Below are positions 1-64,000 of a stretch of DNA of 64,000 bases, one piece after another; position 1 is the first letter of the stretch; each line of letters starts with the position of its first letter. A program made the position numbers and the translations under genes. The DNA comes from Acetobacteraceae bacterium (GTDB taxonomy: Bacteria > Pseudomonadota > Alphaproteobacteria > Acetobacterales > Acetobacteraceae): assembly GCA_030041255.1 (NCBI GenBank), contig JASHOF010000045.1, positions 1 to 64,000 of the forward strand, written 5' to 3'. Under the pieces are notes generated by a model that worked only from the letters and a program-made list of their open reading frames with translations, had not been told where the DNA came from and did no database searches.

Positions 1-610
1 TAAGCCCGGTCAGCGCCGTTGCATCGTCCTGGCCCGGCAGTGCGATGTCGGCCTTGGCGATCGCGGCATGGATCACCGCCGCGGCGCGCGCGGGAGGCCA
101 GAGGGCAGGGCGGTAGTTGGTATCGATCGCGATCCGCCCGCCGCCGCGGCGGGCGATCTCGATCGCCGCGAATACCGCGTCCGCGGCGCTCGCGGAAATG
201 GCGAGGCTGATGCCGGATGCCAGCAGCAGCTTGGCCTTGGCGATGGCCTCCTTGGGAAGATCCCCGGGGCCGAAATGCGCCGCCGCGGAATCCTTGCGCA
301 GGTAGAAGAACCGATGCCCGTCCGCGTCGTGGGTGATGAAATAGACCGCGGTCGGATGGAGGGGGTCGCGCTTCACACCGGCCGTATCGATCGCCTCCCG
401 CTGCCAGAGCGAGAGGAAGGCGTCTCCGGCCGCATCCTGGCCGACCGCCGTGATGTAGCCGACCCGTGCGCCGTGCCTTGCCGCGGCCACCGCGGCGTTC
501 GAGCTGTCTCCGCCATATCCTTGAAGATAAAGTTTTCTTCCATCATCTTCCGGGGGCAACTCGGAAAATTCCAGCATCGGTTCACCGATCGCCAGCAGCT
601 CGGGCGGCAT
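1..610 (-). CDS. kdgK: 2-dehydro-3-deoxygluconate kinase (PfkB family), 3' end outside window
   Basis: The reading frame starts at an ATG at 610 and runs off the left edge, so only the first ~203 residues are present. It begins MPPELLAIGEPMLEFSELPP, the usual KdgK N-terminus, followed by the PfkB GYGGDSSNAAVAAARHG stretch and a region ending IDTNYRPALWP. The family phosphorylates 2-keto-3-deoxygluconate to KDPG. The start overlaps the stop of the KDPG aldolase gene by 4 bases (ATGA), so the two are almost certainly translated together: the kinase makes the substrate of the aldolase. The catalytic Asp region lies beyond the edge and cannot be checked. Confidence 0.88.
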   Translation of the reverse strand, partial: MPPELLAIGEPMLEFSELPPEDDGRKLYLQGYGGDSSNAAVAAARHGARVGYITAVGQDAAGDAFLSLWQREAIDTAGVKRDPLHPTAVYFITHDADGHRFFYLRKDSAAAHFGPGDLPKEAIAKAKLLLASGISLAISASAADAVFAAIEIARRGGGRIAIDTNYRPALWPPARAAAVIHAAIAKADIALPGQDDATALTGL

Positions 611-1236
611 CAGGCGGCTTCCCGCACCGCCCTGGCCACGGCAAGGATCGCGGCGCGATCCCCGGCCGCTATCCGCCCCTCATCCACGAGCGCCCCTCCC
701 ATGCCAACGAAAGCGGCGCCGGCGGCAAGATAGGGGGCGATCTCGCCGGGTGAGATTCCGCCCGTGGGGCAGAAGGCAACGCCAGGAAACACGCTCGCCA
801 GCGCCCGGATATGGCCAGGGCCCCCAGCCGAGGAGGCGGGAAAGATCTTGACCACGTCGGCACCGGCAGTCAGTGCCGCGCGCACCTCCGTCGGCGTCAG
901 CGCGCCCAGCATCAGCGCCGCCCCGGCCGCCTGGCAGGGCGCGGCCAGCGTGGGATCGACCCAGGGCGAGACGATGAACCGGGCACCCGCAGCCAGGCAG
1001 GCACCGGCCTCTCTGGCCGACGGAACGGTGCCGGCGCCGACGATCAGGCCCGGCTCTGCTGCCAGCGTGCGGATCAGCGCCGGCGCGTCGGGAATGGTGA
1101 GCGTGATCTCGAGGATGGAAAATCCGGCTTCGACCAGCCACCGCGCCGCCGTCTCCGCGTGGCGCCGCTCGCGCGTGCGCAACACCGGCACCAGGCGCTC
1201 AGCCCGCAGCCGTTCCAACATGGCTCTGGCGGACAC
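610..1236 (-). CDS. eda: KHG/KDPG aldolase
   Basis: Class I aldolase that splits 2-keto-3-deoxy-6-phosphogluconate into pyruvate and glyceraldehyde-3-phosphate (Entner-Doudoroff pathway). The 208-residue length fits the family. The Schiff-base lysine is Lys130 in VKIFPA and the catalytic Glu is Glu43 in LEITLTIP; the phosphate-binding CPTGGIS stretch is present. A longer frame begins at 1290, but I chose the GTG at 1236 because a strong GGGGAGGAG ribosome site sits a few bases upstream and the product then has normal family length. It is coupled to kdgK downstream. Confidence 0.93.
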   Translation of the reverse strand: MSARAMLERLRAERLVPVLRTRERRHAETAARWLVEAGFSILEITLTIPDAPALIRTLAAEPGLIVGAGTVPSAREAGACLAAGARFIVSPWVDPTLAAPCQAAGAALMLGALTPTEVRAALTAGADVVKIFPASSAGGPGHIRALASVFPGVAFCPTGGISPGEIAPYLAAGAAFVGMGGALVDEGRIAAGDRAAILAVARAVREAA

Positions 1237-1326
1237 GTTCTCCTCCCCTGCCTCTGGGCTGGCCGGATGATCCCTGCCCGGCAGTGACATGCGCCGATTC
1301 CATCGCCGGTATCGAAAAAGCCGGTG

Positions 1327-2016
1327 TCAGGGAGCGGCGGTCCGTCCCGCGGCAACGATCAGTTGGGGCAGTTCGGCAAGCGATGCAACCACGTGATCCG
1401 GCTTGCCGGGCAGCCGCTCCGGCTTCTGGGCGTAGCGGTTGCACCACACCACCCGCATTCCGAACGCCGAGGCCGCGTAGGCATCCCAGGCGTTCGAGGA
1501 TTGGAAGAAGACCTCCCGCGCCGTCACGCCCAACCGCGCGAGCGCGTGCTGATAGACCCGTGGATCCGGCTTGAATACCCCGACCTCCTCGACCGAGACC
1601 ACCGCATCGAAGAGCGAACCGAGCTGGTTGGCCGCCACCGCGCTCGCCAGCATGGCCGGCGTTCCGTTGGAGAGGATCGCCGTCTTCAGGCCGGATGCGC
1701 GCAGCAGCCTCAGGGTCTCCGGCACTTCCGGAAAGACGGTGAGAGTGCGGTAGAGGTCCATCAGTCTCTGCCGCAGCCCGGGTGCTTCGACGCCGAGCGT
1801 CTCCAGCGCGTAGTCGAGCGAATCTCCGGTGATCTGCCAGAGATCGGCGTGTCGGTGCTGCATCGAACGCAGCCAGGTGTACTGAAGTTGCTTGTCACGC
1901 CAGAGCGCCGCCAGCGCCCCCGCTCGTTCGCCGAGCACGTCGCGGCAGGAAGCGGCGGCAGCGGCAATGTCGAACAGTGTGCCATAGGCATCGAAGATGC
2001 AGGCGCGGATCGGCAC
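1327..2016 (-). CDS. Haloacid dehalogenase, type II (L-2-haloacid dehalogenase-like)
   Basis: The 229-residue cytosolic HAD-superfamily hydrolase has the nucleophile Asp9 in FDAYGTLFD, the WLRSM substrate-pocket segment, LSNGTPAML (motif II), a KPDPRVYQ lysine (motif III) and the SSNAWDA motif typical of type II 2-haloacid dehalogenases. Such enzymes convert L-2-haloalkanoates to D-2-hydroxyacids, but members also act on other small 2-substituted acids, so the substrate is not certain. It sits on the same strand as the Rieske protein and amidohydrolases (about 120 bases from the Rieske stop) and 90 bases before eda, suggesting a shared catabolic unit. Confidence 0.85.
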   Translation of the reverse strand: MPIRACIFDAYGTLFDIAAAAASCRDVLGERAGALAALWRDKQLQYTWLRSMQHRHADLWQITGDSLDYALETLGVEAPGLRQRLMDLYRTLTVFPEVPETLRLLRASGLKTAILSNGTPAMLASAVAANQLGSLFDAVVSVEEVGVFKPDPRVYQHALARLGVTAREVFFQSSNAWDAYAASAFGMRVVWCNRYAQKPERLPGKPDHVVASLAELPQLIVAAGRTAAP

Positions 2017-2135
2017 GGGCGGTCTCCTCGATGGCGGGAAGCCGGATCGCTCCTTCAGTCTCTTTGCCGCACTGTCAAGGCAGGCAGAGCCGCGCCTTCA
2101 GGCCACTCCCAGGCGAGGCAGGTCCCGCGCCGATC

Positions 2136-2549
2136 CTAAAGGTCGATCACGACATAATCGGCTTCGATGCTGACGGGGAAAATGTCCGCCTGGTAGGGAC
2201 CCTTCGCCAGCGCCTCGCCCGGCTCGACCGTGACCGGATAGCTCTTCGTGCGCATCCGTTTCGGATCGCACCAGGACTGGCCGGTCCGGATATCGAATTC
2301 CCAGCCGTGCCAGGGGCAGCGCAGCATTTCGCCCGGGCGGGAATAGCGGTACTGCCCGGGTTCTTCGGACAGCACGAGCCCGACCTGCTCCCCGAGGCAG
2401 AGGCTGCCGCCCTGGTGCGGGCAGCGGTTCGACAGCGCGAAGAATTCCCCGCCGAGATTGAAGATCCCGATCGAGCGGCCGGCTACGTCGACGAGCTTCC
2501 GAGAGCCCGGAGCAATCTCGGAAGCCGGAGCCACCACGTGACGGGTCAT
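2136..2549 (-). CDS. Rieske [2Fe-2S] ferredoxin-like protein
   Basis: The 137-residue protein has one Rieske domain: Cys43-Pro-His45 and Cys78-Pro-Trp-His81 provide the cluster ligands. The spacing between the two boxes (32 residues) is longer than in simple Rieske ferredoxins, resembling the N-terminal domain of aromatic-ring oxygenase alpha subunits, but no catalytic domain follows. The gene starts directly next to the stop of an amidohydrolase gene (no gap), so the two are probably co-translated. It may deliver electrons to an oxygenase or be a partner of the hydrolases; no oxygenase gene is in the window. Confidence 0.85.
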   Translation of the reverse strand: MTRHVVAPASEIAPGSRKLVDVAGRSIGIFNLGGEFFALSNRCPHQGGSLCLGEQVGLVLSEEPGQYRYSRPGEMLRCPWHGWEFDIRTGQSWCDPKRMRTKSYPVTVEPGEALAKGPYQADIFPVSIEADYVVIDL

Positions 2550-3653
2550 TCACGGAAGCCTGTAGGCAAGGCGTGCATTGTCGCGGAATACCGCCTGCGT
2601 CTCGCCTTCGCTCAGCGCCAGTTTGAATGCACGCTGTGGATCGTCCATGTCCCAGTGCGGATAATCGCTCGCGAACACCAGTCTCTCCCAGCCGATCCAG
2701 TCGATCAGGGTCCGGAGGTCGGCCCGATCCGGCGGCTCTTCCACGGGCTGGGTGGCGAACCAGACCTGGCGGCGGATATAGAAGGAAGGCGGATGCCGCA
2801 CATGCGGCACCTCCGGACGCATCCGCGCCCAATGCTTGTCGAGCCGCCAGGCGAGAGCCGGCGCCCAGGCGAAGCCGCCTTCGATCAGCACCACCCGGAG
2901 CTTCGGAAAGGCTTCGAACACACCCTCCAGGACCAGGCTCGCCAGCAGCGGCTGCATGGCAAAGGCATTGGCCATGTGCTCCTCGAAATAAAAGGAGGGC
3001 CAGCCACCGGGTGTCATCGGCAGGCCGTTGCTGCCGCCGGTATGGATGCCGAGCGCGAGGCCGGTCCGCTCAGCGGCGGCGAAGATCGGCCAGTAGCGCT
3101 TGCGCCCCAGCGGCTCTGTGGTGCGCGTGGTGAGGAAGATCGAGACGAAATCGCCCTTCGGCGCCGAGCGCTCGATCTCCGCGACAGAGGCTTCGGCATC
3201 CTCCGCCGGAACGGTGATCGCCGCCTTGAGCCGCGGCTCGGGCTCCGTCCATTCCGCGATCTGCCAGTCGTTCAGCGCTCTGCAAAGCGCGGCGCCGAAT
3301 GCCGGATTGCGCTGATCCTTGCCGCTCGGGATCAGCGTCTGCAGGATTCCAGTTTCGATTTCGTAAGAATCGAGATACTGCGCGCGCATGAAGGCAAGAT
3401 CCGACCCGGGTGGCCCGCCCGCGGGCGGCCAGCAGTCGCGCCGCGAAAGTGCCGGCGTGGCCTTCGGAAAGGCGAAGCTGCCGACGAAGGGGTTCCGGGT
3501 TCTCAACCCGAATGTCTCGAGCTCGTCCCGCCAGCGCCGGGCGAGATAAGGAAAGAGCGCCCGTTCCGAGCGCAGCATCGGGTGGATGTCGCAGTCGACC
3601 ACCCCGAGCCCCGCCGCATCGGTTCGGCTCCGTTCCAGGACCGCTCCACTCAT
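2550..3653 (-). CDS. Amidohydrolase family 2 (metal-dependent TIM-barrel hydrolase)
   Basis: A 367-residue amidohydrolase-2 (ACMSD-like) protein. Visible family features are VVDCDIHP near the N-terminus, LALGIHTGGS, the RVVLIEGGFAW strand and the C-terminal FASDYPHWDMD. These enzymes hydrolyse or decarboxylate small, often aromatic acids with a bound metal ion. I chose the ATG at 3653 over an upstream one at 3776 because it overlaps the previous stop by 4 bases (ATGA). It is a paralogue of the gene just upstream: both keep SDYPHW and the GIH segment. Substrate unknown. Confidence 0.82.
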   Translation of the reverse strand: MSGAVLERSRTDAAGLGVVDCDIHPMLRSERALFPYLARRWRDELETFGLRTRNPFVGSFAFPKATPALSRRDCWPPAGGPPGSDLAFMRAQYLDSYEIETGILQTLIPSGKDQRNPAFGAALCRALNDWQIAEWTEPEPRLKAAITVPAEDAEASVAEIERSAPKGDFVSIFLTTRTTEPLGRKRYWPIFAAAERTGLALGIHTGGSNGLPMTPGGWPSFYFEEHMANAFAMQPLLASLVLEGVFEAFPKLRVVLIEGGFAWAPALAWRLDKHWARMRPEVPHVRHPPSFYIRRQVWFATQPVEEPPDRADLRTLIDWIGWERLVFASDYPHWDMDDPQRAFKLALSEGETQAVFRDNARLAYRLP

Positions 3654-4786
3654 GACACGCACTCCTTGCCAAGCCGGACCCCGAGTCTCGGGTAGGTCTG
3701 TCGTGGATTGTCGAGCGCGATGCGCGATCGCAGCGCCTCCGGCAGAGCCTTCGGCAACACCTCCTCCCCGTCCCACTGCCAGTGCGGATAATCGCTCGAG
3801 AACAGGAGCAGGTCATCCGAGCCGAGTTGCCCGATGACGGCTGCGAGCCCGCTTGCGTCGGGCGGGGAATCGAGGGGCTGCAGAGTCAGCCGCACATGCT
3901 CGCGCACGATCTCGATCGGCGAGCGGTCTACCCACGGCACTTCCGGGCGCAGCGCCCGCCATTCCTTGTTCGCCCGCCAGAGGAAGCCGGGGAGCCAGGT
4001 CACCCCGGATTCGATCAGCACCACCTTCAGGCGCGGAAACTTCGTGAACACCCCTTCGCCGATCAGGCTCAGAAGCTGGTGCTGAAAGGCCGTCGCCTGG
4101 CTCACGTAATCCTCGACCACGTAGCTTGGCCAGCCGACACTCGTCATCGGCTGGTGAAAGGCGCTGCCGGCATGGATCCCGACCGGAAGCGAAAACCGCT
4201 CGGCCGCTGCATAGATCGGCCAGTGCACGCGCCGGCCAAGCGGCAGCTCGCTCCCGGCCAGCAGAAGCACCTGCACGAAGCGCGCATCCTCGGCGCGCCG
4301 CTCGATCTCCGCCACCGCGAGTTCCGGGCTCCGGGCCGGAACCAGGATCGAGGCGGCAAAGCGTGCGTCCCGATCGAGCCACTCGTTCGCGATCCAGTCA
4401 TTCACCGCCCGCGCCAGCGCCGCACCCATGTCCTCGCTGAACATCGCCATGGAACCGTGCAGGCAGTTCAGTATCGCTCGTCGCGTCCCCCACCGGTCGA
4501 GGACCTCGCGCTGGATGAGCGCCAGATCCCCACCCGGCCTGCCACCCGGCCCGCGCCATTCGGGCCGCGCGGAAAGGGGTGAGCCCGGCGGATAGCTCGC
4601 CAGCTCCAGCCCGTCGATGCCGCGGCTCAGCATCACCTCGCGCCAGTGCGGGTCGAGATATGGCAACAGCTCCGCCATCCGCGGCGTCGGCGGATGCAGG
4701 TCGCAATCGATCGGGCCGAGATCCCGGAATTCCATCAACCGGTCTGCCGCCTTCCGTCTTCGCTCCGCCCGCTCGTCCGGCTTCAT
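3650..4786 (-). CDS. Amidohydrolase family 2, second paralogue
   Basis: A 378-residue relative of the next gene, with PIDCDLHPPTP near the N-terminus, LPVGIHAGSA, LKVVLIESGVTWLP and SSDYPHWQWD. First gene of the minus-strand catabolic run, followed with a 4-base overlap by the other amidohydrolase. The frame is open up to 4909; I prefer the ATG at 4786, giving a normal-length protein and leaving about 150 bases of divergent intergenic DNA before the EF-G-like gene. Two adjacent paralogues suggest a heteromeric enzyme or two successive steps; the sequence does not decide. Confidence 0.8.
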   Translation of the reverse strand: MKPDERAERRRKAADRLMEFRDLGPIDCDLHPPTPRMAELLPYLDPHWREVMLSRGIDGLELASYPPGSPLSARPEWRGPGGRPGGDLALIQREVLDRWGTRRAILNCLHGSMAMFSEDMGAALARAVNDWIANEWLDRDARFAASILVPARSPELAVAEIERRAEDARFVQVLLLAGSELPLGRRVHWPIYAAAERFSLPVGIHAGSAFHQPMTSVGWPSYVVEDYVSQATAFQHQLLSLIGEGVFTKFPRLKVVLIESGVTWLPGFLWRANKEWRALRPEVPWVDRSPIEIVREHVRLTLQPLDSPPDASGLAAVIGQLGSDDLLLFSSDYPHWQWDGEEVLPKALPEALRSRIALDNPRQTYPRLGVRLGKECVS

Positions 4787-4935
4787 TGCTGCGCCGAGAC
4801 CCTGCTCGCCTGTCCCGCCCAAGGCAACCATTTTGCGCCACCCGCGGACAGAAGCCGTTTTCAGTCCCGGCCGATTGGCACTAGCCTGTCCCCCGGCACG
4901 GACTGCCAAGCCGGGAATGCGCGGGAGGAGGAACC

Positions 4936-6939
4936 ATGGCCGATGACCAGGCGAAGGAGAATGGCGCGGGCGTCAGACACAAGCCGCGCGCCGTGGCCCT
5001 GATCGGGCCGTTCGGCACCGGCAAGACCACCCTGCTCGAGGCGCTGATGGCGGCGGCAGGCAGCCCCTTGCGCCGACCGGGCGAGGCCCGCTCGCGCCAG
5101 ACGACAACCGAGACCCGCCTCGCGCATGCAACGTACCTTGGCGACTCCTGGTCCATCCTCGACTGCCCGGGCTCCGTCGAGTTCGCCTACGAGGTGCAGG
5201 CCGCGCTCGCCGTCAGCGATCTCGCCGTGGTCGTCGCCGAACCGGCCCCGAGCCGGGCCGCCGCCCTCGCCCCCCTGTTCCGCCTGCTGGAGGATGAGGG
5301 GCTTCCTTTCCTCGTCTTCCTCAATCGCATCGACGCGCTGAACGTTTCGCTCGCCGAGTGCCTGGCGGCCCTGCAGGCCGAGACACGGCGCCCCCTCGTC
5401 CTCCGCCAGGTGCCGATCCGCGAAGGGGAGAACGTCACCGGCTATGTCGATCTTGCTTCCGAGCGGGCCTATCGCTACCGTCCGGGCGCGCCCTCGGAGC
5501 TGATCCAGATTCCCTCTGCCGCCGCCGCAGACGAGCGCGCGGCGCATGAGACCTTCCTCGAGGCGCTGGCCGACCACGACGATGCCCTGCTCGAAAAGGT
5601 CCTGGAGGGCGTGGCACCGACCGCTGCGGAAATCTACCAGAGGTTGCAGAAAGATGTCGCTGCCGGCGCGATTGCCGGGGTCCTGCTTGGCGCCGCCGAG
5701 CGCAATCACGGCATCCAGCGCCTCTGGAAGGCGCTTCGCCACGACGCGCCGGAACCTGATGAGACAGCCGCGCGGCTGGGGATCGACCCGGCGGGCCCGC
5801 CCTTGCTCCAGGTTTTCAAAACCAGCTACGCCGGCCATGCCGGCAAGCTTTCCTTCGCGCGCGCCTGGCGCGGGACGATCCGCGACGGCGCCACGCTTGA
5901 GGCAGGGCGGATCGGCGGCATCCTCCGTTTCCCCGGCAACGACGCCCTGAAGGTTGCCGAGGCAAGCGAGGGCGACCTCATCGCACTCGGGCGGCTCGAC
6001 CAGGTCGCAACCGGCGCCACCCTGGGCGGTTCCGGCGAGAAGCTGCCGTTCCCGGAACCGCCGAAGCCGGTCTATTCGCTGGCCATCGCCACCGCCGACC
6101 GCAAGGACGACGTGAAGCTCTCCGGCGCGCTGCAGAAGCTCCTGGAGGAGGATCCATCGCTTCACCTCCTCCACGAAGCCGCTACCGGCGAGACCGTTCT
6201 CTCCGGCCAGGGCGAGGTCCATCTGCATGCCGCGCTGGAGCGGCTATCCCGCGCCTATGGCCTCAAGCTGGTTACCATCAAGCCGCAGATCCACTTCAAG
6301 GAGACGATCCGCAAGGCGGTCCATCAGCACGCCCGCCTGAAACGCCAGACCGGCGGGCACGGGCAGTTCGCCGACGTGAAGCTCGAGATCGCGCCGCGCC
6401 AGCCCGGGGAGGGGTTTTTGTTCGTCGATCGAATCGTCGGCGGCGCGGTGCCGCGCCAGTACATCCCGGCAGTGGCGGAGGCCGCCGAGGAATCGACGAA
6501 GAAGGGGCCCTTCGGCTACCCGGTGGTGGATGTCTCGGTCACACTCCTGGATGGCACCTTCCACTCGGTCGACAGCTCGGATATGGCCTTCAAGACGGCG
6601 ACGCGCATCGGCATGACGGAGGCGCTCGCCAAGGCCGACCCGGTGCTGCTGGAGCCGATCGACAAGGTCACCGTCAGCGCGCCCAACAGCTATACCGCGA
6701 ACGTCCAGCGGGTACTTTCCGGCCGCCGCGGGCGTATCCTCGGCTATCACGAAAGGGCCGGCTGGCCAGGCTGGGACGAGACCGAGGCCCTGGTTCCCGA
6801 GGCGGAGCTGCACGATCTCATTATCGAGCTGCGCTCGCAGACGATGGGGCTCGGCACCTTCACCAAGACCTTCGATCATCTCTCCGAGGCGCACACGAGG
6901 CTCGCCGAGCGTCTTGCCCGTGAAGCCGCCGCGCACTGA
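4936..6939 (+). CDS. Elongation factor G-like GTPase (EF-G paralogue)
   Basis: A 667-residue translational GTPase with the full EF-G layout: G domain (P-loop GPFGTGKTT near residue 26, G4 box NRID), domain II, and the domain III-V region with QGEVHLHAALERL and the domain IV segment TGGHGQFADVKLEI. The G3 box is DCPGS rather than DTPGH, so the catalytic His is missing, and G4 is NRID instead of NKXD. These changes match the EF-G-like (EF-G2) paralogues of alphaproteobacteria rather than canonical FusA, which usually lies next to tufA. A strong GGAGGAGGAACC site precedes the ATG. Its precise job on the ribosome is unknown. Confidence 0.85.
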   Translation: MADDQAKENGAGVRHKPRAVALIGPFGTGKTTLLEALMAAAGSPLRRPGEARSRQTTTETRLAHATYLGDSWSILDCPGSVEFAYEVQAALAVSDLAVVVAEPAPSRAAALAPLFRLLEDEGLPFLVFLNRIDALNVSLAECLAALQAETRRPLVLRQVPIREGENVTGYVDLASERAYRYRPGAPSELIQIPSAAAADERAAHETFLEALADHDDALLEKVLEGVAPTAAEIYQRLQKDVAAGAIAGVLLGAAERNHGIQRLWKALRHDAPEPDETAARLGIDPAGPPLLQVFKTSYAGHAGKLSFARAWRGTIRDGATLEAGRIGGILRFPGNDALKVAEASEGDLIALGRLDQVATGATLGGSGEKLPFPEPPKPVYSLAIATADRKDDVKLSGALQKLLEEDPSLHLLHEAATGETVLSGQGEVHLHAALERLSRAYGLKLVTIKPQIHFKETIRKAVHQHARLKRQTGGHGQFADVKLEIAPRQPGEGFLFVDRIVGGAVPRQYIPAVAEAAEESTKKGPFGYPVVDVSVTLLDGTFHSVDSSDMAFKTATRIGMTEALAKADPVLLEPIDKVTVSAPNSYTANVQRVLSGRRGRILGYHERAGWPGWDETEALVPEAELHDLIIELRSQTMGLGTFTKTFDHLSEAHTRLAERLAREAAAH

Positions 6940-6947
6940 AGATTTTC

Positions 6948-7415
6948 CTACGCTGCGCGGTGCGCGTCGAGCGCGCCCTGCAAAATCAGCGCGGCTGCCA
7001 CCTGGTCCGTCACCTGCGCACGCCGCTTGCGCGACAGATCCGCCTCCTCGATCAGCATCCTGATCGCTGCCGCGGTCGACAACCGCTCATCCCAGAGCAT
7101 GGCCGGAAGCCCCGTCGCCTCGGCCAACGCGGCTGCCCAGTCGCGCGCCGACTGCGCCGCCCGCCCTTCTTCGCCCGCAAGCGTGAGCGGCCAGCCAACC
7201 ACCATGCCGCCAACCTTCTCGCGCTCCTTCAGAGATCTGATTTCCGCCGCATTCTCCGCCATCCGCCGGCGCGGCAGGCTGCCGTAAGGGCTCGCCAGAA
7301 GCAGCGAAACATCGGAGAGGGCCAGGCCGATCCGTCGGGCGCCGGGATCGAGGCCGAGAAGCCGCTCCGTCGGTGCAAGGCGGCCAAACAACTCCGCCAG
7401 GTTGAAGAGGCGCAT
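6948..7415 (-). CDS. ruvX: Putative pre-16S rRNA nuclease / Holliday junction resolvase-like RuvX (YqgF)
   Basis: The 155-residue RNase H-fold protein shows the YqgF signature: LLGLDPGARRIGLALSD (first catalytic Asp), GGMVVGWPLTLAGEEG, the WDERLST motif (catalytic Glu/Arg) and a final Asp in VTDQVAAALILQ. The family matures the 5' end of 16S rRNA in E. coli. It ends 8 bases from the convergent EF-G-like gene and is divergent from gatC, with only about 50 bases between the two starts, so a shared regulatory region is likely. Confidence 0.92.
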   Translation of the reverse strand: MRLFNLAELFGRLAPTERLLGLDPGARRIGLALSDVSLLLASPYGSLPRRRMAENAAEIRSLKEREKVGGMVVGWPLTLAGEEGRAAQSARDWAAALAEATGLPAMLWDERLSTAAAIRMLIEEADLSRKRRAQVTDQVAAALILQGALDAHRAA

Positions 7416-7468
7416 TGGCGCAGTTATGGTCCAGCGTCTGCTCTTCGTGCAAGGGTTGTATAGGTTCC

Positions 7469-7756
7469 ATGCCGCTCGACCGCTCCACGATCCGGCGTAT
7501 TGCGCGCTTGGCCAGGATTCGCCTGGAGGAATCGGAAGCCGAGCGGCTCCGCCGGGAACTCGACGGAATTCTCGCGTGGGTTGAAATGCTCAATTCTGTG
7601 GACGTGTCCGAAGTCGCGCCGATGACCGGCGCCATCACGATCGGCCTCAGGATGCGTCCCGACATCGTAACGGACGGCGGCGATGCGGATCTGGTGCTCG
7701 GCAATGCCCCCGAGCGGGTGGGTGATTTCTACGCGGTGCCCAAGGTCGTCGAATGA
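7469..7756 (+). CDS. gatC: Asp-tRNA(Asn)/Glu-tRNA(Gln) amidotransferase subunit C
   Basis: The 95-residue subunit stabilises GatA-GatB and assists transamidation of misacylated tRNA. It starts [17 protein letters not shown] and contains the conserved [21 protein letters not shown] helix. The open frame extends upstream to 7415, but the ATG at 7469 gives the normal family N-terminus. It overlaps gatA by four bases, giving a gatCAB operon. Such organisms usually lack asparaginyl- or glutaminyl-tRNA synthetase. Confidence 0.93.
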
Positions 7757-9243
7757 ATCTCACTGATCTCGGGCTCGGCCCGGCGCGGAGAGCGCTCGGG
7801 CGGCGGGAATTTTCTGCCCGCGAACTCACTCTCGCCCACCTCGCCGCCATCGAGGCGCTCAACCCGCGCCTCAACGCCTTCCTCCTCGTTACCGCCGGGG
7901 AGGCGCTCGCCGCGGCCGAAGCGGCGGACGCGGCGCTGGCCAGAGGGGAGGCGGGTCCGCTGGCCGGCATTCCACTCGCCATCAAGGACATCTTCTGCAC
8001 GAAGGGTGTCCGCACCACCGCGGCAAGCCGCATCCTCGAGCCGTTCGTCCCGCCCTACGAGAGCACGGTCACGGCCAATCTCCGCCGTGATGGAGCCATC
8101 TTTCTCGGCAAGACCAATCTCGACGAATTCGCGATGGGCTCCTCGACCACGAACTCGGCCTACGGCTCGACCGAGAATCCCTGGAAACGCCGCCAGGATC
8201 CCGCTGCACGCCTGGTTCCCGGCGGCTCTTCCGGCGGCTCGGCTGCCGCTGTTGCCGCCCGGCTCGCGATCGGAGCCACCGGCACCGACACCGGCGGTTC
8301 GATCCGCCAGCCGGCCTCCTTCTGCGGCATCACCGGCATCAAGCCCACCTACGGCCGTTGCAGCCGCTACGGCGTGATCGCGTTCGCCTCCTCGCTCGAT
8401 CATCCGGGGCCGATGGCGCGCAGCGTCGAGGATTGCGCCATCCTCCTCTGCTCGATGGCCGGGCACGATCCCCTCGATTCCACCAGTGTCGAGGTCCCGG
8501 TGCCCGACTATGCGGCCGCCTGCAACCAGAGCATCCGCGGCCTCCGCATTGGCGTTCCCCGCGAATACCGCGTCGACGGCATGCCCGCCGAGATCGAGGA
8601 GATGTGGCGCTCCGGCCTCGCCTGGCTCGAGGACGCCGGCGCGACCGTCCATGACGTCTCCCTGCCGCACACGAAATACGGACTTCCCACCTACTATATC
8701 GTCGCCCCGGCCGAGGCCTCCTCGAATCTCGCCCGTTATGACGGCGTGCGGTACGGCCTGCGCGTGCCCGGCGAGGACCTGATCGATCTCTACGAGGAGA
8801 CGCGCGGCGCGGGCTTCGGTGCCGAGGTCAAGCGCCGCATCCTGATCGGTACCTACGTGCTCTCCGCCGGCTATTATGACGCCTACTATCTCAAGGCGCA
8901 GAAGATCCGCGCCTTGATCCTCAAGGACTTCACCGACGCCTTCGCACAGGTGGATGCCCTGCTGGCCCCGACCGCTCCCTCTGCCGCCTTCGCCGAGGGC
9001 GAGAAGACCGAAGACCCCGTCACCATGTATCTGAATGATGTCTTTACCGTTCCCGCGGATCTCGCCGGCGTGCCCGCGATCTCGGTGCCGGCCGGGCTCG
9101 ATGCGGACGGTCTGCCGCTCGGCTTGCAGGTGATCGGCCGGCCGTTCGGCGAAGAGACGATGATCGCAGTGGCCGCCCAGCTCGAGCGCGCCGCTTCCTT
9201 CACCGCGCTGCCCGCTCTTCGCGCCGGAAGCCCGACGATATGA
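7753..9243 (+). CDS. gatA: Asp-tRNA(Asn)/Glu-tRNA(Gln) amidotransferase subunit A
   Basis: The 496-residue amidase-signature enzyme releases ammonia from glutamine for the GatB kinase site. The Ser-cisSer-Lys triad is seen as Lys78 (AIKDIF), Ser159 in PGGSSGGSA and Ser183 in [10 protein letters not shown]. There is a small insertion (WKRRQDPA, near residue 147) between Lys78 and Ser159 compared with the Staphylococcus enzyme. The start overlaps the gatC stop (ATGA). Confidence 0.96.
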
Positions 9244-9253
9244 GAGACCGGGC

Positions 9254-10708
9254 ATGAGCTACCACATCGAAGGCCGCGACGGCCCCTGGGAGATCGTGGT
9301 CGGCATGGAGGTGCACGCCCAGATCATCTCCAATGCGAAACTCTTCAGCGGTGCCGCCACCGCCTTCGGCGCACCGCCCAACAGCCAGGTGAGCCTGGTG
9401 GACGCCGCCTTTCCCGGCATGCTTCCCGTGATCAACAGCGAATGCGTCGCCCAGGCAGTCCTGAGCGGGCTCGGCCTGAACGCGGCGATCAATCTCAGAA
9501 GCCGGTTCGACCGCAAGAACTATTTCTATGCCGATCTGCCCGCCGGCTACCAGATCAGCCAGTACCAGGAGCCGCTGGTGGGCAAGGGGGCGCTCTCGAT
9601 CGAGCTGGCCGACGGCAGCAGCAGGGAAATCGGCATCACCCGCCTGCATCTCGAGCAGGATGCCGGCAAGTCCCTCCACGACCAGCATCCGTCGAAATCC
9701 TATATCGACCTCAATCGCGCCGGCGTGGCGCTGATGGAGATCGTGAGCGAGCCCGACATCAGGAGCCCGGAAGAGGCCGGCCTTTACCTCCGCAAGCTGC
9801 GCACGATCCTCCGTTATCTCGGCACCTGCGACGGCAACATGGAGGAAGGCGCGCTCCGCGCCGACGTCAACGTCTCGGTGCGCCGGCCGGGGGAGGGTCT
9901 CCGCACCCGCTGCGAGGTCAAGAACGTCAACTCCGTCCGCTTCGTCATGCAGGCGATCGAGGCCGAAGCGCATCGCCAGGTCGAAGTCTGGGAAGCGGGC
10001 AACGAGGTCTTGCAGGAAACGCGTCTCTTCGATCCCGCGCGCGGCGCAACACGCAGCATGCGCAGCAAGGAAGAGGCGCACGACTATCGCTATTTCCCCG
10101 ATCCCGATCTCGTGCCGCTCACCCTCGATCCGGCCTGGATCGAGGAGCTTCGCTCAGCACTTCCGGAACTGCCCGACGCCAAGAAGGCGCGCTTCATGGC
10201 AGAGTACGGCCTCTCCGCCTACGACGCCTCCCAACTCGTCGCCGAAGCTCCGACCGCCGATTACTTCGAAACGCTCGCCAGGGGCCGGCGGGCCAAGGCA
10301 GTCGCCAATCTCATGCTGGGCGACATCCAGGCCGCTCTCAACCGCCTCGGCCAGAGCTTCGCCGCAACCCCGACCTTCACTTCCGAGGCGGTGGGTGCCC
10401 TCCTGGACATGATCGAGGACGGAACGATCAACGGGCGCATCGCCAAGGAAGTGATCGAGGAGATGGAGGCAAGCGGGGAGGGGCCGCGAGCCGTCGTCGC
10501 CCGCAAGGGCCTCTGCCAGGTCACCGATACCGCCGCCATCGAGGAAGCCGTCACCGCAGTGCTGGCCCGCGAATCCGCCAGGGTTGCGGAATATCGCGCC
10601 GGCAAGGAGAAACTGTTCGGCTACTTCGTCGGCCAGGTGATGAAAGCGATGGGCGGCAAGGGCAATCCCCTGCTCGTCAACGAGACGCTGAAGAAACGAC
10701 TCGCATAG
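9254..10708 (+). CDS. gatB: Asp-tRNA(Asn)/Glu-tRNA(Gln) amidotransferase subunit B
   Basis: The 484-residue subunit activates the tRNA-bound Glu/Asp with ATP and transfers ammonia. Family landmarks: [13 protein letters not shown] at the N-terminus, [15 protein letters not shown], the [13 protein letters not shown] segment, [11 protein letters not shown], and a C-terminal YqeY-type tail ending [16 protein letters not shown]. It lies 10 bases after gatA, completing the operon. Confidence 0.96.
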
Positions 10709-10718
10709 GAAGGACCGG

Positions 10719-11345
10719 ATGACGATCGAATTTTACGCCTGGGATACGCCGAACGGGCGAAAGATCAGCGTTGCCCTCGAAGAGATGGCCCTGCCTTATA
10801 CCGTGAGACCGGTCGATATCTCGAACCGCCGGCAGTTCGAACCCGACTTCCTGAAGATCAGCCCGAACAACAAGATTCCGGCCATCGTCGATCCGGATGG
10901 CCCCGGCGGCACGCCGATCAGCGTCTTCGAATCGGGTGCGATCCTGATCTATCTCGGAGCCAAGACCGGAAAATTCTGGCCGGCCGATCTCGGCGGCCAG
11001 GTGCCGGTGCTGGAATGGCTGATGTTCCAGATGGGCGGATTCGGTCCCTTTCCGGGCCAGGTGCATCATTTCCTCCAGGTCGAGAACGAAGCGGATCGCC
11101 GCTATGGCCTCGATCGCTACATGAAGGAAACCCGCCGCCTCTATGGCGTGATGGACAGAAGGCTGGCCGGGCTCCCCTATTTCGCCGGCGACATCTCGAT
11201 CGCCGATTTCGCCATCCTCGGCTGGGCCTGGCGGCACGAGCGCCACCAGGTGGATCTCGCAGAGTTCCCGAACGTCGCCCGCTGGTACGCGGCGATGATG
11301 GCGCGGCCCGCCACCCAGCGCGGCTTTGTCGTTTCCCTCCGCTGA
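10719..11345 (+). CDS. Glutathione S-transferase (Ure2p/YfcG-like, Nu class)
   Basis: The 208-residue protein has an N-terminal thioredoxin-fold domain with WDTPNGRKISVALEE (the TPNG turn of the YfcG/YghU group), the cis-Pro segment NNKIPAIVD, and the ESGAILIYL glutathione-binding motif; the helical C-terminal domain follows. These enzymes often act as disulfide-bond oxidoreductases with glutathione. It begins 10 bases after gatB and is probably transcribed with it; a hairpin follows the stop. Confidence 0.9.
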   Translation: MTIEFYAWDTPNGRKISVALEEMALPYTVRPVDISNRRQFEPDFLKISPNNKIPAIVDPDGPGGTPISVFESGAILIYLGAKTGKFWPADLGGQVPVLEWLMFQMGGFGPFPGQVHHFLQVENEADRRYGLDRYMKETRRLYGVMDRRLAGLPYFAGDISIADFAILGWAWRHERHQVDLAEFPNVARWYAAMMARPATQRGFVVSLR

Positions 11346-11354
11346 GCGCCGTTC

Positions 11355-11371
11355 GCGCGGGATTTCCGCGC
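11355..11371 (+). terminator. Hairpin after gatCAB-gst, possible terminator
   Basis: GCGCGG, a five-base loop GATTT, then CCGCGC form a perfect six-base stem 10 bases after the GST stop and before the glycosyltransferase start. No T-run follows, so intrinsic termination would be weak. Confidence 0.3.
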
Positions 11372-11405
11372 CTCCCGATGGCCGGCTTCCGAGACGGTTG
11401 AGCCA

Positions 11406-12830
11406 ATGCCGGGGACACTCTGGATCGAAGTCGACGACCTGTTCGAGTTTGCCGTCCGGAATCGCCGCCCGAGCGGCATCCAGCGGGTCGCCTTCGAAAT
11501 AAGTCGCGCGCTCGCCGCAGCGGATGGCGATCGCGTGCGGGTGCGCTTCGTCCGTTTCGGCTCGGTCAGTGAGCCGGTGGAGGTGGTGCCGTTCGCTGCG
11601 GTTGCAAGGCTCTTCGAACGTCTCAGCGAAGCGCCGCTGCCGGCGCGAGAATCGACGCCTTCCGAAGGGGCGGTGCTCTCTCCGGGGTTGCCGCGCCGCG
11701 CGCTCCACCGCCTGCTCAGCCACACGCCTCGGGAAGTTCGCGACCATGCGCTGAACTTCGCCCGCGCAGAGCGAGACGCGCTGATCGCATTGCGCGCGCT
11801 GGCTGGCTCGCTCGCTCGCAGCGTCGGGGCGCGCGCACGCGCGCCGGTCGAGAGGCGCCGGCGCTCACCCGGGTTCCGGGAGATGGCGGCTCCGGGCGAT
11901 GTCTTCCTGGTTCTCGGCTCGCCGTGGTATCGCGCGGACTACGCAGAGTTCATCGATCGGCTGCGTCGGGAGCCTGGAATCCGGCTTGGCGTCCTCGTGC
12001 ATGATGTCATGCCGCTCAGGCACCCGGAATGGTGCGCGCGGGTCGTGATCGAATCCTATCGTCACTGGTTCGAAACCGTCCTGCCGATGGCAGAGACGAT
12101 CTTTGCGACCTGCGTCGCAACCGCCCATGAGATCGAGGCGGAACTCGCCCGGGCGAACATCCATCCTGCGCGGCCGGTGCAGTCGATCCCGCTCGGAAGC
12201 GGCTTCTCGACCGCGACCGGCAGTCCTCCTCGCTCGGTCCTGCTGCCTCGGCCGGAGACCTATGTGCTGGTCGTCTCGACCATCGAGCCGCGCAAGAATC
12301 ACCATTTGCTCGTGCGCGCCTGGCGCCGGCTTCAGGCGGAGCTGCCGCGCGCTGACGTTCCCGATCTCGTCCTCGCCGGCAGGGTCGGCTGGATGGCGGG
12401 CGATCTCATCCAGCAGCTCGTCAATTCAGGCTGGTTGGACGGCACAGTACGACTGATCGAGGAATCGAACGATTCCGATCTCGCGGCCCTGTATCGCGGT
12501 GCGCTGTTCACTCTGCTGCCCTCCTTCGCCGAGGGCTGGGGCCTTCCCGTGAGCGAGAGCCTGGCATACGCTAAACCCTGTCTCGCAGCCGATCGGCCGT
12601 CGTTGCGCGAAGCGGGGGGCAGTTTCGCGCGCTATTTCGACCCCGATAACCTCACGGATTTGCTTCGCGCCATCCGGCCTCTGATCACGAATCCCGCAAA
12701 CCTTGCGGCATGGGCCGAAGAGGTGCGATCAGGCTTCCGCCCGGTGCCGTGGCGGGCCAGCGCGGAGCGGATTCTTGCCATTCTCGATCTCGCGGAAGGC
12801 CGTTTGCACGGCGCAGGCGGAACGGTGTAG
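11406..12830 (+). CDS. Glycosyltransferase, GT-B fold (GT4-like)
   Basis: A 474-residue protein. The N-terminal half starts WIEVDDLFEFAVRNRRPSGI, a sequence seen in mannosyltransferase-like proteins of polysaccharide clusters; the C-terminal half carries the GT4 domain with VVSTIEPRKNHHLLVRAW (about residues 285-302) and the donor-binding EGWGLPVSESLAYAKP motif. It probably transfers a sugar from a nucleotide donor to a cell-envelope or exopolysaccharide intermediate; donor and acceptor cannot be read. The next gene encodes a three-domain glycosyltransferase. Confidence 0.83.
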   Translation: MPGTLWIEVDDLFEFAVRNRRPSGIQRVAFEISRALAAADGDRVRVRFVRFGSVSEPVEVVPFAAVARLFERLSEAPLPARESTPSEGAVLSPGLPRRALHRLLSHTPREVRDHALNFARAERDALIALRALAGSLARSVGARARAPVERRRRSPGFREMAAPGDVFLVLGSPWYRADYAEFIDRLRREPGIRLGVLVHDVMPLRHPEWCARVVIESYRHWFETVLPMAETIFATCVATAHEIEAELARANIHPARPVQSIPLGSGFSTATGSPPRSVLLPRPETYVLVVSTIEPRKNHHLLVRAWRRLQAELPRADVPDLVLAGRVGWMAGDLIQQLVNSGWLDGTVRLIEESNDSDLAALYRGALFTLLPSFAEGWGLPVSESLAYAKPCLAADRPSLREAGGSFARYFDPDNLTDLLRAIRPLITNPANLAAWAEEVRSGFRPVPWRASAERILAILDLAEGRLHGAGGTV

Positions 12831-12874
12831 GAAAAGCCGATGATCGGAACCAGCCTCTCGGGCAGAGGCAGCCG

Positions 12875-15800
12875 GTGAGCGGGCCATCGCGCGTGGTACC
12901 GCGGAAGGCGGCTGCGAACGGCTCTCCGGGCGGGATTGCTGATGTTTCCCGCATTTTGTCCGTGCCGGCGAAACCGTTCGGAAAGCGAATGGTCGCCGCG
13001 TTTTTTGCGATTCTGAAGTCCATTCTGGCTCCGCCCGCCCGCCGCCTGCGCACGTTTCTCACTGCGGAGCTCCGCGAACAGATCGCCGATTTGCGCGCCG
13101 CGCAAAGCTTTGCCGAGAAGGAGGTTCGCCGGGCGCTGCGCGCCGAGGGCGAAGCGTTCGCCAATACGCAGGGGGCGACGGGCCGGACGGCACTCCCCGG
13201 ACCCCGGCGGCGCACCATCCATCAGTTCCATTCCGGTTCGGCACCGGGCGATGCCGTCACCAACGCCATGTTTCTGCTGCGGGGGCTGCTGCGGAGGGAA
13301 GGATACCGGAGCGAAATATTCGTGCAGTTTCTGGATCCCGCCCTGGAACAGGACATTCGCCTGCTCGACGACCTTCCGATCGGCGACGAATACGTGCTGA
13401 TCGTGCATCATTCGATGGGTCATGACGCATTCGATCGCGTTGCATCGCTGGCCTGCCCGAAGATTCTCTTCTATCACAACATTACGCCGCCCGACCTGCT
13501 CGAGGATGTTCCGCCGGGCCGCATCTACGCCATCGAGGGTCGCAAGCAGCTCCGGATGTGGCGGGGGCACGTGGCGATGGCTCTCGCCAACAGTGCATTC
13601 AGCCTGATCGAGCTACGCGCCGAAGGATATCAGGCCGCCCTCGAATGCCCGGTGCTGTTCGATATCGCGGCACTCGAACGGCGGGCCGCCCGTGCCGTAC
13701 GCCGTCGCCCCGACCAACCCTTCACCGTGCTGTTTGTCGGGCGGGTTCAGGCCGCCAAGGGACAGGTCGAGCTGGTCGACGCCTTCGCCTGTTTCCGCAG
13801 GGCCTTCGGACGACCATGCCGCCTCGTGCTGGTCGGACGTTTCGAAAGCGAGAAGGAAAGCACCGCGAGCGCGGTCAGGGCGCGGATCGCAAGGCACGGC
13901 CTCGCCGACAGCGTGCTGCTGGCGGGCTGGGTTCCGGAAGCGGAATTGGATGGATGGTACCGCGCGGCCGACCTTTATGTCTCTTTGAGCCACCATGAGG
14001 GGTTTGGCGTCCCGCTCATCGAGGCGATGGCGTTCGGCGTTCCGGTGCTCGCCTGGCCGGCCGGGGCCGTCCCGTACACGCTCGACGACGCGGATGCCCT
14101 GCTGGCGGAGCGTGCTCCGGATGCCGTCGCACGCGCGATGCTCCGGCTTGCCGAGGACCCGGCGTTGCGCGCGGCCAGAGTGGCGAAGCAGCGCGCCACG
14201 CTCGATCGATTCCGGCTGCCGCAGTGCATGCCGGCGCTTTCCGTTGCATTGACCGCCGCCGGCGCGCGCCCGCTCATCCCGGCGCGGACGCGCGCTCAGG
14301 TTGCCGCCCATCTGCGCTTCGCGGTGACAGGACACATCAACAAGACCTACAGCCTGGCTGCGATCAATCGCAGTCTCGCGCGGGCGCTGGAAGCGGCGCG
14401 GCCGGGCATGGTACGCGTGCTTCCGGTCGAAGGCGAACCCACGGGCTGGCTGGACGAGGTGCCGGAGGAGGAGCGTCCGGCAATCGCCCGGCTTGCCTCG
14501 CGAGAGGCTCCGCCGAGTGGACCGGAGATCGCGATCAGCCAGCATTATCCTGTTTTCGTCCCCCGCGGTCCCTTCGACCTCAAGCTCGCGTTCCTCGCCT
14601 GGGAGGAATCGCTGTTGCCGGCCTCGATGATTGCGACACTTGCCGGCGGCTTCGACGGCGTTCTGGCACCCAGTCGGTTCGTTGCGAAGGCGTTGATCGA
14701 TTCCGGCCTCTCGATCCCGGTTGCAACCGTTGGCCAGGCACCGGAGATGGATGGCTTCAGGGCGATCGCGGCCGAGCGCAGGCATGCTGCCCCCGGCACT
14801 ATCACGACCTTCCTGCATGTCTCTTCGGCCTTTCCGCGCAAGGGTGCGGATGTGCTGCTGGCCGCTTTCGCCCGCGCGTTCCCGGCCGGCGAACCGGTCA
14901 GGCTCGTGATCAAGACCTTTCCGAACCCGCATCACGCGATCGAGGAGCAGATCGCCGGGATCCGCGCGCGCTTCCCCCACTCGGCGGAAATCGTGCTGAT
15001 CAACCGCGACCTGACGGAGGCGGACATGCTCGCGCTCTATCGCGAGGCGGACGCCATGGTGCTGCCGACGCGCGGCGAGGGCTTCAATCTGCCCGCTCTC
15101 GAGGCGATGGTGGCGGGAATTCCGCTGATCGTCACCGGCTTCGGCGGGCATCGCGACTTTTGCGGGCCCGACGAAGCGCGGCTGGTGGCTTATCGGTTTG
15201 CCCGCTCGAAGAGTCACCTCGCCGCACCGCACGCGCTCTGGGTCGAGCCGGACGAGGATGATCTGCTCGCCGCACTGCGCGAGTTTTGCGACCCCGAGGG
15301 GCGCGCCGGCTTTGCGCGCCGTGCCGCCGCGGCGCGGGTGCGGGCCACGCAGGCGGCGGAGCGCGCACCCTGGTGCCGGCGGATTGCCGGGGCGGCGAGC
15401 ACACTGTTGGTCGATTTCCCGCTCGGACCCTTCCGCATCGGCTGGATCAGCAGTTGGAACGTGCGTTGCGGGATCGCCGAATATTCGCGCGCTCTCCTCG
15501 AGCACTCCGGCCTGGCCGGCGGCGATCTGACCATTTTTTGCGACGATCGGACCGCCGCGGCAGTACCGGAACCGGGCGGACCCGGCGTGCGGATCGCCTG
15601 GCACGCCGGAGCGGCGGAAACGATGGCTGATCTGGCACGGGCCATATCCGAGGAGGATCCGGCCGCGGTCGTGGTCCAGCACCAACCGGGCCTGATCTCC
15701 TGGCCGGCACTTGCCGCGCTGCTTGCCGACCCTCGCCTTTCCGGGCGGGTGGTCGTTCTGTTCCTGCACAGCCTGGAGGTTCTGTTCGATCTTCCGGATG

Positions 15801-16591
15801 CACAACGAGAGGATGTGCTCGCGGCGCTGAAAGGCGTCTCGCGTGTCGTCGTGCATCGCCTGGCCGACCTCAACCGGCTCCATGCAGCGGGATGCGAAAT
15901 CAATATCGCGCTCCTGCCGCACGGCGCCGCGGCGCCGAAGTCGCCGCCGCTGGTGCGCGCGCTTTCGCCCCGAGACCCGCCGCTGATCGGTTGCCACGGG
16001 TTCTTTCTCCGCCACAAGGGCATCGGCACGCTGATCGAGGCGATCGCCGCCCTCAGCCGGGAATGGCCGGGAACGCGGCTGAGGCTCGTCACGGCTGAGT
16101 TTCCGATCGCCGAATCCGCGGCCGAAATCGCGCGCTGCCAATCGCTTGCCGCAGCGCTCGGGATCGGTGATCGCGTCGAGTGGCACACCGAGTTCCTGCC
16201 GATCGAACGTGTCAACGCGTTGCTGCGCGGCTGTGACCTGATCGTGTTGCCCTATCGGAAGAGCGAAGAATCGGCGAGCGGCGCCCTCAGGACAGCCCTG
16301 GTGTCGCTGGTGCCGCTTGCGGTCAGCGATGTTTCGATCTTCGAGGAGGCGGAGGAGGCGGCGGCGCGCGTGAGCGCGGAGGAGCCCGCGCAGCTTGCGG
16401 AGGCGATCTCGGCACTGCTCGGTGACCGGCAACTGAGGCAGTCGCTGCAGGCCGCCGCCGCGGGCTGGCTCGAACAGCACGACTGGGGGCGCACGGGCGA
16501 ACGGTTCAGCGGCATGCTGCGCGGTCTCGTCGCGGAGCAGTTCGTCCGGTCGCGAATGGCGACCGAGGAAGAGAGCCAGCTCGCGCGCTGA
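12875..16591 (+). CDS. Multidomain glycosyltransferase with three GT-B/GT4-type domains
   Basis: A 1238-residue protein from the GTG at 12875 (RBS-like AGAGGCA upstream; ATG at 12989 is an alternative, and the frame is open back to 12710 inside the previous gene). Three glycosyltransferase modules occur in tandem. The first (~80-480) has FTVLFVGRVQAAKGQ and HHEGFGVPLIEAMAFG. The second (~500-830) has TTFLHVSSAFPRKGAD and TRGEGFNLPALEAMVAG. The third (~860-1230) starts RIGWISSWNVRCGIAEYS and contains GCHGFFLRHKGIGTLIEAI, but its donor-binding region reads RKSEESASGALRTALVS and lacks the usual E-G-(F/W)-G motif. No signal peptide or membrane segment is visible. Likely builds several linkages of a surface polysaccharide. 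Confidence 0.8.
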   Translation: MSGPSRVVPRKAAANGSPGGIADVSRILSVPAKPFGKRMVAAFFAILKSILAPPARRLRTFLTAELREQIADLRAAQSFAEKEVRRALRAEGEAFANTQGATGRTALPGPRRRTIHQFHSGSAPGDAVTNAMFLLRGLLRREGYRSEIFVQFLDPALEQDIRLLDDLPIGDEYVLIVHHSMGHDAFDRVASLACPKILFYHNITPPDLLEDVPPGRIYAIEGRKQLRMWRGHVAMALANSAFSLIELRAEGYQAALECPVLFDIAALERRAARAVRRRPDQPFTVLFVGRVQAAKGQVELVDAFACFRRAFGRPCRLVLVGRFESEKESTASAVRARIARHGLADSVLLAGWVPEAELDGWYRAADLYVSLSHHEGFGVPLIEAMAFGVPVLAWPAGAVPYTLDDADALLAERAPDAVARAMLRLAEDPALRAARVAKQRATLDRFRLPQCMPALSVALTAAGARPLIPARTRAQVAAHLRFAVTGHINKTYSLAAINRSLARALEAARPGMVRVLPVEGEPTGWLDEVPEEERPAIARLASREAPPSGPEIAISQHYPVFVPRGPFDLKLAFLAWEESLLPASMIATLAGGFDGVLAPSRFVAKALIDSGLSIPVATVGQAPEMDGFRAIAAERRHAAPGTITTFLHVSSAFPRKGADVLLAAFARAFPAGEPVRLVIKTFPNPHHAIEEQIAGIRARFPHSAEIVLINRDLTEADMLALYREADAMVLPTRGEGFNLPALEAMVAGIPLIVTGFGGHRDFCGPDEARLVAYRFARSKSHLAAPHALWVEPDEDDLLAALREFCDPEGRAGFARRAAAARVRATQAAERAPWCRRIAGAASTLLVDFPLGPFRIGWISSWNVRCGIAEYSRALLEHSGLAGGDLTIFCDDRTAAAVPEPGGPGVRIAWHAGAAETMADLARAISEEDPAAVVVQHQPGLISWPALAALLADPRLSGRVVVLFLHSLEVLFDLPDAQREDVLAALKGVSRVVVHRLADLNRLHAAGCEINIALLPHGAAAPKSPPLVRALSPRDPPLIGCHGFFLRHKGIGTLIEAIAALSREWPGTRLRLVTAEFPIAESAAEIARCQSLAAALGIGDRVEWHTEFLPIERVNALLRGCDLIVLPYRKSEESASGALRTALVSLVPLAVSDVSIFEEAEEAAARVSAEEPAQLAEAISALLGDRQLRQSLQAAAAGWLEQHDWGRTGERFSGMLRGLVAEQFVRSRMATEEESQLAR

Positions 16592-16667
16592 TGCCGCGAT
16601 TCCCGCCGCGCCGACCTCGTGGATCGATCCCGGTCCTTTGGTCCGCGCGCACCGTGGGCCGCCGACG

Positions 16668-18815
16668 CTATCGCTCCGGCGTGATCGCAAGCGTCTCCAG
16701 GCCGAGACCGAGCTCCCGCCGATCCTTCCCCGTCCCGAGATCAATCGGGCGCGTCGGGTGCCCGATGCGAAGGTGCAGCATATTGTCTCCGGCGCGGAGC
16801 GCGCCGACGGGGCAGGTGGCCCTTCCGTGCGACTGGTTCGCGGTGATGACCAGGCTGCCGCAGCTCCGTCCGTTGGCAAGAACGGCCACCACCTGTCGCC
16901 GGTCCGCGGCGGGAGAGAGCGCGGTGGCCCCCACATCCAGAGACACCGCTCCCCGCGGTGCGGCAGGGAGCCTGAAGAAGAGAAACGCGTTCTTTCGGTC
17001 CGTCCACCTGCCCCAACTTTCGGGATAGGAGAAGCCGTCGGCAAGGAATTCGTTTCCCACTGCCCCCTCGGAGAAGCGGTAGGTGCGGCCGAGTTCCAGG
17101 ATCGGGTCACGGGCGAGCGGAACCGGGTCGCAAGAACCGAAGCCGATGAGGACAAGTCGCTCGGACGTAATCCTTGGCCGCGGAAGATCATGCACTTCGC
17201 GGAAGTGCCGCCCCGCCCGGATATTGTCCGCGATATCCTCGCAGGTCGTGATGGTCTTCCAGGTCGGCGGACGATTGCCGGAATAGCCGTTCATCGTGCT
17301 GATGCCGAAGGTGGCTGCGGCTACCTCCGCATCGATCTGAGGCAGGATCCATGCCCAATCGGTTCCCGGGCCGAGAGGGGGCGTCGCGACCGCGAGGACG
17401 GCCCGCGGTGGCAGGTGCTTTGGAAGGCGGGATTCGAGCGCCTCGAGGCGCGCGCTCCAGGCGGTCGGAGCTGATCCGTAATGACCGACCAGGGAGCATT
17501 CCGCCACCATGAATCCGGATAGGAGCGCCGCAAGGAAGCCGCGCTGCAGGCGGGACGATCCCAGAGCGGTGAGATCGTCGACCAGCAGGCCGAACAGTAC
17601 GGCAAGTGGCAGCATTGTCACCAGGACGACGCGTGCTACCGCACGAACGGCGGAAAACCCTGGCAGTGGATAGATCAGCCGATAGAGCGTATGCCCACCC
17701 AGATCGATCGTGAGGACGAACAGGATCGCCGCGCACGCAAGCATCGGAGCAATGAGCGAATGGCGGGCGCGGGCGCGGCTCGAGAGCAGGAACCAGGCGA
17801 ACGGGACGATCGCGGCGGCGCCGGGGAATATCTGCTGCTCGACCAGGAGGGGGAGCGGGAACCGGCTCGAGAGGTTCGGCCAGAGTGTGGACGCGCCGCT
17901 AAGCAGATAGGACGCTGGTCGCGGTAAACCTGCCGCCACTTCGTGCCAGGAGCGGGTGAATCCGTACATCGATTGCACGTCGAAATAGGGAATGCCGACG
18001 ACGGCGAGCACGACCAGCCCGGCTGCAAAAAGAATGCCCGTCGTGACCAGCGTGGTCGCCGCAGCGGAACGAGCAGCAGCCCATCGAGGCAGGGCGAGGC
18101 GGTTTCGCGCAACGAGGCACAGTGCGGCTGCATAAGAGGCGAGGAGGAGGCAGAGGAACAGGCCGAGATAGATGCTGACCGCAAGCTGGAGGGCTACGAA
18201 CAGCACCGCGGCGGCGCCGCCGCGCAGGCTTCGCCGCGTCAGGAAGCCGTCGAAGGCCAGGACCGCAGGTGGGATCCAGAGCCGATAAACCAGTTGCACG
18301 TGATCGAACTGGGCGGCCATTGGCAGAGGGAAGGTGAAGAGGAAGGCGCCGGTGGCCGCCCCGAAGGTCCGGAGTCCGAGCTTACGGAAGCTCAGGAACG
18401 CGACGATGTAAGTGAGTGCGAAGCCGGCTAAGAACCAGGCGCGGAATGCCGCGAGCTCGGCCGCGCCCAGCGCTCTTGCCAGCGCGTAGACTTCTCCGTT
18501 CCCCCAGAACGTGTCCGAAAAGTTCGTCACTCCTGGCCAGGGATAGAAGAACGGGGCATTCAGGAAATCTGCCGGCCGGGCATGCAGGAGAGCCGGCAGC
18601 GTGCGGTAGAAGAACTCGAGCAGCGCGAGATTGAAGCGCGAGTCGCCGAGATCGCCCGGCATTTTCCGGCCCGTCGTGTAGGGGAGAAGCACGAGCCCCA
18701 GGCCGAGTGCCAGGAAGATCGACGCCGCCAGCGCATCGACCCGCCATGTGGCCGGCCGCCGCACTGCCACGGGTCGGTCCGCGATGCCGGCGTACGACTT
18801 GGCCGTCTTGCTCAC
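16668..18815 (-). CDS. Polytopic membrane protein, GT-C glycosyltransferase-like
   Basis: A 715-residue inner-membrane protein. After a cytoplasmic N-terminus come about ten to twelve hydrophobic segments (from roughly residue 28 to 430), with the loop [19 protein letters not shown] after the first, a typical place for acidic catalytic residues of GT-C enzymes. The last ~270 residues are soluble, probably periplasmic and beta-rich. This architecture fits dolichol/undecaprenyl-phosphate-sugar transferases that modify surface glycans; I do not recognise the exact family. It overlaps the end of ccrM by 4 bases (ATGA) and converges on the three-domain glycosyltransferase, whose pathway it may share. 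Confidence 0.65.
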
Positions 18816-19978
18816 TCCGAGCCGGAGCGCTCCTTCGCATCGCCCACCGCGGGTGGCGCCGGATTCTGCTCGAGCCCTGCCAGCTCGCTGCGCAAGGCAT
18901 CGAGCGGAACAAGCTTGCCCCCGCGCTCGAAGTGCCAGAACACCCAGCCGTTGCAGGAGGGGGCGTTGCTGAGCGCCGCGCCCACCTGGTGGATCGATCC
19001 CCGCACCGTCCCGGCTTGCAGCGTCCCGTCGGCGGCGACCGTCGCCACCACGCGCCGGGTGCGGTCATAGAGGCGGCTGCCGGGCATGACGAGACCGCGC
19101 TCCACCAGGCTACCGAACGGAATCCGCGGCTGGTCCCGCTTCGAAGGCGTGACCGCCAGGCCCTCTGCCGGCAGCCGCCGCGTGCGCTTGAGACGTGCCA
19201 GCGCTGCCTCGACATAGGCCGGGTGGCGCTCGATGCCGATGAAATGCCGGCCCAGCCGTTTCGCCACCACCGCGGTGGTCCCGGTCCCCGCGAACGGATC
19301 GAGCACGACGTCTTCGGGCAGGGTGCACGCAATCAATACGCGATGCAGCAGCGCCTCCGGCTTCTGGGTCGGATGCAGCTTGAGCCCATGCGCGTTGCGC
19401 AGCCGTTCCTCGCCGGTGCAGAGCGGCAGCAGCCAGTCGCTGCGCATCTGCACGTCGTCGTTCAGGGCCTTCATCGCCTGGTAATTGAACCGATGCCGCG
19501 AATCCCGCCCGCGCGCCGCCCAGATCAGCGTCTCGTGGGCGTTGGTGAAGCGTCGGCCGCGAAAATTCGGCATCGGGTTCGCCTTCCGCCAGACGATGTC
19601 GTTCAGCAGCCAGAATCCGAGATCCTGCATCATGCCGCCGATGCGGAAGATGTTGTGATAGGCGCCGATCACCCAGAGCGTGCCGTCCTTCCTGAGCACG
19701 CGGCGGCATTCGCCGAGCCAGTCCCTGGTGAACCGGTCGTATTCCGAGAAGTCGGAAAAGCGGTCCCACTCCTCGTCCACGCCATCGACGACGCTGTCAT
19801 CGGGCCTTCTCAACTCACCGCGAAGCTGCAGATTGTACGGCGGATCCGCGAACACGCATTCGATCGAAGCGGCCGGCAGCATCCGCATGATCTGCACGCA
19901 CTCGCCGAGCAGCAACTGGTCGAGCGGCAATTCGTGGACGATCGCCACGTTCCTCCGGACGGCGCCGATGAACCCCAT
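18812..19978 (-). CDS. ccrM: Cell-cycle-regulated DNA adenine methyltransferase CcrM (GANTC)
   Basis: A 388-residue beta-class N6-adenine methyltransferase: catalytic DPPYNL at residues 45-50, [12 protein letters not shown], and the SAM-binding [19 protein letters not shown]. The C-terminal ~90 residues form the extra domain of CcrM enzymes, with GSIHQVGA and [10 protein letters not shown]. CcrM methylates GANTC and controls the alphaproteobacterial cell cycle. It lies 24 bases after rnhB, a neighbour seen in many alphaproteobacteria, and runs by a 4-base overlap into a membrane glycosyltransferase-like gene, an unusual downstream partner. Confidence 0.93.
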
Positions 19979-20002
19979 GGTGGTGGGTCGAACCGCGCCG
20001 CG

Positions 20003-20659
20003 TCAACTGCCCTCAGGCGCCACTTCTCTGAGCAGCACCCCGAACCCTACCCGGTGATGCGGGGTGGCACCAAGCCGCCCGATCGCCGCCCGGTGCGCCG
20101 CGGTCGCATAGCCTGCATTCTCCGCCCAACCATAGCCCGGGAAGCGGGCTGAAAGGCGCGCCATGGCGCGATCGCGCACCACTTTCGCGACGATCGAGGC
20201 GGCGGCGATCGAAAGGCAACGCTGATCCCCGCCGATCACGGTCAGCGCCCGGCAGGAAAGGGGCGGGGCAACGTTCCCGTCGATCAGGGCAAGGTCCGGC
20301 AGGCCGGGCAGGCGGGCCACTGCCCGGCGCATGGCGAGCAGCGTCGCACCCAGGATATTGAGCGTCGCAATCTCGGCGACCGATGCAGCGCCGAGGCCGA
20401 TCTCGGCCATCCCGCACCCAAAGAGCGCCAGGAACGCCGTTTCACGCGCCTCCCGTGAAAGCCGCTTCGAGTCGTCGATCAGCGCGGCCAGAGCCGCCGG
20501 CGGCCGGCGGCGGAAGATGACGGCGGCCGCCAGCACCGGCCCGGCCAGCGGCCCTCTCCCTGCCTCATCCACCCCGGCGACCCGCCCGCCCGCCTTCGCC
20601 TCGAGCCCGAAGTCCGGCCTGGCGGCGAGATCGCGACCGGGACGGCCGGCCTCTTTCAC
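20003..20659 (-). CDS. rnhB: Ribonuclease HII
   Basis: The 218-residue enzyme cleaves RNA in RNA-DNA hybrids and at single ribonucleotides. Visible family motifs: [13 protein letters not shown] (Asp31, Glu32 metal ligands), DDSKRLS, ALIDGN (third Asp), and [14 protein letters not shown]. It starts 5 bases after the bamE stop and is followed by ccrM, so it is an internal gene of the bamE-rnhB-ccrM unit. Confidence 0.95.
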
Positions 20660-20664
20660 GGCTG

Positions 20665-21225
20665 CTACAAACCGCCCTCCTGCGGCATGCCGCCCTCGAG
20701 CCCGCCGCCGGTCGCCGTATTCGGCATCGGCGCTGGCGTGTAGCGCCCCACATTGCCGATCAACTGCTGGAAGAACGACGCACTGCCCCCCGGCGAGGGG
20801 GTCGCGCCCCCGGCCATGCTCACCTGCACGGCCTGTTTCTGGTCGAGATGCTCCACCTTCTCGAGCAGCCCCTGGTCATTGAACGTCAGGACCACCACCT
20901 CCTGGCCCAGGACCCCAGGGAATCGGCCGATCCGCGACCGCGTGACCTGGGCCATATAAGCCCAGCGATTCGAATCGAAGAGGCCACGGCTGGTCGGCGT
21001 GCCGAGCAGCGCCGTCACGTCGGCTTCGGTGGTCGTTCCCGGCACAAGCTGCTTCAGTTGGTCCTGGGTCACGCTCTGGCCGCGATAGTTCAGGGGTGCC
21101 GTGAACAGCCCGCATCCGGCCAGCACGACCGCCAGCCCGAGCATCGGCAAGAAACGAACAGGCCCTGCCCAGGCTCTCCGCGGAGCCCCGGCCGGCTGCG
21201 CATGGTTGAGGCGAAGCCTGGTCAA
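20665..21225 (-). CDS. bamE: Outer-membrane assembly lipoprotein BamE (SmpA/OmlA family)
   Basis: A 186-residue lipoprotein of the BAM complex. A hydrophobic stretch ends in the lipobox LAGC with Cys38 as the lipidated residue; the SmpA/OmlA domain follows, with [37 protein letters not shown] and a glycine/proline-rich C-terminal tail. The start at 21225 is TTG preceded by GAGGA; a start at the Met ten residues before Cys38 is possible. The first gene of the minus-strand unit, divergent from the cbp3-like gene. Confidence 0.88.
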
Positions 21226-21383
21226 TCCTCGATCCCTCCCCGATCAGTGTCGCGGCCCGACGAGGAATCCGCCAAGCCGGTTGACCCCGGCGGCGGGCGC
21301 GCTATCAGCCTCCCGCCCGGCCCTCGGTGTCATGCAGGCCGGCGCAAGTCAACTTTTTCCGCAGTTCGGGCAAGGAAAGGCGG

Positions 21384-21920
21384 GTGTTCGGCTTCGGACG
21401 ACGGCGGTATGAGCGGATCGGCTTCGTGCTCTACGGCGCGGTGGTCGCGGCGGCGCGCCACCCCGCGCTTTATCGTGACCTCGGCGTGCCCGACACGCTC
21501 GACGGTCGCTTCGACCTGGTCGGCCTCTATGCCGCACTGCTGATCCTTCGCCTGGAAGCCGAACCGCCCCTCGGCCACGCCCTGGCGCAGGCCCTTTTCG
21601 ACGCCATGTTCAACGATATGGATGTGAACCTGCGGGAAATGGGGGTGGGCGATCTCTCCGTCGGCAAGCGGGTGAAGGCGATGTGGACGGCTTTTCATGG
21701 CCGCGCCGCCGCCTACGCCGCCGCGCTCGCCGAGCCCGATCCGGCACCGCTCGAGGCGGCGCTTGCCCGCAATGTCTGGCGCGGCAATCCGCCGCTGAGC
21801 CAGGTCGCGGCGCTGGCCCGGCTGGTGCGCTCGGAAAAGCAGCATCTGGCAGGCCAGCCGCTCGCCGAGATTGCTGCCGGCGCGGTCCGTTTTCTGGCCC
21901 CGACTCCCGCCGCCGCATGA
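21384..21920 (+). CDS. Ubiquinol-cytochrome c chaperone family protein (Cbp3-like)
   Basis: A 178-residue protein of the ubiquinol-cytochrome c chaperone family, needed in mitochondria for cytochrome b assembly. Typical segments: GRRRYERIGFVLYGAVVAAARHP, LYAALLILRLE, and MFNDMDVNLREMGVGDLSVGKRVK. I chose GTG at 21384, preceded by AAGGAAAGG; upstream codons do not resemble the family. Ends in a 4-base overlap with yceD. The pairing with a YceD protein is common in alphaproteobacteria. Confidence 0.9.
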   Translation: MFGFGRRRYERIGFVLYGAVVAAARHPALYRDLGVPDTLDGRFDLVGLYAALLILRLEAEPPLGHALAQALFDAMFNDMDVNLREMGVGDLSVGKRVKAMWTAFHGRAAAYAAALAEPDPAPLEAALARNVWRGNPPLSQVAALARLVRSEKQHLAGQPLAEIAAGAVRFLAPTPAAA

Positions 21921-22369
21921 CGGAGAATAGGATCCCCTCCGAACTCTCCCGCCCGCTCCGTCTCGCGGCCATCCCTCCGACGGGGTACCAGGTCGAGATC
22001 ACGGCAAACCCTGACGAATGCCGGGCGCTGGCCCGCCGCTTCGGCCTGCCCTCGATCGAAGCCCTCTCCTGCAATTTTACGCTCTCGCGGGAACCGGGCG
22101 CCGTCATCCGTGCCGCCGGCATTCTCAGCGCGCGCGTCACGCAACTTTGCCGGGTGACGCTCGATGAATTTCCTGCATCGGTCGCGGAGCGCTTCGCCGT
22201 CCGCTTCGTGCCGGCAGGCAGTGAAACAGAGGCGTTCGATCCCGAGGCGCCGGACGAGATTCCCTACGCCGGCGGCATGCTCGATCTCGGCGAAGCCACT
22301 GCCGAACAGCTTGCGCTCGCGCTCGATCCCTGGCCACGCAAGCCGGACGCGGCCTTGCAAATCCAGTAG
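21917..22369 (+). CDS. yceD: DUF177 / YceD family protein
   Basis: A 150-residue DUF177 protein, with SELSRPLRLAAIP at the N-terminus, the VTQLCRVTLDEFPASV core (single Cys), and the acidic PDEIPYAGGMLDLGEATAEQLALALDPWPRKPDA end. In bacteria and chloroplasts this family is linked to 23S rRNA accumulation and rpmF expression. It usually precedes rpmF or plsX, but here the next gene is a tungstate/molybdate-binding protein. Confidence 0.9.
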   Translation: MTENRIPSELSRPLRLAAIPPTGYQVEITANPDECRALARRFGLPSIEALSCNFTLSREPGAVIRAAGILSARVTQLCRVTLDEFPASVAERFAVRFVPAGSETEAFDPEAPDEIPYAGGMLDLGEATAEQLALALDPWPRKPDAALQIQ

Positions 22370-22497
22370 CCACGATGCGTCATTCCCGGGTCGCCGGAGA
22401 CGTTGGCCGGGTATTGTGATACCTGTCCGCGCGGCGATCCGCTTCGAGGATTGCACGAGCCGGTCTTTTCATCGTCAACAGTCAGGGGGAGCGTCCG

Positions 22498-23469
22498 ATG
22501 AGGGCCTTGGTTGTCGCGACAGGTTTCGCTGTGCTCATGGTTTTCACAACCGCCGCACCGGAGCCGGCTCGGGCGGCCGGAGAGACCGACCTTGCGGTGT
22601 TCGCCGCCGGTACGCTCGCGGTGCCGTTCCGCCAACTCGACAAGGTCTTCGAGCAGCAGCATCCGAACGTCGTCGTTCAGCCGGAGTTTGGCGGCAGCGT
22701 CATGATGGCGCGGCGTATCACGGATCTGCATCACCGTGCGGACGTTTATGCCGCGGCCGATTATCATGTGATCCCGAAATATCTTTTTCACACCGACAGC
22801 GGGAAGGCTTATGCAAACTGGTACGTGGGTTTCGCGGGCAATGCGATTACCTTTGCCTATACTGCCAAAAGCCGCTACGCGCGGGACGTCACCTCCGATA
22901 ACTGGTACAAGGTGCTTGCGCGCCCGGGCGTCGAGATCGGCCGGTCCAACCCGAACACCGATCCTTCCGGCTACCAGACGCTGCAAATGCTGAACCTGGC
23001 AGCAGAATTCTATGCCGACCCGAAGCTTGCTCCCGGAGTCCTTGCCAACGCGCCGCTGACCAACATGCGCGATACCGAAACGTCGCTGCTCTCGGCACTC
23101 GAGCTCGGCGAGATCGATTATCTGGCGATCTACCGCTCGGACGCCATGCAGCACGGGCTCGAATATGTGCATCTGCCGGCGAAGATCGACCTCAGCGACC
23201 CGACGTACGCGGCATATTACAAGAGCGGTGTTGCGGAAACGAAGAACGGTGCCTTGCCCGGCAAGCCGATCGTCTATGCCGTAACGATCCCGACCAACAC
23301 TCCCGTGCCGGCCCTCGCGGCGCAATACGTGGAACTTCTGCTCGGGCCGGAGGGGCAGGCCATCATGGCCCGGAACGGCTTCCGCGTCATCAACCCGGCC
23401 TACGGCGTGCACTCCGCGAGCATGCCGGCTGCAATCCGCGAGGCCGTGAAGCCCTGGCCGGCATGGTAG
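22498..23469 (+). CDS. wtpA: Tungstate/molybdate ABC transporter, periplasmic binding protein (WtpA-type)
   Basis: The 323-residue protein begins with a Sec signal peptide (cleavage expected after ARA, residue 26). The mature protein shows the WtpA/ModA pattern: LAVFAAGTLAVPFRQLDKVF, GGSVMMARRITDL with ADVYAAADYHVIP, the SNPNTDPSGYQTL ligand region, and EIDYLAIYRSDAMQHGLEYVHLP. This is the archaeal-type WtpA/ModA (subgroup with octahedral oxyanion binding) rather than the E. coli ModA group. One ligand is a Glu in the FEY(K/R)S context in many members; here the position reads AIYRS, so affinity may differ. First gene of the C1 island; AGGGGGAG lies upstream of the ATG. Confidence 0.87.
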   Translation: MRALVVATGFAVLMVFTTAAPEPARAAGETDLAVFAAGTLAVPFRQLDKVFEQQHPNVVVQPEFGGSVMMARRITDLHHRADVYAAADYHVIPKYLFHTDSGKAYANWYVGFAGNAITFAYTAKSRYARDVTSDNWYKVLARPGVEIGRSNPNTDPSGYQTLQMLNLAAEFYADPKLAPGVLANAPLTNMRDTETSLLSALELGEIDYLAIYRSDAMQHGLEYVHLPAKIDLSDPTYAAYYKSGVAETKNGALPGKPIVYAVTIPTNTPVPALAAQYVELLLGPEGQAIMARNGFRVINPAYGVHSASMPAAIREAVKPWPAW

Positions 23470-23520
23470 AATAGCCCGCGCCGCGGGTGGCTCTCGAGCA
23501 GCGGCGCGATGGGGGAAGCC

Positions 23521-24390
23521 ATGGATGCCGTGAAAGACGACCGGGAGGCGACGATCCGCCCGCAGCCGGAGCATTCCCTCCGCCCGCACCTCGCCCCGCC
23601 GGCAGCCGGCGTGCTCCTCCTTTCGTGGTTCCTGGGCAGCCTGCTGCTTGCCTTCATCGTCGTACCGCTGCTCGGCCTGGCGATCAGCCAATCGGGCGGT
23701 AGTCTGCTGCACGTTGCGGCGCTGCCCGACGTACGGCAGGCGATCCTCCTCAGCATCGAGGCGGCATTGCTTGCCACCGCCGTCGCTGCTCTGCTTGGCG
23801 TTCCTCTTGCGTACGCGCTGGCCCGCGCAAGCTTTCGCGGGCAGGGGCTCGTTGCGGCGGTGGTCGATATGCCGCTCGCTGTGCCGCACACGGTGGCCGG
23901 CATCGCGCTCCTGTTCGTCTTCGGTCGCAACGGCGTATTCGGTGCGCCCGCTGCCTGGCTCGGCCTCAGGTTCTGGGGCACGGTGGCTGGCATCGTCATC
24001 GCCATGCTGTTCGTCTCTGCTCCCTACACGGTGAGCGCGGCGCGCATCGGCTTCGAGGCGGTCGATCCCAGGCTGGAGAAAGTGGCGCGCACGCTCGGCA
24101 TGGGACCATGGCGCGTGCTTTGGCATGTCACGCTGCCGCTTGCCTGGCGTAGCATCGCCACGGGTCTCACTTTGACGTCAGCGCGCGCTATCAGCGAGTT
24201 CGGTGCGGTGGTCATCCTGGTCTATTATCCGATGACCGCGCCGGTGAAAATCTACGAACTCTTCCTGCGCTTCGGCATGCACGAGGCTGCCGGCATGGCA
24301 ACGCTTTTGCTGGCGGTCTCCCTCGTTCTTCTGATCCTGTTCCGCCATTTCGCGCATGGTCAGGAAAGGGTATCGGGGTACGGGAGATGA
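23521..24390 (+). CDS. wtpB: Tungstate/molybdate ABC transporter, permease (WtpB-type)
   Basis: A 289-residue inner-membrane permease with about six membrane helices and the BPD-transporter EAA loop VARTLGMGPWRVLWHVTLP, which docks onto the ATPase. The segment AISEFGAVVILVYYPMTAPV is typical of ModB/WtpB proteins. I chose ATG 23521, with GGGGGAAGCC just upstream, over ATG 23509. It overlaps the ATPase gene by four bases. Confidence 0.87.
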   Translation: MDAVKDDREATIRPQPEHSLRPHLAPPAAGVLLLSWFLGSLLLAFIVVPLLGLAISQSGGSLLHVAALPDVRQAILLSIEAALLATAVAALLGVPLAYALARASFRGQGLVAAVVDMPLAVPHTVAGIALLFVFGRNGVFGAPAAWLGLRFWGTVAGIVIAMLFVSAPYTVSAARIGFEAVDPRLEKVARTLGMGPWRVLWHVTLPLAWRSIATGLTLTSARAISEFGAVVILVYYPMTAPVKIYELFLRFGMHEAAGMATLLLAVSLVLLILFRHFAHGQERVSGYGR

Positions 24391-25466
24391 GCGCGCCGGC
24401 CGCCGCGCTCGAGGATGTTTCTCTCGAGCTCGGCCTGTTTTCGCTGAGAAATATCGGGCTCACGCTTGATCAGGGCGAAATCTGGGCCATCCTCGGCCCG
24501 AACGGCGCCGGCAAGTCGGTGACTCTGGAAACCATCGCCGGTTTCCATCGTCCGCACACGGGGCGCATTTTCATCGCCGGCCGCGACGTGACGAAGCTCG
24601 CACCAGAGCGACGCGGCGTCGGCCTCGTGTTTCAGAATTACGGCCTCTTTCCGCACCTGACGGTGGCTGCGAATGTCGCCTTCGGCCTCGGCAGCCGCGG
24701 CATGGACCTGGCTGAGGCGCTCTCCCGTTTCGGGATCGCACATCTTGCGGAAAGGCGGCCGCAGGATCTCAGCCCGGGCGAGAAGCAGCGCACGGCATTG
24801 GCGCGCGCCCTGATCAGAGAGCCCGGGCTCTTCCTGTTCGACGAGCCCTTCGCGGCACTCGATGCACGCACGCGCGACAGCCTGCGGGAGGAACTTGGGG
24901 CATTCCTGCGCGAGACGGGCATTCCGGCGATCTTCGTCACCCACGACCACACGGACGCGACCGTGCTGGCCGATCGCGTCGCCATCATCAAGAGTGGCGC
25001 CATCGTCCAGGCGGGACCTGTCGCGGACGTGTTCCAGGCGCCGGCAGACAGCTTCGTTGCTGATTTCCTCGGTATCGAAAACCGCCTGCCGGCCCGCGTG
25101 GTTGGCCGGAGCGGCCCCTACTTGCGTGTCGCCATCGGCGAGCGCCTCCTGCAGGTGCAAGGCGGCACGACCGCGGCCCCGGCAGGCGACATCTTTCTCT
25201 GCATCCGTGGCGAGGATATCGCGCTTTCTCGCTCCGAGGCGGCGATCTCGGAAGCGAACGCCGAAGGCGCGCCGATCAATCGCCTGAGCATGCGCGTGGT
25301 GCGGATCATCGCGCTCGGTGCGCTCTGCAAGGTGCTGCTGGATGGGGCCTTTCCGCTCACCGCCTGCCTGACCCGCCGGGCCGCGCGCGAACTCGGTCTC
25401 GTGCCCGGAGCCGATGCCGTGGTCGAGATCGCGCCCGATTCGATCCACATGCTCGCGGTTCCCTGA
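24387..25466 (+). CDS. wtpC: Tungstate/molybdate ABC transporter, ATPase (WtpC-type)
   Basis: The 359-residue ATPase shows Walker A GPNGAGKS, the signature LSPGEKQRTALARAL (signature Ser-Pro-Gly-Glu instead of Ser-Gly-Gly-Gln), Walker B LFLFDEP and the switch His in FVTHDHTDA. The last ~120 residues form a regulatory mop/TOBE-like domain. The protein powers oxyanion uptake by WtpAB. The stop is followed after four bases by a MoeA-like gene, tying metal uptake to cofactor assembly. Confidence 0.88.
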   Translation: MSAPAAALEDVSLELGLFSLRNIGLTLDQGEIWAILGPNGAGKSVTLETIAGFHRPHTGRIFIAGRDVTKLAPERRGVGLVFQNYGLFPHLTVAANVAFGLGSRGMDLAEALSRFGIAHLAERRPQDLSPGEKQRTALARALIREPGLFLFDEPFAALDARTRDSLREELGAFLRETGIPAIFVTHDHTDATVLADRVAIIKSGAIVQAGPVADVFQAPADSFVADFLGIENRLPARVVGRSGPYLRVAIGERLLQVQGGTTAAPAGDIFLCIRGEDIALSRSEAAISEANAEGAPINRLSMRVVRIIALGALCKVLLDGAFPLTACLTRRAARELGLVPGADAVVEIAPDSIHMLAVP

Positions 25467-25470
25467 GATC

Positions 25471-26688
25471 ATGGCGAAGGCGGATTCGCCATCGCGCTGG
25501 CGCGACATTCGCGGCATCGGCTTCGCCGGGAGGGCGCCACTGGCGCGCGCCTGGGCGTGGCTGGATAGCGGGCTGTTCCTGCCGAATCGCGCACCGGTGC
25601 GACCCGAGAAGGCGGTCGGCCGCGTCCTCTCCTCGTACGAACCGATGCGCACGGATTGGCCGCCCACGGATCGCGCCGCCATCGACGGCTTTGCGGTGCG
25701 CGCCGCCGAGACCGAGGGCGCCGGCATCTACAATCCCGTGCCGCTGGCGCTTACGAACGCGCCGGGCGCGGGATGCGCCGTTCCTGTTTCCGCCGGCGCA
25801 GCGCTGCCACCCGGCACCGATGCCGTACTGGCCTTCTCGGCGGTGTCTCGTGCCGGATCCGGCCGACTGGAGGTACTGGCTGAGGCGGCGCCCGGCGAAG
25901 GCGTGTCCGCCCGCGGCAGTGCGCTCGATCGCCATGCAAGGGTGGGCGTCATCGACAGGCCGATCAGGCCGCAGGATGCCGCCCTGCTCGCCATGCAACG
26001 CGTTGAAAACGTGCTGGCGTTCGTCCGCCCGGAGGTCAGGCTGGTCATCCCCGGGCCGAAAGAGGGGGATGCCGAGGCGCTGGAGACGATGCTGCGCGCC
26101 CTCGTGGTGCGCGACGGCGGCGTACCCAGCGGCGGAACGTGCAGATGGTACGGCGAGGCCATCGCGGCGGCGGCGGCCGAAGCCGATGTGGTTCTGATCG
26201 CCGGCCGCTCCGGTGCCGGCGAGGACGATCTGGCCGCAGGGCTCCTCGTGGAAGTGGGCGGAGAGGTGGCGATGCATGGCATTGCCATGCGCCCCGGCAC
26301 CTCGAGCGGGCTGGGGCGGTTGCGCGGGAAGGCGGTATTGCTGCTGCCGGGCGAGCCGCTGGCCTGCCTCACCGCCTACGACATGCTGGCGGGACGCCTG
26401 ATCCGGCGCCTCGGCGGGTTCTCTCTCGACCTTCCCTATCCGCGCGCGAGCTATCCGCTCGGCCGCAAGATCGTCTCCGCCATCGGCTTTACCGATGTGG
26501 TGCCGGTGGCACCGGCGGGAGAGGCCGTGGTCCCGATCGCCTCTGCCGAAAGCGCCGGGCTTCCAGCTTCGTGCCGGGCCGACGGCTTCGTGGTGGTGCC
26601 GGAAACGCTCGAGGGGCACGCCGAAGGCGAGACTGTCTCGGTCTTCCTCTACGACATCTTCGGCCGCTATCTATATTGTTGGCCATGA
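25471..26688 (+). CDS. Degenerate MoeA-like molybdopterin biosynthesis protein
   Basis: A 405-residue protein whose layout follows MoeA: RAPVRPEKAVGRVLSS, DRAAIDGFAVRAAETEGAG (cf. the S-x-x-D-G-Y/F-A motif), LPPGTDAVL, and a C-terminal GEPLACLTAYDMLAGRLIRRLGG. The molybdopterin-binding subdomain is poorly conserved: where MoeA has STGDE it reads RLVIPGPKEGDAEALETM, and the SGG motif is replaced by IAGRSGAGEDD. It may therefore be a partner subunit for the MoeA-PBP fusion encoded immediately downstream (4-base overlap), not an independent metal insertase. Paired MoeA genes occur in tungsten-using organisms. Confidence 0.72.
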   Translation: MAKADSPSRWRDIRGIGFAGRAPLARAWAWLDSGLFLPNRAPVRPEKAVGRVLSSYEPMRTDWPPTDRAAIDGFAVRAAETEGAGIYNPVPLALTNAPGAGCAVPVSAGAALPPGTDAVLAFSAVSRAGSGRLEVLAEAAPGEGVSARGSALDRHARVGVIDRPIRPQDAALLAMQRVENVLAFVRPEVRLVIPGPKEGDAEALETMLRALVVRDGGVPSGGTCRWYGEAIAAAAAEADVVLIAGRSGAGEDDLAAGLLVEVGGEVAMHGIAMRPGTSSGLGRLRGKAVLLLPGEPLACLTAYDMLAGRLIRRLGGFSLDLPYPRASYPLGRKIVSAIGFTDVVPVAPAGEAVVPIASAESAGLPASCRADGFVVVPETLEGHAEGETVSVFLYDIFGRYLYCWP

Positions 26689-28679
26689 CCCCGGATCAGG
26701 GCATGGCCGAACGGCTGGCGGCGCTTTCCCGGGCCGCGCGGCAGGATCAGTTCCTGGAGGTGATCCCGCGCGAAGAGGCCGAGGCGCGCCTGGCACGCCA
26801 TCTCAAGCCGGTGCCGTCCGGGCCGGAACGCGTTCCGCTCTCTCTGGCGCGCGGCCGCGTGCTCGCCGAGGATGTCGCGGCACCGGTCGATGTTCCCGGG
26901 TTCGATCGTGCGAGCGTGGACGGATTCGCCGTGCGCGCTGCCGATACCGCGGGAGCGAGCCCTGAAGTGCCAGCGGTGTTTCGCCTGAACGGCGAAATCC
27001 TGACACCTGGCATCGCACCCGGGGCGGAAATTGCCCGCGGCACCGCCAGCATCATTGCCACCGGCGGAATGGTGCCGCGCGGCGCCGATGCCGTAGCGAT
27101 GGTCGAGGATACGGAAACCTCCGATGGCCCGGACGGCGCGTTGCTGGTCGAAATTCGCCGCCCTGTGGCGCCCGGCCGGTTCGTGGCACTGGCCGGCTCC
27201 GATATCGCCCGCGGCGAGACCGTTCTCAGATCGGGACATCTCCTGGCCTCCCGGGAGATCGCCATGCTGGCGGCAGTGGGGCTCGGCGAAGTCCCGGTGT
27301 GGCGCCGCCCGCGCATCGCCATCCTCTCGACGGGTGACGAGATCGTGGCCCCGGGCACGCCGATCCGCCCCGGCCAGGTCTATGACAGCAACGCCGCCGT
27401 GCTGGCCGCGGCAACCGAAGAATTCGGCGGTGAGCCGCTCACGCTCGGCATCGTCCCGGACGACGAGGCGGCGCTGCTCACCGCACTCGATCGTGCTCTT
27501 GCCGCCGCCGATCTCGTGCTGCTCTCAGGCGGCACCTCGAAGGGCGCAGGCGACATCGCGCATCGGGTGATCGCACGACTTTCCGATCCCGGCGTCATCG
27601 TGCACGGCGTTGCCCTGAAGCCGGGCAAGCCGCTCTGTCTCGCTGTCAGCGGGGGCAAGCTGGTCGCCGTCCTGCCGGGCTTCCCCACCTCCGCGATGTT
27701 CACCTTCCACAGCTTCATCGCTCCCGTCATCGCGCGCCTTGCCGGCCGGCGCAGCAGCGCCGCGAGGCGCGTTGGCGCCACGTTGCCGCTCGCCGTGACC
27801 TCGGAGCGAGGGCGGACGGAATACGTGATGGTGTCCCTGATGCGATCGGCGGACGGCCTCATGGCCGCCTATCCCACCGCAAAAGGCTCGGGCGCCGTCA
27901 CGAGCTTTGCGCAGGCCGACGGGTTCTTCGAAATCGCCGCCGACCGCGAGATGGTTGCCGCCGGCACCGCCGTCGATGTCACCCTGATCGGCGAGGAAGC
28001 GGAACCAGCGGATCTGATCATCATCGGCAGCCATTGTGTCGGGCTCGATTTCCTGATCGGCATCCTGGAACGCGACGGGATTCGCGTGAAGGCGCTCAAT
28101 GTCGGCTCTTCCGGCGGGCTGGCGGCCGCAAAGCGCGGCGAGTGCGATCTCGCCGGCATCCACCTGATGGACCCTCGCACCGGACGCTACAATGTTCCCT
28201 TCCTCACCGATGCGCTAGCACTCCTGCGTGGATATTTGCGCCAGCAGGGCATCGTGTTCCGCCAGGACGACGCACGCTTTGCCGGATGCAGAAGCGCCGG
28301 CGAGGCACTTGCCGCGGCGCTCGCCGATCGAACCTCCCTGATGGTCAACCGCAACGCGGGGAGCGGGACGCGGATTCTCATCGACCGGCTGCTCGGTGGA
28401 GAGCGTCCGCCCGGCTACGGTTACCAGGCGAAGTCCCACAACGGGGTCGCCATTGCCGTCGCGCAACGGCGCGCCGACTGGGGCGTGGCGATCGATACCG
28501 TTGCCCGCCAGTACGGGCTTCTGTTTGTTCCATTGCAGGCCGAGCAATACGACTTCGTCGTTCCCCGCGCGCGCCTGCAAACTCCTGCGGTCCGTCGCTT
28601 CGCGCACCTTCTGGAAGACGCTGCCGTCCGTCGCCAGCTCGAAGCGATGGGTTTCGCCCCCCCTCAGGAGAGCGCCTGA
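26685..28679 (+). CDS. MoeA fused to a periplasmic-binding-type (LysR substrate-like) domain
   Basis: A 664-residue fusion. Residues ~1-430 are a complete MoeA (metal insertion into molybdopterin): RASVDGFAVRAADT, ATGGMVPRGADAVAMVED, LSTGDEIVAPG, LLSGGTSKGAGD and LPGFPTSAMFTF. Residues ~441-664 are a PBP-type domain: LIIIGSHCVGLDFL, SSGGLAAAKRGECDLAGIHLMD, NRNAGSGTRILIDRLL, and VPRARLQTPAVRRFAHLL. This MoeA-PBP architecture is known from archaea and anaerobes; the domain may bind tungstate or molybdate, giving an oxyanion-sensing or -channelling insertase. The start overlaps the previous stop (ATGA), and the stop overlaps fdhD (TGATG). Confidence 0.88.
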   Translation: MTPDQGMAERLAALSRAARQDQFLEVIPREEAEARLARHLKPVPSGPERVPLSLARGRVLAEDVAAPVDVPGFDRASVDGFAVRAADTAGASPEVPAVFRLNGEILTPGIAPGAEIARGTASIIATGGMVPRGADAVAMVEDTETSDGPDGALLVEIRRPVAPGRFVALAGSDIARGETVLRSGHLLASREIAMLAAVGLGEVPVWRRPRIAILSTGDEIVAPGTPIRPGQVYDSNAAVLAAATEEFGGEPLTLGIVPDDEAALLTALDRALAAADLVLLSGGTSKGAGDIAHRVIARLSDPGVIVHGVALKPGKPLCLAVSGGKLVAVLPGFPTSAMFTFHSFIAPVIARLAGRRSSAARRVGATLPLAVTSERGRTEYVMVSLMRSADGLMAAYPTAKGSGAVTSFAQADGFFEIAADREMVAAGTAVDVTLIGEEAEPADLIIIGSHCVGLDFLIGILERDGIRVKALNVGSSGGLAAAKRGECDLAGIHLMDPRTGRYNVPFLTDALALLRGYLRQQGIVFRQDDARFAGCRSAGEALAAALADRTSLMVNRNAGSGTRILIDRLLGGERPPGYGYQAKSHNGVAIAVAQRRADWGVAIDTVARQYGLLFVPLQAEQYDFVVPRARLQTPAVRRFAHLLEDAAVRRQLEAMGFAPPQESA

Positions 28680-29584
28680 TGGGAAGCGACGCCATCGCTC
28701 TTAACGCCATTCCCGACACTGTGCGGGTGCTGCCCGACCCGCTCGACCCGCGCCTGACTTTGGCGGTCGTCGGCATCGACCAGACCGGGCAGGCCGCGCA
28801 CTCCAAGGTGGTGGTGGAACGGGCGCTGACGATCTTCCTGAACGCGCAGGAGATCGTCACCGCGATGACGATCGGCGATTATCCGGAGGAGCTTGCGATC
28901 GGGTTTCTTCTCAACCAAGGCATGCTGCTCGAGGACGACACGATCACCGGCGTCGATTACGACGAGGAACTCGCGGTCGTCGTCGTGCGCACCGAGCGCA
29001 AGACGAATTACGAAGAGAAGCTGCGCAAGAAGACGCAGACCTCCGGTTGCGCCCAGGGCACCGCCTTCGGCGACCTGATGGACGTGATCGAGGGGATCAC
29101 GCTGCCCGACGCCGAGCTTCGCACCTCGTGGCTGTACCGGCTGACGAACCGCATCAATACGCTTCCCTCGCTCTATCTCGAAGCGGGCGCCATCCACGGT
29201 GCGGTGCTCTGCCAACGCGATGAGCCGATCGCCTACATGGAGGATGTCGGCCGCCACAACGCGGTGGACAAGATCGCCGGCTACATGCACCGCCACGGCA
29301 TCGGCGGTGCCGACAAGATCTTCTACACCACCGGCCGGCTGACCTCGGAAATGGTGATCAAGACCGTGCGGATGGGTATTCCGGTCCTCATTTCCCGCTC
29401 CGGTTTCACCGCCTGGGGCGTGGAGCTGGCGCGAAAAACCGGGCTCACGCTGATCGGTCGCGCGCGCGGCAAGCGCTTCCTCGCGCTCTCGGGTGCGGAA
29501 CGGATCAGGTTCGACCAGGATCTCTCCTACGTCGAAGAAGAAAGCCTCAGGCATCGGCGCAAGGCCGCGCAAAGTGACGACTGA
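28679..29584 (+). CDS. fdhD: Formate dehydrogenase accessory sulfurtransferase FdhD
   Basis: A 301-residue protein that in E. coli takes sulfur from IscS and sulfurates the bis-MGD cofactor of formate dehydrogenases. Conserved segments: ERALTIFLNAQEIVTAMTIGDYPEELAIGFLLNQG, GAVLCQRDEPIAYMEDVGRHNAVDKIAGY, and TTGRLTSEMVIKTVRMGIPVLISRSG. The flexible loop that carries a Cys-x-x-Cys pair in E. coli reads TSGCAQGTAFGD here, leaving one Cys (Cys124). It overlaps the MoeA-PBP gene and mobA. Confidence 0.94.
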   Translation: MGSDAIALNAIPDTVRVLPDPLDPRLTLAVVGIDQTGQAAHSKVVVERALTIFLNAQEIVTAMTIGDYPEELAIGFLLNQGMLLEDDTITGVDYDEELAVVVVRTERKTNYEEKLRKKTQTSGCAQGTAFGDLMDVIEGITLPDAELRTSWLYRLTNRINTLPSLYLEAGAIHGAVLCQRDEPIAYMEDVGRHNAVDKIAGYMHRHGIGGADKIFYTTGRLTSEMVIKTVRMGIPVLISRSGFTAWGVELARKTGLTLIGRARGKRFLALSGAERIRFDQDLSYVEEESLRHRRKAAQSDD

Positions 29585-30203
29585 CGAAGCGGCCACGGTG
29601 GGGCTGATCCTGGCCGGCGGCCTGGCGCGGCGGATGGGCGGCGGTCACAAGATGCTGCGCAATGTCGGCGGCGAATCCGTGCTCAGCCGCCTGATCGATC
29701 GCTTGCACCCGCAGGTGAAGGCGCTGGTGCTGAACGTCAACGCCGATCCGGAGTTGTTCGCCACCTTCGATCTGCCGCTGGCCCCCGATGACCTGCCCGC
29801 GAATCCCGGCCCGCTGGCCGGTGTGCTGGCCGGGCTCGATTGGACGGCACGTGAGCGGCCCTCGGCACGATGGCTCGTGACCGTCCCGGGCGATGCCCCG
29901 TTCATCCCCGCCGATCTCGTCTCGCGCCTGCATGAAGAACGGCTGAAGCAGCGTGCTGAACTGGCCTGCGCCGCCTCCGCCGGGCGGACCCATCCGGTGG
30001 TCGCCCTTTGGCCGGTCGCACTCGCCGCCGCTCTCCGCCGCGCTCTGGTGGATGACGATATTCGCAAGATCGATCGCTTCACCGCCGACTACGACTGCGC
30101 CGTCGTCGAATGGCCGGCGGCCCCGCTCGATCCCTTTTTCAACGTCAATACGCCGGAAGATCTCGCCGAAGCGGAGCGCCTCGTGGCAGCGAACCCGGCA
30201 TAG
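29574..30203 (+). CDS. mobA: Molybdenum cofactor guanylyltransferase MobA
   Basis: The 209-residue enzyme joins GMP to molybdopterin to make the MGD form used by formate dehydrogenases. Motifs: LILAGGLARRMGGGHK (GTP-binding loop), PGPLAGVLAGLDW, TVPGDAPFIPADLV, HPVVALWPV and FFNVNTPEDLAEAE. GTG at 29574 is chosen: it overlaps the end of fdhD by 11 bases and gives the canonical N-terminus. Confidence 0.93.
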   Translation: MTTDEAATVGLILAGGLARRMGGGHKMLRNVGGESVLSRLIDRLHPQVKALVLNVNADPELFATFDLPLAPDDLPANPGPLAGVLAGLDWTARERPSARWLVTVPGDAPFIPADLVSRLHEERLKQRAELACAASAGRTHPVVALWPVALAAALRRALVDDDIRKIDRFTADYDCAVVEWPAAPLDPFFNVNTPEDLAEAERLVAANPA

Positions 30204-30237
30204 TGCAGCCTTACGGGACCGGTGTACCGGCCGCCCC

Positions 30238-30654
30238 TCAGTCCGCCCGCCGCATTTTCTCTTCGTTCATGAAGGAGCGAAGGACGGCGTTCATGCGCGT
30301 CTGATAGCCGGCACCCCGACCCTTGAACCAGTCGATCACATCCTCGTCCAGGCGCACCGATACCAGCCGCCAGAGCGGATCGCGCTTGACTGGAATCGCG
30401 GAGCGATCCAGGAGCGCGTGAATCCGCTCGGTCAGACAAAGGAGAGCGTGTTCAGTCAACCTGAACACGCTCTTGCGCACCGGCATGACCGCTTCGGCCT
30501 TGCGGTGCCAGTCCTTCGGCACCCGGCTCCAGTCGGGGTCCTCGCGAATGCTCTTCTCGAGCTCGGCCTCCGTCATCCGGCGGAGCCGGGCCATGTCGGT
30601 CCGGCTCAGGCCGCGCCTGCTCTGGCGGAGCTCAGCCATCGAAAATCTCTTCAT
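30238..30654 (-). CDS. BrnA-family antitoxin-like protein, no partner toxin gene
   Basis: The 138-residue protein ends in the BrnA ribbon-helix-helix-type motif: VSVRLDEDVIDWFKGRGAGY followed by QTRMNAVLRSFMNEE. The first ~80 residues are a basic, Arg-rich extension (RRGLSRTDMARLRRMTEAEL). In BrnT-BrnA systems the RNase toxin gene lies just upstream; here only 19 bases separate the start from the moeA stop, and no brnT-like frame is seen on either side. It could be a stand-alone DNA-binding repressor. A 13-base tandem repeat overlaps the start codon. Confidence 0.72.
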   Translation of the reverse strand: MKRFSMAELRQSRRGLSRTDMARLRRMTEAELEKSIREDPDWSRVPKDWHRKAEAVMPVRKSVFRLTEHALLCLTERIHALLDRSAIPVKRDPLWRLVSVRLDEDVIDWFKGRGAGYQTRMNAVLRSFMNEEKMRRAD

Positions 30655-30667
30655 AAAATCTTTTCAT
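30642..30667 (-). repeat. 13-base tandem repeat across the brnA-like start
   Basis: On the minus strand ATGAAAAGATTTT is followed directly by ATGAAGAGATTTT (one mismatch). The second copy holds the start codon of the BrnA-like gene. The first opens an 11-codon frame (MKRFYEEIFDG) that ends inside the gene in another frame. Confidence 0.85.
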
Positions 30668-30673
30668 AGTGAA

Positions 30674-31924
30674 TCAGATCAGGCTGGCATAGGGCAGGAA
30701 GTCCACCGCATCGCCGGGCGCGACCACGGTCACTCCCTCGGCGAGTTCTGCCAGCCCGTCTGTTTCGGTGAGCGAGCTCAGAATCCCGGCGCCGTCCTGC
30801 GGATGCTTGTGCGCGTCCAGCCGGCCATCCGCGGCGCGGACAAGGCGCACGCGCAGATATTCGCGCCGGCCGCTTTTCTTGCGATAGGCGAAGGCGGCAC
30901 GCACCGGTAACGGAACAGGCGGCGCGAGCATCGCCCCGCCGAGGGCGGCAATCAGCGGCCGTGCGACGTGGATGAAGGTGACGAACGCGGCGACCGGATT
31001 GCCCGGCAGAGAGATGAGCGGAGTGCCGGCGGCGATTCCCATCGCGACCGGCCGGCCGGGCTTGATGGCAAGGCGCCAGAACACCAGCCGGCCGAGCGCC
31101 TCCATCGCCTGGCGCACATGGTCTTCCTCGCCGGTGGAAACGCCGCCGGAGGTCAGCACGAGATCATGCGTCGCCGCCGCGGCCCGCAACGCCGCGGTGA
31201 TCTCCGCCCGCCCGTCCGGCAGAATCCCGCGATCGGAAACCTCCGCTCCCGTACGCCTGGCCAGCGCCGCCAGCAGCATGCGATTGGCATCGTAGAGCTT
31301 GGCGGGCGGCAATGGTTGCCCCGCTTCGACAACCTCGTCCCCGGTCGAGAACAAGGCCAGCCGGATGCGCCGCCTCACCGGCAGGCTGCGAAGACCGAGT
31401 GCCGCAGCGAGGGCGACATCCTGCGGCCGGAGCCGCCGCCCTGCCGGCAGCGCCTTGCTTCCCGCCGGCACGTCCTCGCCCCGCTTTCTCGTATTGGCCC
31501 CCTGGCGTAATCCGGCCGGCAGGTGCACGAGCCCGGCCGCGTCGGTCGCCACGTCCTCCTGCATGAAGACGGTGTCCGCACCCTCGGGCAAGGGTGCGCC
31601 GGTGAAGATGCGCCGCGCCGTGCCGGGCTTCAGACTGGTCCGGTCCGCTTCCCCGGCGGCGATGCGGCCCTCTACCGGCAGCGCCTTCGCATCTGCGAGA
31701 TCCGCCGCCCGTACGGCATAGCCGTCCACCGCCGAGTTGGCGAACGGCGGCAGATCGATGGGCGCGATCACATCCTCCGCCAGCACCCGCCCGTCGGCCG
31801 AGGAGAGCCCCACCGTCTCGATACCAACGCTCGGTTGCACATTGGCGGCAATGATCCGCATTGCCTCCTCGATCGGCAGCAGCGGCCCGCCGAAGGCGAA
31901 GCAGTCATCGGAAAGCTGGGCCAT
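30674..31924 (-). CDS. moeA: Molybdopterin molybdenumtransferase MoeA
   Basis: The 416-residue protein is the classical MoeA of the window, which ligates molybdate (or tungstate) to adenylated molybdopterin. Motifs: NSAVDGYAVRAADL, FTGAPLPEGADTVFMQED, LFSTGDEVVEAGQ, LTSGGVSTGEEDHV, LPGNPVAAFVTF and the C-terminal domain with RREYLRVRL. It is read opposite to the wtp-mobA genes and lies between mobB (12 bases upstream) and the BrnA-like gene. It is the third MoeA-type gene within 7 kb. Confidence 0.95.
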   Translation of the reverse strand: MAQLSDDCFAFGGPLLPIEEAMRIIAANVQPSVGIETVGLSSADGRVLAEDVIAPIDLPPFANSAVDGYAVRAADLADAKALPVEGRIAAGEADRTSLKPGTARRIFTGAPLPEGADTVFMQEDVATDAAGLVHLPAGLRQGANTRKRGEDVPAGSKALPAGRRLRPQDVALAAALGLRSLPVRRRIRLALFSTGDEVVEAGQPLPPAKLYDANRMLLAALARRTGAEVSDRGILPDGRAEITAALRAAAATHDLVLTSGGVSTGEEDHVRQAMEALGRLVFWRLAIKPGRPVAMGIAAGTPLISLPGNPVAAFVTFIHVARPLIAALGGAMLAPPVPLPVRAAFAYRKKSGRREYLRVRLVRAADGRLDAHKHPQDGAGILSSLTETDGLAELAEGVTVVAPGDAVDFLPYASLI

Positions 31925-31936
31925 CGAAGGTGCCCT

Positions 31937-32461
31937 TCACTCTCGCCCGGGCCAACGGATCTGCTGGACGGGCAGGGCTTCGGCCAGCACGAACTCGGCG
32001 ATTCTCTCCACTTCATCGAGGCCCAGAACCGGCACGCGCGCCTCCGGGAACGGTGTGTCGGAGACCACCGCCACGATCGACGGATCGCCCGTGTGAAGCG
32101 GCGCCTTTCCGTTTGCCCGGCGGTAGATCTCGAGCTTCGGATGGGGCTCGTGCTTGAATCCCTCCACCAGCACCAGGTCGGCAGGCCCCAGGCGGCACAG
32201 CAATTCCTCGAGCTTCGGCTCCGGCGCGCCACGCAACTCGTGCATCAGCGCCCAGCGATTGGCGGAGGCGACGAGCACTTCGCTCGCGCCGGCCGCCCGG
32301 TGCTCCCAGGAATCCTTGCCGGGCTGATCGACGTCGAAGCCGTGATGCGCGTGCTTCAGTGTCGATACCCTCAATCCGCGTTTCACCAGGACGGGAACTA
32401 AGCGGCAGAGGAGCGTCGTCTTGCCGGACCCATTCCATCCGGCAAGGCCGATTATGCGCAT
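31937..32461 (-). CDS. mobB: Molybdopterin-guanine dinucleotide biosynthesis adapter MobB
   Basis: A 174-residue P-loop GTPase, with the Walker A GWNGSGKTT near the N-terminus, VSTLKHAHHGFDVDQPGKDSW (MobB signature), LVLVEGFKHEPHPKLEIYR and a C-terminal IAEFVL helix. The frame extends to 32494, but the ATG at 32461 begins the family start MRIIGLAG. It assists MobA in cofactor maturation. It is divergent from the formate dehydrogenase operon (about 110 bases between starts), where a shared control region is plausible. Confidence 0.9.
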   Translation of the reverse strand: MRIIGLAGWNGSGKTTLLCRLVPVLVKRGLRVSTLKHAHHGFDVDQPGKDSWEHRAAGASEVLVASANRWALMHELRGAPEPKLEELLCRLGPADLVLVEGFKHEPHPKLEIYRRANGKAPLHTGDPSIVAVVSDTPFPEARVPVLGLDEVERIAEFVLAEALPVQQIRWPGRE

Positions 32462-32570
32462 CCGGCCGGGATCCGGGCGGTTCGGGACTTGCAAAACATG
32501 AGGCTAAAATGGAGGGTTCGGTTGATCGCAGCAAGCTTCCGGCATAGATGAGGGATTGAAGGGGCCTGAG

Positions 32571-34313
32571 ATGAGCCATACCGGTCTGGGTGGCGTGGGG
32601 GGCAACGGGGCCTCGCCACCCGAGCTGCACAGATTCCGGCATCCCGGCAGCGGGCGCGGCCACGCAAGGCCGACGCCAAAAGGGCGCCCGGTCGATCCGC
32701 GTGCGCACGATGAGATCGAAGCGCTGCTCGGCGACAGGCCGCGCCGGCGCGATCTCCTGATCGAGCATCTGCATTTGATCCAGGATGCAAAAGGGCAGCT
32801 TTCCGCAGCGCACCTGGCCGCACTCGCCGATCTCATGCGCCTTTCAATGACCGAGGTGTACGAGGTGGCGACCTTCTACGCGCATTTCGACGTCGTGAAG
32901 GAAGGAGAGGCGCCGATCCCGCCGCTGACCGTACGTGTCTGCGACAGCGTGACCTGCGCGCTGTTCGGATCGGAACAGCTTCTCGCCGATCTCGGAAAAC
33001 GCCTCGGCGCCGATGTGCGCGTGGTGCGCGCGCCCTGCGTCGGGTTGTGCGATCAGGCCCCGGCGGTCGAGGTCGGGCATCATTTCCTGCACCACGCCGA
33101 TGTCGGCGTGATCGAACAGGCGGTAAAGGCCGGCCGGCATCACCCCGCAATTCCTTCCTACATCGATCATGCCGCCTACGTCGCAGGCGGTGGCTATGCG
33201 CTGCTGGAACGCCTTCGCTCGGGTGGATTGACGTCAGAGGCGGTCTTGAAGGTGCTGGACGATGGCGCGCTGCGCGGTCTCGGTGGCGCCGGCTTTCCCA
33301 CCGGGCGCAAATGGCGCTCGGTCCTCGGTCAGCCCGCCCCGCGGCTGATGGCGGTCAATGCCGACGAAGGCGAGCCCGGGACGTTCAAGGATCGCCATTT
33401 CCTCTACAGCGACCCCCACCGCGTGCTCGAAGGCATGCTGATCGCCGCGCATGTCGTCGAGGCAACCGACATCTACTTCTACCTGCGCGACGAATATCCG
33501 ATCGGCCACGAGATCCTGCGCCAGGAACTGCCGAAACTCTCGCCCGGCGGCCCGCGCGTGCATCTGCGCCGCGGTGCCGGCGCCTATATCTGCGGCGAGG
33601 AATCCTCGATGCTCGAAAGCATCGAGGGCAAGCGCGGCCTGCCGCGCCAGAAGCCACCCTATCCGTTCCAGGTCGGGCTGTTGGGGCGCCCGACGCTGAT
33701 CAACAACGTCGAAACTCTCTACTGGGTGCGCGAGCTTCTCGAGAAGGGCGCCGTCTGGTGGACCGGCCACGGCCGCAACGGCGGGAAGGGGCTGCGCAGC
33801 TACTCGGTTTCCGGGCGCGTGCGGGATCCGGGTGTGAAGATTGCGCCGGCCGGCGTCACCGTCCATGAACTGATCGAGGAATTCTGTGGCGGCATGCAAC
33901 CGGGGCATCGCTTCGCGGCCTACCTGCCCGGCGGCGCCTCGGGCGGCATTCTTCCCGCCTCGATGGCCGACATCCCGCTCGATTTCGGCACGCTCGAAAA
34001 ATACGGCTGCCTGATCGGCTCTGCCGCCATCGTCGTGCTGTCCGACAAGGACGACGTGAAGGAAACGGCACGCAACCTGATGCGCTTTTTCGAGGATGAG
34101 AGCTGCGGCCAGTGCACACCCTGTCGCTTGGGTACGCAGAAGGCGCGCATCCTGATGGAACGCCCGGTCTGGGACCGCCCACTCCTCGGAGAGCTGGGCC
34201 AGGTGATGCGCGACGCTTCGATCTGTGGTCTCGGCCAGGCGGCACCCAACCCGGTCGATTGCGTGATCCGTTATTTCCCTGAAGCGTTTGCGAACGGAGA
34301 TGCCAGGCCATGA
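32571..34313 (+). CDS. fdh1B: NAD-linked formate dehydrogenase beta subunit, NuoE-NuoF fusion
   Basis: A 580-residue fusion. Residues ~45-170 are a NuoE/FdsG thioredoxin-like [2Fe-2S] domain with Cys124, Cys129, Cys156 and Cys160. Residues ~220-570 are NuoF/FdsB with the FMN site RGLGGAGFPTGRKWR, NADEGEPGTFKDRHFL, GEESSMLESIEGKRG, and [4Fe-4S] ligands in ESCGQCTPCRLG plus SICGLGQAAPNPV. The same fusion forms the beta subunit of the tungsten-containing FDH1 of Methylorubrum extorquens. It passes electrons from the alpha subunit to NAD+. It overlaps the alpha gene by four bases. Confidence 0.92.
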   Translation: MSHTGLGGVGGNGASPPELHRFRHPGSGRGHARPTPKGRPVDPRAHDEIEALLGDRPRRRDLLIEHLHLIQDAKGQLSAAHLAALADLMRLSMTEVYEVATFYAHFDVVKEGEAPIPPLTVRVCDSVTCALFGSEQLLADLGKRLGADVRVVRAPCVGLCDQAPAVEVGHHFLHHADVGVIEQAVKAGRHHPAIPSYIDHAAYVAGGGYALLERLRSGGLTSEAVLKVLDDGALRGLGGAGFPTGRKWRSVLGQPAPRLMAVNADEGEPGTFKDRHFLYSDPHRVLEGMLIAAHVVEATDIYFYLRDEYPIGHEILRQELPKLSPGGPRVHLRRGAGAYICGEESSMLESIEGKRGLPRQKPPYPFQVGLLGRPTLINNVETLYWVRELLEKGAVWWTGHGRNGGKGLRSYSVSGRVRDPGVKIAPAGVTVHELIEEFCGGMQPGHRFAAYLPGGASGGILPASMADIPLDFGTLEKYGCLIGSAAIVVLSDKDDVKETARNLMRFFEDESCGQCTPCRLGTQKARILMERPVWDRPLLGELGQVMRDASICGLGQAAPNPVDCVIRYFPEAFANGDARP

Positions 34314-37084
34314 GCGAGCCGATCCTGTTCGAGTTGGACGGACAGCAGGTAGAGGTGCGCCCGGGCGAGACGATCTGGCAGGTCGCCAACCGGCTGGGAA
34401 CCGAGATTCCGCATCTCTGCTACGCCCCGGAACCAGGTTATCGGGCGGACGGCAATTGCCGCGCCTGCATGGTGGAAATCGAAGGGGAACGTGTGCTGGC
34501 ACCTTCCTGCACCCGCAAGCCCACGCCCGGCATGCGTGTCAGGAGCGCCACCGAACGCGCGAAGAAGGCGCGCCGGATGGTGATGGAACTGCTGATCGCC
34601 GATCAGCCTGAGCGCGCAACATCCCACGATCCGACATCGAAGTTCTGGGCCTGGGCCGACCGCCAGGAGATCTCGGAAAGCCGCTTCCGGCACAGCGATC
34701 GCTGGGCACCCGATCCCAGCCACCCGGCGATGCGCGTCAACCTCGATGCCTGCATCCAGTGCAATCTCTGCGTGCGCGCCTGCCGCGAGGTGCAGGTGAA
34801 CGATGTCATCGGCATGGCCTTTCGTGGCGCGGGCAGCAAGATCGTGTTCGACATGGACGACCCGATGGGGCAGTCCACCTGCGTCGGCTGCGGCGAATGC
34901 GTGCAGGCCTGTCCGACCGGCGCACTCATGCCGGCGGCCTATCTGGACGAGAAAGGGACTCGCGTCGTCTGGCCGGACCGCACGGTGGACAGCATGTGCC
35001 CCTATTGCGGCGTCGGCTGCCAGGTGCACTACCACGTGAAGGATGAGAAGCTGGTCTACGCCGAAGGGCGCGACGGGCCGGCGAACCACAAACGCCTGTG
35101 CGTCAAGGGCCGCTTCGGCTTCGACTATATCCACCACCCGAACCGGCTGACGAAGCCGCTGATCCGCCGCGACGGCGTGGCGAAGAATGCCCTCGATCAG
35201 GTGGACCCCGCCAACCCCTTCACCCACTTCCGTGAGGCGACCTGGGAGGAGGCGCTGGATCGTGCCGGCGGCGGGCTCAAGCGGCTCCTCGACCGTCACG
35301 GCCCGGCATCGCTCGCCGGCTTCGGCTCGGCAAAGGGAACCAACGAGGAAGCCTACCTCTTCCAGAAGCTGGTGCGCACCGGCTTCGGGTCCAACAATGT
35401 CGATCATTGCACGCGGCTCTGTCATGCTTCCTCCGTCGCCGCGCTGATGGAGGGAATTAATTCCGGTGCCGTCACCGCACCGTTCGCGGCGGCCCTGGAT
35501 GCCGAGGTCATCATCGTGATCGGCGCCAATCCGACGGTGAATCATCCGGTCGCCGCGACCTTCATCAAGAACGCCGTCAAGAAGAACGGCGCCAAGCTGA
35601 TCGTGATGGATCCGCGCTATCAGGGTCTCTCGCGCCACGCCCTGCACCATCTGGCCTTCAAGCCGGGCAGCGACGTCGCGCTCTTGAACGCGCTCATCCA
35701 TACAATCATCGAGGAAGGTCTCACCGATCAGCAGTATATCGCCGCCTGGACCGAGGGCTTCGACGAGCTGAAGGAGCGGATCAAGGATTTCCCGCCGGAA
35801 AAAATGGCCGAGGTGTGCGGCATTCCGGCCAGGACCCTGCGCGAAGTCGCACGGCTCTACGCCCGCTCCCGTGCCTCGATCATCTTCTGGGGCATGGGCA
35901 TCAGCCAGCATATCCACGGCACGGACAATGCGCGCTGCCTGATCGCGCTGGCGATGATCACGGGCCAGGTCGGCCGCAAAGGCGCCGGACTGCATCCATT
36001 ACGTGGTCAGAATAATGTGCAGGGTGCCTCGGATGCCGGGCTGATCCCGAATGTCTATCCCGACTATCAGCGGGTCACCGATCCTGAGCTCCGCGCGCTC
36101 TTCGAGCAGCGCTGGAATACCAGGCTCGACCCGAAAGCGGGGCTCACCGTGGTCGAGATCATGCACGCGATCCACGCCGGCACCATCCGCGGCATGTACA
36201 TCCTGGGCGAGAACCCGGCGATGTCCGATCCCGACCTCAACCATGCCCGCGAGGCGCTGGCCAAGCTCCGGCATCTCGTCGTGCAGGATCTCTTCCTCAC
36301 AGAAACCGCCTGCTATGCCGACGTCGTGTTGCCCGCCTCGAGCTTCGCCGAAAAGTCCGGCACTTTCACCAATACCGACCGGCGGGTGCAACGGGTGCGG
36401 AAGGTGGTGGACTCGCCGGGGGAGGCGCGCCAGGACTGGGGGGTCATCCAGGAGATCGCCCGGCGCATGGGGCTCGACTGGAATTATACCGCCCCGGACG
36501 AGGTCTATGCCGAGATGGCCTCGACCATGCCCTCCCTCAACAACATCACCTGGGAGAGGCTGGAGCGCGAGGGTGCCGTCACCTATCCCGTCGATGGTCC
36601 GGACAAGCCGGGCAACGAGATCATCTTCGCCTCCGGTTTTCCGACCAGGAGCGGGCGCGCCAGGATCGTGCCGGCCAAGGTTCTGCCGCCCGACGAACTG
36701 CCGGACGACAAGTATCCGTTGGTGCTGACCACCGGTCGTGTCCTCGAGCATTGGCACACCGGTGCCATGACCCGTCGCGCCAGCGTGCTCGATGCGCTGG
36801 AACCGGAAGCAATCGCCGTGATGGCGCCGCGCGAGATGCACCGCATGGGGCTCGCACCCGCCGACATGATCCGTCTCGAAACCCGTCGTGGCGTGATCGA
36901 ACTCAAGGTGCGCGCCGACCGGGACGTCCCCGAGGGCATGGTGTTCATGCCGTTCTGCTATGCCGAGGCAGCGGCCAATCTGCTCACCAACCCGAATCTC
37001 GATCCCTGGGGCAAGATCCCGGAATTCAAGTTCTGCGCTGCACGCGTGACCTGCGCGGAGAAGCTGTCCACGGCAGCCGAGTAA
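34310..37084 (+). CDS. fdh1A: NAD-linked formate dehydrogenase alpha subunit (W/Mo-bis-MGD)
   Basis: A 924-residue catalytic subunit that oxidises formate to CO2. Order: [2Fe-2S] domain (Cys37, Cys50, Cys53, Cys67), two [4Fe-4S] ferredoxin sites (DACIQCNLCVRACRE; STCVGCGECVQACPTGAL), the MGD-domain [4Fe-4S] (SMCPYCGVGCQVHYHV), and the bis-MGD domains. The metal ligand is Cys371 followed by His372 (RLCHASS), so this is a cysteine, not selenocysteine, enzyme. The C-terminal domain has ENPAMSDPDL and GRVLEHWHTGAMTRR. No Tat signal: cytoplasmic. With the NuoEF fusion and wtpABC upstream it most resembles the tungsten FDH1 type; the metal itself cannot be read from sequence. Confidence 0.93.
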   Translation: MSEPILFELDGQQVEVRPGETIWQVANRLGTEIPHLCYAPEPGYRADGNCRACMVEIEGERVLAPSCTRKPTPGMRVRSATERAKKARRMVMELLIADQPERATSHDPTSKFWAWADRQEISESRFRHSDRWAPDPSHPAMRVNLDACIQCNLCVRACREVQVNDVIGMAFRGAGSKIVFDMDDPMGQSTCVGCGECVQACPTGALMPAAYLDEKGTRVVWPDRTVDSMCPYCGVGCQVHYHVKDEKLVYAEGRDGPANHKRLCVKGRFGFDYIHHPNRLTKPLIRRDGVAKNALDQVDPANPFTHFREATWEEALDRAGGGLKRLLDRHGPASLAGFGSAKGTNEEAYLFQKLVRTGFGSNNVDHCTRLCHASSVAALMEGINSGAVTAPFAAALDAEVIIVIGANPTVNHPVAATFIKNAVKKNGAKLIVMDPRYQGLSRHALHHLAFKPGSDVALLNALIHTIIEEGLTDQQYIAAWTEGFDELKERIKDFPPEKMAEVCGIPARTLREVARLYARSRASIIFWGMGISQHIHGTDNARCLIALAMITGQVGRKGAGLHPLRGQNNVQGASDAGLIPNVYPDYQRVTDPELRALFEQRWNTRLDPKAGLTVVEIMHAIHAGTIRGMYILGENPAMSDPDLNHAREALAKLRHLVVQDLFLTETACYADVVLPASSFAEKSGTFTNTDRRVQRVRKVVDSPGEARQDWGVIQEIARRMGLDWNYTAPDEVYAEMASTMPSLNNITWERLEREGAVTYPVDGPDKPGNEIIFASGFPTRSGRARIVPAKVLPPDELPDDKYPLVLTTGRVLEHWHTGAMTRRASVLDALEPEAIAVMAPREMHRMGLAPADMIRLETRRGVIELKVRADRDVPEGMVFMPFCYAEAAANLLTNPNLDPWGKIPEFKFCAARVTCAEKLSTAAE

Positions 37085-37509
37085 CCGGAGTCCGTCTCCA
37101 CCGTTACCTCGGCCCTGGCTGGGCGATCCTGCCATGCAACCAAACGTACCCGGCAACCACCCGTGGATGAACCGCGCGAAGGCACTTGAACAAGGCTCCC
37201 ATGCTGGGCTAGCCTGATTGTTACAAAGCGCGTTACCATGCGCGTCTCGTGACTGCGGTGATGGAGTCCGCCACTTTCGCCATCTGGGCTGATGACTCCT
37301 AACCATGCCTTCCTCGGTCCACCACGAGGCGGAGGAGGGTAAGGGAGGGGTTGTATGGTCGGGCTCATCCTGAGGCGCCCTCCGCGGCGCCAGCCTGGGG
37401 CGTTGAATGCGCGTCGCGGTCGGTTCGTTTGCAATGCGATCCTGCCGGTACCGCTGACCTCCCCTGGGCCCCCTCTGGCCGCGCGTCGGCCGAGCAGTTG
37501 GTAGGACCC
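37085..37509 (+). other. 425-base gene-free region between fdh1A and the Ehr-like operon
   Basis: The longest gene-free stretch in the window. It contains a weak promoter-like pair (TTGAAC at 37186-37191, 18 bases, TAGCCT at 37210-37215). There is a short hairpin CCTCG/CGAGG (37312-37329) and a GC hairpin GGCGCC-N6-GGCGCC (37374-37391). The part from about 37300 to 37400 looks like the GC-rich intergenic palindromic elements common in alphaproteobacteria. A frame open upstream of the next gene gives no recognisable protein. Confidence 0.55.
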
Positions 37510-38466
37510 ATGCTCGTCCACATCGGCTACAACCTGCTGCAAGTCGCGGTGGTGATCGGATTCGCGCCCCTGGTGGAGGGGGTGCTGGCGCGGCTCAAGG
37601 AAATCGTTCAGTCCAAGCGCGGGCCGAGCATCTTCCAGCCGTACCGTGACCTCGCCAAGCTCCTGTGCAAGGACGAGATCGTCTCCCGCCGCAGCTCATG
37701 GATCTTTCGCACGGCACCGTACGTCGCCTTCACGGCGCCGGTCTTCGTCGCCCTTCTGATCCCCGTGCTGACACGATACCCGCTCTTCTTCGCTTTCATG
37801 GGCGATATGCTGGGGGTCGGGTTCGTGCTCGCATTCGGTGGCTTCTTTGTCGCGCTTGCGGCCGTGGATAGCGGCAATCCCTACGGGCCCATGGGCGCCA
37901 GCCGCACGCGCATGGTCGGTTTCCTGACCGAGCCCGTATTCCTGATCGTCTTCATGACCATTTCGCTCGTCGCCGGTTCCACCATTCCCTACATCGTGCA
38001 GGGCGAGTGGGTGCGCTCTTCAGCCGCGTTCTTCGCACCGTGGCACGTGCTCCTGGTGATTGCGTTCCTGCTGCTGATCCTCGCCGAGGACGGGCGGCTG
38101 CCGGTCGACAGCGCGAGCGGCCATTTCGAGCTGGCGATGATCGAGAAATCGAAGTCCCTGGAATACTCGGGTCGGGGTGCGGCACTCATGAAGTGGGGCG
38201 GCGCGATGAAGCTGTTCGTCCTGTTGGTCGTCTTCCTCAATGTGCTGGTCACCCCGTGGGGCCTGGCCGGCCCCGCGGACATATCGCTCGCGGGTGTTCT
38301 CCTCGCCGTGCCGCTGGTGCTGTTCAAGATGCTGATCTTTCTGGTCGTATTGGTCGTGATCGAATCCTCGCTTGCGAAGCTCCGCCTGTTCCGGATCTCG
38401 GAATTCACCGGTGCAGCCTTCGTCATCGCCGTGGTGGCGATGGTTTCCCGCTTGTTCGCCGCTTAG
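37510..38466 (+). CDS. Ehr/hydrogenase-4-like membrane subunit HyfC (NuoH homologue)
   Basis: A 318-residue integral membrane protein with about eight helices. The conserved cytoplasmic loops of the NuoH/HyfC family are visible: VQSKRGPSIFQPYRDLAKLL after the first helix, EDGRLPVDSASGHFELAMIEKS (acidic loop near the quinone/energy-coupling site) and LEYSGRGAALMKW. In complex I this subunit links the electron-transfer arm to the pumping arm. It is the first gene of a six-gene unit that ends at 45153; GTAGGA precedes the ATG. A frame open upstream to 37351 was not used. Confidence 0.9.
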   Translation: MLVHIGYNLLQVAVVIGFAPLVEGVLARLKEIVQSKRGPSIFQPYRDLAKLLCKDEIVSRRSSWIFRTAPYVAFTAPVFVALLIPVLTRYPLFFAFMGDMLGVGFVLAFGGFFVALAAVDSGNPYGPMGASRTRMVGFLTEPVFLIVFMTISLVAGSTIPYIVQGEWVRSSAAFFAPWHVLLVIAFLLLILAEDGRLPVDSASGHFELAMIEKSKSLEYSGRGAALMKWGGAMKLFVLLVVFLNVLVTPWGLAGPADISLAGVLLAVPLVLFKMLIFLVVLVVIESSLAKLRLFRISEFTGAAFVIAVVAMVSRLFAA

Positions 38467-38480
38467 CGGATCATACAGAG

Positions 38481-39155
38481 GTGCCCTCGACATCCCTGCT
38501 TCTCAGTATCGAAGCGCTGGCCGCCGGAGTCTTCCTGCTCACGGCGCTCGGAACGGTTGCGGCCCGCCAGCTTCTCACCTGCTTCCATCTCTTCGTCTGG
38601 CAATCCCTCCTCCTCAGCGCCTCGGCGGCATTGCTCGGGCTTGCCCTCTCTTCACCGCATCTCCTGGCCGTGGCTGCCATCACGCTCGCCACCAAGACCA
38701 TGCTGATCCCCTGGCTGCTGAGAAAGACCGTGCATGACGAGGTGTACCGCATTCGCGAGATCGACCAGGTTCTCAATATCCCGACCTCGCTCCTGCTGGC
38801 GCTTGCCTTGGCAGGCGTCGGTTACGTCTTTTTTGTCGAGATGCTGGGGGGCATGGCAGTTCCGGCCTATGCCCTGGTCAATCTGCCGATCGGCGTTGCC
38901 GTGCTGTTGCTCGGTGCGTTCACTCTCACGGTTCGCCGTGAGGCCGTCGCCCAACTGCTCGCCTTGCTGGTGGCCGAGAACGGGGTGTTCTTCGCCGGCA
39001 TCGCGATCGTTCCCAACCTGCCTGCGATCGCCGAATTGGCGGCAGCGGTGGATGTCCCGGTCTATACGCTCGTGGTCGGCCTCCTCACACGGCGGATCCA
39101 CAGCGAACTGGGCACGACAATGGTCGGCCGTCTGACTGCTCTCAGGGAGGATTAG
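38481..39155 (+). CDS. Ehr/hydrogenase-4-like membrane subunit HyfE (NuoK-like)
   Basis: A 224-residue protein with about six hydrophobic helices. It resembles HyfE: the N-terminal half includes ITLATKTMLIPWLLRKTVHDEVYRIRE, the C-terminal half VRREAVAQLLALLVAENGVFFAGI, whose Glu within a helix matches the NuoK-like ion-path Glu. GTG at 38481 is chosen, 14 bases after the previous stop; the initiation site is weak, so translational coupling is likely. The next gene starts five bases later behind an AGGGAGGA site. Confidence 0.85.
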   Translation: MPSTSLLLSIEALAAGVFLLTALGTVAARQLLTCFHLFVWQSLLLSASAALLGLALSSPHLLAVAAITLATKTMLIPWLLRKTVHDEVYRIREIDQVLNIPTSLLLALALAGVGYVFFVEMLGGMAVPAYALVNLPIGVAVLLLGAFTLTVRREAVAQLLALLVAENGVFFAGIAIVPNLPAIAELAAAVDVPVYTLVVGLLTRRIHSELGTTMVGRLTALRED

Positions 39156-39159
39156 CACC

Positions 39160-40629
39160 ATGCTGCTGGCCGCGATCCTGCTGGTCCCTGTCTGCACGAG
39201 CCTCGTCGTGCTCGTCTCGCCGTTCCGGCGGTGGGCCGGCTGGCTGACGATGCTGGCCATGGCCGCCACGCTCGCGCTGGCCGCGGCAGCAGTGCAGGCG
39301 ACCCTGGGGAGCGGGGCGGTCTCGGGCGCGGCCGGATGGCTCGTCTGCGATGGGCTCGGCGCACTGATCGTAGTACTCGTCGCATTCGTTGCCTTCACGG
39401 CAGCGGTCTATTCCAACGGCTACCTGCGCCGGCGGGCGTCGCATGCCCAGAACGATGATGGGGGGAGCTATTATCCCCTCTTCAACATCTTCGTCGCATC
39501 CATGCTGGCAGTGCCGCTGATGGCCAACGTCGCGCTGCTGTGGGTGGCGCTTGAGCTGACGACCCTGCTTTCGGCGTTCCTTGTCGGCTTCGAGAGCACG
39601 CCCGAAGCCTTGGAGGCGGCGTGGAAATACGCGATCCTGACCACCCTTGGCGCCATCATCGCGCTGCTCGGTGTCCTGATCCTCTACTGGGGGACACGGA
39701 TCGCCGGCGAGCAGGCGTTCACCTGGAACGAACTGATCGCCGCTGCCCCGGCGATGCCGCCGACCCTGGTCTGGCCGGCATTCCTGCTGATCCTGATCGG
39801 CTTCGGCACCAAGGTCGGCCTGGTGCCGATGCACACCTGGCTTCCGGACGCACATAGCCAGGCCCCGTCGCCCATCTGTGCGTTGTTGTCGGGCGTCGAG
39901 GTTTCGACGGCGCTCTACGTCATCCTGCGCCTCTTCGCGGTCCTGAGCCGTGTCCCCGGTTCCGAAGCCGGCCCGTGGTTCATCGTCTTCGGAGTGCTTT
40001 CGGTTGGCGTGGCAACGATCCTCATGGTCCAGGTTCGGGACTACAAGCGGATGTTCGCATTTTCGACCGTCGAGCACATGGGGATCATTCTGCTCGCCGT
40101 GGGCCTCGGCAGTGTCGATGCGCGTTTCGCTGCGGCCTACCAGATCACCGCTCATGCGCTCGCCAAGTCGTTCTGCTTTTTTGCTGCGGGCCTGATCGTC
40201 CTGGCGCTCGGCGAGCAGCGGATCGCCGCCGTCAGGGGGCTGGGGCGCCGGTCGCCGGTGGCCGCCGTCTCCTTCCTCGCGGGTGCCCTCGCCATCACCG
40301 GGATGCCCCCTTCCGCGGTCTTTGCGAGCGAGTTGCTGATCCTCAAGGCCGGTCTGGCCCGCGGACAATATCTCGTCGTCGGCTTCCTCGCACTGTTCAT
40401 CGTCATCGGCTTTGCCGCCATCATGCGGCACGCGACACGGATGACTTTCGGCAAAGAGGTCGATATGGCCGAGGCGCCCGTCGGCCGGCTCTGGTCGGCT
40501 GGTGCCGCGCCCGCCTCCTGCCTCACGGCGCTCGTAATCACGGCAATACCGCTGGTGGTATTCGGACTGTGCATGCCGGCCGGGCTTGCCGGGCTGCTCA
40601 ATCTGGCCGGCACGGCGATGGGCAGGTAA
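39160..40629 (+). CDS. Ehr/hydrogenase-4-like antiporter subunit HyfF (NuoN/NuoL family)
   Basis: A 489-residue proton-antiporter-like membrane protein with about 14 helices. The family's pumping residues are present: Glu132 in LWVALELTTLLSAFLVG, Lys218 in GFGTKVGLVPMHTWLPDAHS, and a further Lys in VRDYKRMFAFSTVEHMG. The APSPICALLSGV segment is typical of HyfF and related proteins. The subunit is thus likely competent for ion translocation. It lies between HyfE-like and the large-subunit gene in the six-gene unit. Confidence 0.9.
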   Translation: MLLAAILLVPVCTSLVVLVSPFRRWAGWLTMLAMAATLALAAAAVQATLGSGAVSGAAGWLVCDGLGALIVVLVAFVAFTAAVYSNGYLRRRASHAQNDDGGSYYPLFNIFVASMLAVPLMANVALLWVALELTTLLSAFLVGFESTPEALEAAWKYAILTTLGAIIALLGVLILYWGTRIAGEQAFTWNELIAAAPAMPPTLVWPAFLLILIGFGTKVGLVPMHTWLPDAHSQAPSPICALLSGVEVSTALYVILRLFAVLSRVPGSEAGPWFIVFGVLSVGVATILMVQVRDYKRMFAFSTVEHMGIILLAVGLGSVDARFAAAYQITAHALAKSFCFFAAGLIVLALGEQRIAAVRGLGRRSPVAAVSFLAGALAITGMPPSAVFASELLILKAGLARGQYLVVGFLALFIVIGFAAIMRHATRMTFGKEVDMAEAPVGRLWSAGAAPASCLTALVITAIPLVVFGLCMPAGLAGLLNLAGTAMGR

Positions 40630-40639
40630 GACCGCCATC

Positions 40640-42241
40640 ATGGACGAGAGCGTCGCTGCCCCCGTGACCGGTTCCTCCGCACTCGCTGCCTTCGGTGAAG
40701 AAACCTGGCAGGGGCGAGTGCGCGTCGAGCAGGTCGGCAGTACGTATGTGCTTCATTGCGCTGTCGGCAATCTGGCAGGTCTTTGTGAGCGGTTGATGAG
40801 CGGCGGTGAGCACATGTTCGCGACACTCGTCGTCGAAGACGAGAGTGTGCAGTGGCTTTTGACCTACGTCTTTTATCCGGTCAAAGGTGGTGCCTTCACG
40901 CACGTCGTCATCCGCCAACCGATCTCGGAACGGCACCTGCCCTCGATCGCCGCGGTCGTTCCGGCCGCGGACTGGCACGAGCGCGAGGCAGCCGATCTGT
41001 TCGGACTGGTGTTCGACGGGCATCCGCGCCTTGGCGCGTTCGTTCTGCACGACGGCTGGTCGAAAAGCGCCCAGCCGATGCGACACGGGTTCGATATCCG
41101 CGATCGGAGTTCCATACCCACCAGGCGTGACGTTCCCGAGCCTAACCGGAGCCTCGATGCACCGGGCTCCTTCTCGATGCCGGTCGGTCCCGTCTTTTCC
41201 GACCTCGCCGAATCGGCCCATTTCCGGATCGAGACGCTGGGTGAGGATGTGAGCCGGATCGCAATCCGGTTCTTCTACAAGTACCGCGCCGTCGAGAAGC
41301 TGGCCGAGGGGCAACCGGTCGACCGGGCCTTGCTGCTGGCAGAGCGGTTCTCCGGCGCGGCGGCTTTCGCGCATGGCCTCGCCTTCTGCCAGGCCATCGA
41401 AGACATCGCCCACCTCACGGTCCCGCCGCGCGCCATGGTGTTGCGTGCCATGCTGGCGGAGCTCGAGCGGTTGCGCAGCCACGCGGCGACCATCACCGGC
41501 ATCTGCAATTCGACCGCGCTTGCCGTCGCGACCAGCCAGGCAGCAATGATCGAAGAGGATCTGCTGAGACTTTCGGCGGTAGCAAGCGGGCACCGCTACC
41601 TGTTCGGGATGGTCACGCCCGGTGGGCTCGCCATCGATCTTCCCGACGAACTTTGCCGGCAGACCGCGGCCGAGGCGGAGGTGATCGCTCGTCGCATGGC
41701 GCGGCTGCATCGGCTGCTGCGCCAGTCGAGCAGCTTTCTCGACCGGCTGGAGGAGGTGGGCGCCACCTCCAGCGCGGCGGCCACGCTGCTCGGACTGGTC
41801 GGGCCCATTGCCCGCGCATCCGGCGTCGCGCGGGATATCAGGGTCCTGTTTCCCTATGCTGCCTACAGGGAATATCCGCCGCACGTTCCGATCGAGGTGC
41901 AGGGCGACGGTTATGCGAGACTCAGAGTATTGTTTCGCGAGGCGGCGGAGTCGGCAGCGCTGATGGCGCGACTGGCCGCCCGGATCCCTGGCGGACCGGC
42001 CTCTCTCGCCGATATCGGACTGTGCCAGGGCGCTGCGCTCGGCGCTGTCGAAGCGCCGCTCGGCGCCGCGTTCCATTGGGTTCGTCTCGGCGCGGACGGC
42101 CGTGTGCTGCGCTACCGCATCGCTCCGCCCTCGTTTGCCAACTGGCCCGGTTTCCAGTTTGCAGCAGAGGAATTCGCGTTCCAGGACTTTCCGATCATCC
42201 TCGCGACATTCGGCCTCTCCAACGCCGAATCTGACCGATAG
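40640..42241 (+). CDS. Ehr-type large subunit (HycE/HyfG-like, NuoC-NuoD fusion) without NiFe ligands
   Basis: A 533-residue soluble subunit. The N-terminal ~170 residues form the 30-kDa (NuoC) domain with HEREAADLFGLVFDGHPRL; the rest is the 49-kDa (NuoD/large hydrogenase) domain, with AESAHFRIETLGEDV and YKYRAVEKLAEGQ. In NiFe hydrogenases the ligands lie in RVCGIC and DPCxxC. Here they read ERFSGAAAFAHG (Ser238 and Ala241 in place of Cys) and QDFPIILATFG (residues 515-525, no Cys). Hydrogen chemistry is therefore not expected. The subunit resembles Ehr complexes, which sit between hydrogenases and complex I. Confidence 0.9.
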   Translation: MDESVAAPVTGSSALAAFGEETWQGRVRVEQVGSTYVLHCAVGNLAGLCERLMSGGEHMFATLVVEDESVQWLLTYVFYPVKGGAFTHVVIRQPISERHLPSIAAVVPAADWHEREAADLFGLVFDGHPRLGAFVLHDGWSKSAQPMRHGFDIRDRSSIPTRRDVPEPNRSLDAPGSFSMPVGPVFSDLAESAHFRIETLGEDVSRIAIRFFYKYRAVEKLAEGQPVDRALLLAERFSGAAAFAHGLAFCQAIEDIAHLTVPPRAMVLRAMLAELERLRSHAATITGICNSTALAVATSQAAMIEEDLLRLSAVASGHRYLFGMVTPGGLAIDLPDELCRQTAAEAEVIARRMARLHRLLRQSSSFLDRLEEVGATSSAAATLLGLVGPIARASGVARDIRVLFPYAAYREYPPHVPIEVQGDGYARLRVLFREAAESAALMARLAARIPGGPASLADIGLCQGAALGAVEAPLGAAFHWVRLGADGRVLRYRIAPPSFANWPGFQFAAEEFAFQDFPIILATFGLSNAESDR

Positions 42242-42250
42242 GAATCGGCA

Positions 42251-43006
42251 ATGACGAAATGGGTCTGGGAAGGTCTGACCAGCGGGATCCGGACCACCCG
42301 CTATCCCGCGCGCGAGGAACACACCCCCGGCGTTTCACCGGGGCGGCCGCGCGCACGACAAGGGAACGAGGCCAGCCGCAACGCCTTGGCAGGCGACTGC
42401 CCGACCGATGCCATCACCGCCGGCGAAGACGGTAGCGCCATCGATTACCGGCACTGCATCCACTGCCTCCGCTGCTCGCGAACCACTTCGCCTGCCGTCG
42501 ATTGGGAATCCGGTTACGAATGGGCCGCCGAGGCTGAAATGGCCCGGGTCGCACATCGGCTCGGCCGCTTCTTCCACCGCTCGCTCAACATTCGTTTCGT
42601 CGATGCCGGCGCCTGTGGCGCCTGCATGGGCGAGGTGCGGCAGATCAACAGTCCCTACTACAACATACATCGGCTCGGCTTCTTTCTCACGCCGACCCCG
42701 CGCAATGCCGATATCCTGCTGGTCGCAGGCCCGGTCACGCTGCCGATGCAGCAGGCGTTGCGCGACACCTACGAGGCCATGCCGCCACCCAAGCGCGTGG
42801 TTGCGATGGGGGTTTGCGCTCTTTCCGGCGGTGTGTTCGGAAGCGGCGCGGCTGTGGCAGGCGGCCTGAACGATGTGCTGCCGGTGGATGTGATGATTCC
42901 CGGTTGTCCGCCCCCGCCGCTTGCCATTCTCCACGGGCTCCTGGTGGCGGTGGAGCGGAAGCCGCCCCAGCCCCTGATTTCTCCCTCCGGCGGATCCTCT
43001 CCGTGA
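42251..43006 (+). CDS. Ehr-type small subunit (HyfI/NuoB-like) with fused half-ferredoxin
   Basis: A 251-residue iron-sulfur protein. The C-terminal ~140 residues are the NuoB/HycG domain with proximal [4Fe-4S] (N2-like) ligands Cys122, Cys125, Cys189 and Cys219 (GACGACMGE, GVCALSGG, PGCPPPP). The N-terminal part has Cys50-Pro-Thr-Asp-Ala-Ile and then Cys69-x2-Cys72-x2-Cys75: in order and spacing these are the four ligands of the second cluster of a bacterial 2[4Fe-4S] ferredoxin, with the first cluster missing. No separate NuoI/HyfH gene exists in the operon, so this fused piece probably replaces it. TAGGAATCGG precedes the ATG; the stop overlaps the next GTG. Confidence 0.9.
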   Translation: MTKWVWEGLTSGIRTTRYPAREEHTPGVSPGRPRARQGNEASRNALAGDCPTDAITAGEDGSAIDYRHCIHCLRCSRTTSPAVDWESGYEWAAEAEMARVAHRLGRFFHRSLNIRFVDAGACGACMGEVRQINSPYYNIHRLGFFLTPTPRNADILLVAGPVTLPMQQALRDTYEAMPPPKRVVAMGVCALSGGVFGSGAAVAGGLNDVLPVDVMIPGCPPPPLAILHGLLVAVERKPPQPLISPSGGSSP

Positions 43007-45153
43007 ACGCCATCCAGATCCCGCTTGTCGCGTACTTTTTGCTGGCGGCAACAGGCGCGATTGCCGCGGTATTTGTTTCCGCTGAGCGCAATCCGCCGGT
43101 TCTCGCGGCCCTGGGTGCCGCTTCTTCGGTGGCGCTGATCGCCGCCGGCGGAACTTGCCTCGTTCTGGACACGTCGGCCACCTTCGCCGCCTGGCAGTTC
43201 TTACCGTTCGGGACAATCCGTTTCGGAGTGGACCCTCTGTCGGCACTGTTCGTTCTCATCACCGGCGCGGTTGCGCTGCCTGTTTCCATCTTCTCCTGCG
43301 CTTATCTCCGGCGCTACCAGGAGGAATACAGCCTCGGCTATTTCGGCGTGCTGTACCACCTGTTCCTGGCTGCCATCGTACTCGTGCTGCTCGCGCGCGA
43401 CATCTTCTCGTTCCTGGTCGCCTGGGAGCTGATGTCGGTTCTGAGCTATCTGCTCGTCGCCTATGAAAACGACAATGATGATTCGGCGCAGGCTACCTTT
43501 GTCATGCTCGCCATGAGCGAAGCGGGGATGATCCTGGCCGCCGGTGCCCTTCTGCTGCTTGCCAACGGTGCGGGATCGACCGATTTTGCGGCGATCCGCA
43601 CGACTGCCTCCGGACTTGATCCGGGCATCCGCTGGGCCGTCTTCCTGCTTTCCTTCATCGGATTCGCGGTGAAGGCCGGGCTGGTTCCGGTCAATAGCTG
43701 GCTGCCGCGGGCACACCCGGTGGCGCCGACGAATGTCTCGGCGCTGCTCTCGGCGGTGATGGTCAATCTGGGAATCTATGGGATCGTGCTCGTCAACCTC
43801 CGCCTGATGCCGCCGAGGGGCACGGCAGCCGGCGCATTGGTACTGGCGGTGGGCAGCATTTCGGCGCTGATCGGAATCCTCTACGCCACGATCGAATCGG
43901 AGCTGAAGAGACTGCTTGCGCACAGCACGATCGAGAATATGGGAATCGTCGCCGCCATGCTCGGTGCGGCGATGGTCTTTCTGGCCGAGGGTGACGGCCT
44001 GCCGGCTGCGCTCGCTCTGGTCGCGGCTTTTTATCACCTGGCAAACCACTCGCTTTACAAGGCGCTGCTGTTCACCGGCACGGGCGCTGCCCAGACCGGA
44101 AGCGGCACTCGCGACCTCGACCGGATGGGTGGCCTGATCCATCGCATGCCAGCGACGGCACTGCTTTTCCTCGCTGGCGTGCTGGCGATTTCGGCGCTGC
44201 CGCCGTTCAACGGGTTCGTCAGCGAATGGCTCGCATTGCAATCGGTCCTCCGCTCCGTCGTTCTCGCATCGAAGCCGCTCCGCCTCGTCTTTGCGTTGTC
44301 CGGCGCTTTGCTCGCGCTCACCGCGGGACTTGCGATCACCTGTTTCGTCAAGGTGTTCGCCATGGGCTTCCTGGGCATCCCGCGCACACGCGAGGCGGCA
44401 CGTGCCACCGAGGCGCCGGTGGCGATGCGCGTGGCAATGGGCCTGCTCGCCGCCGCCTGCTTCCTGCTTGGGATCTTGCCGACCTTTGTGATCCCGGAGT
44501 TCGACCACGTCGTGCGCGAGCTGGGAAGATCGAGCGCGACCGCCGCGCTGGTCCCGCCGTTTTTCCAGGTCGGTGCAGGTGGCGGCCACGGGTTGAGCGC
44601 TGCATTCGTGAGCGACTTCCACGCGATCGGCGCTCAGGTAGGAAAGGGATTGGTACCGGGGCGTGGGCTGGTCCTCCTGCTGCAGGGAGGCGCGAGCAAT
44701 CCGGTCGTGTTTGCGATTTCACCTGCGTACACCGTGATCGTGTTCCCCATCCTGCTCGGGCTGGTCTTCGCCATCTTCCGCCTGCTGACGCTCGGGCGGC
44801 GGATGGCGCGCCGCGCCGTCTGGGTCGGCGGGCTCGCTCACTTCGTCCCGGCACTCACCTACACGGCCACCGGTTTTGCCAACCCGGTGCGCGTCATCTT
44901 CCGGGCGGTACTGCGGCCCACCATGAACGAGCAGACGATCGAGGAAATGCCGGCGTTCTTCCGACCGACGGTACATCGCGAAATGCAGGAGATTCATGTC
45001 GTCGATCGGCTGCTCCTCGGCCCTGTGGCGGTGTGTCTCAGGGGCCTCGCGAGTACGTTGAGACGCATGCACAGCGGTTCGGTCAATCTTTATGCGGTCT
45101 ACGTGCTGGCGACCCTGCTCGTTGCATTCGCGATCTGGGCAGGAATCCGCTGA
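43003..45153 (+). CDS. Ehr/hydrogenase-4-like antiporter subunit HyfB (NuoL family)
   Basis: A 716-residue membrane protein, about 16 helices, with the NuoL/HyfB pumping residues Glu142 (VAWELMSVLSYLL) and Lys224 (GFAVKAGLVPVNSWLPRAHP) plus ESELKRLLAHSTIENMG and AFYHLANHSLYKALLF. The last ~120 residues are an amphipathic extension as in HyfB. GTG at 43003 overlaps the previous stop (GTGA). It is the last gene of the unit; downstream 213 bases separate it from a convergent polyferredoxin gene. With HyfF-like it gives the complex two antiporter-type subunits. Confidence 0.9.
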   Translation: MNAIQIPLVAYFLLAATGAIAAVFVSAERNPPVLAALGAASSVALIAAGGTCLVLDTSATFAAWQFLPFGTIRFGVDPLSALFVLITGAVALPVSIFSCAYLRRYQEEYSLGYFGVLYHLFLAAIVLVLLARDIFSFLVAWELMSVLSYLLVAYENDNDDSAQATFVMLAMSEAGMILAAGALLLLANGAGSTDFAAIRTTASGLDPGIRWAVFLLSFIGFAVKAGLVPVNSWLPRAHPVAPTNVSALLSAVMVNLGIYGIVLVNLRLMPPRGTAAGALVLAVGSISALIGILYATIESELKRLLAHSTIENMGIVAAMLGAAMVFLAEGDGLPAALALVAAFYHLANHSLYKALLFTGTGAAQTGSGTRDLDRMGGLIHRMPATALLFLAGVLAISALPPFNGFVSEWLALQSVLRSVVLASKPLRLVFALSGALLALTAGLAITCFVKVFAMGFLGIPRTREAARATEAPVAMRVAMGLLAAACFLLGILPTFVIPEFDHVVRELGRSSATAALVPPFFQVGAGGGHGLSAAFVSDFHAIGAQVGKGLVPGRGLVLLLQGGASNPVVFAISPAYTVIVFPILLGLVFAIFRLLTLGRRMARRAVWVGGLAHFVPALTYTATGFANPVRVIFRAVLRPTMNEQTIEEMPAFFRPTVHREMQEIHVVDRLLLGPVAVCLRGLASTLRRMHSGSVNLYAVYVLATLLVAFAIWAGIR

Positions 45154-45366
45154 GATAAAGCAGTTGGAGGCGAGCCGGCTGCGGCAGGTGCAGCGATTCT
45201 TCAACGAATGGCACTCGCACCGCAATGCGGGCAAATGTGGGAGGACGTCAGATCTGGCCGTGGCTTCTACCGGGGGTATGGGCCGATACCGCAGATACGC
45301 GATCCGAAGGTACGAAGAGAGCTGAAGAAAGATGAGACGATCCGTGCCCACGTTGAGATGCAGGCG

Positions 45367-47403
45367 CTATTCCGGATCCTCGCGCGTTCGCGTTCGCTCG
45401 CGCAAATAGTCCTCGGTCGTACGTGGCGGCGGGCGGAGTGGCGCCGCATGTGGGTCAAACCCTTCGTTGATCACTGCCTCGACGCGACAGTTCTCGCACA
45501 TTTGCAGCACACGTAGCCGCTTCTGTCCCTCCGCCCCCGCGAACATCCAGTGCCGACCCGACAATCTCGAGACCACCCGCTCAATGCTGCTTCTGGTCCC
45601 GAACGGCTTCCCGCAGGCGATGCAGCAGAGGGGCTCCTCCTCCTTGATCACGCGGCGGTCATTGCGCCACGCAGCGAAATCGAGCTGCGGTTTGAGCCTG
45701 ATCACCTTCTCCGGGCAGGTGGCGGCGCAGAGACCGCATTGCACGCAGAGGCTTTCGGTGAAGCGCAACGCCGGGCGCTCGGGATGATCGGTGAGCGCGC
45801 CGGTGGGGCAGGCATTGACACAGGAGAGGCAGAGTGTGCATCTTTCCGCATCCACCTCCAGCCCACCGAACGGCGCCCCGGCAGCGAGCGGCACGACATC
45901 GCTCGGGTCCGGAGCAACGCGATGGAGCTCACGCATTGCGAAGACCAGCATCTCCCGCTTGCCGCCGATCGGCAGGAAGCTGGCGGCAGCGCGCGCACGG
46001 GTTGCGGACGCGTAACCGTCGAGCGAGGCTCTCAGCGAGTCGGGGTCGTCGGTCTCGATCACCGATACGATCCCGCTGCCATAGCCAAGGCCGCGCAGAA
46101 TCGCTCCCGCGGTATCGACGAGCTGGGTGAGCGCAGCGATGTCGTGCCGCGGCCTGGCGCGGAGGAGGAAACGCACGCCCGCCGCGCCGTAGGCAAACAA
46201 GGCGGCAACCGCTTCGAGCCCTACCGAAGTCACTTCGTTGACCGCGACCGGTAACACGTTCGCGGGCAGCCCGCCGGCGAAGCGCGAAAGCGCGTCGATC
46301 AGCGGCTCACCGTAATCGCGATCGTGGAACAGGACAAGCCCGTCCGTGCCGCCCGCAGCCGCATAGGCGAGCATCATCGCCCGCAGCTTGCGCATGAGAG
46401 CGTCGGCCGGTGGCAGCGCGTAGCCTGCTGCGCCGGTTGGGCAAACCGATGCGCAACTGCCGCAGCCGGCACAGATTTTCGGGTCGATGGCAACATGATC
46501 GCCTGCCGGTCTGATGGCGCCGGTCGGGCAGAGATCGAGGCAGCGGGTGCAGCCGGTTATGCGCGAACGCGAATGGGCACAGAGGTTGTCCGCGAAAGCG
46601 ATGAAGCGCGGTTTGTCGAACGTGCCGACGAGATGAGACGCCTCGAAAATCACGCGTTCGACGGCAACCGCGTCGCGCGGATCGGCGCGCAGATAGCCGG
46701 GGCGGAGAGTACCGGCAGGAAACAGCGGCGCGCCGCCGGAAAGATCGACAATGAGATCGGAGTGCGAGATCGCGTCGTCCCGGCTCGGGCCGAAAACAAG
46801 CCGTTCCCGCGACGATGGCGCCGGCTTGGCGAAATCGTCGATGCGCAACTCGAATGCGCCGAGATGCCCGCTGGCCCCGGCGATCGTCCCCCGGACCACG
46901 GGAAAATCGCGTGCGCGCGGCGGCATCACCGCCTGCGGCCGGCTGAGCAGGACGGTGATATCGAGATGATCGGCAAGTCGGCGCCCGGCCTCGAGTGCGA
47001 CCTCGTCGCGGCCGTAGATGAGGGCCACGCCGCGGCTCTCCATGGTGACCTGGGACACCGCGGGGAGAGGCTCGGCAGCGGCGGCGAAGAGAGCGGCCAT
47101 CTTCGGCCCTGCCTTGCTGCCTTCGGCGGACCAGCCGGCAGTCTCCCTCACATTGGCGAATTGAACCTGGCCGGAGGCGCCCAATTCCGCAGCCAATTCC
47201 GTGAAAAGCCGCAACTCCTGCGTGCAGCCAACCGTCACCGGCCGGCCCGTTGCGAGCAGTGACTTCAATCGCTCGAGCTCCCGCCCGCAAAGCTGCTCGG
47301 CAGTGTGAAGGTCACCGCCGCATCCCTTCGCAAGAGCCCGCTTGTCGAGCGACATGGTTGCCTCGCAGGAGCAGGCAATCACCGCGCGTTGCGCGTCCGG
47401 CAT
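45367..47403 (-). CDS. Large multi-cluster ferredoxin associated with formate dehydrogenase
   Basis: A 678-residue cytoplasmic iron-sulfur protein. It carries four ferredoxin-type [4Fe-4S] sites in two pairs: TGCTRCLDLCPTGA with KICAGCGSCASVCPTGA (about residues 284-330), and ERCTLCLSCVNACPTGAL with SLCVQCGLCAATCPEKVI (about 525-575). Extra Cys pairs occur near the end (LCCIACG; MCENC), and the N-terminal ~60 residues contain ACSC, GCGG, LCG and GCTQ. Similar proteins lie beside DUF3305/DUF3306 genes and periplasmic FDH genes in many proteobacteria; their role is unknown, perhaps electron or sulfur transfer during maturation. ATG at 47403 follows GGGGTGA; a frame up to 47460 is open. Confidence 0.82.
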   Translation of the reverse strand: MPDAQRAVIACSCEATMSLDKRALAKGCGGDLHTAEQLCGRELERLKSLLATGRPVTVGCTQELRLFTELAAELGASGQVQFANVRETAGWSAEGSKAGPKMAALFAAAAEPLPAVSQVTMESRGVALIYGRDEVALEAGRRLADHLDITVLLSRPQAVMPPRARDFPVVRGTIAGASGHLGAFELRIDDFAKPAPSSRERLVFGPSRDDAISHSDLIVDLSGGAPLFPAGTLRPGYLRADPRDAVAVERVIFEASHLVGTFDKPRFIAFADNLCAHSRSRITGCTRCLDLCPTGAIRPAGDHVAIDPKICAGCGSCASVCPTGAAGYALPPADALMRKLRAMMLAYAAAGGTDGLVLFHDRDYGEPLIDALSRFAGGLPANVLPVAVNEVTSVGLEAVAALFAYGAAGVRFLLRARPRHDIAALTQLVDTAGAILRGLGYGSGIVSVIETDDPDSLRASLDGYASATRARAAASFLPIGGKREMLVFAMRELHRVAPDPSDVVPLAAGAPFGGLEVDAERCTLCLSCVNACPTGALTDHPERPALRFTESLCVQCGLCAATCPEKVIRLKPQLDFAAWRNDRRVIKEEEPLCCIACGKPFGTRSSIERVVSRLSGRHWMFAGAEGQKRLRVLQMCENCRVEAVINEGFDPHAAPLRPPPRTTEDYLRERTRTREDPE

Positions 47404-47466
47404 CGGTTGGTCACCCCAGCGGAGGAGGTTCAGCCCGTGCACGCTTCTTGTCCGGGCCATGATTCG

Positions 47467-47494
47467 ATGCTAGCATTAAAATTGTTTATGTGAA
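47467..47494 (-). promoter_or_regulatory. Possible sigma70-type promoter for the polyferredoxin gene
   Basis: On the minus strand TTCACA (47494-47489), a 16-base spacer, and TAGCAT (47472-47467) lie in the only AT-rich patch between the divergent genes. This would place the transcript start near 47460, favouring the downstream ATG at 47403. Confidence 0.35.
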
Positions 47495-47542
47495 CAGAGC
47501 CATTTGCAGCGACTCCGGGAGCAGTCGAAGGGCGTATCCATC

Positions 47543-48283
47543 GTGCCTGAGGTCTCTTCGTCGCTCGACCTTCCGCCCTCTTACAGGCTGGTTGCACTGC
47601 GGGAGGCAGGCGACGCCTATGCCCATGCATGTCACGTTGCCGCCGAGGCAGGCGCCGGAACATTCGTGTGGGTCAGACGATTCGATTTATTGGAAATGGC
47701 CGTCGTGCTTGCTCCGGCGGAACCTCTCGCCACGGCACGCCGGGCCTTCTATGTCGGGATGATCGCGCTCGCTGATGCGGTGGCCTCGCATTGCCCACCG
47801 GAGAAAGCACTCACCTTCGACTGGCCGGGCACGCTCAGGCTCGATGGGGCGCGGATCGGGGGCGGGCGCCTTGGTTGGCCGCTGCGCTGCCGCGAGGCCG
47901 CCATCCCTGACTGGCTGGTCTTCTCCAGCATGTTGATCGCGGCGAAGGTCGGCCCGGAAGAGGCAGGCCCGACACCGCTCTCCACCTCGTTCGAGGACGA
48001 AGGCTTCGATCCTCGTGCACGAGAGAATGTGGCCGAGAGCTTCGCCCGCCATCTCCTGCTGAATTTCAACCGCTACGAGAGCGATGGATTTGTGCCGGTT
48101 GCCACCCACTACCTCCGCCATCTTGCGCAGCAATACGGCGCCGCCCACCCGCTCATCGGGGACAATGGCGATCTCCTCCTCCAGGACGCAAACGGAACCG
48201 GCCACCGGCGCCGCCTGCCGATCGTGCCGAGGCTCCGGAAGCCATCCTGGCGCGATCCCGAGACGGGCGCTGTGCGGTTTTGA
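47543..48283 (+). CDS. Biotin/lipoate-protein ligase-like protein (FDH-associated)
   Basis: A 246-residue protein with the fold signature of the biotin/lipoate ligase superfamily: VWVRRFDLLEMAVVLAPAEPL, a core FDWPGTLRLDGARIGGGRLGWP, and WLVFSSMLIAA. The catalytic GRGRxGR loop of true BirA enzymes is not seen, so ligase activity is uncertain. Members are repeatedly found with DUF6352, DUF3305 and DUF3306 next to formate dehydrogenase genes. GTG at 47543 has GAAGGG 11 bases upstream; a TTG at 47504 is an alternative start. Confidence 0.7.
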   Translation: MPEVSSSLDLPPSYRLVALREAGDAYAHACHVAAEAGAGTFVWVRRFDLLEMAVVLAPAEPLATARRAFYVGMIALADAVASHCPPEKALTFDWPGTLRLDGARIGGGRLGWPLRCREAAIPDWLVFSSMLIAAKVGPEEAGPTPLSTSFEDEGFDPRARENVAESFARHLLLNFNRYESDGFVPVATHYLRHLAQQYGAAHPLIGDNGDLLLQDANGTGHRRRLPIVPRLRKPSWRDPETGAVRF

Positions 48284-48325
48284 CATGGCTATCGATATTG
48301 CCATGCCGATGGCGACGAGGCAGCG

Positions 48326-49333
48326 ATGAGGGAGTTCTGGGTCTCCTCCGGTCACCACCTCACGCACCGCACGGCAGATGGTGAGCTCGCCGTAACCGAC
48401 GAACTGATCCTTGCTTTCCTGGCGCGCCGTGAACTCGTGCCGCCCCATGATGCCTGCCCGGCAGAACAGGCGCTCCACGCGGCCCTTCTTCAAGCTCCGC
48501 GACGCCCCGTGGACACACGGCAAGTGAACATCATCGCCGATCCGGATGCGCGGGAGAACTGGCGCTTCATGCTCGCCTTCCGCGCCAGGCTCCTCGATGC
48601 CCCCACCGTGGAAGCCGCATATCGAAGGCTGGTCCGCGACGGGGCGGCCGGAATACCACCGCTCTTCATGTGTCACTTGACTCATCTCGTCCTGCGCAAT
48701 GCGCTCGAAGGCTGTGCCGATCCCTATGTGCTGCGGGCGGCCGAGCTCTTCTTCCGATCGCAGCGTGCTGCAGTGCAAGATGGAGCGCTGCTCCTTGCCG
48801 ACGCCGAGATCGTCGAGCGGCACGAGACCGCTTCTGCCCTCTCGCCTCTCGCGATCATGCTCGACAAGGCGCCGGAGTTCGCGCTCGATGTCATGGATGA
48901 CAGCAATGCCTGGACCTATTGGAGCCGCTCCGACGCTTTCACCATGGCGCTCAATCTCAGCAATGAACGCAGTCGCCTCGGGCTCGCCCGGGTCATCGAG
49001 GTCTGGACCCGCCATCTGCTTCACATCCAAATTTCGGTTGCACCGGTTGCCCGTATCGAGGATGAGGATTGGCACTGGTTCGTCGGGCTCGACCGGCAGG
49101 CGACTGCGATCGGCAACGCAATGTGGCATGGCCGGCCCATCGATGAGAAGCTGCTGGCGCAGATCGTCGCGCTGTTCCGGCTCGACATTGCGAGCGGGTA
49201 TGAGGCCGAACCGGGACTCGCCGGCCACCCGGTCTATCTCATCTCCGCGCTCGAGGCGGACAATGTCCTCAGAATGAAACCGCAGAACCTCATCGTCGGT
49301 CTTCCGGTAACCTCCAGAAGTGTGGTCGCCTGA
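48326..49333 (+). CDS. DUF6352 family protein (FDH-associated)
   Basis: A 335-residue soluble protein of no known activity, starting MREFWVSSGHHLTHR. It is rich in His and Trp (WTYWSRSDAFTMALNLS, HLLHIQISVAPVARIEDEDWHWFVGLD) and has no signal peptide or metal-binding motif that I recognise. The family is seen beside the ligase-like, DUF3305 and DUF3306 genes in alpha- and betaproteobacterial formate dehydrogenase loci. It lies 42 bases after the ligase-like gene and 11 before the DUF3305 gene. Confidence 0.75.
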   Translation: MREFWVSSGHHLTHRTADGELAVTDELILAFLARRELVPPHDACPAEQALHAALLQAPRRPVDTRQVNIIADPDARENWRFMLAFRARLLDAPTVEAAYRRLVRDGAAGIPPLFMCHLTHLVLRNALEGCADPYVLRAAELFFRSQRAAVQDGALLLADAEIVERHETASALSPLAIMLDKAPEFALDVMDDSNAWTYWSRSDAFTMALNLSNERSRLGLARVIEVWTRHLLHIQISVAPVARIEDEDWHWFVGLDRQATAIGNAMWHGRPIDEKLLAQIVALFRLDIASGYEAEPGLAGHPVYLISALEADNVLRMKPQNLIVGLPVTSRSVVA

Positions 49334-49344
49334 TCGGAGCCTCG

Positions 49345-49854
49345 ATGCCCCAGGATCATTTCCAGGTCGCAGTCGTGCTGGAGCGCCGCAAGCTCAAGGG
49401 AACCTGGGGCGGTGATCAGTGGCTGCCTCGCGCCGTGCTGCCGGCAGAGCCCGCTACCGCTCCAGGAACAATGCTGGCGAACGATGACGAGCGGGAAATC
49501 TGTTATGGCGGCGGCTGCGAGGTCACCCTCTATTCGGCTGAAACCGCGCACTATTACGACAATCTCGCCTCTGGGCAGCCGTCACTCTGGGTGGCCCTCG
49601 AAGCGACAGCCACCGGCGATTGCCGGATTTCATCGATCACCGCCGACCCTTATGAGGGCGAGGCGTTGGCTGGGGCCATGGATCTGATCGTCGAACCGGT
49701 GCCGATGCCACCCGAAATCGTCGCCCGGATCGCCGCCTTCGTGGCTGCGTTCCATGTCGATCGCGCCTTCATCAAGCGCCAGCGCGATGATGTGCATGCG
49801 AACACCGCCTCGCCCCCACGCCCCCGCGCCGCGCAAGGCGGAGAGCGCCGATGA
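49345..49854 (+). CDS. DUF3305 family protein (FDH-associated)
   Basis: A 169-residue protein matching DUF3305: FQVAVVLERRKLKGTWGGDQWLP at the N-terminus, CYGGGCEVTLYSAETAHYYDNL, and a DAxG-like region LAGAMDLIVEPVPMPPEIVARIAAFVAAFH. Its function is unknown; the family is confined to formate dehydrogenase neighbourhoods. CGGAG precedes the ATG, and its stop overlaps the DUF3306 start by four bases. Confidence 0.85.
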   Translation: MPQDHFQVAVVLERRKLKGTWGGDQWLPRAVLPAEPATAPGTMLANDDEREICYGGGCEVTLYSAETAHYYDNLASGQPSLWVALEATATGDCRISSITADPYEGEALAGAMDLIVEPVPMPPEIVARIAAFVAAFHVDRAFIKRQRDDVHANTASPPRPRAAQGGERR

Positions 49855-50582
49855 GCGAACCGGGCAACTTCCTTGCGCGGTGGTCTCGCCGCAAGCGCGA
49901 AGCCAATCGCGCTGAACCGGCTGCGAAAGCAGCGCCGGGCCTCCCGCCCGACTCGGATCGGCCGTCGTCGTTCGCGGCCCTGCAACCGGGGCCGCCGGAA
50001 CTCTCTGCTCCGCCCGCTGTTCCGGCAGACCTCCCAAGCCTCACGGAAGAGGAACTCGCCGCCCTGCCAAAGCTCGATGAGCTGACTGCCGAAACCGACA
50101 TGACGCAGTTCCTCCGCCCAGGGGTGCCTGAGGCGATGCGTAACGCGGCACTTCGCAGGGGCTGGATGCTCGATCCGAGCGTCCGCGACTATGTCTGCGA
50201 GGCACGCGAATACGCTTATGACTGGAACCTGCCCGGGGACGTTCCCGGTAGCGGGCCGTTGCCGCCCGGCCTGGACGTCAAGGCGGTGGTCGGACGGCTG
50301 TTCGGGAATCGCCGCCCACCACCTCAACCGGACCAGAGCTTCGGTGCCGGCCCGCCGGCCGCCGGAGATACCGCCTCTGCAGGCACCGCTTCCTCCCACG
50401 AATGCCCCTCCGACGTGACTGATTCGCCGTCATCGTCCGCACCCACCACGGCCGCAGAGGCTGCTCCCGCTGCTGCGTGCGACCGTGGTGCCGGTCCTGA
50501 AACCGCCGCTGCCGCAGCGGAGGACCCGGCCGCTCCATCGGAACCCCTGAGGCGCCGCCACGGTGGCGCGCTGCCAGCCTGA
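49851..50582 (+). CDS. DUF3306 family protein (FDH-associated)
   Basis: A 243-residue protein. It starts with FLARWSRRKREANR, the DUF3306 signature, and continues with LPSLTEEELAALPKLDELTAETDMTQFLRPGVPEAMRNAALRRGW and the DYVCEAREYAYDWNLPG end of the domain (near residue 125). The last ~100 residues are low-complexity Ala/Pro/Ser, likely disordered. Function unknown; always paired with DUF3305. The end of this gene is followed by the best promoter in the window, so the operon may break here. Confidence 0.85.
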   Translation: MSEPGNFLARWSRRKREANRAEPAAKAAPGLPPDSDRPSSFAALQPGPPELSAPPAVPADLPSLTEEELAALPKLDELTAETDMTQFLRPGVPEAMRNAALRRGWMLDPSVRDYVCEAREYAYDWNLPGDVPGSGPLPPGLDVKAVVGRLFGNRRPPPQPDQSFGAGPPAAGDTASAGTASSHECPSDVTDSPSSSAPTTAAEAAPAAACDRGAGPETAAAAAEDPAAPSEPLRRRHGGALPA

Positions 50583-50601
50583 GTCTGTGCGAACGTTTTG
50601 A

Positions 50602-50630
50602 TTGCTCTATCCTTCTTTGATTGGTATGAT
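50602..50630 (+). promoter_or_regulatory. Sigma70-type promoter upstream of torD-fdhABC
   Basis: TTGCTC (50602-50607), a 17-base spacer, and TATGAT (50625-50630) preceded by TGG, an extended -10. It sits in an AT-rich island (50583-50691) before the chaperone gene and would drive the exported formate dehydrogenase operon. Confidence 0.5.
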
Positions 50631-50691
50631 TCCCAACAAATAACAGTGCGCTCGCCAATGCGAGCGATCAAAGGGATGACTGGGTAGGGAC

Positions 50692-51513
50692 GTGGGAGAG
50701 GCTGTTCCGGGGATTGCAATCCAGAGGGTTGGCGGCATCGCCGCCGCGGCGCCGATGGGCATTCCTGCCTCGGCGTTTGGCTCCGGCTCGGCTTCCGTTG
50801 ACACCGACAACCAGCACGGCCTCGACGAAATCGATCTCCTGCGCTCCGGCGAATATGCGCTGCTCTCGACGCTCCTCAGGCAGGCGCCGGAACGGGACAT
50901 CCTGGAGCGGTTGGCGGCGCTCGAGGGTGGCGCGACTCGTCTGGGCCATGCCCACACGGCGTTGGCCGAGGCCGCCGCGGCAAGCGATCCGCAGGCGTTG
51001 CAGGGCGAGTTCTTCAGTCTTTTCGTCGGCCTCGGACGCGGCGAGCTTCTTCCCTATGCCTCCTACTACCTGACGGGTTTTCTCAACGAGAGGCCGCTCG
51101 CGCGAGTACGGCAAGACCTCGCATCGATCGGTCTTGAAGCGGTCGAACGCTTGCAAGAGCCCGAGGACCACATCGCCATACTGTGCGAGGTGATGGCGGG
51201 GCTGGCCAGCCGCCGCTTCACCACCGACGCCGTGATCGAGCGGCAATTCTTCGAGCGCCATCTGCTGCCGTGGGCCGGGCACTTCTTCGCCGACCTCGAA
51301 GCGGCGGGGTCGGCACGTTTCTACCGTTCGGTCGGCACGCTGGGGCGGCTCTTCATGGCTGTCGAAGCCGAAGCGTATGCGCTGGATGCCCCGGCCGGTG
51401 GTGGCGGGAGTGACACCGCCGCCGTTCCACGTTCCAGCCACTCACCGGAAACTCGCCGGCCCCGGCACGCCGGCTCGCAGGGAGGATTCGAGGATGCAAC
51501 GCAAGACCAATGA
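50692..51513 (+). CDS. TorD/DmsD-family molybdoenzyme chaperone for formate dehydrogenase
   Basis: A 273-residue protein of the TorD/NarJ chaperone family, which binds the Tat signal or apoenzyme of a molybdoenzyme until the cofactor is inserted. The helical core holds RSGEYALLSTLLRQAPERDILERLAAL, QGEFFSLFVGLGRGELLPYASYYLTGFL and the EPEDHIAILCEVMAGL signature (E-x-x-D-H). The C-terminal 40 residues are disordered. GTG at 50692 follows GTAGGGA; an internal ATG at 50755 is an alternative. The gene overlaps the next (Tat peptide) gene by 20 bases. Confidence 0.87.
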   Translation: MGEAVPGIAIQRVGGIAAAAPMGIPASAFGSGSASVDTDNQHGLDEIDLLRSGEYALLSTLLRQAPERDILERLAALEGGATRLGHAHTALAEAAAASDPQALQGEFFSLFVGLGRGELLPYASYYLTGFLNERPLARVRQDLASIGLEAVERLQEPEDHIAILCEVMAGLASRRFTTDAVIERQFFERHLLPWAGHFFADLEAAGSARFYRSVGTLGRLFMAVEAEAYALDAPAGGGGSDTAAVPRSSHSPETRRPRHAGSQGGFEDATQDQ

Positions 51514-51700
51514 AAAGGCACCGGAGCGGCGGAATTTCCTCCGCGCGGCTGGCACTGTCTCGACGTTGGCGGTCGCCGCGCTGGCCTCGCCCCTCATGGC
51601 GAGGAAGGCCGAAGCCTACGATCCGGGCCAGGAAGAGACCAAGGCACGCTATCGCGTGACCGTCGATGTGAAGGCCTTTTACCGCACCAATCGCTACTGA
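51494..51700 (+). CDS. Formate dehydrogenase region Tat-target small protein
   Basis: A 68-residue protein with a twin-arginine signal (APERRNFLRAAGTVSTLAVA, RR at residues 12-13) and a short mature part ending TVDVKAFYRTNRY. It matches the small conserved Tat-target proteins encoded directly before exported formate dehydrogenase alpha subunits. Possibly a structural peptide of the complex or a decoy for the chaperone; the role is unknown. ATG at 51494 lies 8-12 bases after GGAGGATTCGAGG. Confidence 0.85.
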   Translation: MQRKTNEKAPERRNFLRAAGTVSTLAVAALASPLMARKAEAYDPGQEETKARYRVTVDVKAFYRTNRY

Positions 51701-51711
51701 AGGAGCAAGCC

Positions 51712-54615
51712 ATGCTCACCAAGCGCAAGGGAGGCGAACCAAGCCACGTCAGGCTGCAGCCGGCATCGGCCGGTATGCCGGCAGGCACGATCGATCGCCG
51801 TGGCTTCCTGCGCCGCTCGGGCCTCGCCGTCGGCGGCCTCGCCGCATTCGGCGCGATGGAATTCGGCTCGATTCGCAGGGCCGAGGCAGGGCCGGTCAAT
51901 TTTCAGCAGCCGGTGGAGACCCGGAAGAACATCTGCACCCATTGCGCCGTCGGCTGCACGGTGACGGCGCTCGTCCAGAACGGCGTCTGGGTCGGCCAGG
52001 AACCAACCTGGGACAGCCCGATCAATCGCGGCTCGCATTGCTGCAAGGGTGCGGCAGCGCGTGAACTCGTGCACAGCGATCGCAGGCTCAAATACCCCCT
52101 GAAGCTCGTCAACGGTCAATGGACGCGTCTCTCCTGGGATCAGGCGATCGACGAGATCGGCAGCAAGATGATGGACATCCGTGCGAAGGAGGGCCCGGAC
52201 TCCGTCTATTTCCTCGGTTCGGCAAAGTTCTCCAACGAAGGCGCCTATCTCAACCGCAAGCTCGCCGCCTTCTGGGGTACCAACAACTCCGACCATCAGG
52301 CCCGCATCTGCCACTCCACCACCGTTGCCGGCGTCGCCAACACCTGGGGCTACGGTGCGATGACGAATTCCTTCAACGACATCAGGAATTCGAAGACCAT
52401 CGTCATCATGGGCGGCAACCCTGCACAGGCGCACCCGGTCTCCTTGCAGCACGTCCTCATCGGCAGGGAGCTCAATCGGGCCAATCTCGTCGTCATCGAT
52501 CCGCGCTTCACGCGAACCGCAGCACACGCTAGCGAATATGTGAGGCTCCGGCCGGGAACCGACATCCCGGTGCTGTGGGGAATGCTCTGGCACGTGTTCC
52601 AGAACGGCTGGGAGGACAAGGAGTTCATCCGCCAGCGCGTCTATGGAGTCGAAGAACTGCGCAAGGAAGTCGCGAAATGGCCGCCGGATGAGGTGGAACG
52701 GGTCAGCGGCGTGCCGGGTGAGCAAGTGAAGCGGGTGGCGAAGATGCTTGCCATGGACAAGCCCGCGACACTGGTCTGGTGCATGGGGCAGACTCAGCAC
52801 ACCGTAGGCACGGCCAACGTCCGCGCAAGCTGCATCGTGCTCGCCGTCACCGGCAACGTCGGCAAGCCGGGCACCGGCGCCAATATCTTCCGCGGCCATG
52901 ACAATGTGCAGGGTGCCACCGACATCGGCCTCGATATCGTCACCTTGCCATTCTACTATGGCTTGACCGAGGCGGCCTGGAAGCATTGGTGCCGGGTCTG
53001 GGAAGTGGACTACGACTGGATGCTCTCCCGCTTCGAGTCGAAGAAGATGATGGAGGCACCAGGTATCGCCTCGACCCGCTGGTTCGACGCCACGGATCTG
53101 CCGCACAACGAAGTGTCGCAGAAGGGCAACCTCAAGGCCATGTTCGTGATGGGCCACGCCTCCAACAGCATCACCCGCATGCCCGACAGCGTGAAGGGTA
53201 TGGAGGCGCTCGAACTGCTGGTCGTGGCAGACCCGCACCCGACAACCTGGGCAGTGGTGTCAGAGCGCAAGAACGGCACCTACCTGCTGCCGATCTGCAC
53301 GCAATACGAGACGGCCGGCTCGCGCGTCGCTTCCAACCGCTCTCTGCAATGGGGCGAGCAGATCGTCAAGCCCGCCTTCGAGGCGAAGGACGACTACGAG
53401 GCGATGTACCTGCTGGCCAAGAAACTCGGTTTCGCCGACAAGATGTTCAAGAACATCAAGGTCGAGAACAACCGGCCTGTGCCCGAAGACGTGCTGCGCG
53501 AGATGAATCGCGGAAGCTGGTCCACTGGGTATTGCGGGCAGTCGCCGGAGCGCCTCAAGGCGCATATGCGGAATCAGGCCAAGTTCGACATCGTCACGAC
53601 GCGGGCGCCGAAGGACGACCCGGAAGTGGGAGGCGATTACTACGGTCTGCCATGGCCATGCTGGGGCTCGCCCGAGGTCCGCCACCCCGGCACCCCGATC
53701 CTCTACGATGTCGAGCGCGCGGTGATGGATGGGGGCATGGGTTTCCGCCCCCGCTTCGGGCTCGAGCGCAATGGCCAGACTCTTCTCGCCGAAGGTTCTT
53801 ATCCGGTGGGCTCGGCGATCAAGGACGGCTATCCCGAATTCACCATGGCCGTGCTCAAGAAACTCGGCTGGGACAAGGATCTGACACCGGAGGAGCTGGC
53901 CACGATCAAGGAGATCGGCGGCGCAAATATCGGCAAGGTGAGCTGGGCCACGGACCTGTCCGGTGGGATCCAGCGGGTCGCGTTGAAGTACGGCTGCGCT
54001 CCGTACGGTAACGGCAAGGCGCGGGTGATCGCCTGGAATCTTCCGGATCCGATCCCGGTGCATCGCGAGCCGATCTACACGCCACGCGTGGAGCTGGTTG
54101 CCAGGTACCCCACGCTCCCGGACAAGCAGCAGTTCCGGGTGCCCAATATCGGCTTCACCGTCCAGAAGACGGCGGTGGAGAAGGGTATAGCGAAGCAGTT
54201 CCCGCTCATCCTCAGCTCCGGCCGGCTGGTCGAATACGAGGGCGGCGGAGAGGAAACCCGCTCGAACAAGTGGCTCGCCGAGCTGCGGCAGGACATGTAC
54301 ATCGAAATCAATCCCGCCGATGCGGCCGACCGCGGGATCAGGGATGGTGCCTGGGTCTGGGTGACCGGGGCGGAGAGCAATTCCAGGGGCCGCATGAAGG
54401 CGCTGGTCACCGAACGGGTCGGCAAGGGGGTCGCCTGGATGCCGTTCCATTTCGGCGGCTGGTTCATGGGCGAGGATCGGCGAAGCAAATATCCGCCAGG
54501 AGCCGATCCGATCGTGCTCGGCGAAAGCGCCAACGTCATCACGACCTACGGCTACGATCCGGTCACTAACATGCAGGAACCGAAAGTCACGCTCTGTCAG
54601 ATCCGGGCGGCATGA
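51712..54615 (+). CDS. fdhA: Exported formate dehydrogenase, catalytic alpha subunit
   Basis: A 967-residue molybdopterin oxidoreductase with a twin-arginine signal (TIDRRGFLRRSGLAVGG, residues 27-43). Next is a [4Fe-4S] site (NICTHCAVGCTVTALV with a later SHCCKG), then bis-MGD domains with NSDHQARICHSTTV, where Cys200-His201 form the active site (cysteine, not selenocysteine), and GNVGKPGTGANIFRGHDNVQG. It belongs to the FdnG/FdoG-like membrane-bound FDH type, oxidising formate on the periplasmic side. Chaperone, Tat peptide and electron-transfer subunits are adjacent. AAGGAG precedes the ATG. Confidence 0.93.
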   Translation: MLTKRKGGEPSHVRLQPASAGMPAGTIDRRGFLRRSGLAVGGLAAFGAMEFGSIRRAEAGPVNFQQPVETRKNICTHCAVGCTVTALVQNGVWVGQEPTWDSPINRGSHCCKGAAARELVHSDRRLKYPLKLVNGQWTRLSWDQAIDEIGSKMMDIRAKEGPDSVYFLGSAKFSNEGAYLNRKLAAFWGTNNSDHQARICHSTTVAGVANTWGYGAMTNSFNDIRNSKTIVIMGGNPAQAHPVSLQHVLIGRELNRANLVVIDPRFTRTAAHASEYVRLRPGTDIPVLWGMLWHVFQNGWEDKEFIRQRVYGVEELRKEVAKWPPDEVERVSGVPGEQVKRVAKMLAMDKPATLVWCMGQTQHTVGTANVRASCIVLAVTGNVGKPGTGANIFRGHDNVQGATDIGLDIVTLPFYYGLTEAAWKHWCRVWEVDYDWMLSRFESKKMMEAPGIASTRWFDATDLPHNEVSQKGNLKAMFVMGHASNSITRMPDSVKGMEALELLVVADPHPTTWAVVSERKNGTYLLPICTQYETAGSRVASNRSLQWGEQIVKPAFEAKDDYEAMYLLAKKLGFADKMFKNIKVENNRPVPEDVLREMNRGSWSTGYCGQSPERLKAHMRNQAKFDIVTTRAPKDDPEVGGDYYGLPWPCWGSPEVRHPGTPILYDVERAVMDGGMGFRPRFGLERNGQTLLAEGSYPVGSAIKDGYPEFTMAVLKKLGWDKDLTPEELATIKEIGGANIGKVSWATDLSGGIQRVALKYGCAPYGNGKARVIAWNLPDPIPVHREPIYTPRVELVARYPTLPDKQQFRVPNIGFTVQKTAVEKGIAKQFPLILSSGRLVEYEGGGEETRSNKWLAELRQDMYIEINPADAADRGIRDGAWVWVTGAESNSRGRMKALVTERVGKGVAWMPFHFGGWFMGEDRRSKYPPGADPIVLGESANVITTYGYDPVTNMQEPKVTLCQIRAA

Positions 54616-54633
54616 GCGGGAGAGGATAAGGCC

Positions 54634-55230
54634 ATGGCGCGAATGAAATTCCTCTGTGATGCTGACCGCTGCATCGAATGCAACGCCTGCGTCACCGCTT
54701 GCAAGAACGCGAATGAGGTGCCCTGGGGCATCAACCGCCGGCGCGTCATCACCATCAACGACGGCAAGCCGGGCGAGCGCTCGATTTCCATGGCATGCAT
54801 GCATTGCACCGACCCGCCTTGCAAGGCGGTCTGCCCGGTCGACTGCTTCTACCAGACAGACGATGGTGTCGTGCTGCACTCCAAGGATCTATGCATCGGC
54901 TGTGGCTATTGCTTTTACGCCTGCCCGTTCGGGGCCCCGCAATACCCGCGCACCAGCAACTTCGGCAGCCGGGGCAAGATGGACAAATGCACCTATTGCT
55001 CCGGCGGGCCAGAGGCCGATCTCTCCACCGCCGAATTCATCAAATATGGCGCCAACCGCCTTGCCCAGGGCAAGCTGCCGCTCTGTGCCGAAATGTGCTC
55101 GACCAAGGCATTGCTGGCCGGTGACGGTGAGATCATCGTTCAGATCTACAAGGAACGTGTGGTCAAACGTGGCTACGGATCGGGCGCATGGGGTTGGAAA
55201 ACAGCCTATAACGAAACCATCGCAACGTGA
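54634..55230 (+). CDS. fdhB: Exported formate dehydrogenase, iron-sulfur beta subunit
   Basis: A 198-residue ferredoxin-type subunit with four [4Fe-4S] sites, seen as ADRCIECNACVTACKNAN, MACMHCTDPPCKAVCPVD, DLCIGCGYCFYACPFGAP, and a last set in KCTYC with LCAEMCSTKALL. It carries electrons from the alpha subunit to the cytochrome b. Unlike E. coli FdnH it has no C-terminal membrane helix and no own Tat signal, so it is probably exported with the alpha subunit. GGAGAGGATAAGG precedes the ATG. Confidence 0.93.
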   Translation: MARMKFLCDADRCIECNACVTACKNANEVPWGINRRRVITINDGKPGERSISMACMHCTDPPCKAVCPVDCFYQTDDGVVLHSKDLCIGCGYCFYACPFGAPQYPRTSNFGSRGKMDKCTYCSGGPEADLSTAEFIKYGANRLAQGKLPLCAEMCSTKALLAGDGEIIVQIYKERVVKRGYGSGAWGWKTAYNETIAT

Positions 55231-55295
55231 ATCGGGGTCAGCCGGAGCCAAGGTGTAGCCATCCGGGTTGAACGCAGAAAAAAAGGAATGCGCCG

Positions 55296-56297
55296 ATGTT
55301 GAGTCGCTTTCCGTTCATTTTGGTCGCCGCCTGCGCCCTCAGCCTCCTGCTTTTCACGGCGCCCTCCCTCCTCGCACAGCCGCGGAGCCCGACCCCGCCG
55401 GTTGGAGGTCCTGTCAGCGCGGATCAGCTCCTCCAGCAACTCCCGCAAATTCGCGGGCGCGTCGCCATTCCCGTACCCAGGGCCTCCGTTCTGATCCAGC
55501 CCCGCGGCCGCAGTTGGCGTGTATTCCACGAAGCAACGCTGCCTTGGATCGGCGGCATCGCTATCATCGGCATGCTCGTCGTCCTCGCCGTATTCTATTT
55601 GTGGAGGGGGCGGCTCCGGGTTCGCTCAGGCTTCTCGGGTGTCGCGATTCTGCGCTTCGCTGCGTTCGAACGGTTCGTTCACTGGTTGACGGCAGTATCT
55701 TTCGTCATTCTCGCACTGACCGGCCTGAACATCACTTTCGGCAAATGGGTACTGCTGCCGCTGATGGGCAATCAGGCTTTCTCCGCTCTGACGATATGGG
55801 GCAAGTATGCGCATAACTTCTTCGCATGGCCCTTCATGCTGGGTGTGATCCTGATCTTCATCATCTGGATCAAGGACAATCTGCCCAACAAGGTCGATGC
55901 GAACTGGCTGAGAAAGGGCGGCGGCCTCCTGGGCGGCGGCGATCCCCCGGCCGAGCGCTTCAACGCCGGCCAGAAGATCATTTTCTGGGCAGCCGTTCTC
56001 GGCGGCGTGGTCCTGTCGCTATCGGGCCTGACGCTTCTGTTTCCCTTCTCCGTCGCTGCGATCGATGGCATGCAAACGGCCGATCTCGTGCATGCAGTGC
56101 TCGCTCAGTTGATGATCGCCGTCTTCCTCGCCCACATCTATATCGGCACGCTCGGTATGGAAGGTGCTTTCGACGCCATGGGGACAGGCGAGGTGGACCT
56201 CAACTGGGCAAAGCAGCACCACGATCTGTGGCTCGAGGAGGAGCAGGCCAAAGCCAAAAGCCCCGATCTGGGCAGCCGCGCCGCCCCCGCCGGATAA
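55296..56297 (+). CDS. fdhC: Formate dehydrogenase gamma subunit, cytochrome b556
   Basis: A 333-residue membrane protein. It starts with a signal-like segment (to about residue 28), an ~80-residue periplasmic region, then membrane helices of the FdnI/cytochrome b561 type. His residues in FAAFERFVHWLTAVSFVILAL, KYAHNFFAWPFMLGVIL, and AVLAQLMIAVFLAHIYIG are likely heme ligands. It delivers formate electrons to quinone. The N-terminal extension is also found in other alphaproteobacterial FdhC proteins. Last gene of the operon. Confidence 0.9.
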   Translation: MLSRFPFILVAACALSLLLFTAPSLLAQPRSPTPPVGGPVSADQLLQQLPQIRGRVAIPVPRASVLIQPRGRSWRVFHEATLPWIGGIAIIGMLVVLAVFYLWRGRLRVRSGFSGVAILRFAAFERFVHWLTAVSFVILALTGLNITFGKWVLLPLMGNQAFSALTIWGKYAHNFFAWPFMLGVILIFIIWIKDNLPNKVDANWLRKGGGLLGGGDPPAERFNAGQKIIFWAAVLGGVVLSLSGLTLLFPFSVAAIDGMQTADLVHAVLAQLMIAVFLAHIYIGTLGMEGAFDAMGTGEVDLNWAKQHHDLWLEEEQAKAKSPDLGSRAAPAG

Positions 56298-56373
56298 AGC
56301 CAAGCGCCAGCAGGAGACCGCGGCAGCGATCTTGTTAATGGCGTGCGTTGGTAACCTGTAGGCGCCCGTGGCC

Positions 56374-56532
56374 CTACCAGTTGGGTCCGACGAGATTGTG
56401 CCCCGGGTTGCCGACCCGTGTCTCCGAAGTGGCAAAGCTCTTGTATGCCGGCTGCGCTACCGCGGTGAGAATAAATCCCGCGCCAACAGCGATTACCACC
56501 GCAACGACGACGCCTGCGATGAAGGCTTTCAT
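56374..56532 (-). CDS. Small membrane protein of 52 residues
   Basis: Begins MKAFIAGVVVAVVIAVGAGF and has one membrane helix or signal sequence, then a polar tail with FATSETRVGNPGHNLVGPNW. GGAAGGAAACCTC lies right before the ATG, and a possible promoter (TTGCAA, 15 bases, TATGAT at 56572-56567) lies upstream. It converges on fdhC with a 76-base gap. It resembles short single-helix proteins common in Hyphomicrobiales, but no function is known. Confidence 0.68.
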   Translation of the reverse strand: MKAFIAGVVVAVVIAVGAGFILTAVAQPAYKSFATSETRVGNPGHNLVGPNW

Positions 56533-56644
56533 GAGGTTTCCTTCCCAAGCGTACGAACCACTGTCAATCATAGCCGGATTGCGGGTTTTGCAATAGCCCG
56601 ATTTCGACGGGTTGGCTTGCGAAAGGGGAGCAGGCGCAGCAAGG

Positions 56645-57838
56645 TCACGGATCGGCCCGCCCATGCCGCATTCCCGGAATCCGCGCCAGGCGCTCGGCGA
56701 GGTCCGCAAGCTCACGCACATTGCCGGCCGCGGCGAACAGGGCGAGATGGGGAAGTGCGGCTTGCATGCCGCGCGCGAGCGGCTGGTAGCCCGGTTCGCC
56801 GGCCAGCGGGTTGAGCCAGACCAGCCGGCGGCAGCGCTTGCGGAGGCTCGCCATCTCACGCCCGAGGAGATCGGGATCGCCGGTTTCGTAACCGTCGGAC
56901 AGGATGAGGCAGGCGGCGCGCCCGGCGAGAGCGCGACGCGCGTGGCGGCGGTTGAAGAGGGCCAGGCTTTCGCCGAGCCGCGTGCCCCCGCCGATACCCT
57001 TTGAAAGCAGGGTCAGCTTGTCCAGGGCCCGCTCGGGGTCGCGGTCGCGGAGCGCTGCGGTCACCTCCACCAGCCGCGTGTGCATAAGGAATGCTTCCGT
57101 GCGCCGGCCCGGGTGCATCATTCCGAGCGCGAAGCGGATGAAGAGCGGCGTGAAAGGCTCCATCGAACCCGAAACGTCGACGAGCAGTGCGATGCGCAGC
57201 GGCTTGACGCGCGGCCGGCGCCAGGCGAGGTCGATCGGCGTTCCCCCGCGCGCGAGCGCCCTCCTCAACGTGCGGCGGAGATCGAGCCGCCTGCCGCGAC
57301 GCGCCAGGCGTTGGCGCCGGCGCGTAGAGGCAAGCAAGCGGCGAGAGAGAGTTCGGGCGATCGCCTCAGCCTCGGCCAGCGCCTCCGGATCGGCGATCCC
57401 GCGCATCGCGCGCTCTGTCCGGCTTTCGCCCGGCGAAGCACCTTCACGCATCGCCCGCCCGCTGCTCCTGTCCATTGCCTCTGCGGTCGTATCGGAAGTC
57501 TCGGACCCGTTGCCCGTCGCGGCCCGCTCTGCCGCGATCTCGCGGAGGTTCTTCGGGCGAGCCGTACCAACTGCGGCCGACGTCCGCACCGCACTTCGCA
57601 CATGGCGGCCAAGGAAGAACGCGTCGAACAATTCGTCGAAGCGCCGCCATTCATCGCATTTGCCCGCGAACAGCGCGCGCAGTGCAGGCCGCAGGCTGGA
57701 GGACGTGGCGGCTAAGGGGCTCGCCAGAATCCGTCCCGCATCCTCGGTTTCGTGGAGGCCAACAGAAAATCCGCTACCGCGCAGCGTGGCCGTGAACGCG
57801 GCGAGGCGGCGGGCAAGCCGCACTTCCGCATCCTCCAT
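56645..57838 (-). CDS. coxE: CO dehydrogenase accessory protein CoxE (VWA domain)
   Basis: A 397-residue protein with a C-terminal von Willebrand A domain: MIDAS motif LLVDVSGSMEPF, then a conserved RTEAFLMHTRLVEVT, GIGGGTRLGESLALF and LILSDGYETGDPDLL. The N-terminal half is helical and Arg-rich. In Oligotropha (Afipia) carboxidovorans CoxE works with the ATPase CoxD to assemble the copper-sulfur part of the CODH active site. It overlaps coxD by three bases (ATGA). No coxF or coxG lies beyond it. Confidence 0.9.
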   Translation of the reverse strand: MEDAEVRLARRLAAFTATLRGSGFSVGLHETEDAGRILASPLAATSSSLRPALRALFAGKCDEWRRFDELFDAFFLGRHVRSAVRTSAAVGTARPKNLREIAAERAATGNGSETSDTTAEAMDRSSGRAMREGASPGESRTERAMRGIADPEALAEAEAIARTLSRRLLASTRRRQRLARRGRRLDLRRTLRRALARGGTPIDLAWRRPRVKPLRIALLVDVSGSMEPFTPLFIRFALGMMHPGRRTEAFLMHTRLVEVTAALRDRDPERALDKLTLLSKGIGGGTRLGESLALFNRRHARRALAGRAACLILSDGYETGDPDLLGREMASLRKRCRRLVWLNPLAGEPGYQPLARGMQAALPHLALFAAAGNVRELADLAERLARIPGMRHGRADP

Positions 57839-58719
57839 CAGGCAACCCTGGCAACCAAGCGCGCGAGCGTCACCCGGTCGATCCGCGCATGATCCTCTTC
57901 CGTCTTCAGCAGGCACGACAGCGTCTCGTGCAGCACCCCGAGCGATGTTGCCGCCTCCTGCACACCAAGACCGAGCAAGGCAGCCGCCCAGTCCAGGCTT
58001 TCCGCCACGCCCGGAAGCTTCTTCAGATCCTCGCGTCGGACCTCCGCGACCAACCGTGCAACCTGGAGCGCGAGCATCACTCCAAGCTGAGGCAGGCGCG
58101 CCTGGAGAATCGCGGCTTCGCGATCGACATCGGGAAACGCGACATAGTGATAGAGGCAGCGCCGGCGCAGCGCATCCGAGAGTTCGCGCGTGCCGTTGGA
58201 GGTCAGGACGACGCGCGGAATGCTCAGTGCGGTGATGGTGCCAAGCTCGGGAATGCTGACCTGGAAGTCCGAGAGCAGCTCGAGCAGGAAGGCCTCGAAT
58301 TCCTCGTCGGCGCGGTCGATCTCGTCGATCAGCAGAACCGGCGGCACAGGCTGGCGGATGGCGGCGAGCAACGGCCGCTCCAGCAGGTAGCGCTCGGTGA
58401 AGAGGCTTTCCTCGATGGCAGCAGGGCTCTCGCCCGGGTGGCCCTCTCGCGCCTTGATCGCGAGTATTTGCCGCTGATAGTTCCATTCATAGAGCGCGGC
58501 CGCCTGGTCGAGCCCCTCGTAGCATTGCAGGCGAATCAGTCGCGCCCGATGTACTTCTGCCAGCGCCGCGGCGAAGGCAGTCTTCCCCACGCCTGCTTCG
58601 CCCTCGACGAGCAGCGGCCGGCCCAGCATCTCCATCAGCATCGCTGCCGTGGCAAGATCGCGATCGGCGATATAGCCTGCCTCGGCCAGCCCGGTTGCGA
58701 TCTCCTCGCGGGACTTCAC
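57838..58719 (-). CDS. coxD: CO dehydrogenase maturation MoxR-type AAA+ ATPase CoxD
   Basis: A 293-residue MoxR ATPase: Walker A VEGEAGVGKTAF, Walker B VLLIDEIDRADEEFEAFLLE, sensor-1 RVVLTSNGTRELSDALRRRCLYHYV. CoxD partially unfolds apo-CODH so that the [CuSMoO2] cluster can be built. GTG at 58719 overlaps the coxL stop (GTGA), giving a normal-length protein; a longer upstream frame lies inside coxL. Confidence 0.92.
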   Translation of the reverse strand: MKSREEIATGLAEAGYIADRDLATAAMLMEMLGRPLLVEGEAGVGKTAFAAALAEVHRARLIRLQCYEGLDQAAALYEWNYQRQILAIKAREGHPGESPAAIEESLFTERYLLERPLLAAIRQPVPPVLLIDEIDRADEEFEAFLLELLSDFQVSIPELGTITALSIPRVVLTSNGTRELSDALRRRCLYHYVAFPDVDREAAILQARLPQLGVMLALQVARLVAEVRREDLKKLPGVAESLDWAAALLGLGVQEAATSLGVLHETLSCLLKTEEDHARIDRVTLARLVARVA

Positions 58720-61136
58720 TTCTGCAAACCGAGCGCCTCCGCCGCCTTCCATACCCGCCACGGGTCGTGCGGCATCTGGATGTGGGTCGCGCCGAGGAAC
58801 GCGAAGGCATCGTTCACCGCATTGGAAAAGGCGGGAACGCCGCCGACATTCGGGCTTTCGCCGACGCCCTTGGCGCCGATCGGATGGTGCGGCGAGGGTG
58901 TCACGGTGTAGTCTGTCTCCCAGTGCGGGGTTTCCACCGCAGTCGGCAGGAAGAAATCCATGAACGACGGACCTTTGAGATTCCCCATCTCGTCGTAGGC
59001 GATTTCCTGGCCCATGGCGATCGCGAAGGCTTCCGTCAGTCCGCCATGCACCTGCCCCTCGATGATCATCGGGTTGATGCGAGTGCCGCAATCATCGAGC
59101 GCATAGAACCGCCGTACCTTGGCGACGCCGGTATCGACATCGATATCCATGACACAGAGATAAGCCCCGAAGGGATAGGTCATGTTCGGCGGATCGTAGT
59201 AGCTGACTGCCTCGAGGCCCGGCTCGAGCCCGGGCGGGACGGCATTGTAGGCAGCCCAGGCGACCTCCTTCATGCTCTTGGAGCGCTCGGGCATGCCCTT
59301 GACACGGAAGCCGTCGATGTCGAACTCGACATCGTCGTGATGCACCTCGAGCAGGTGTGCTGCGATCATCTGCGCCTTGGCCCTGATCTTGCGGCAGGCG
59401 GCCGCTGTCGCGGCGGCAGCGGTCGGGGTCGAGCGCGAACCGTAAGTGCCCAGGCCATAGGGTGCCGTGTCGGTGTTGCCTTCCTCGACCATCACGTTGT
59501 CGGCGGGAATGCCGAGTTCGCTCGCAATGATCTGGGCGTAGGTGGTTTCGTGGCCCTGGCCCTGGCTCTTCGTGCCCATGCGCGCGATGATCGCGCCGGT
59601 CGGGTGGACGCGGATTTCCGCCGAATCGAACATCGCGATGCCCAGGATATCGCAGTTCTTCGAGGGACCGGCGCCGACGATCTCGGTGAAGAACGAAACG
59701 CCGATCCCCATCAGTTCCCGCGTCTCGCGGCGGCGGAATTGTTCCTGTTTTTCTCTCTGTTCCGTGCGCAGCGCCTGGTAGCCGACCGCCTCCAGCGCCT
59801 TCTTCATCGCCGTATGATAATCCCCTGAATCGTATTCCCAGCCGAGCGCCGAGTGATAGGGGAACTGCTCGCGGCGGATGAAGTTGCGCATCCGGATCTC
59901 GGCAGGATCGAGCCTGAGCTTGTGGGCGAGGATATCCATCGCCCGCTCGATGCAATAGGCCGCCTCGGTCACACGAAAGGAGCAGCGATAGGCGACGCCG
60001 CCCGGCGCCTTGCTGGTATAGACGCCATCCACGGTGACATGCGCCACCGGAAAATCGTAGGAGCCGGTAACGATATTGAAGAATCCGGCCGGCCACTTCG
60101 AGGGATCGGCGCAGGCATCGAAGGCACCATGGTCGGCCAGCACGTGCACGCGGAGCCCCGTCACCTTTCCCGCGCGCGTCGCCGCGATCTCGGCGGTCAT
60201 GTGATAGTCGCGGGCGAAGGCGGTGGCGGTGAGATTCTCGATCCGGTCCTCCACCCATTTCACCGGCTTGCCGGTGACGATGGAGGCGACAATGGCGCAG
60301 ACATAGCCGGGATAGACGCCGACCTTGTTGCCGAAGCCGCCGCCGATGTCCGGGGCGATGATGTGGATTTTGTGCTCGGGGATGCCGGAAAGGATGGCCC
60401 CGACTGTGCGTACCACGTGCGGCGCCTGGAAGGTACCCCACACCGTCAGTTCGCCCTCGATCTTGTCGAACGAGGCAACCGCCTGGCAGGTCTCGAGCGG
60501 GCTCGGGTGAACGCGCTGATAGGAGATGAGCTGCTTCACGCTCACCTCGGCGGCGCGGAACGCCTGCTCGGTTGCCTCCCGATCGCCGACCTCCCAGGTG
60601 AAGATGTGGTTGGGGTGGCGGCGCTTGCCGTGGGCGCCTTCGGTCGTGTCCTTGATATCCTCGCGCAGGATCGGTGCATCCGGCGCCATCGAGCGGAAAG
60701 GATCGACGAGCGGCGGCAATTCCTCGTATTCGACCTCGACGAGATCGGCAGCGTCGGCGGCAAGGTAGCGATCCGTGGCCACGACGAAGGCGATTTCCTG
60801 GCCCTGGAACAGCACTTTCTCCCCGGCGAGCACTGCCTGCACGTCACCCGCGAGCGTGGGCATCCAATCGAGCTTGAGCGGCTTGAGATCGGTTGCGGTC
60901 AGCACCGCGACCACACCGGCAAGGGCCCGCGCCTTCGTGGTGTCGATCCGGCGGATGCGGGCATGGGCGTAAGGAGAGCGGTGGAAATCCCCGAACAGCA
61001 TCCCGGGAAGCTTCAGGTCATCGACGTAATTGCCCTTGCCCTGGGTGAAGCGGATATCTTCGATGCGCTTGCGCCGGCAGCCGATGCCCTGGAGCTTCTC
61101 TTCGCGCGCCGCGCGCGTGTCGCCGATCTCGTTCAT
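58716..61136 (-). CDS. coxL: Aerobic carbon monoxide dehydrogenase large subunit, form I
   Basis: The 806-residue molybdopterin-cytosine-dinucleotide subunit is the catalytic part of CODH (CO + H2O to CO2 + 2e- + 2H+). The form I active-site loop VAYRCSFR is intact, with Cys385 equal to Cys388 of O. carboxidovorans, the residue that binds copper; the catalytic Glu760 lies in GAKGVGESP (Glu763 in that enzyme). Other signatures: [26 protein letters not shown]. Starts at the ATG 61136, which overlaps the coxS stop. Form II (putative CODH) proteins have AYRGAGR instead, so this is a genuine CO oxidiser. Confidence 0.95.
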
Positions 61137-61630
61137 TCTGCGGCCTCCTTGCTGGCGCCGGCGAGGGTTGCGGCGGCAGCGGAAATGGCATGGACGATGT
61201 TCTGATAGCCGGTGCAGCGGCAGAGATTGCCGGCGATACCGAAGCGGATCTCCGCTTCGCTCGGATGCGGATTCTCCTGCAGGAGCCGCCAGGCGCGCAT
61301 GATCATCCCGGGAGTACAGAAGCCGCATTGCAGGCCATGCCACTCCCGGAAGGCATTCTGCAGCGCATGCAGCGTGCCATCGGGTGCGGCGAGGCCCTCG
61401 ATGGTGCGGAGATCCGCGCCATCCGCCTGCACCGCGAAGACGGTGCACGATTTGACCGACTGACCATCCATATCCACGGTGCAGGCACCGCAATGGCTGG
61501 TCTCGCAGCCGATATGCGCACCGGTCAGGCTGAGCTGCTCGCGCAGGAAATGAATGAGCAGCGTGCGCGGCTCGACCAGTGCCTCCACTTTCTCGCCATT
61601 CACCGTGAGGCTGATCGCGGTCTTTGCCAT
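61133..61630 (-). CDS. coxS: Carbon monoxide dehydrogenase small subunit (two [2Fe-2S])
   Basis: The 165-residue iron-sulfur subunit has the plant-type cluster ligands Cys42, Cys47, Cys50, Cys62 and the helical-domain cluster Cys102, Cys105, Cys137, Cys139 ([24 protein letters not shown]). It moves electrons from CoxL to the FAD of CoxM. It lies 13 bases after coxM and overlaps coxL. Confidence 0.96.
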
Positions 61631-61643
61631 CGCGTCCTCCCCT

Positions 61644-62510
61644 TCAGCCGCCGGCGCGTTCAGCCGCGGCAGCCAGCGCCCGGCGCACCATCACGCCGGC
61701 CATCCGCCGGCGGTAATCCGCCGGCCCGTGCCCGTCCGCAGCAGGATCGGCAATCGCCTCGGCGGCGGCCGCTGCGGCGGCGAAGGCCGCCGCGCCGGGC
61801 ACTGCCCCGATCAACCCGGCCGCTGCGGCCTCGGCCAGCAGTGCCATCGGGGCGACATTGGTGAGGGCGATCGCGCATCTGGCAATCCGCCCGCCCTCGA
61901 GACTGAGCATCGCCGCCGCGGCCGCGGTCGCATAATCGCCGGTCTTCCGCTTGAGCTTGACATACGCGGCCCCGGCTTTCGCAGGTGGTGCGGGGATGCG
62001 GATGGCGGTGACGATCTCGCCCGCCGCCAGCGCGGTGGCAAAGGCTCCCCGATAGAACGCGCGCGCCCGTATCGTCCGCGCACCACCTCTGCCCGCCACT
62101 TCGAGGACGGCGTCGAGGCAGAGCATCACCGCCGGCATATCGTTCCCCGGATCACCATTGGCAACGTTCCCGCCGACTGTGCCGCGTGCGCGCACCTGCG
62201 GATCGGCAATCTGCAGCGCGGTTTCCCTGAGGATCGGCAACACCCTGGCAAGGCCGGCATGGGCGATCAGTTCTGCCTGGGTGGTCGTCGCGCCGAGCAC
62301 CCACGCCCCGCCCTCCTCACGGATTCCCTTGAGCGCGGCAATCGCTCCGAGATCGACGAGGTGGCCGGGCGTCGCAAGGCGGAGCTTCATCATCGGGATC
62401 AGGCTGTGCCCGCCGGCGATCGCCCGCGCTTCCTCCGGATGGGCGCCAAGCAGGGCGAGCGCGTCGGGCACGGTACGGGGCCGATGATAGGTAAAGGCTG
62501 CGGGGATCAC
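61644..62510 (-). CDS. coxM: Carbon monoxide dehydrogenase medium subunit (FAD)
   Basis: The 288-residue flavoprotein shows both FAD loops of the family: [17 protein letters not shown] (near residue 32) and [17 protein letters not shown] (near residue 111). It passes electrons to the respiratory quinone pool. GTG at 62510 follows GGAGGAGG by seven bases. The order coxM-S-L-D-E matches known CO-oxidising bacteria. First gene of the operon in this window; the transport genes upstream on the same strand are separated by about 120 bases. Confidence 0.94.
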
Positions 62511-62602
62511 GGCGTGCCTCCTCCTCTCTACCGGCGGTTATGGCTGCCGCCCTTCGATGTTCAGATTAGCAGGTTGCCGCAGGCAGCGCGAACGGCCGGG
62601 AG

Positions 62603-62619
62603 GGGGAGCACGCCTCCCC
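62603..62619 (-). terminator. Hairpin between permease gene and coxM, possible terminator
   Basis: GGGGAG, five-base loop CACGC, CTCCCC form a perfect six-base stem 12 bases past the permease stop. No T-run follows on the minus strand, so it is only a candidate. Confidence 0.3.
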
Positions 62620-62630
62620 GATCCACGGAA

Positions 62631-63612
62631 TTACCGCGCACGGCGGAGGAACAGGAAGCAGAGCGCGAGCAGGATGGTGCCGAAGATCACCTCGCGCGCA
62701 CCTTCCGAGACAGCGAGCGTCACCAGCATTGCCTGCAGCAGGACGACGACCAGCGCACCGGCAATGCTCCCGACATAGCCGCCCTCACCGCCCGAGAGCC
62801 TCGTGCCCCCGATCACCACCGCCGCAATCGGCGGCAGCAGATATTCGTTGCCCATGCCGAGATAGACCTGCGAAGAATAACCGCTCAGGAGCAGCCCGAC
62901 GAGAGCCGCACCGAGTGCGGAAACCACGAAGACGATGGCGTGAATCCGCCCGAGTCTGACACCGGACAAAAGCGCCGCCGCCGGGCGGTTTCCGATCGCA
63001 TAGACCTGCCGCCCGAAGGGCAAGAGAGAGCGCGAGGATCGCCAGCGCTGAACAGAAAACCCACACCAGGAAGGCCATCGGCAGGCCCGCCGGATTGCCG
63101 AGCGCGAGGAAGCGCGCGATGGGTGGCACGTGCGTCGTCGGCGCCGCCGCATTGCTGTAGAGCAGTGTAATCCCCTGCAACAGGAGATTGACCGCGAGCG
63201 TCCAGATCAGCGAGTGCACGCGGAGTGCGAACACCCCAAACGCATTCACCAGCCCGACCGCGAGGCCGATCGCTCCGACCACCGCGAAGGCCACTCACTG
63301 CTGGCCATAAAGTGCAGCCAGGTTGGTGCCGAGAATGGCCGAGAGCGTGATCGTCCAGGGCACGGAGAGGTCGATCTGGCCGATCAGCACGGCATAAGTC
63401 TGTCCGATCGCGATGATGCCGATGAAGGTTGCCTGCACAAGCTGCAGGCGCATCGTGCCCCAGCTCAGGAACTCGCGATTGACCGCGACGCACCCGGCAT
63501 AGACCGCAAGCAGGATCAGATAGGATAACAGCACCCTCCGCTGGTCCGGCGAAAGTCGCGCCGCGAGCGGCATCCGCGCGGCGCGTACTGCCGGGTCGAT
63601 CGCGCGGCTCAT
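62631..63612 (-). pseudogene. Broken sugar-type ABC transporter permease (RbsC family)
   Basis: Three pieces together make one permease of the ribose/xylose-type family (BPD_transp_2). Piece 1 (63612-63295) runs MSRAIDPAVRAAR to LAALYGQQ and meets an in-frame TGA at 63297-63295. Piece 2 continues in the same frame with VAFAVVGAIGLAVGLVNAFG to LAILALSL. At a CT-dinucleotide tract (63030-63024) the frame changes, and piece 3 continues LLPFGRQVYAIGNRPAAALLSG to the TAA at 62631. The order and content of the domain are otherwise intact (NEYLLPPIAAVVIGGTRLSGG). Either a recent pseudogene or two sequencing errors. Its start overlaps the previous permease gene. Confidence 0.82.
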
Positions 63613-64000
63613 TGCCGCAGGACCGAGAGCCAGCTTGCTGCGCGAAGGACGCGGAATCCGCCGAGCCCCAGCACCAGCATCAGACCTTCGATGAAATCCT
63701 GCCAGAAGGCCGAAACATTGAACACGCCGAGCGCATTGAGGATGATCGAGAGCACGAAGCTGCCAAGGATCGGGCCAATCACCGTGCCGCGCCCGCCCAT
63801 CAGCGAAACCCCGCCGAGGACCGCCGCCGCCAGCGAGTTCAGCGTGTAGATGCCGCCGATGCTCGGATCCCCCGATGTCGTCTCGGCGGCAAGGAAAAGT
63901 GCCGTGATGGCGGAGAACAACCCCGCCAGCATGTAGCTCGCCAAGGCAACGCGCCGCACCGGCAGGCCCGAGATGCGCGCGCTCTCCGGATCATCGCCGA
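63609..64000 (-). CDS. Sugar-type ABC transporter permease (RbsC family), 5' end outside window
   Basis: Partial protein of ~129 residues, cut at the right edge; it reads in frame GDDPESARISGLPVRRVALASYML at the edge, the conserved cytoplasmic loop of RbsC-type permeases, followed by SIGGIYTLNSLAAAVLGGVSLMGGRGTVIG and helices to LSVLRQ. The stop overlaps the start of the second, broken permease (ATGA), so two permease subunits were encoded in tandem, as in heteromeric sugar importers. Substrate unknown; ATPase and binding-protein genes would be outside the window. Confidence 0.85.
   Translation of the reverse strand, partial: GDDPESARISGLPVRRVALASYMLAGLFSAITALFLAAETTSGDPSIGGIYTLNSLAAAVLGGVSLMGGRGTVIGPILGSFVLSIILNALGVFNVSAFWQDFIEGLMLVLGLGGFRVLRAASWLSVLRQ

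Follow-up and report, generated by a model that had tools for sequence, protein, structure and literature searches.

Energy-converting hydrogenase-related (Ehr) complexes of Nitrospira, Sulfobacillus, and Riflemargulisbacteria share subunits with complex I and group 4 hydrogenases, have lost the NiFe ligands, and retain antiporter-like subunits, as does the complex considered here. Their function is called unknown in the literature (e.g., in passages of PMC10284858). In the other Ehr operons that we read, hyfB (or nuoB-hyfB) stands before nuoH, whereas the order here is nuoH-hyfE-hyfF-hycE-fd/nuoB-hyfB. A clade of its own, a ferredoxin-NuoB fusion, and a fluoride riboswitch further distinguish the present complex from other Ehr.

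Escherichia coli formate hydrogenlyase (FHL) has homologous subunits (HycE by sequence and HycG by fold), but it possesses the RxCGxC and DPCxxC motifs and maturation genes and has no fluoride switch. Baker in 2012 reportedly counted a "formate hydrogenlyase" in the fluoride riboswitch regulon. A "formate hydrogenlyase" is listed among common fluoride riboswitch genes in passages of Weinberg 2010 (PMC2864571), PMC11139923, and PMC8752731; one fluoride review, in the part available, offers formate fermentation as the explanation. As far as these excerpts describe it, the "formate hydrogenlyase" of the riboswitch regulon is probably the very set of genes read here, with a crcB-motif RNA preceding an FHL-like operon, although the complexes here have neither a NiFe site nor a formate dehydrogenase (FDH).

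Additional comparisons come from MBS and FDH-Ehr. MBS, the Pyrococcus sulfane-sulfur reductase, has lost the NiFe site, is fed by ferredoxin, and has a pumping membrane arm, according to sections of PMC7684303. There, its three-Cys proximal cluster resembles that in half of our clade A, but in MBS it is another Cys that lies out of reach, and MBS has an extra distal Mrp-like module. In the portion of Matheus Carnevali et al. 2019 (PMC6349859) at hand, an FDH-Ehr complex is proposed from the occurrence of Ehr genes together with genes for NuoE/NuoF-like proteins and FdhA in a single genome, likewise the case here; that pairing is the claim of their work, whereas in our loci it does not extend beyond a single genus.

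Six contiguous genes and their lost catalytic sites

The window, a 64,000-nucleotide stretch of an Acetobacteraceae genome, holds six contiguous genes encoding NuoH-, HyfE-, HyfF-, NuoCD-, NuoB-, and NuoL-like subunits, as an earlier note on this DNA had described (Table 1). Pfam and NCBIfam assign complex I or hydrogenase-4 families to five of the six, while the HyfE-like subunit has only a weak NCBIfam match, below the family cutoff. The large subunit finds E. coli FHL HycE as its top PDB sequence match (7z0s_E; E value, 2.5e-57). For the NuoB-like part, E. coli HycG is the top PDB match by fold, in a comparison that covered residues 105 to 239 of the fusion (i.e., the NuoB side and not the ferredoxin part). 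Homologues of core subunits of complex I and group 4 hydrogenases, HycE- and NuoB-like ones among them, are present, and there is no electron-donor gene among the six.

Table 1. Positions of the module, its leader, and the upstream neighbor in the window
Feature	Position	Strand	Remarks
NuoEF fusion + FdsA formate dehydrogenase	32571-37084	+	neighbor, not judged part of the system
Fluoride riboswitch aptamer (RF01734)	37248-37308	+	between fdsA and nuoH
Leader with long hairpin, possible expression platform	37309-37509	+	hairpin takes up the aptamer's GACUCC strand
NuoH/HyfC-like membrane subunit	37510-38466	+	PF00146
HyfE/NuoK-like membrane subunit	about 38463-39155, start uncertain	+	NF008556, 54.9 bits, below cutoff of 136
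HyfF-like antiporter-type subunit	39160-40629	+	PF00361; E132, K218
NuoCD/HycE-like large subunit without NiFe ligands	about 40640-42241, start 40586 or 40640	+	
NuoB/HycG-like subunit with a fused ferredoxin-type domain (one 4Fe-4S set)	42251-43006	+	
HyfB/NuoL-like antiporter-type subunit	about 43003-45153, start uncertain	+	PF00361; E142, K224

The large subunit has RFSGAA in place of RxCGxC and no DPCxxC, and NiFe ligand motifs were found in none of the 53 clade A and 7 clade B large subunits, clade A being that of the window and clade B its sister. Because both motifs are missing from the HycE-like subunit, the complex is of the Ehr type and not a hydrogenase, in agreement with the earlier note, which had reported the absent ligands and named Ehr as the closest described type. 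The same counts exclude a hydrogenase whose ligands were lost through sequencing error, and the missing ligands refute a true formate hydrogenlyase at these loci. No HypD maturation gene was found in the window's own genome; HypD is present in 28 of the 50 carrier genomes searched (L073, L085, and L101 were left out).

An ordinary complex I was also rejected, since the genome has its own on a separate contig, C133, and the quinone-site residues are missing from the module. The columns of Nqo4 His38 and Tyr87, which we take to be quinone-site residues of the complex I 49-kDa subunit, hold Ala and Gly in the window, and none of the 53 clade A rows has His or Tyr there. The 18-kb stretch around nuoD of that complex I holds no fluoride switch.

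Judged from the aligned sequences, the membrane subunits keep their ion-path residues, and most iron-sulfur ligands are retained as well. Glu132/Lys218 of HyfF and Glu142/Lys224 of HyfB, which the earlier note had singled out, are present in the window and nearly invariant among relatives. The ferredoxin-type Cys and three proximal-cluster Cys occur in essentially all rows. Of 48 clade A rows, 24 have no Cys at the fourth proximal-cluster position; all four Cys are present in the window and in clade B.

In a tree of the HycE-like large subunit, clades A and B form one clade (SH-aLRT, 99), with support of 98 for Ehr and 99 for FHL. This tree came from a quick search with SH-aLRT rather than bootstrap values, included 30 of the 53 clade A rows, was built without Mbh, Mbs, and Ech, and has FHL joining the long outgroup branch. 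Within that frame, the large subunit groups with other Ehr and apart from the FHL hydrogenases, a placement that the earlier note had wanted examined.

A fluoride riboswitch upstream of nuoH

The constant neighbor of the module is a fluoride riboswitch. The earlier note overlooked it in the window's fdsA-nuoH gap. The aptamer has three helices, including a pseudoknot, and the conserved core, and it lies upstream of the operon on the same strand; its pairs covary, those of the pseudoknot included. In the window it scores 31.1 bits (E value, 1.6e-6 in 901 bases) against an Rfam gathering score of 34, 39.0 bits with model R2, and 34.3 bits with model R3. It surfaced only with an E-value threshold on a short stretch, a whole-window Rfam search at gathering scores having given no match; the aptamer of the sister species reaches 36.0 bits, above the gathering score. 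The window's copy has lost the A-rich conserved stretch before the third helix and scores below gathering, and so its affinity may differ. The leader hairpin is modest in the window (z, -2.15) and stronger in the same-genus sister locus L036 (z, -4.29).

Related loci were picked by HycE similarity, and the switch played no part in their selection. Of the 49 clade A loci that could be assessed, 43 carry a switch on the same strand no more than 700 nt ahead of nuoH; in the remaining 6 it is farther upstream, and crcB, DUF190, dynamin, or enolase genes intervene. All eight assessable clade B loci have it upstream of nuoH within the same distance and on the same strand; one of these is locus L110 of Rhodopila globiformis DSM 161, with the switch at 243-304. 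Loci at which the switch position was not assessable numbered four in clade A, one in clade B, and seven in C. The count was 0 of 44 for other Ehr operons (excluding L230 and L233, which have no nuoH) and 0 of 13 for true FHL loci (ten of the FHL sequences are close kin of one another, with 67 to 97% identity to E. coli HycE), and no switch appeared at any position in the 66 other-Ehr and FHL loci scanned. L085 and L101 were left out of the Rfam gathering-score scan of loci.

Model R2 was trained on 30 aptamers, each first called by Rfam over the gathering score, and is partly circular because 21 of the 30 lie inside the scanned loci. Model R3, built from nine aptamers outside the loci, served as the noncircular check on 57 sources (49 clade A, including the window, and 8 clade B; L042, L043, L067, L083, and L100 were not assessable and were left out). 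It called 38 of 49 clade A and 8 of 8 clade B loci, and five clade A loci that it missed (L050, L055, L058, L060, and L078) are called by Rfam itself.

Among clade A loci of 12 kb or more, 26 of 37 have fluoride-type neighbor genes, as do 4 of 6 in clade B; none was recognized at 40 other Ehr and 13 FHL loci. The queries were drawn from A and B loci and may have missed diverged homologues at the others. Regulation of the operon by fluoride is well supported by this comparison. The association of switch and operon, observed in this clade only, is old and spans many phyla.

Proposed role and competing readings

We consider it reasonably likely that the module, induced by fluoride, works as an ion pump driven by redox energy and counters the acidification brought by HF and the loss of proton-motive force. 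Defense against fluoride poisoning, and not the burning of formate, is probably the role of the six genes. HF would enter the cell and then free H+ and F-, with F- expected to block enolase and other enzymes and, by binding to the leader RNA, to switch on the operon. Electrons could pass from a low-potential, ferredoxin-like carrier to the ferredoxin domain and on to the proximal cluster under HycE, and their transfer to a putative acceptor would drive H+ (or Na+) out via HyfF and HyfB. Cytoplasmic pH and proton-motive force would thus be restored, and fluoride export presumably depends on the latter. Pumping, electron donor, and electron acceptor are inferred. Passages of the review PMC11139923 describe pH and proton-motive force homeostasis, together with Na+/H+ antiporters, as central to fluoride defense.

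The earlier note correctly reported a formate dehydrogenase upstream of the module (a fused NuoEF plus FdsA) and proposed a formate-driven or FDH-coupled pump, in which the adjacent enzyme supplies electrons to the Ehr complex. The shared strand and adjacency in the window and the sister species speak for this proposal, as does the FDH-Ehr complex put forward for other lineages in the available part of PMC6349859. However, when orthologous loci reaching at least 3 kb upstream were compared, FDH stood near the operon in just 1 of 38, namely L036; there, an ORF that looks by eye like a SatP-type transporter intervenes between FDH and the switch, and in the window the riboswitch itself lies between FDH and the module. 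Because adjacency is limited to the window and one sister locus, with no conservation beyond the genus, an outcome that the earlier note itself had named as refuting, the formate link fails; we regard such a pump as improbable and FDH as apparently a chance neighbor in this genus. The idea that fluoride induces a genuine formate hydrogenlyase, which is how the accessible passages of PMC2864571, PMC11139923, and PMC8752731 word it, draws on homology and is barely conceivable given the ligand motifs absent from every clade A and B large subunit and the lack of a switch at the true FHL loci.

The remaining readings keep the fluoride link and dispute what the complex does. The redox arm could be a relic, leaving Mrp-like Na+/H+ exchange without electron flow; the NiFe and quinone-site residues are gone, half of clade A is without the fourth proximal-cluster ligand, and simple Na+/H+ antiporters are frequent in the fluoride regulon, according to portions of PMC11139923. 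We nevertheless judge this secondary antiporter unlikely, given the near-universal retention of the ferredoxin-type and three proximal-cluster Cys. The same non-Cys fourth ligand could instead signal a fluoride-induced reductase whose proximal-cluster chemistry is primary and ion pumping secondary, after MBS, where passages of PMC7684303 identify the three-Cys cluster as the catalytic site; the four Cys of the window and clade B argue against it, the neighbor genes suggest no substrate, and we hold it to be improbable too. Still more doubtful is a redox-driven machine that expels or exchanges F- directly. The window's genome invites the idea, having seven fluoride switches (five above the gathering score), two operons of this type (F-Ehr), no recognized CrcB, and three CLC proteins, all without CLC-F signatures, and hence no recognizable Fluc or CLC-F. 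That genome is, however, a draft of 187 contigs, the subunits are of the H+/Na+ type, and CrcB is above the cutoff in 24 of 50 carrier genomes (L073, L085, and L101 were left out) and directly beside the operon in 11 of 52 clade A loci.

If the reading as a redox-driven pump holds, fluoride stress summons a complex-I-like pump devoted to this purpose, and the function of an Ehr complex can then be tested simply by giving a culture NaF. The leader RNA of this Ehr clade names its inducer, and what stands behind the switch in the loci read here is not FHL: these are Ehr complexes without NiFe ligands, set apart by a gene order of their own and by the fusion of ferredoxin to NuoB.

Distribution of the clade

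Even samples seldom contain the clade: outside the window's own genus, none was recognized in 289 genomes of the class and 398 of the phylum, a survey in which 10 of the 22 other genomes with matches were examined. Clade A carriers are nearly all metagenome-assembled genomes. A second related module lies in the window's genome (G000:C15), and the family sample contains a fragment, 435 nt long, of another HycE resembling those of clade A (72% identical; G094:C425).

The Ehr operon and the riboswitch ahead of it

The six hydrogenase-like genes that the earlier note described are present, in the order it gave, and its claim that they lack NiFe ligands holds. The large subunit, which aligns with Escherichia coli HycE (7z0s_E) over most of its length (E 2.5e-57), carries RFSGAA in place of RVCGIC, and a search of it for DPCxxC found no such motif. 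The genome's own complex I is encoded on a separate contig, C133.

In a scan of named genomes, the best 80 of many more matched stretches were kept, and 52 of these (L036 to L086 and L101; HycE identity, 40 to 89%) were treated as orthologous to the window and named clade A. Within the reach of their contigs, nearly all listed clade A loci keep the order nuoH-hyfE-hyfF-hycE-fd/nuoB-hyfB. CrcB, DUF190, enolase, dynamin-type GTPase, and MutS-like genes recur as neighbors across these loci (families assigned on representatives), a set suggestive of fluoride. Searched by E value, the fdsA-nuoH gap shows a fluoride riboswitch (RF01734) at 31.1 bits (E 1.6e-6), against a gathering score of 34, and that of the same-genus sister species scores 36.0 bits. 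RF01734 matches occur in 49 of 50 genomes, comprising the window's own and 49 reached via clade A loci; the own genome holds seven, five of them above the gathering score, and one lies directly upstream of its second Ehr operon.

In both the window and the sister locus (L036), a long hairpin 3' of the aptamer sequesters the aptamer's GACUCC strand, with a stability of z -2.15 in the window (-1.89 for a longer stretch) and z -4.29 in L036. Such uptake of the GACUCC strand would suit an ON switch, but the hairpin has no U-run after it.

Features of the window, its genome, and two compared loci
Feature	Location	Strand	Description
Molybdenum-rich region	26676-37084, 51712-54612, 58719-61136		MoeA genes, formate dehydrogenase (FDH), second molybdopterin oxidoreductase, xanthine/CO-dehydrogenase-type MoCo protein
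FDH	32571-37084		NuoEF fusion and FdsA
Fluoride riboswitch	37248-37308		fdsA-nuoH gap
Ehr operon	37510-45153	+	Six genes
4Fe-4S protein	45370-47442	-	691 aa, several 4Fe-4S domains; faces Ehr operon
Second Ehr operon (L146)	G000:C15:51956-56672		Gene order as in window; clade B; HycE ~39% identical
Five further switch matches (L173, L174)	C20 ~20900-22800; C161 ~14400-16250		Neighboring genes, identified by sequence reading: HEAT-repeat, HIT-family, dynamin-type, MutS-like
Upstream regions in MAGs titled Proteobacteria and Betaproteobacteria	L054, L055 ~0-5900		Molybdenum-cofactor and transport-like genes upstream of crcB-DUF190-Ehr

Among the loci compared, the 691-residue protein has a high-identity (95%) counterpart in L036 only.

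Association of switch and operon

The association was counted with a model, R2, built from 30 Rfam-called aptamers with the window left out. Across these aptamers, 95.9% of cells in the three helices, counting the pseudoknot, are paired, and 8 of 13 pairs show changes on both sides; none of 500 shuffles equaled the pairing or the both-side-change value. With R2, 43 of the 49 assessable listed clade A loci, the window counted, have a same-strand switch within 700 nucleotides of nuoH (median gap, 162 nucleotides). Five more have it 0.8 to 2.0 kb off, with CrcB, DUF190, or dynamin genes intervening, and one (L063) has it 2.6 kb off, with enolase in between. The sister clade, B, comprises the C15 paralog, L147 to L150, and loci of Rhodopila globiformis (L110), a Burkholderia multivorans plasmid (L179), and a Mycobacterium branderi plasmid (L182); all eight carry a same-strand switch within 700 nucleotides of nuoH, a NUDIX gene separating the two in M. 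branderi.

No switch was found near nuoH in 44 other Ehr operons (0/33, 0/3, and 0/8). Most of these operons begin with hyfB instead of nuoH, which gives weight to the further result that the whole extent of all 53 other-Ehr loci is likewise without a match. True formate hydrogenlyase (FHL) loci, with both ligand motifs in 13/13, have the switch in 0/13. Since 21 of the 30 R2 training aptamers sit in the scanned loci, a further model, R3, was built from the remaining nine; it recovers the switch within 700 nucleotides of nuoH in 38 of 49 clade A and 8 of 8 clade B loci, with no match in 66 control loci. Each of the five clade A loci lost with R3 is called by Rfam itself. Fluoride-type neighbors accompany 26 of the 37 clade A loci that span 12 kb or more and 4 of 6 clade B loci, versus 0/40 other Ehr and 0/13 FHL.

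Some arrangements vary. L067 has no recognized nuoH, and its switch stands before hyfE; in L040 and L076, two operons diverge from a head-to-head arrangement, and both strands carry switch matches. The plasmid loci L179 (NZ_CP143553.1) and L182 (NZ_AP022607.1) are fluoride islands with several switches around the Ehr operon and with genes for pyrophosphatase, DUF190, dynamin, enolase, or MFS.

Phylogeny and distribution

A HycE tree of 65 rows, including 30 of 53 clade A rows (quick search without bootstrap), places A and B in one clade (SH-aLRT, 99) inside Ehr (98) and apart from FHL (99); several rows have long branches (L182 and L178 most), and FHL joins the long outgroup branch. Residues restricted to A and B agree with this clade: HyfB E173 (45/45 A and 5/5 B versus 0/32 others) and NuoH Y125 (50/50 and 6/6 versus 0/35).

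The combined clade is rare in evenly drawn samples. Among 100 family genomes besides the own, four (G058, G065, G094, and G098) have loci read as clade A or B, and the further matches examined in the class (two) and phylum (8 of 20) are all other Ehr, without a switch. By title, every listed clade A carrier is a MAG apart from L086, for which the title gives no indication; L110, L179, and L182 are isolates among clade B carriers.

Formate, redox chemistry, and fluoride

The earlier note had proposed a formate-driven ion pump fed by the adjacent FDH. This link does not extend beyond the genus: FDH lies near the operon in 1 of 38 listed clade A loci with at least 3 kb upstream, namely, L036, and even there a SatP-type-transporter-like open reading frame (by-eye reading) intervenes between the FdsA match, ending at 5165, and the switch, starting at 6693. 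FDH-Ehr pairing has been proposed in print for other lineages (excerpt of PMC6349859). Excerpts of PMC2864571 and PMC8752731 name formate hydrogenlyase among fluoride-riboswitch genes, whereas the switch-linked loci here are Ehr; we infer that the papers' genes are the same as these. Among the literature matches listed, none joined fluoride riboswitches with Ehr complexes.

The ferredoxin-domain cysteines are kept, all four in 46 of 48 A rows (two gapped) and 6 of 6 B rows, with two complete sets in the six B rows and L084 and one in the remaining A rows. Three proximal-cluster cysteines are kept in 47 of 48 A rows (one gapped); at the fourth position, FdNuoB residue 219, 22 of the 48 rows (the window among them) retain Cys, 24 have Asn, Asp, His, Gln, or Ser instead, and 2 are gapped. 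The nearest match of the NuoB-domain model is E. coli HycG (Z 20.6). In the columns of the quinone-site His and Tyr of Nqo4, the window has Ala and Gly, and neither His nor Tyr occurs there in any clade A row. The ion-path residues vary hardly at all in HyfF, HyfB, and NuoH. The complex looks like a redox pump that lacks both a NiFe site and a canonical quinone site; its nearest characterized analog is MBS, going by an excerpt of PMC7684303.

A less likely reading is direct fluoride extrusion by the complex. Although seven switches and two switch-linked Ehr operons are present in the own genome (187 contigs; estimated completeness, 100%), it has no CrcB/Fluc match, and its three CLC proteins show, over the stretches matched, none of the CLC-F signatures GNNLI/GMGLI and GREG. 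The sister species (G100) is likewise without a CrcB/Fluc match, and 24 of 50 genomes searched have a CrcB match over the cutoff. Direct extrusion is conceivable on these grounds but unlikely.
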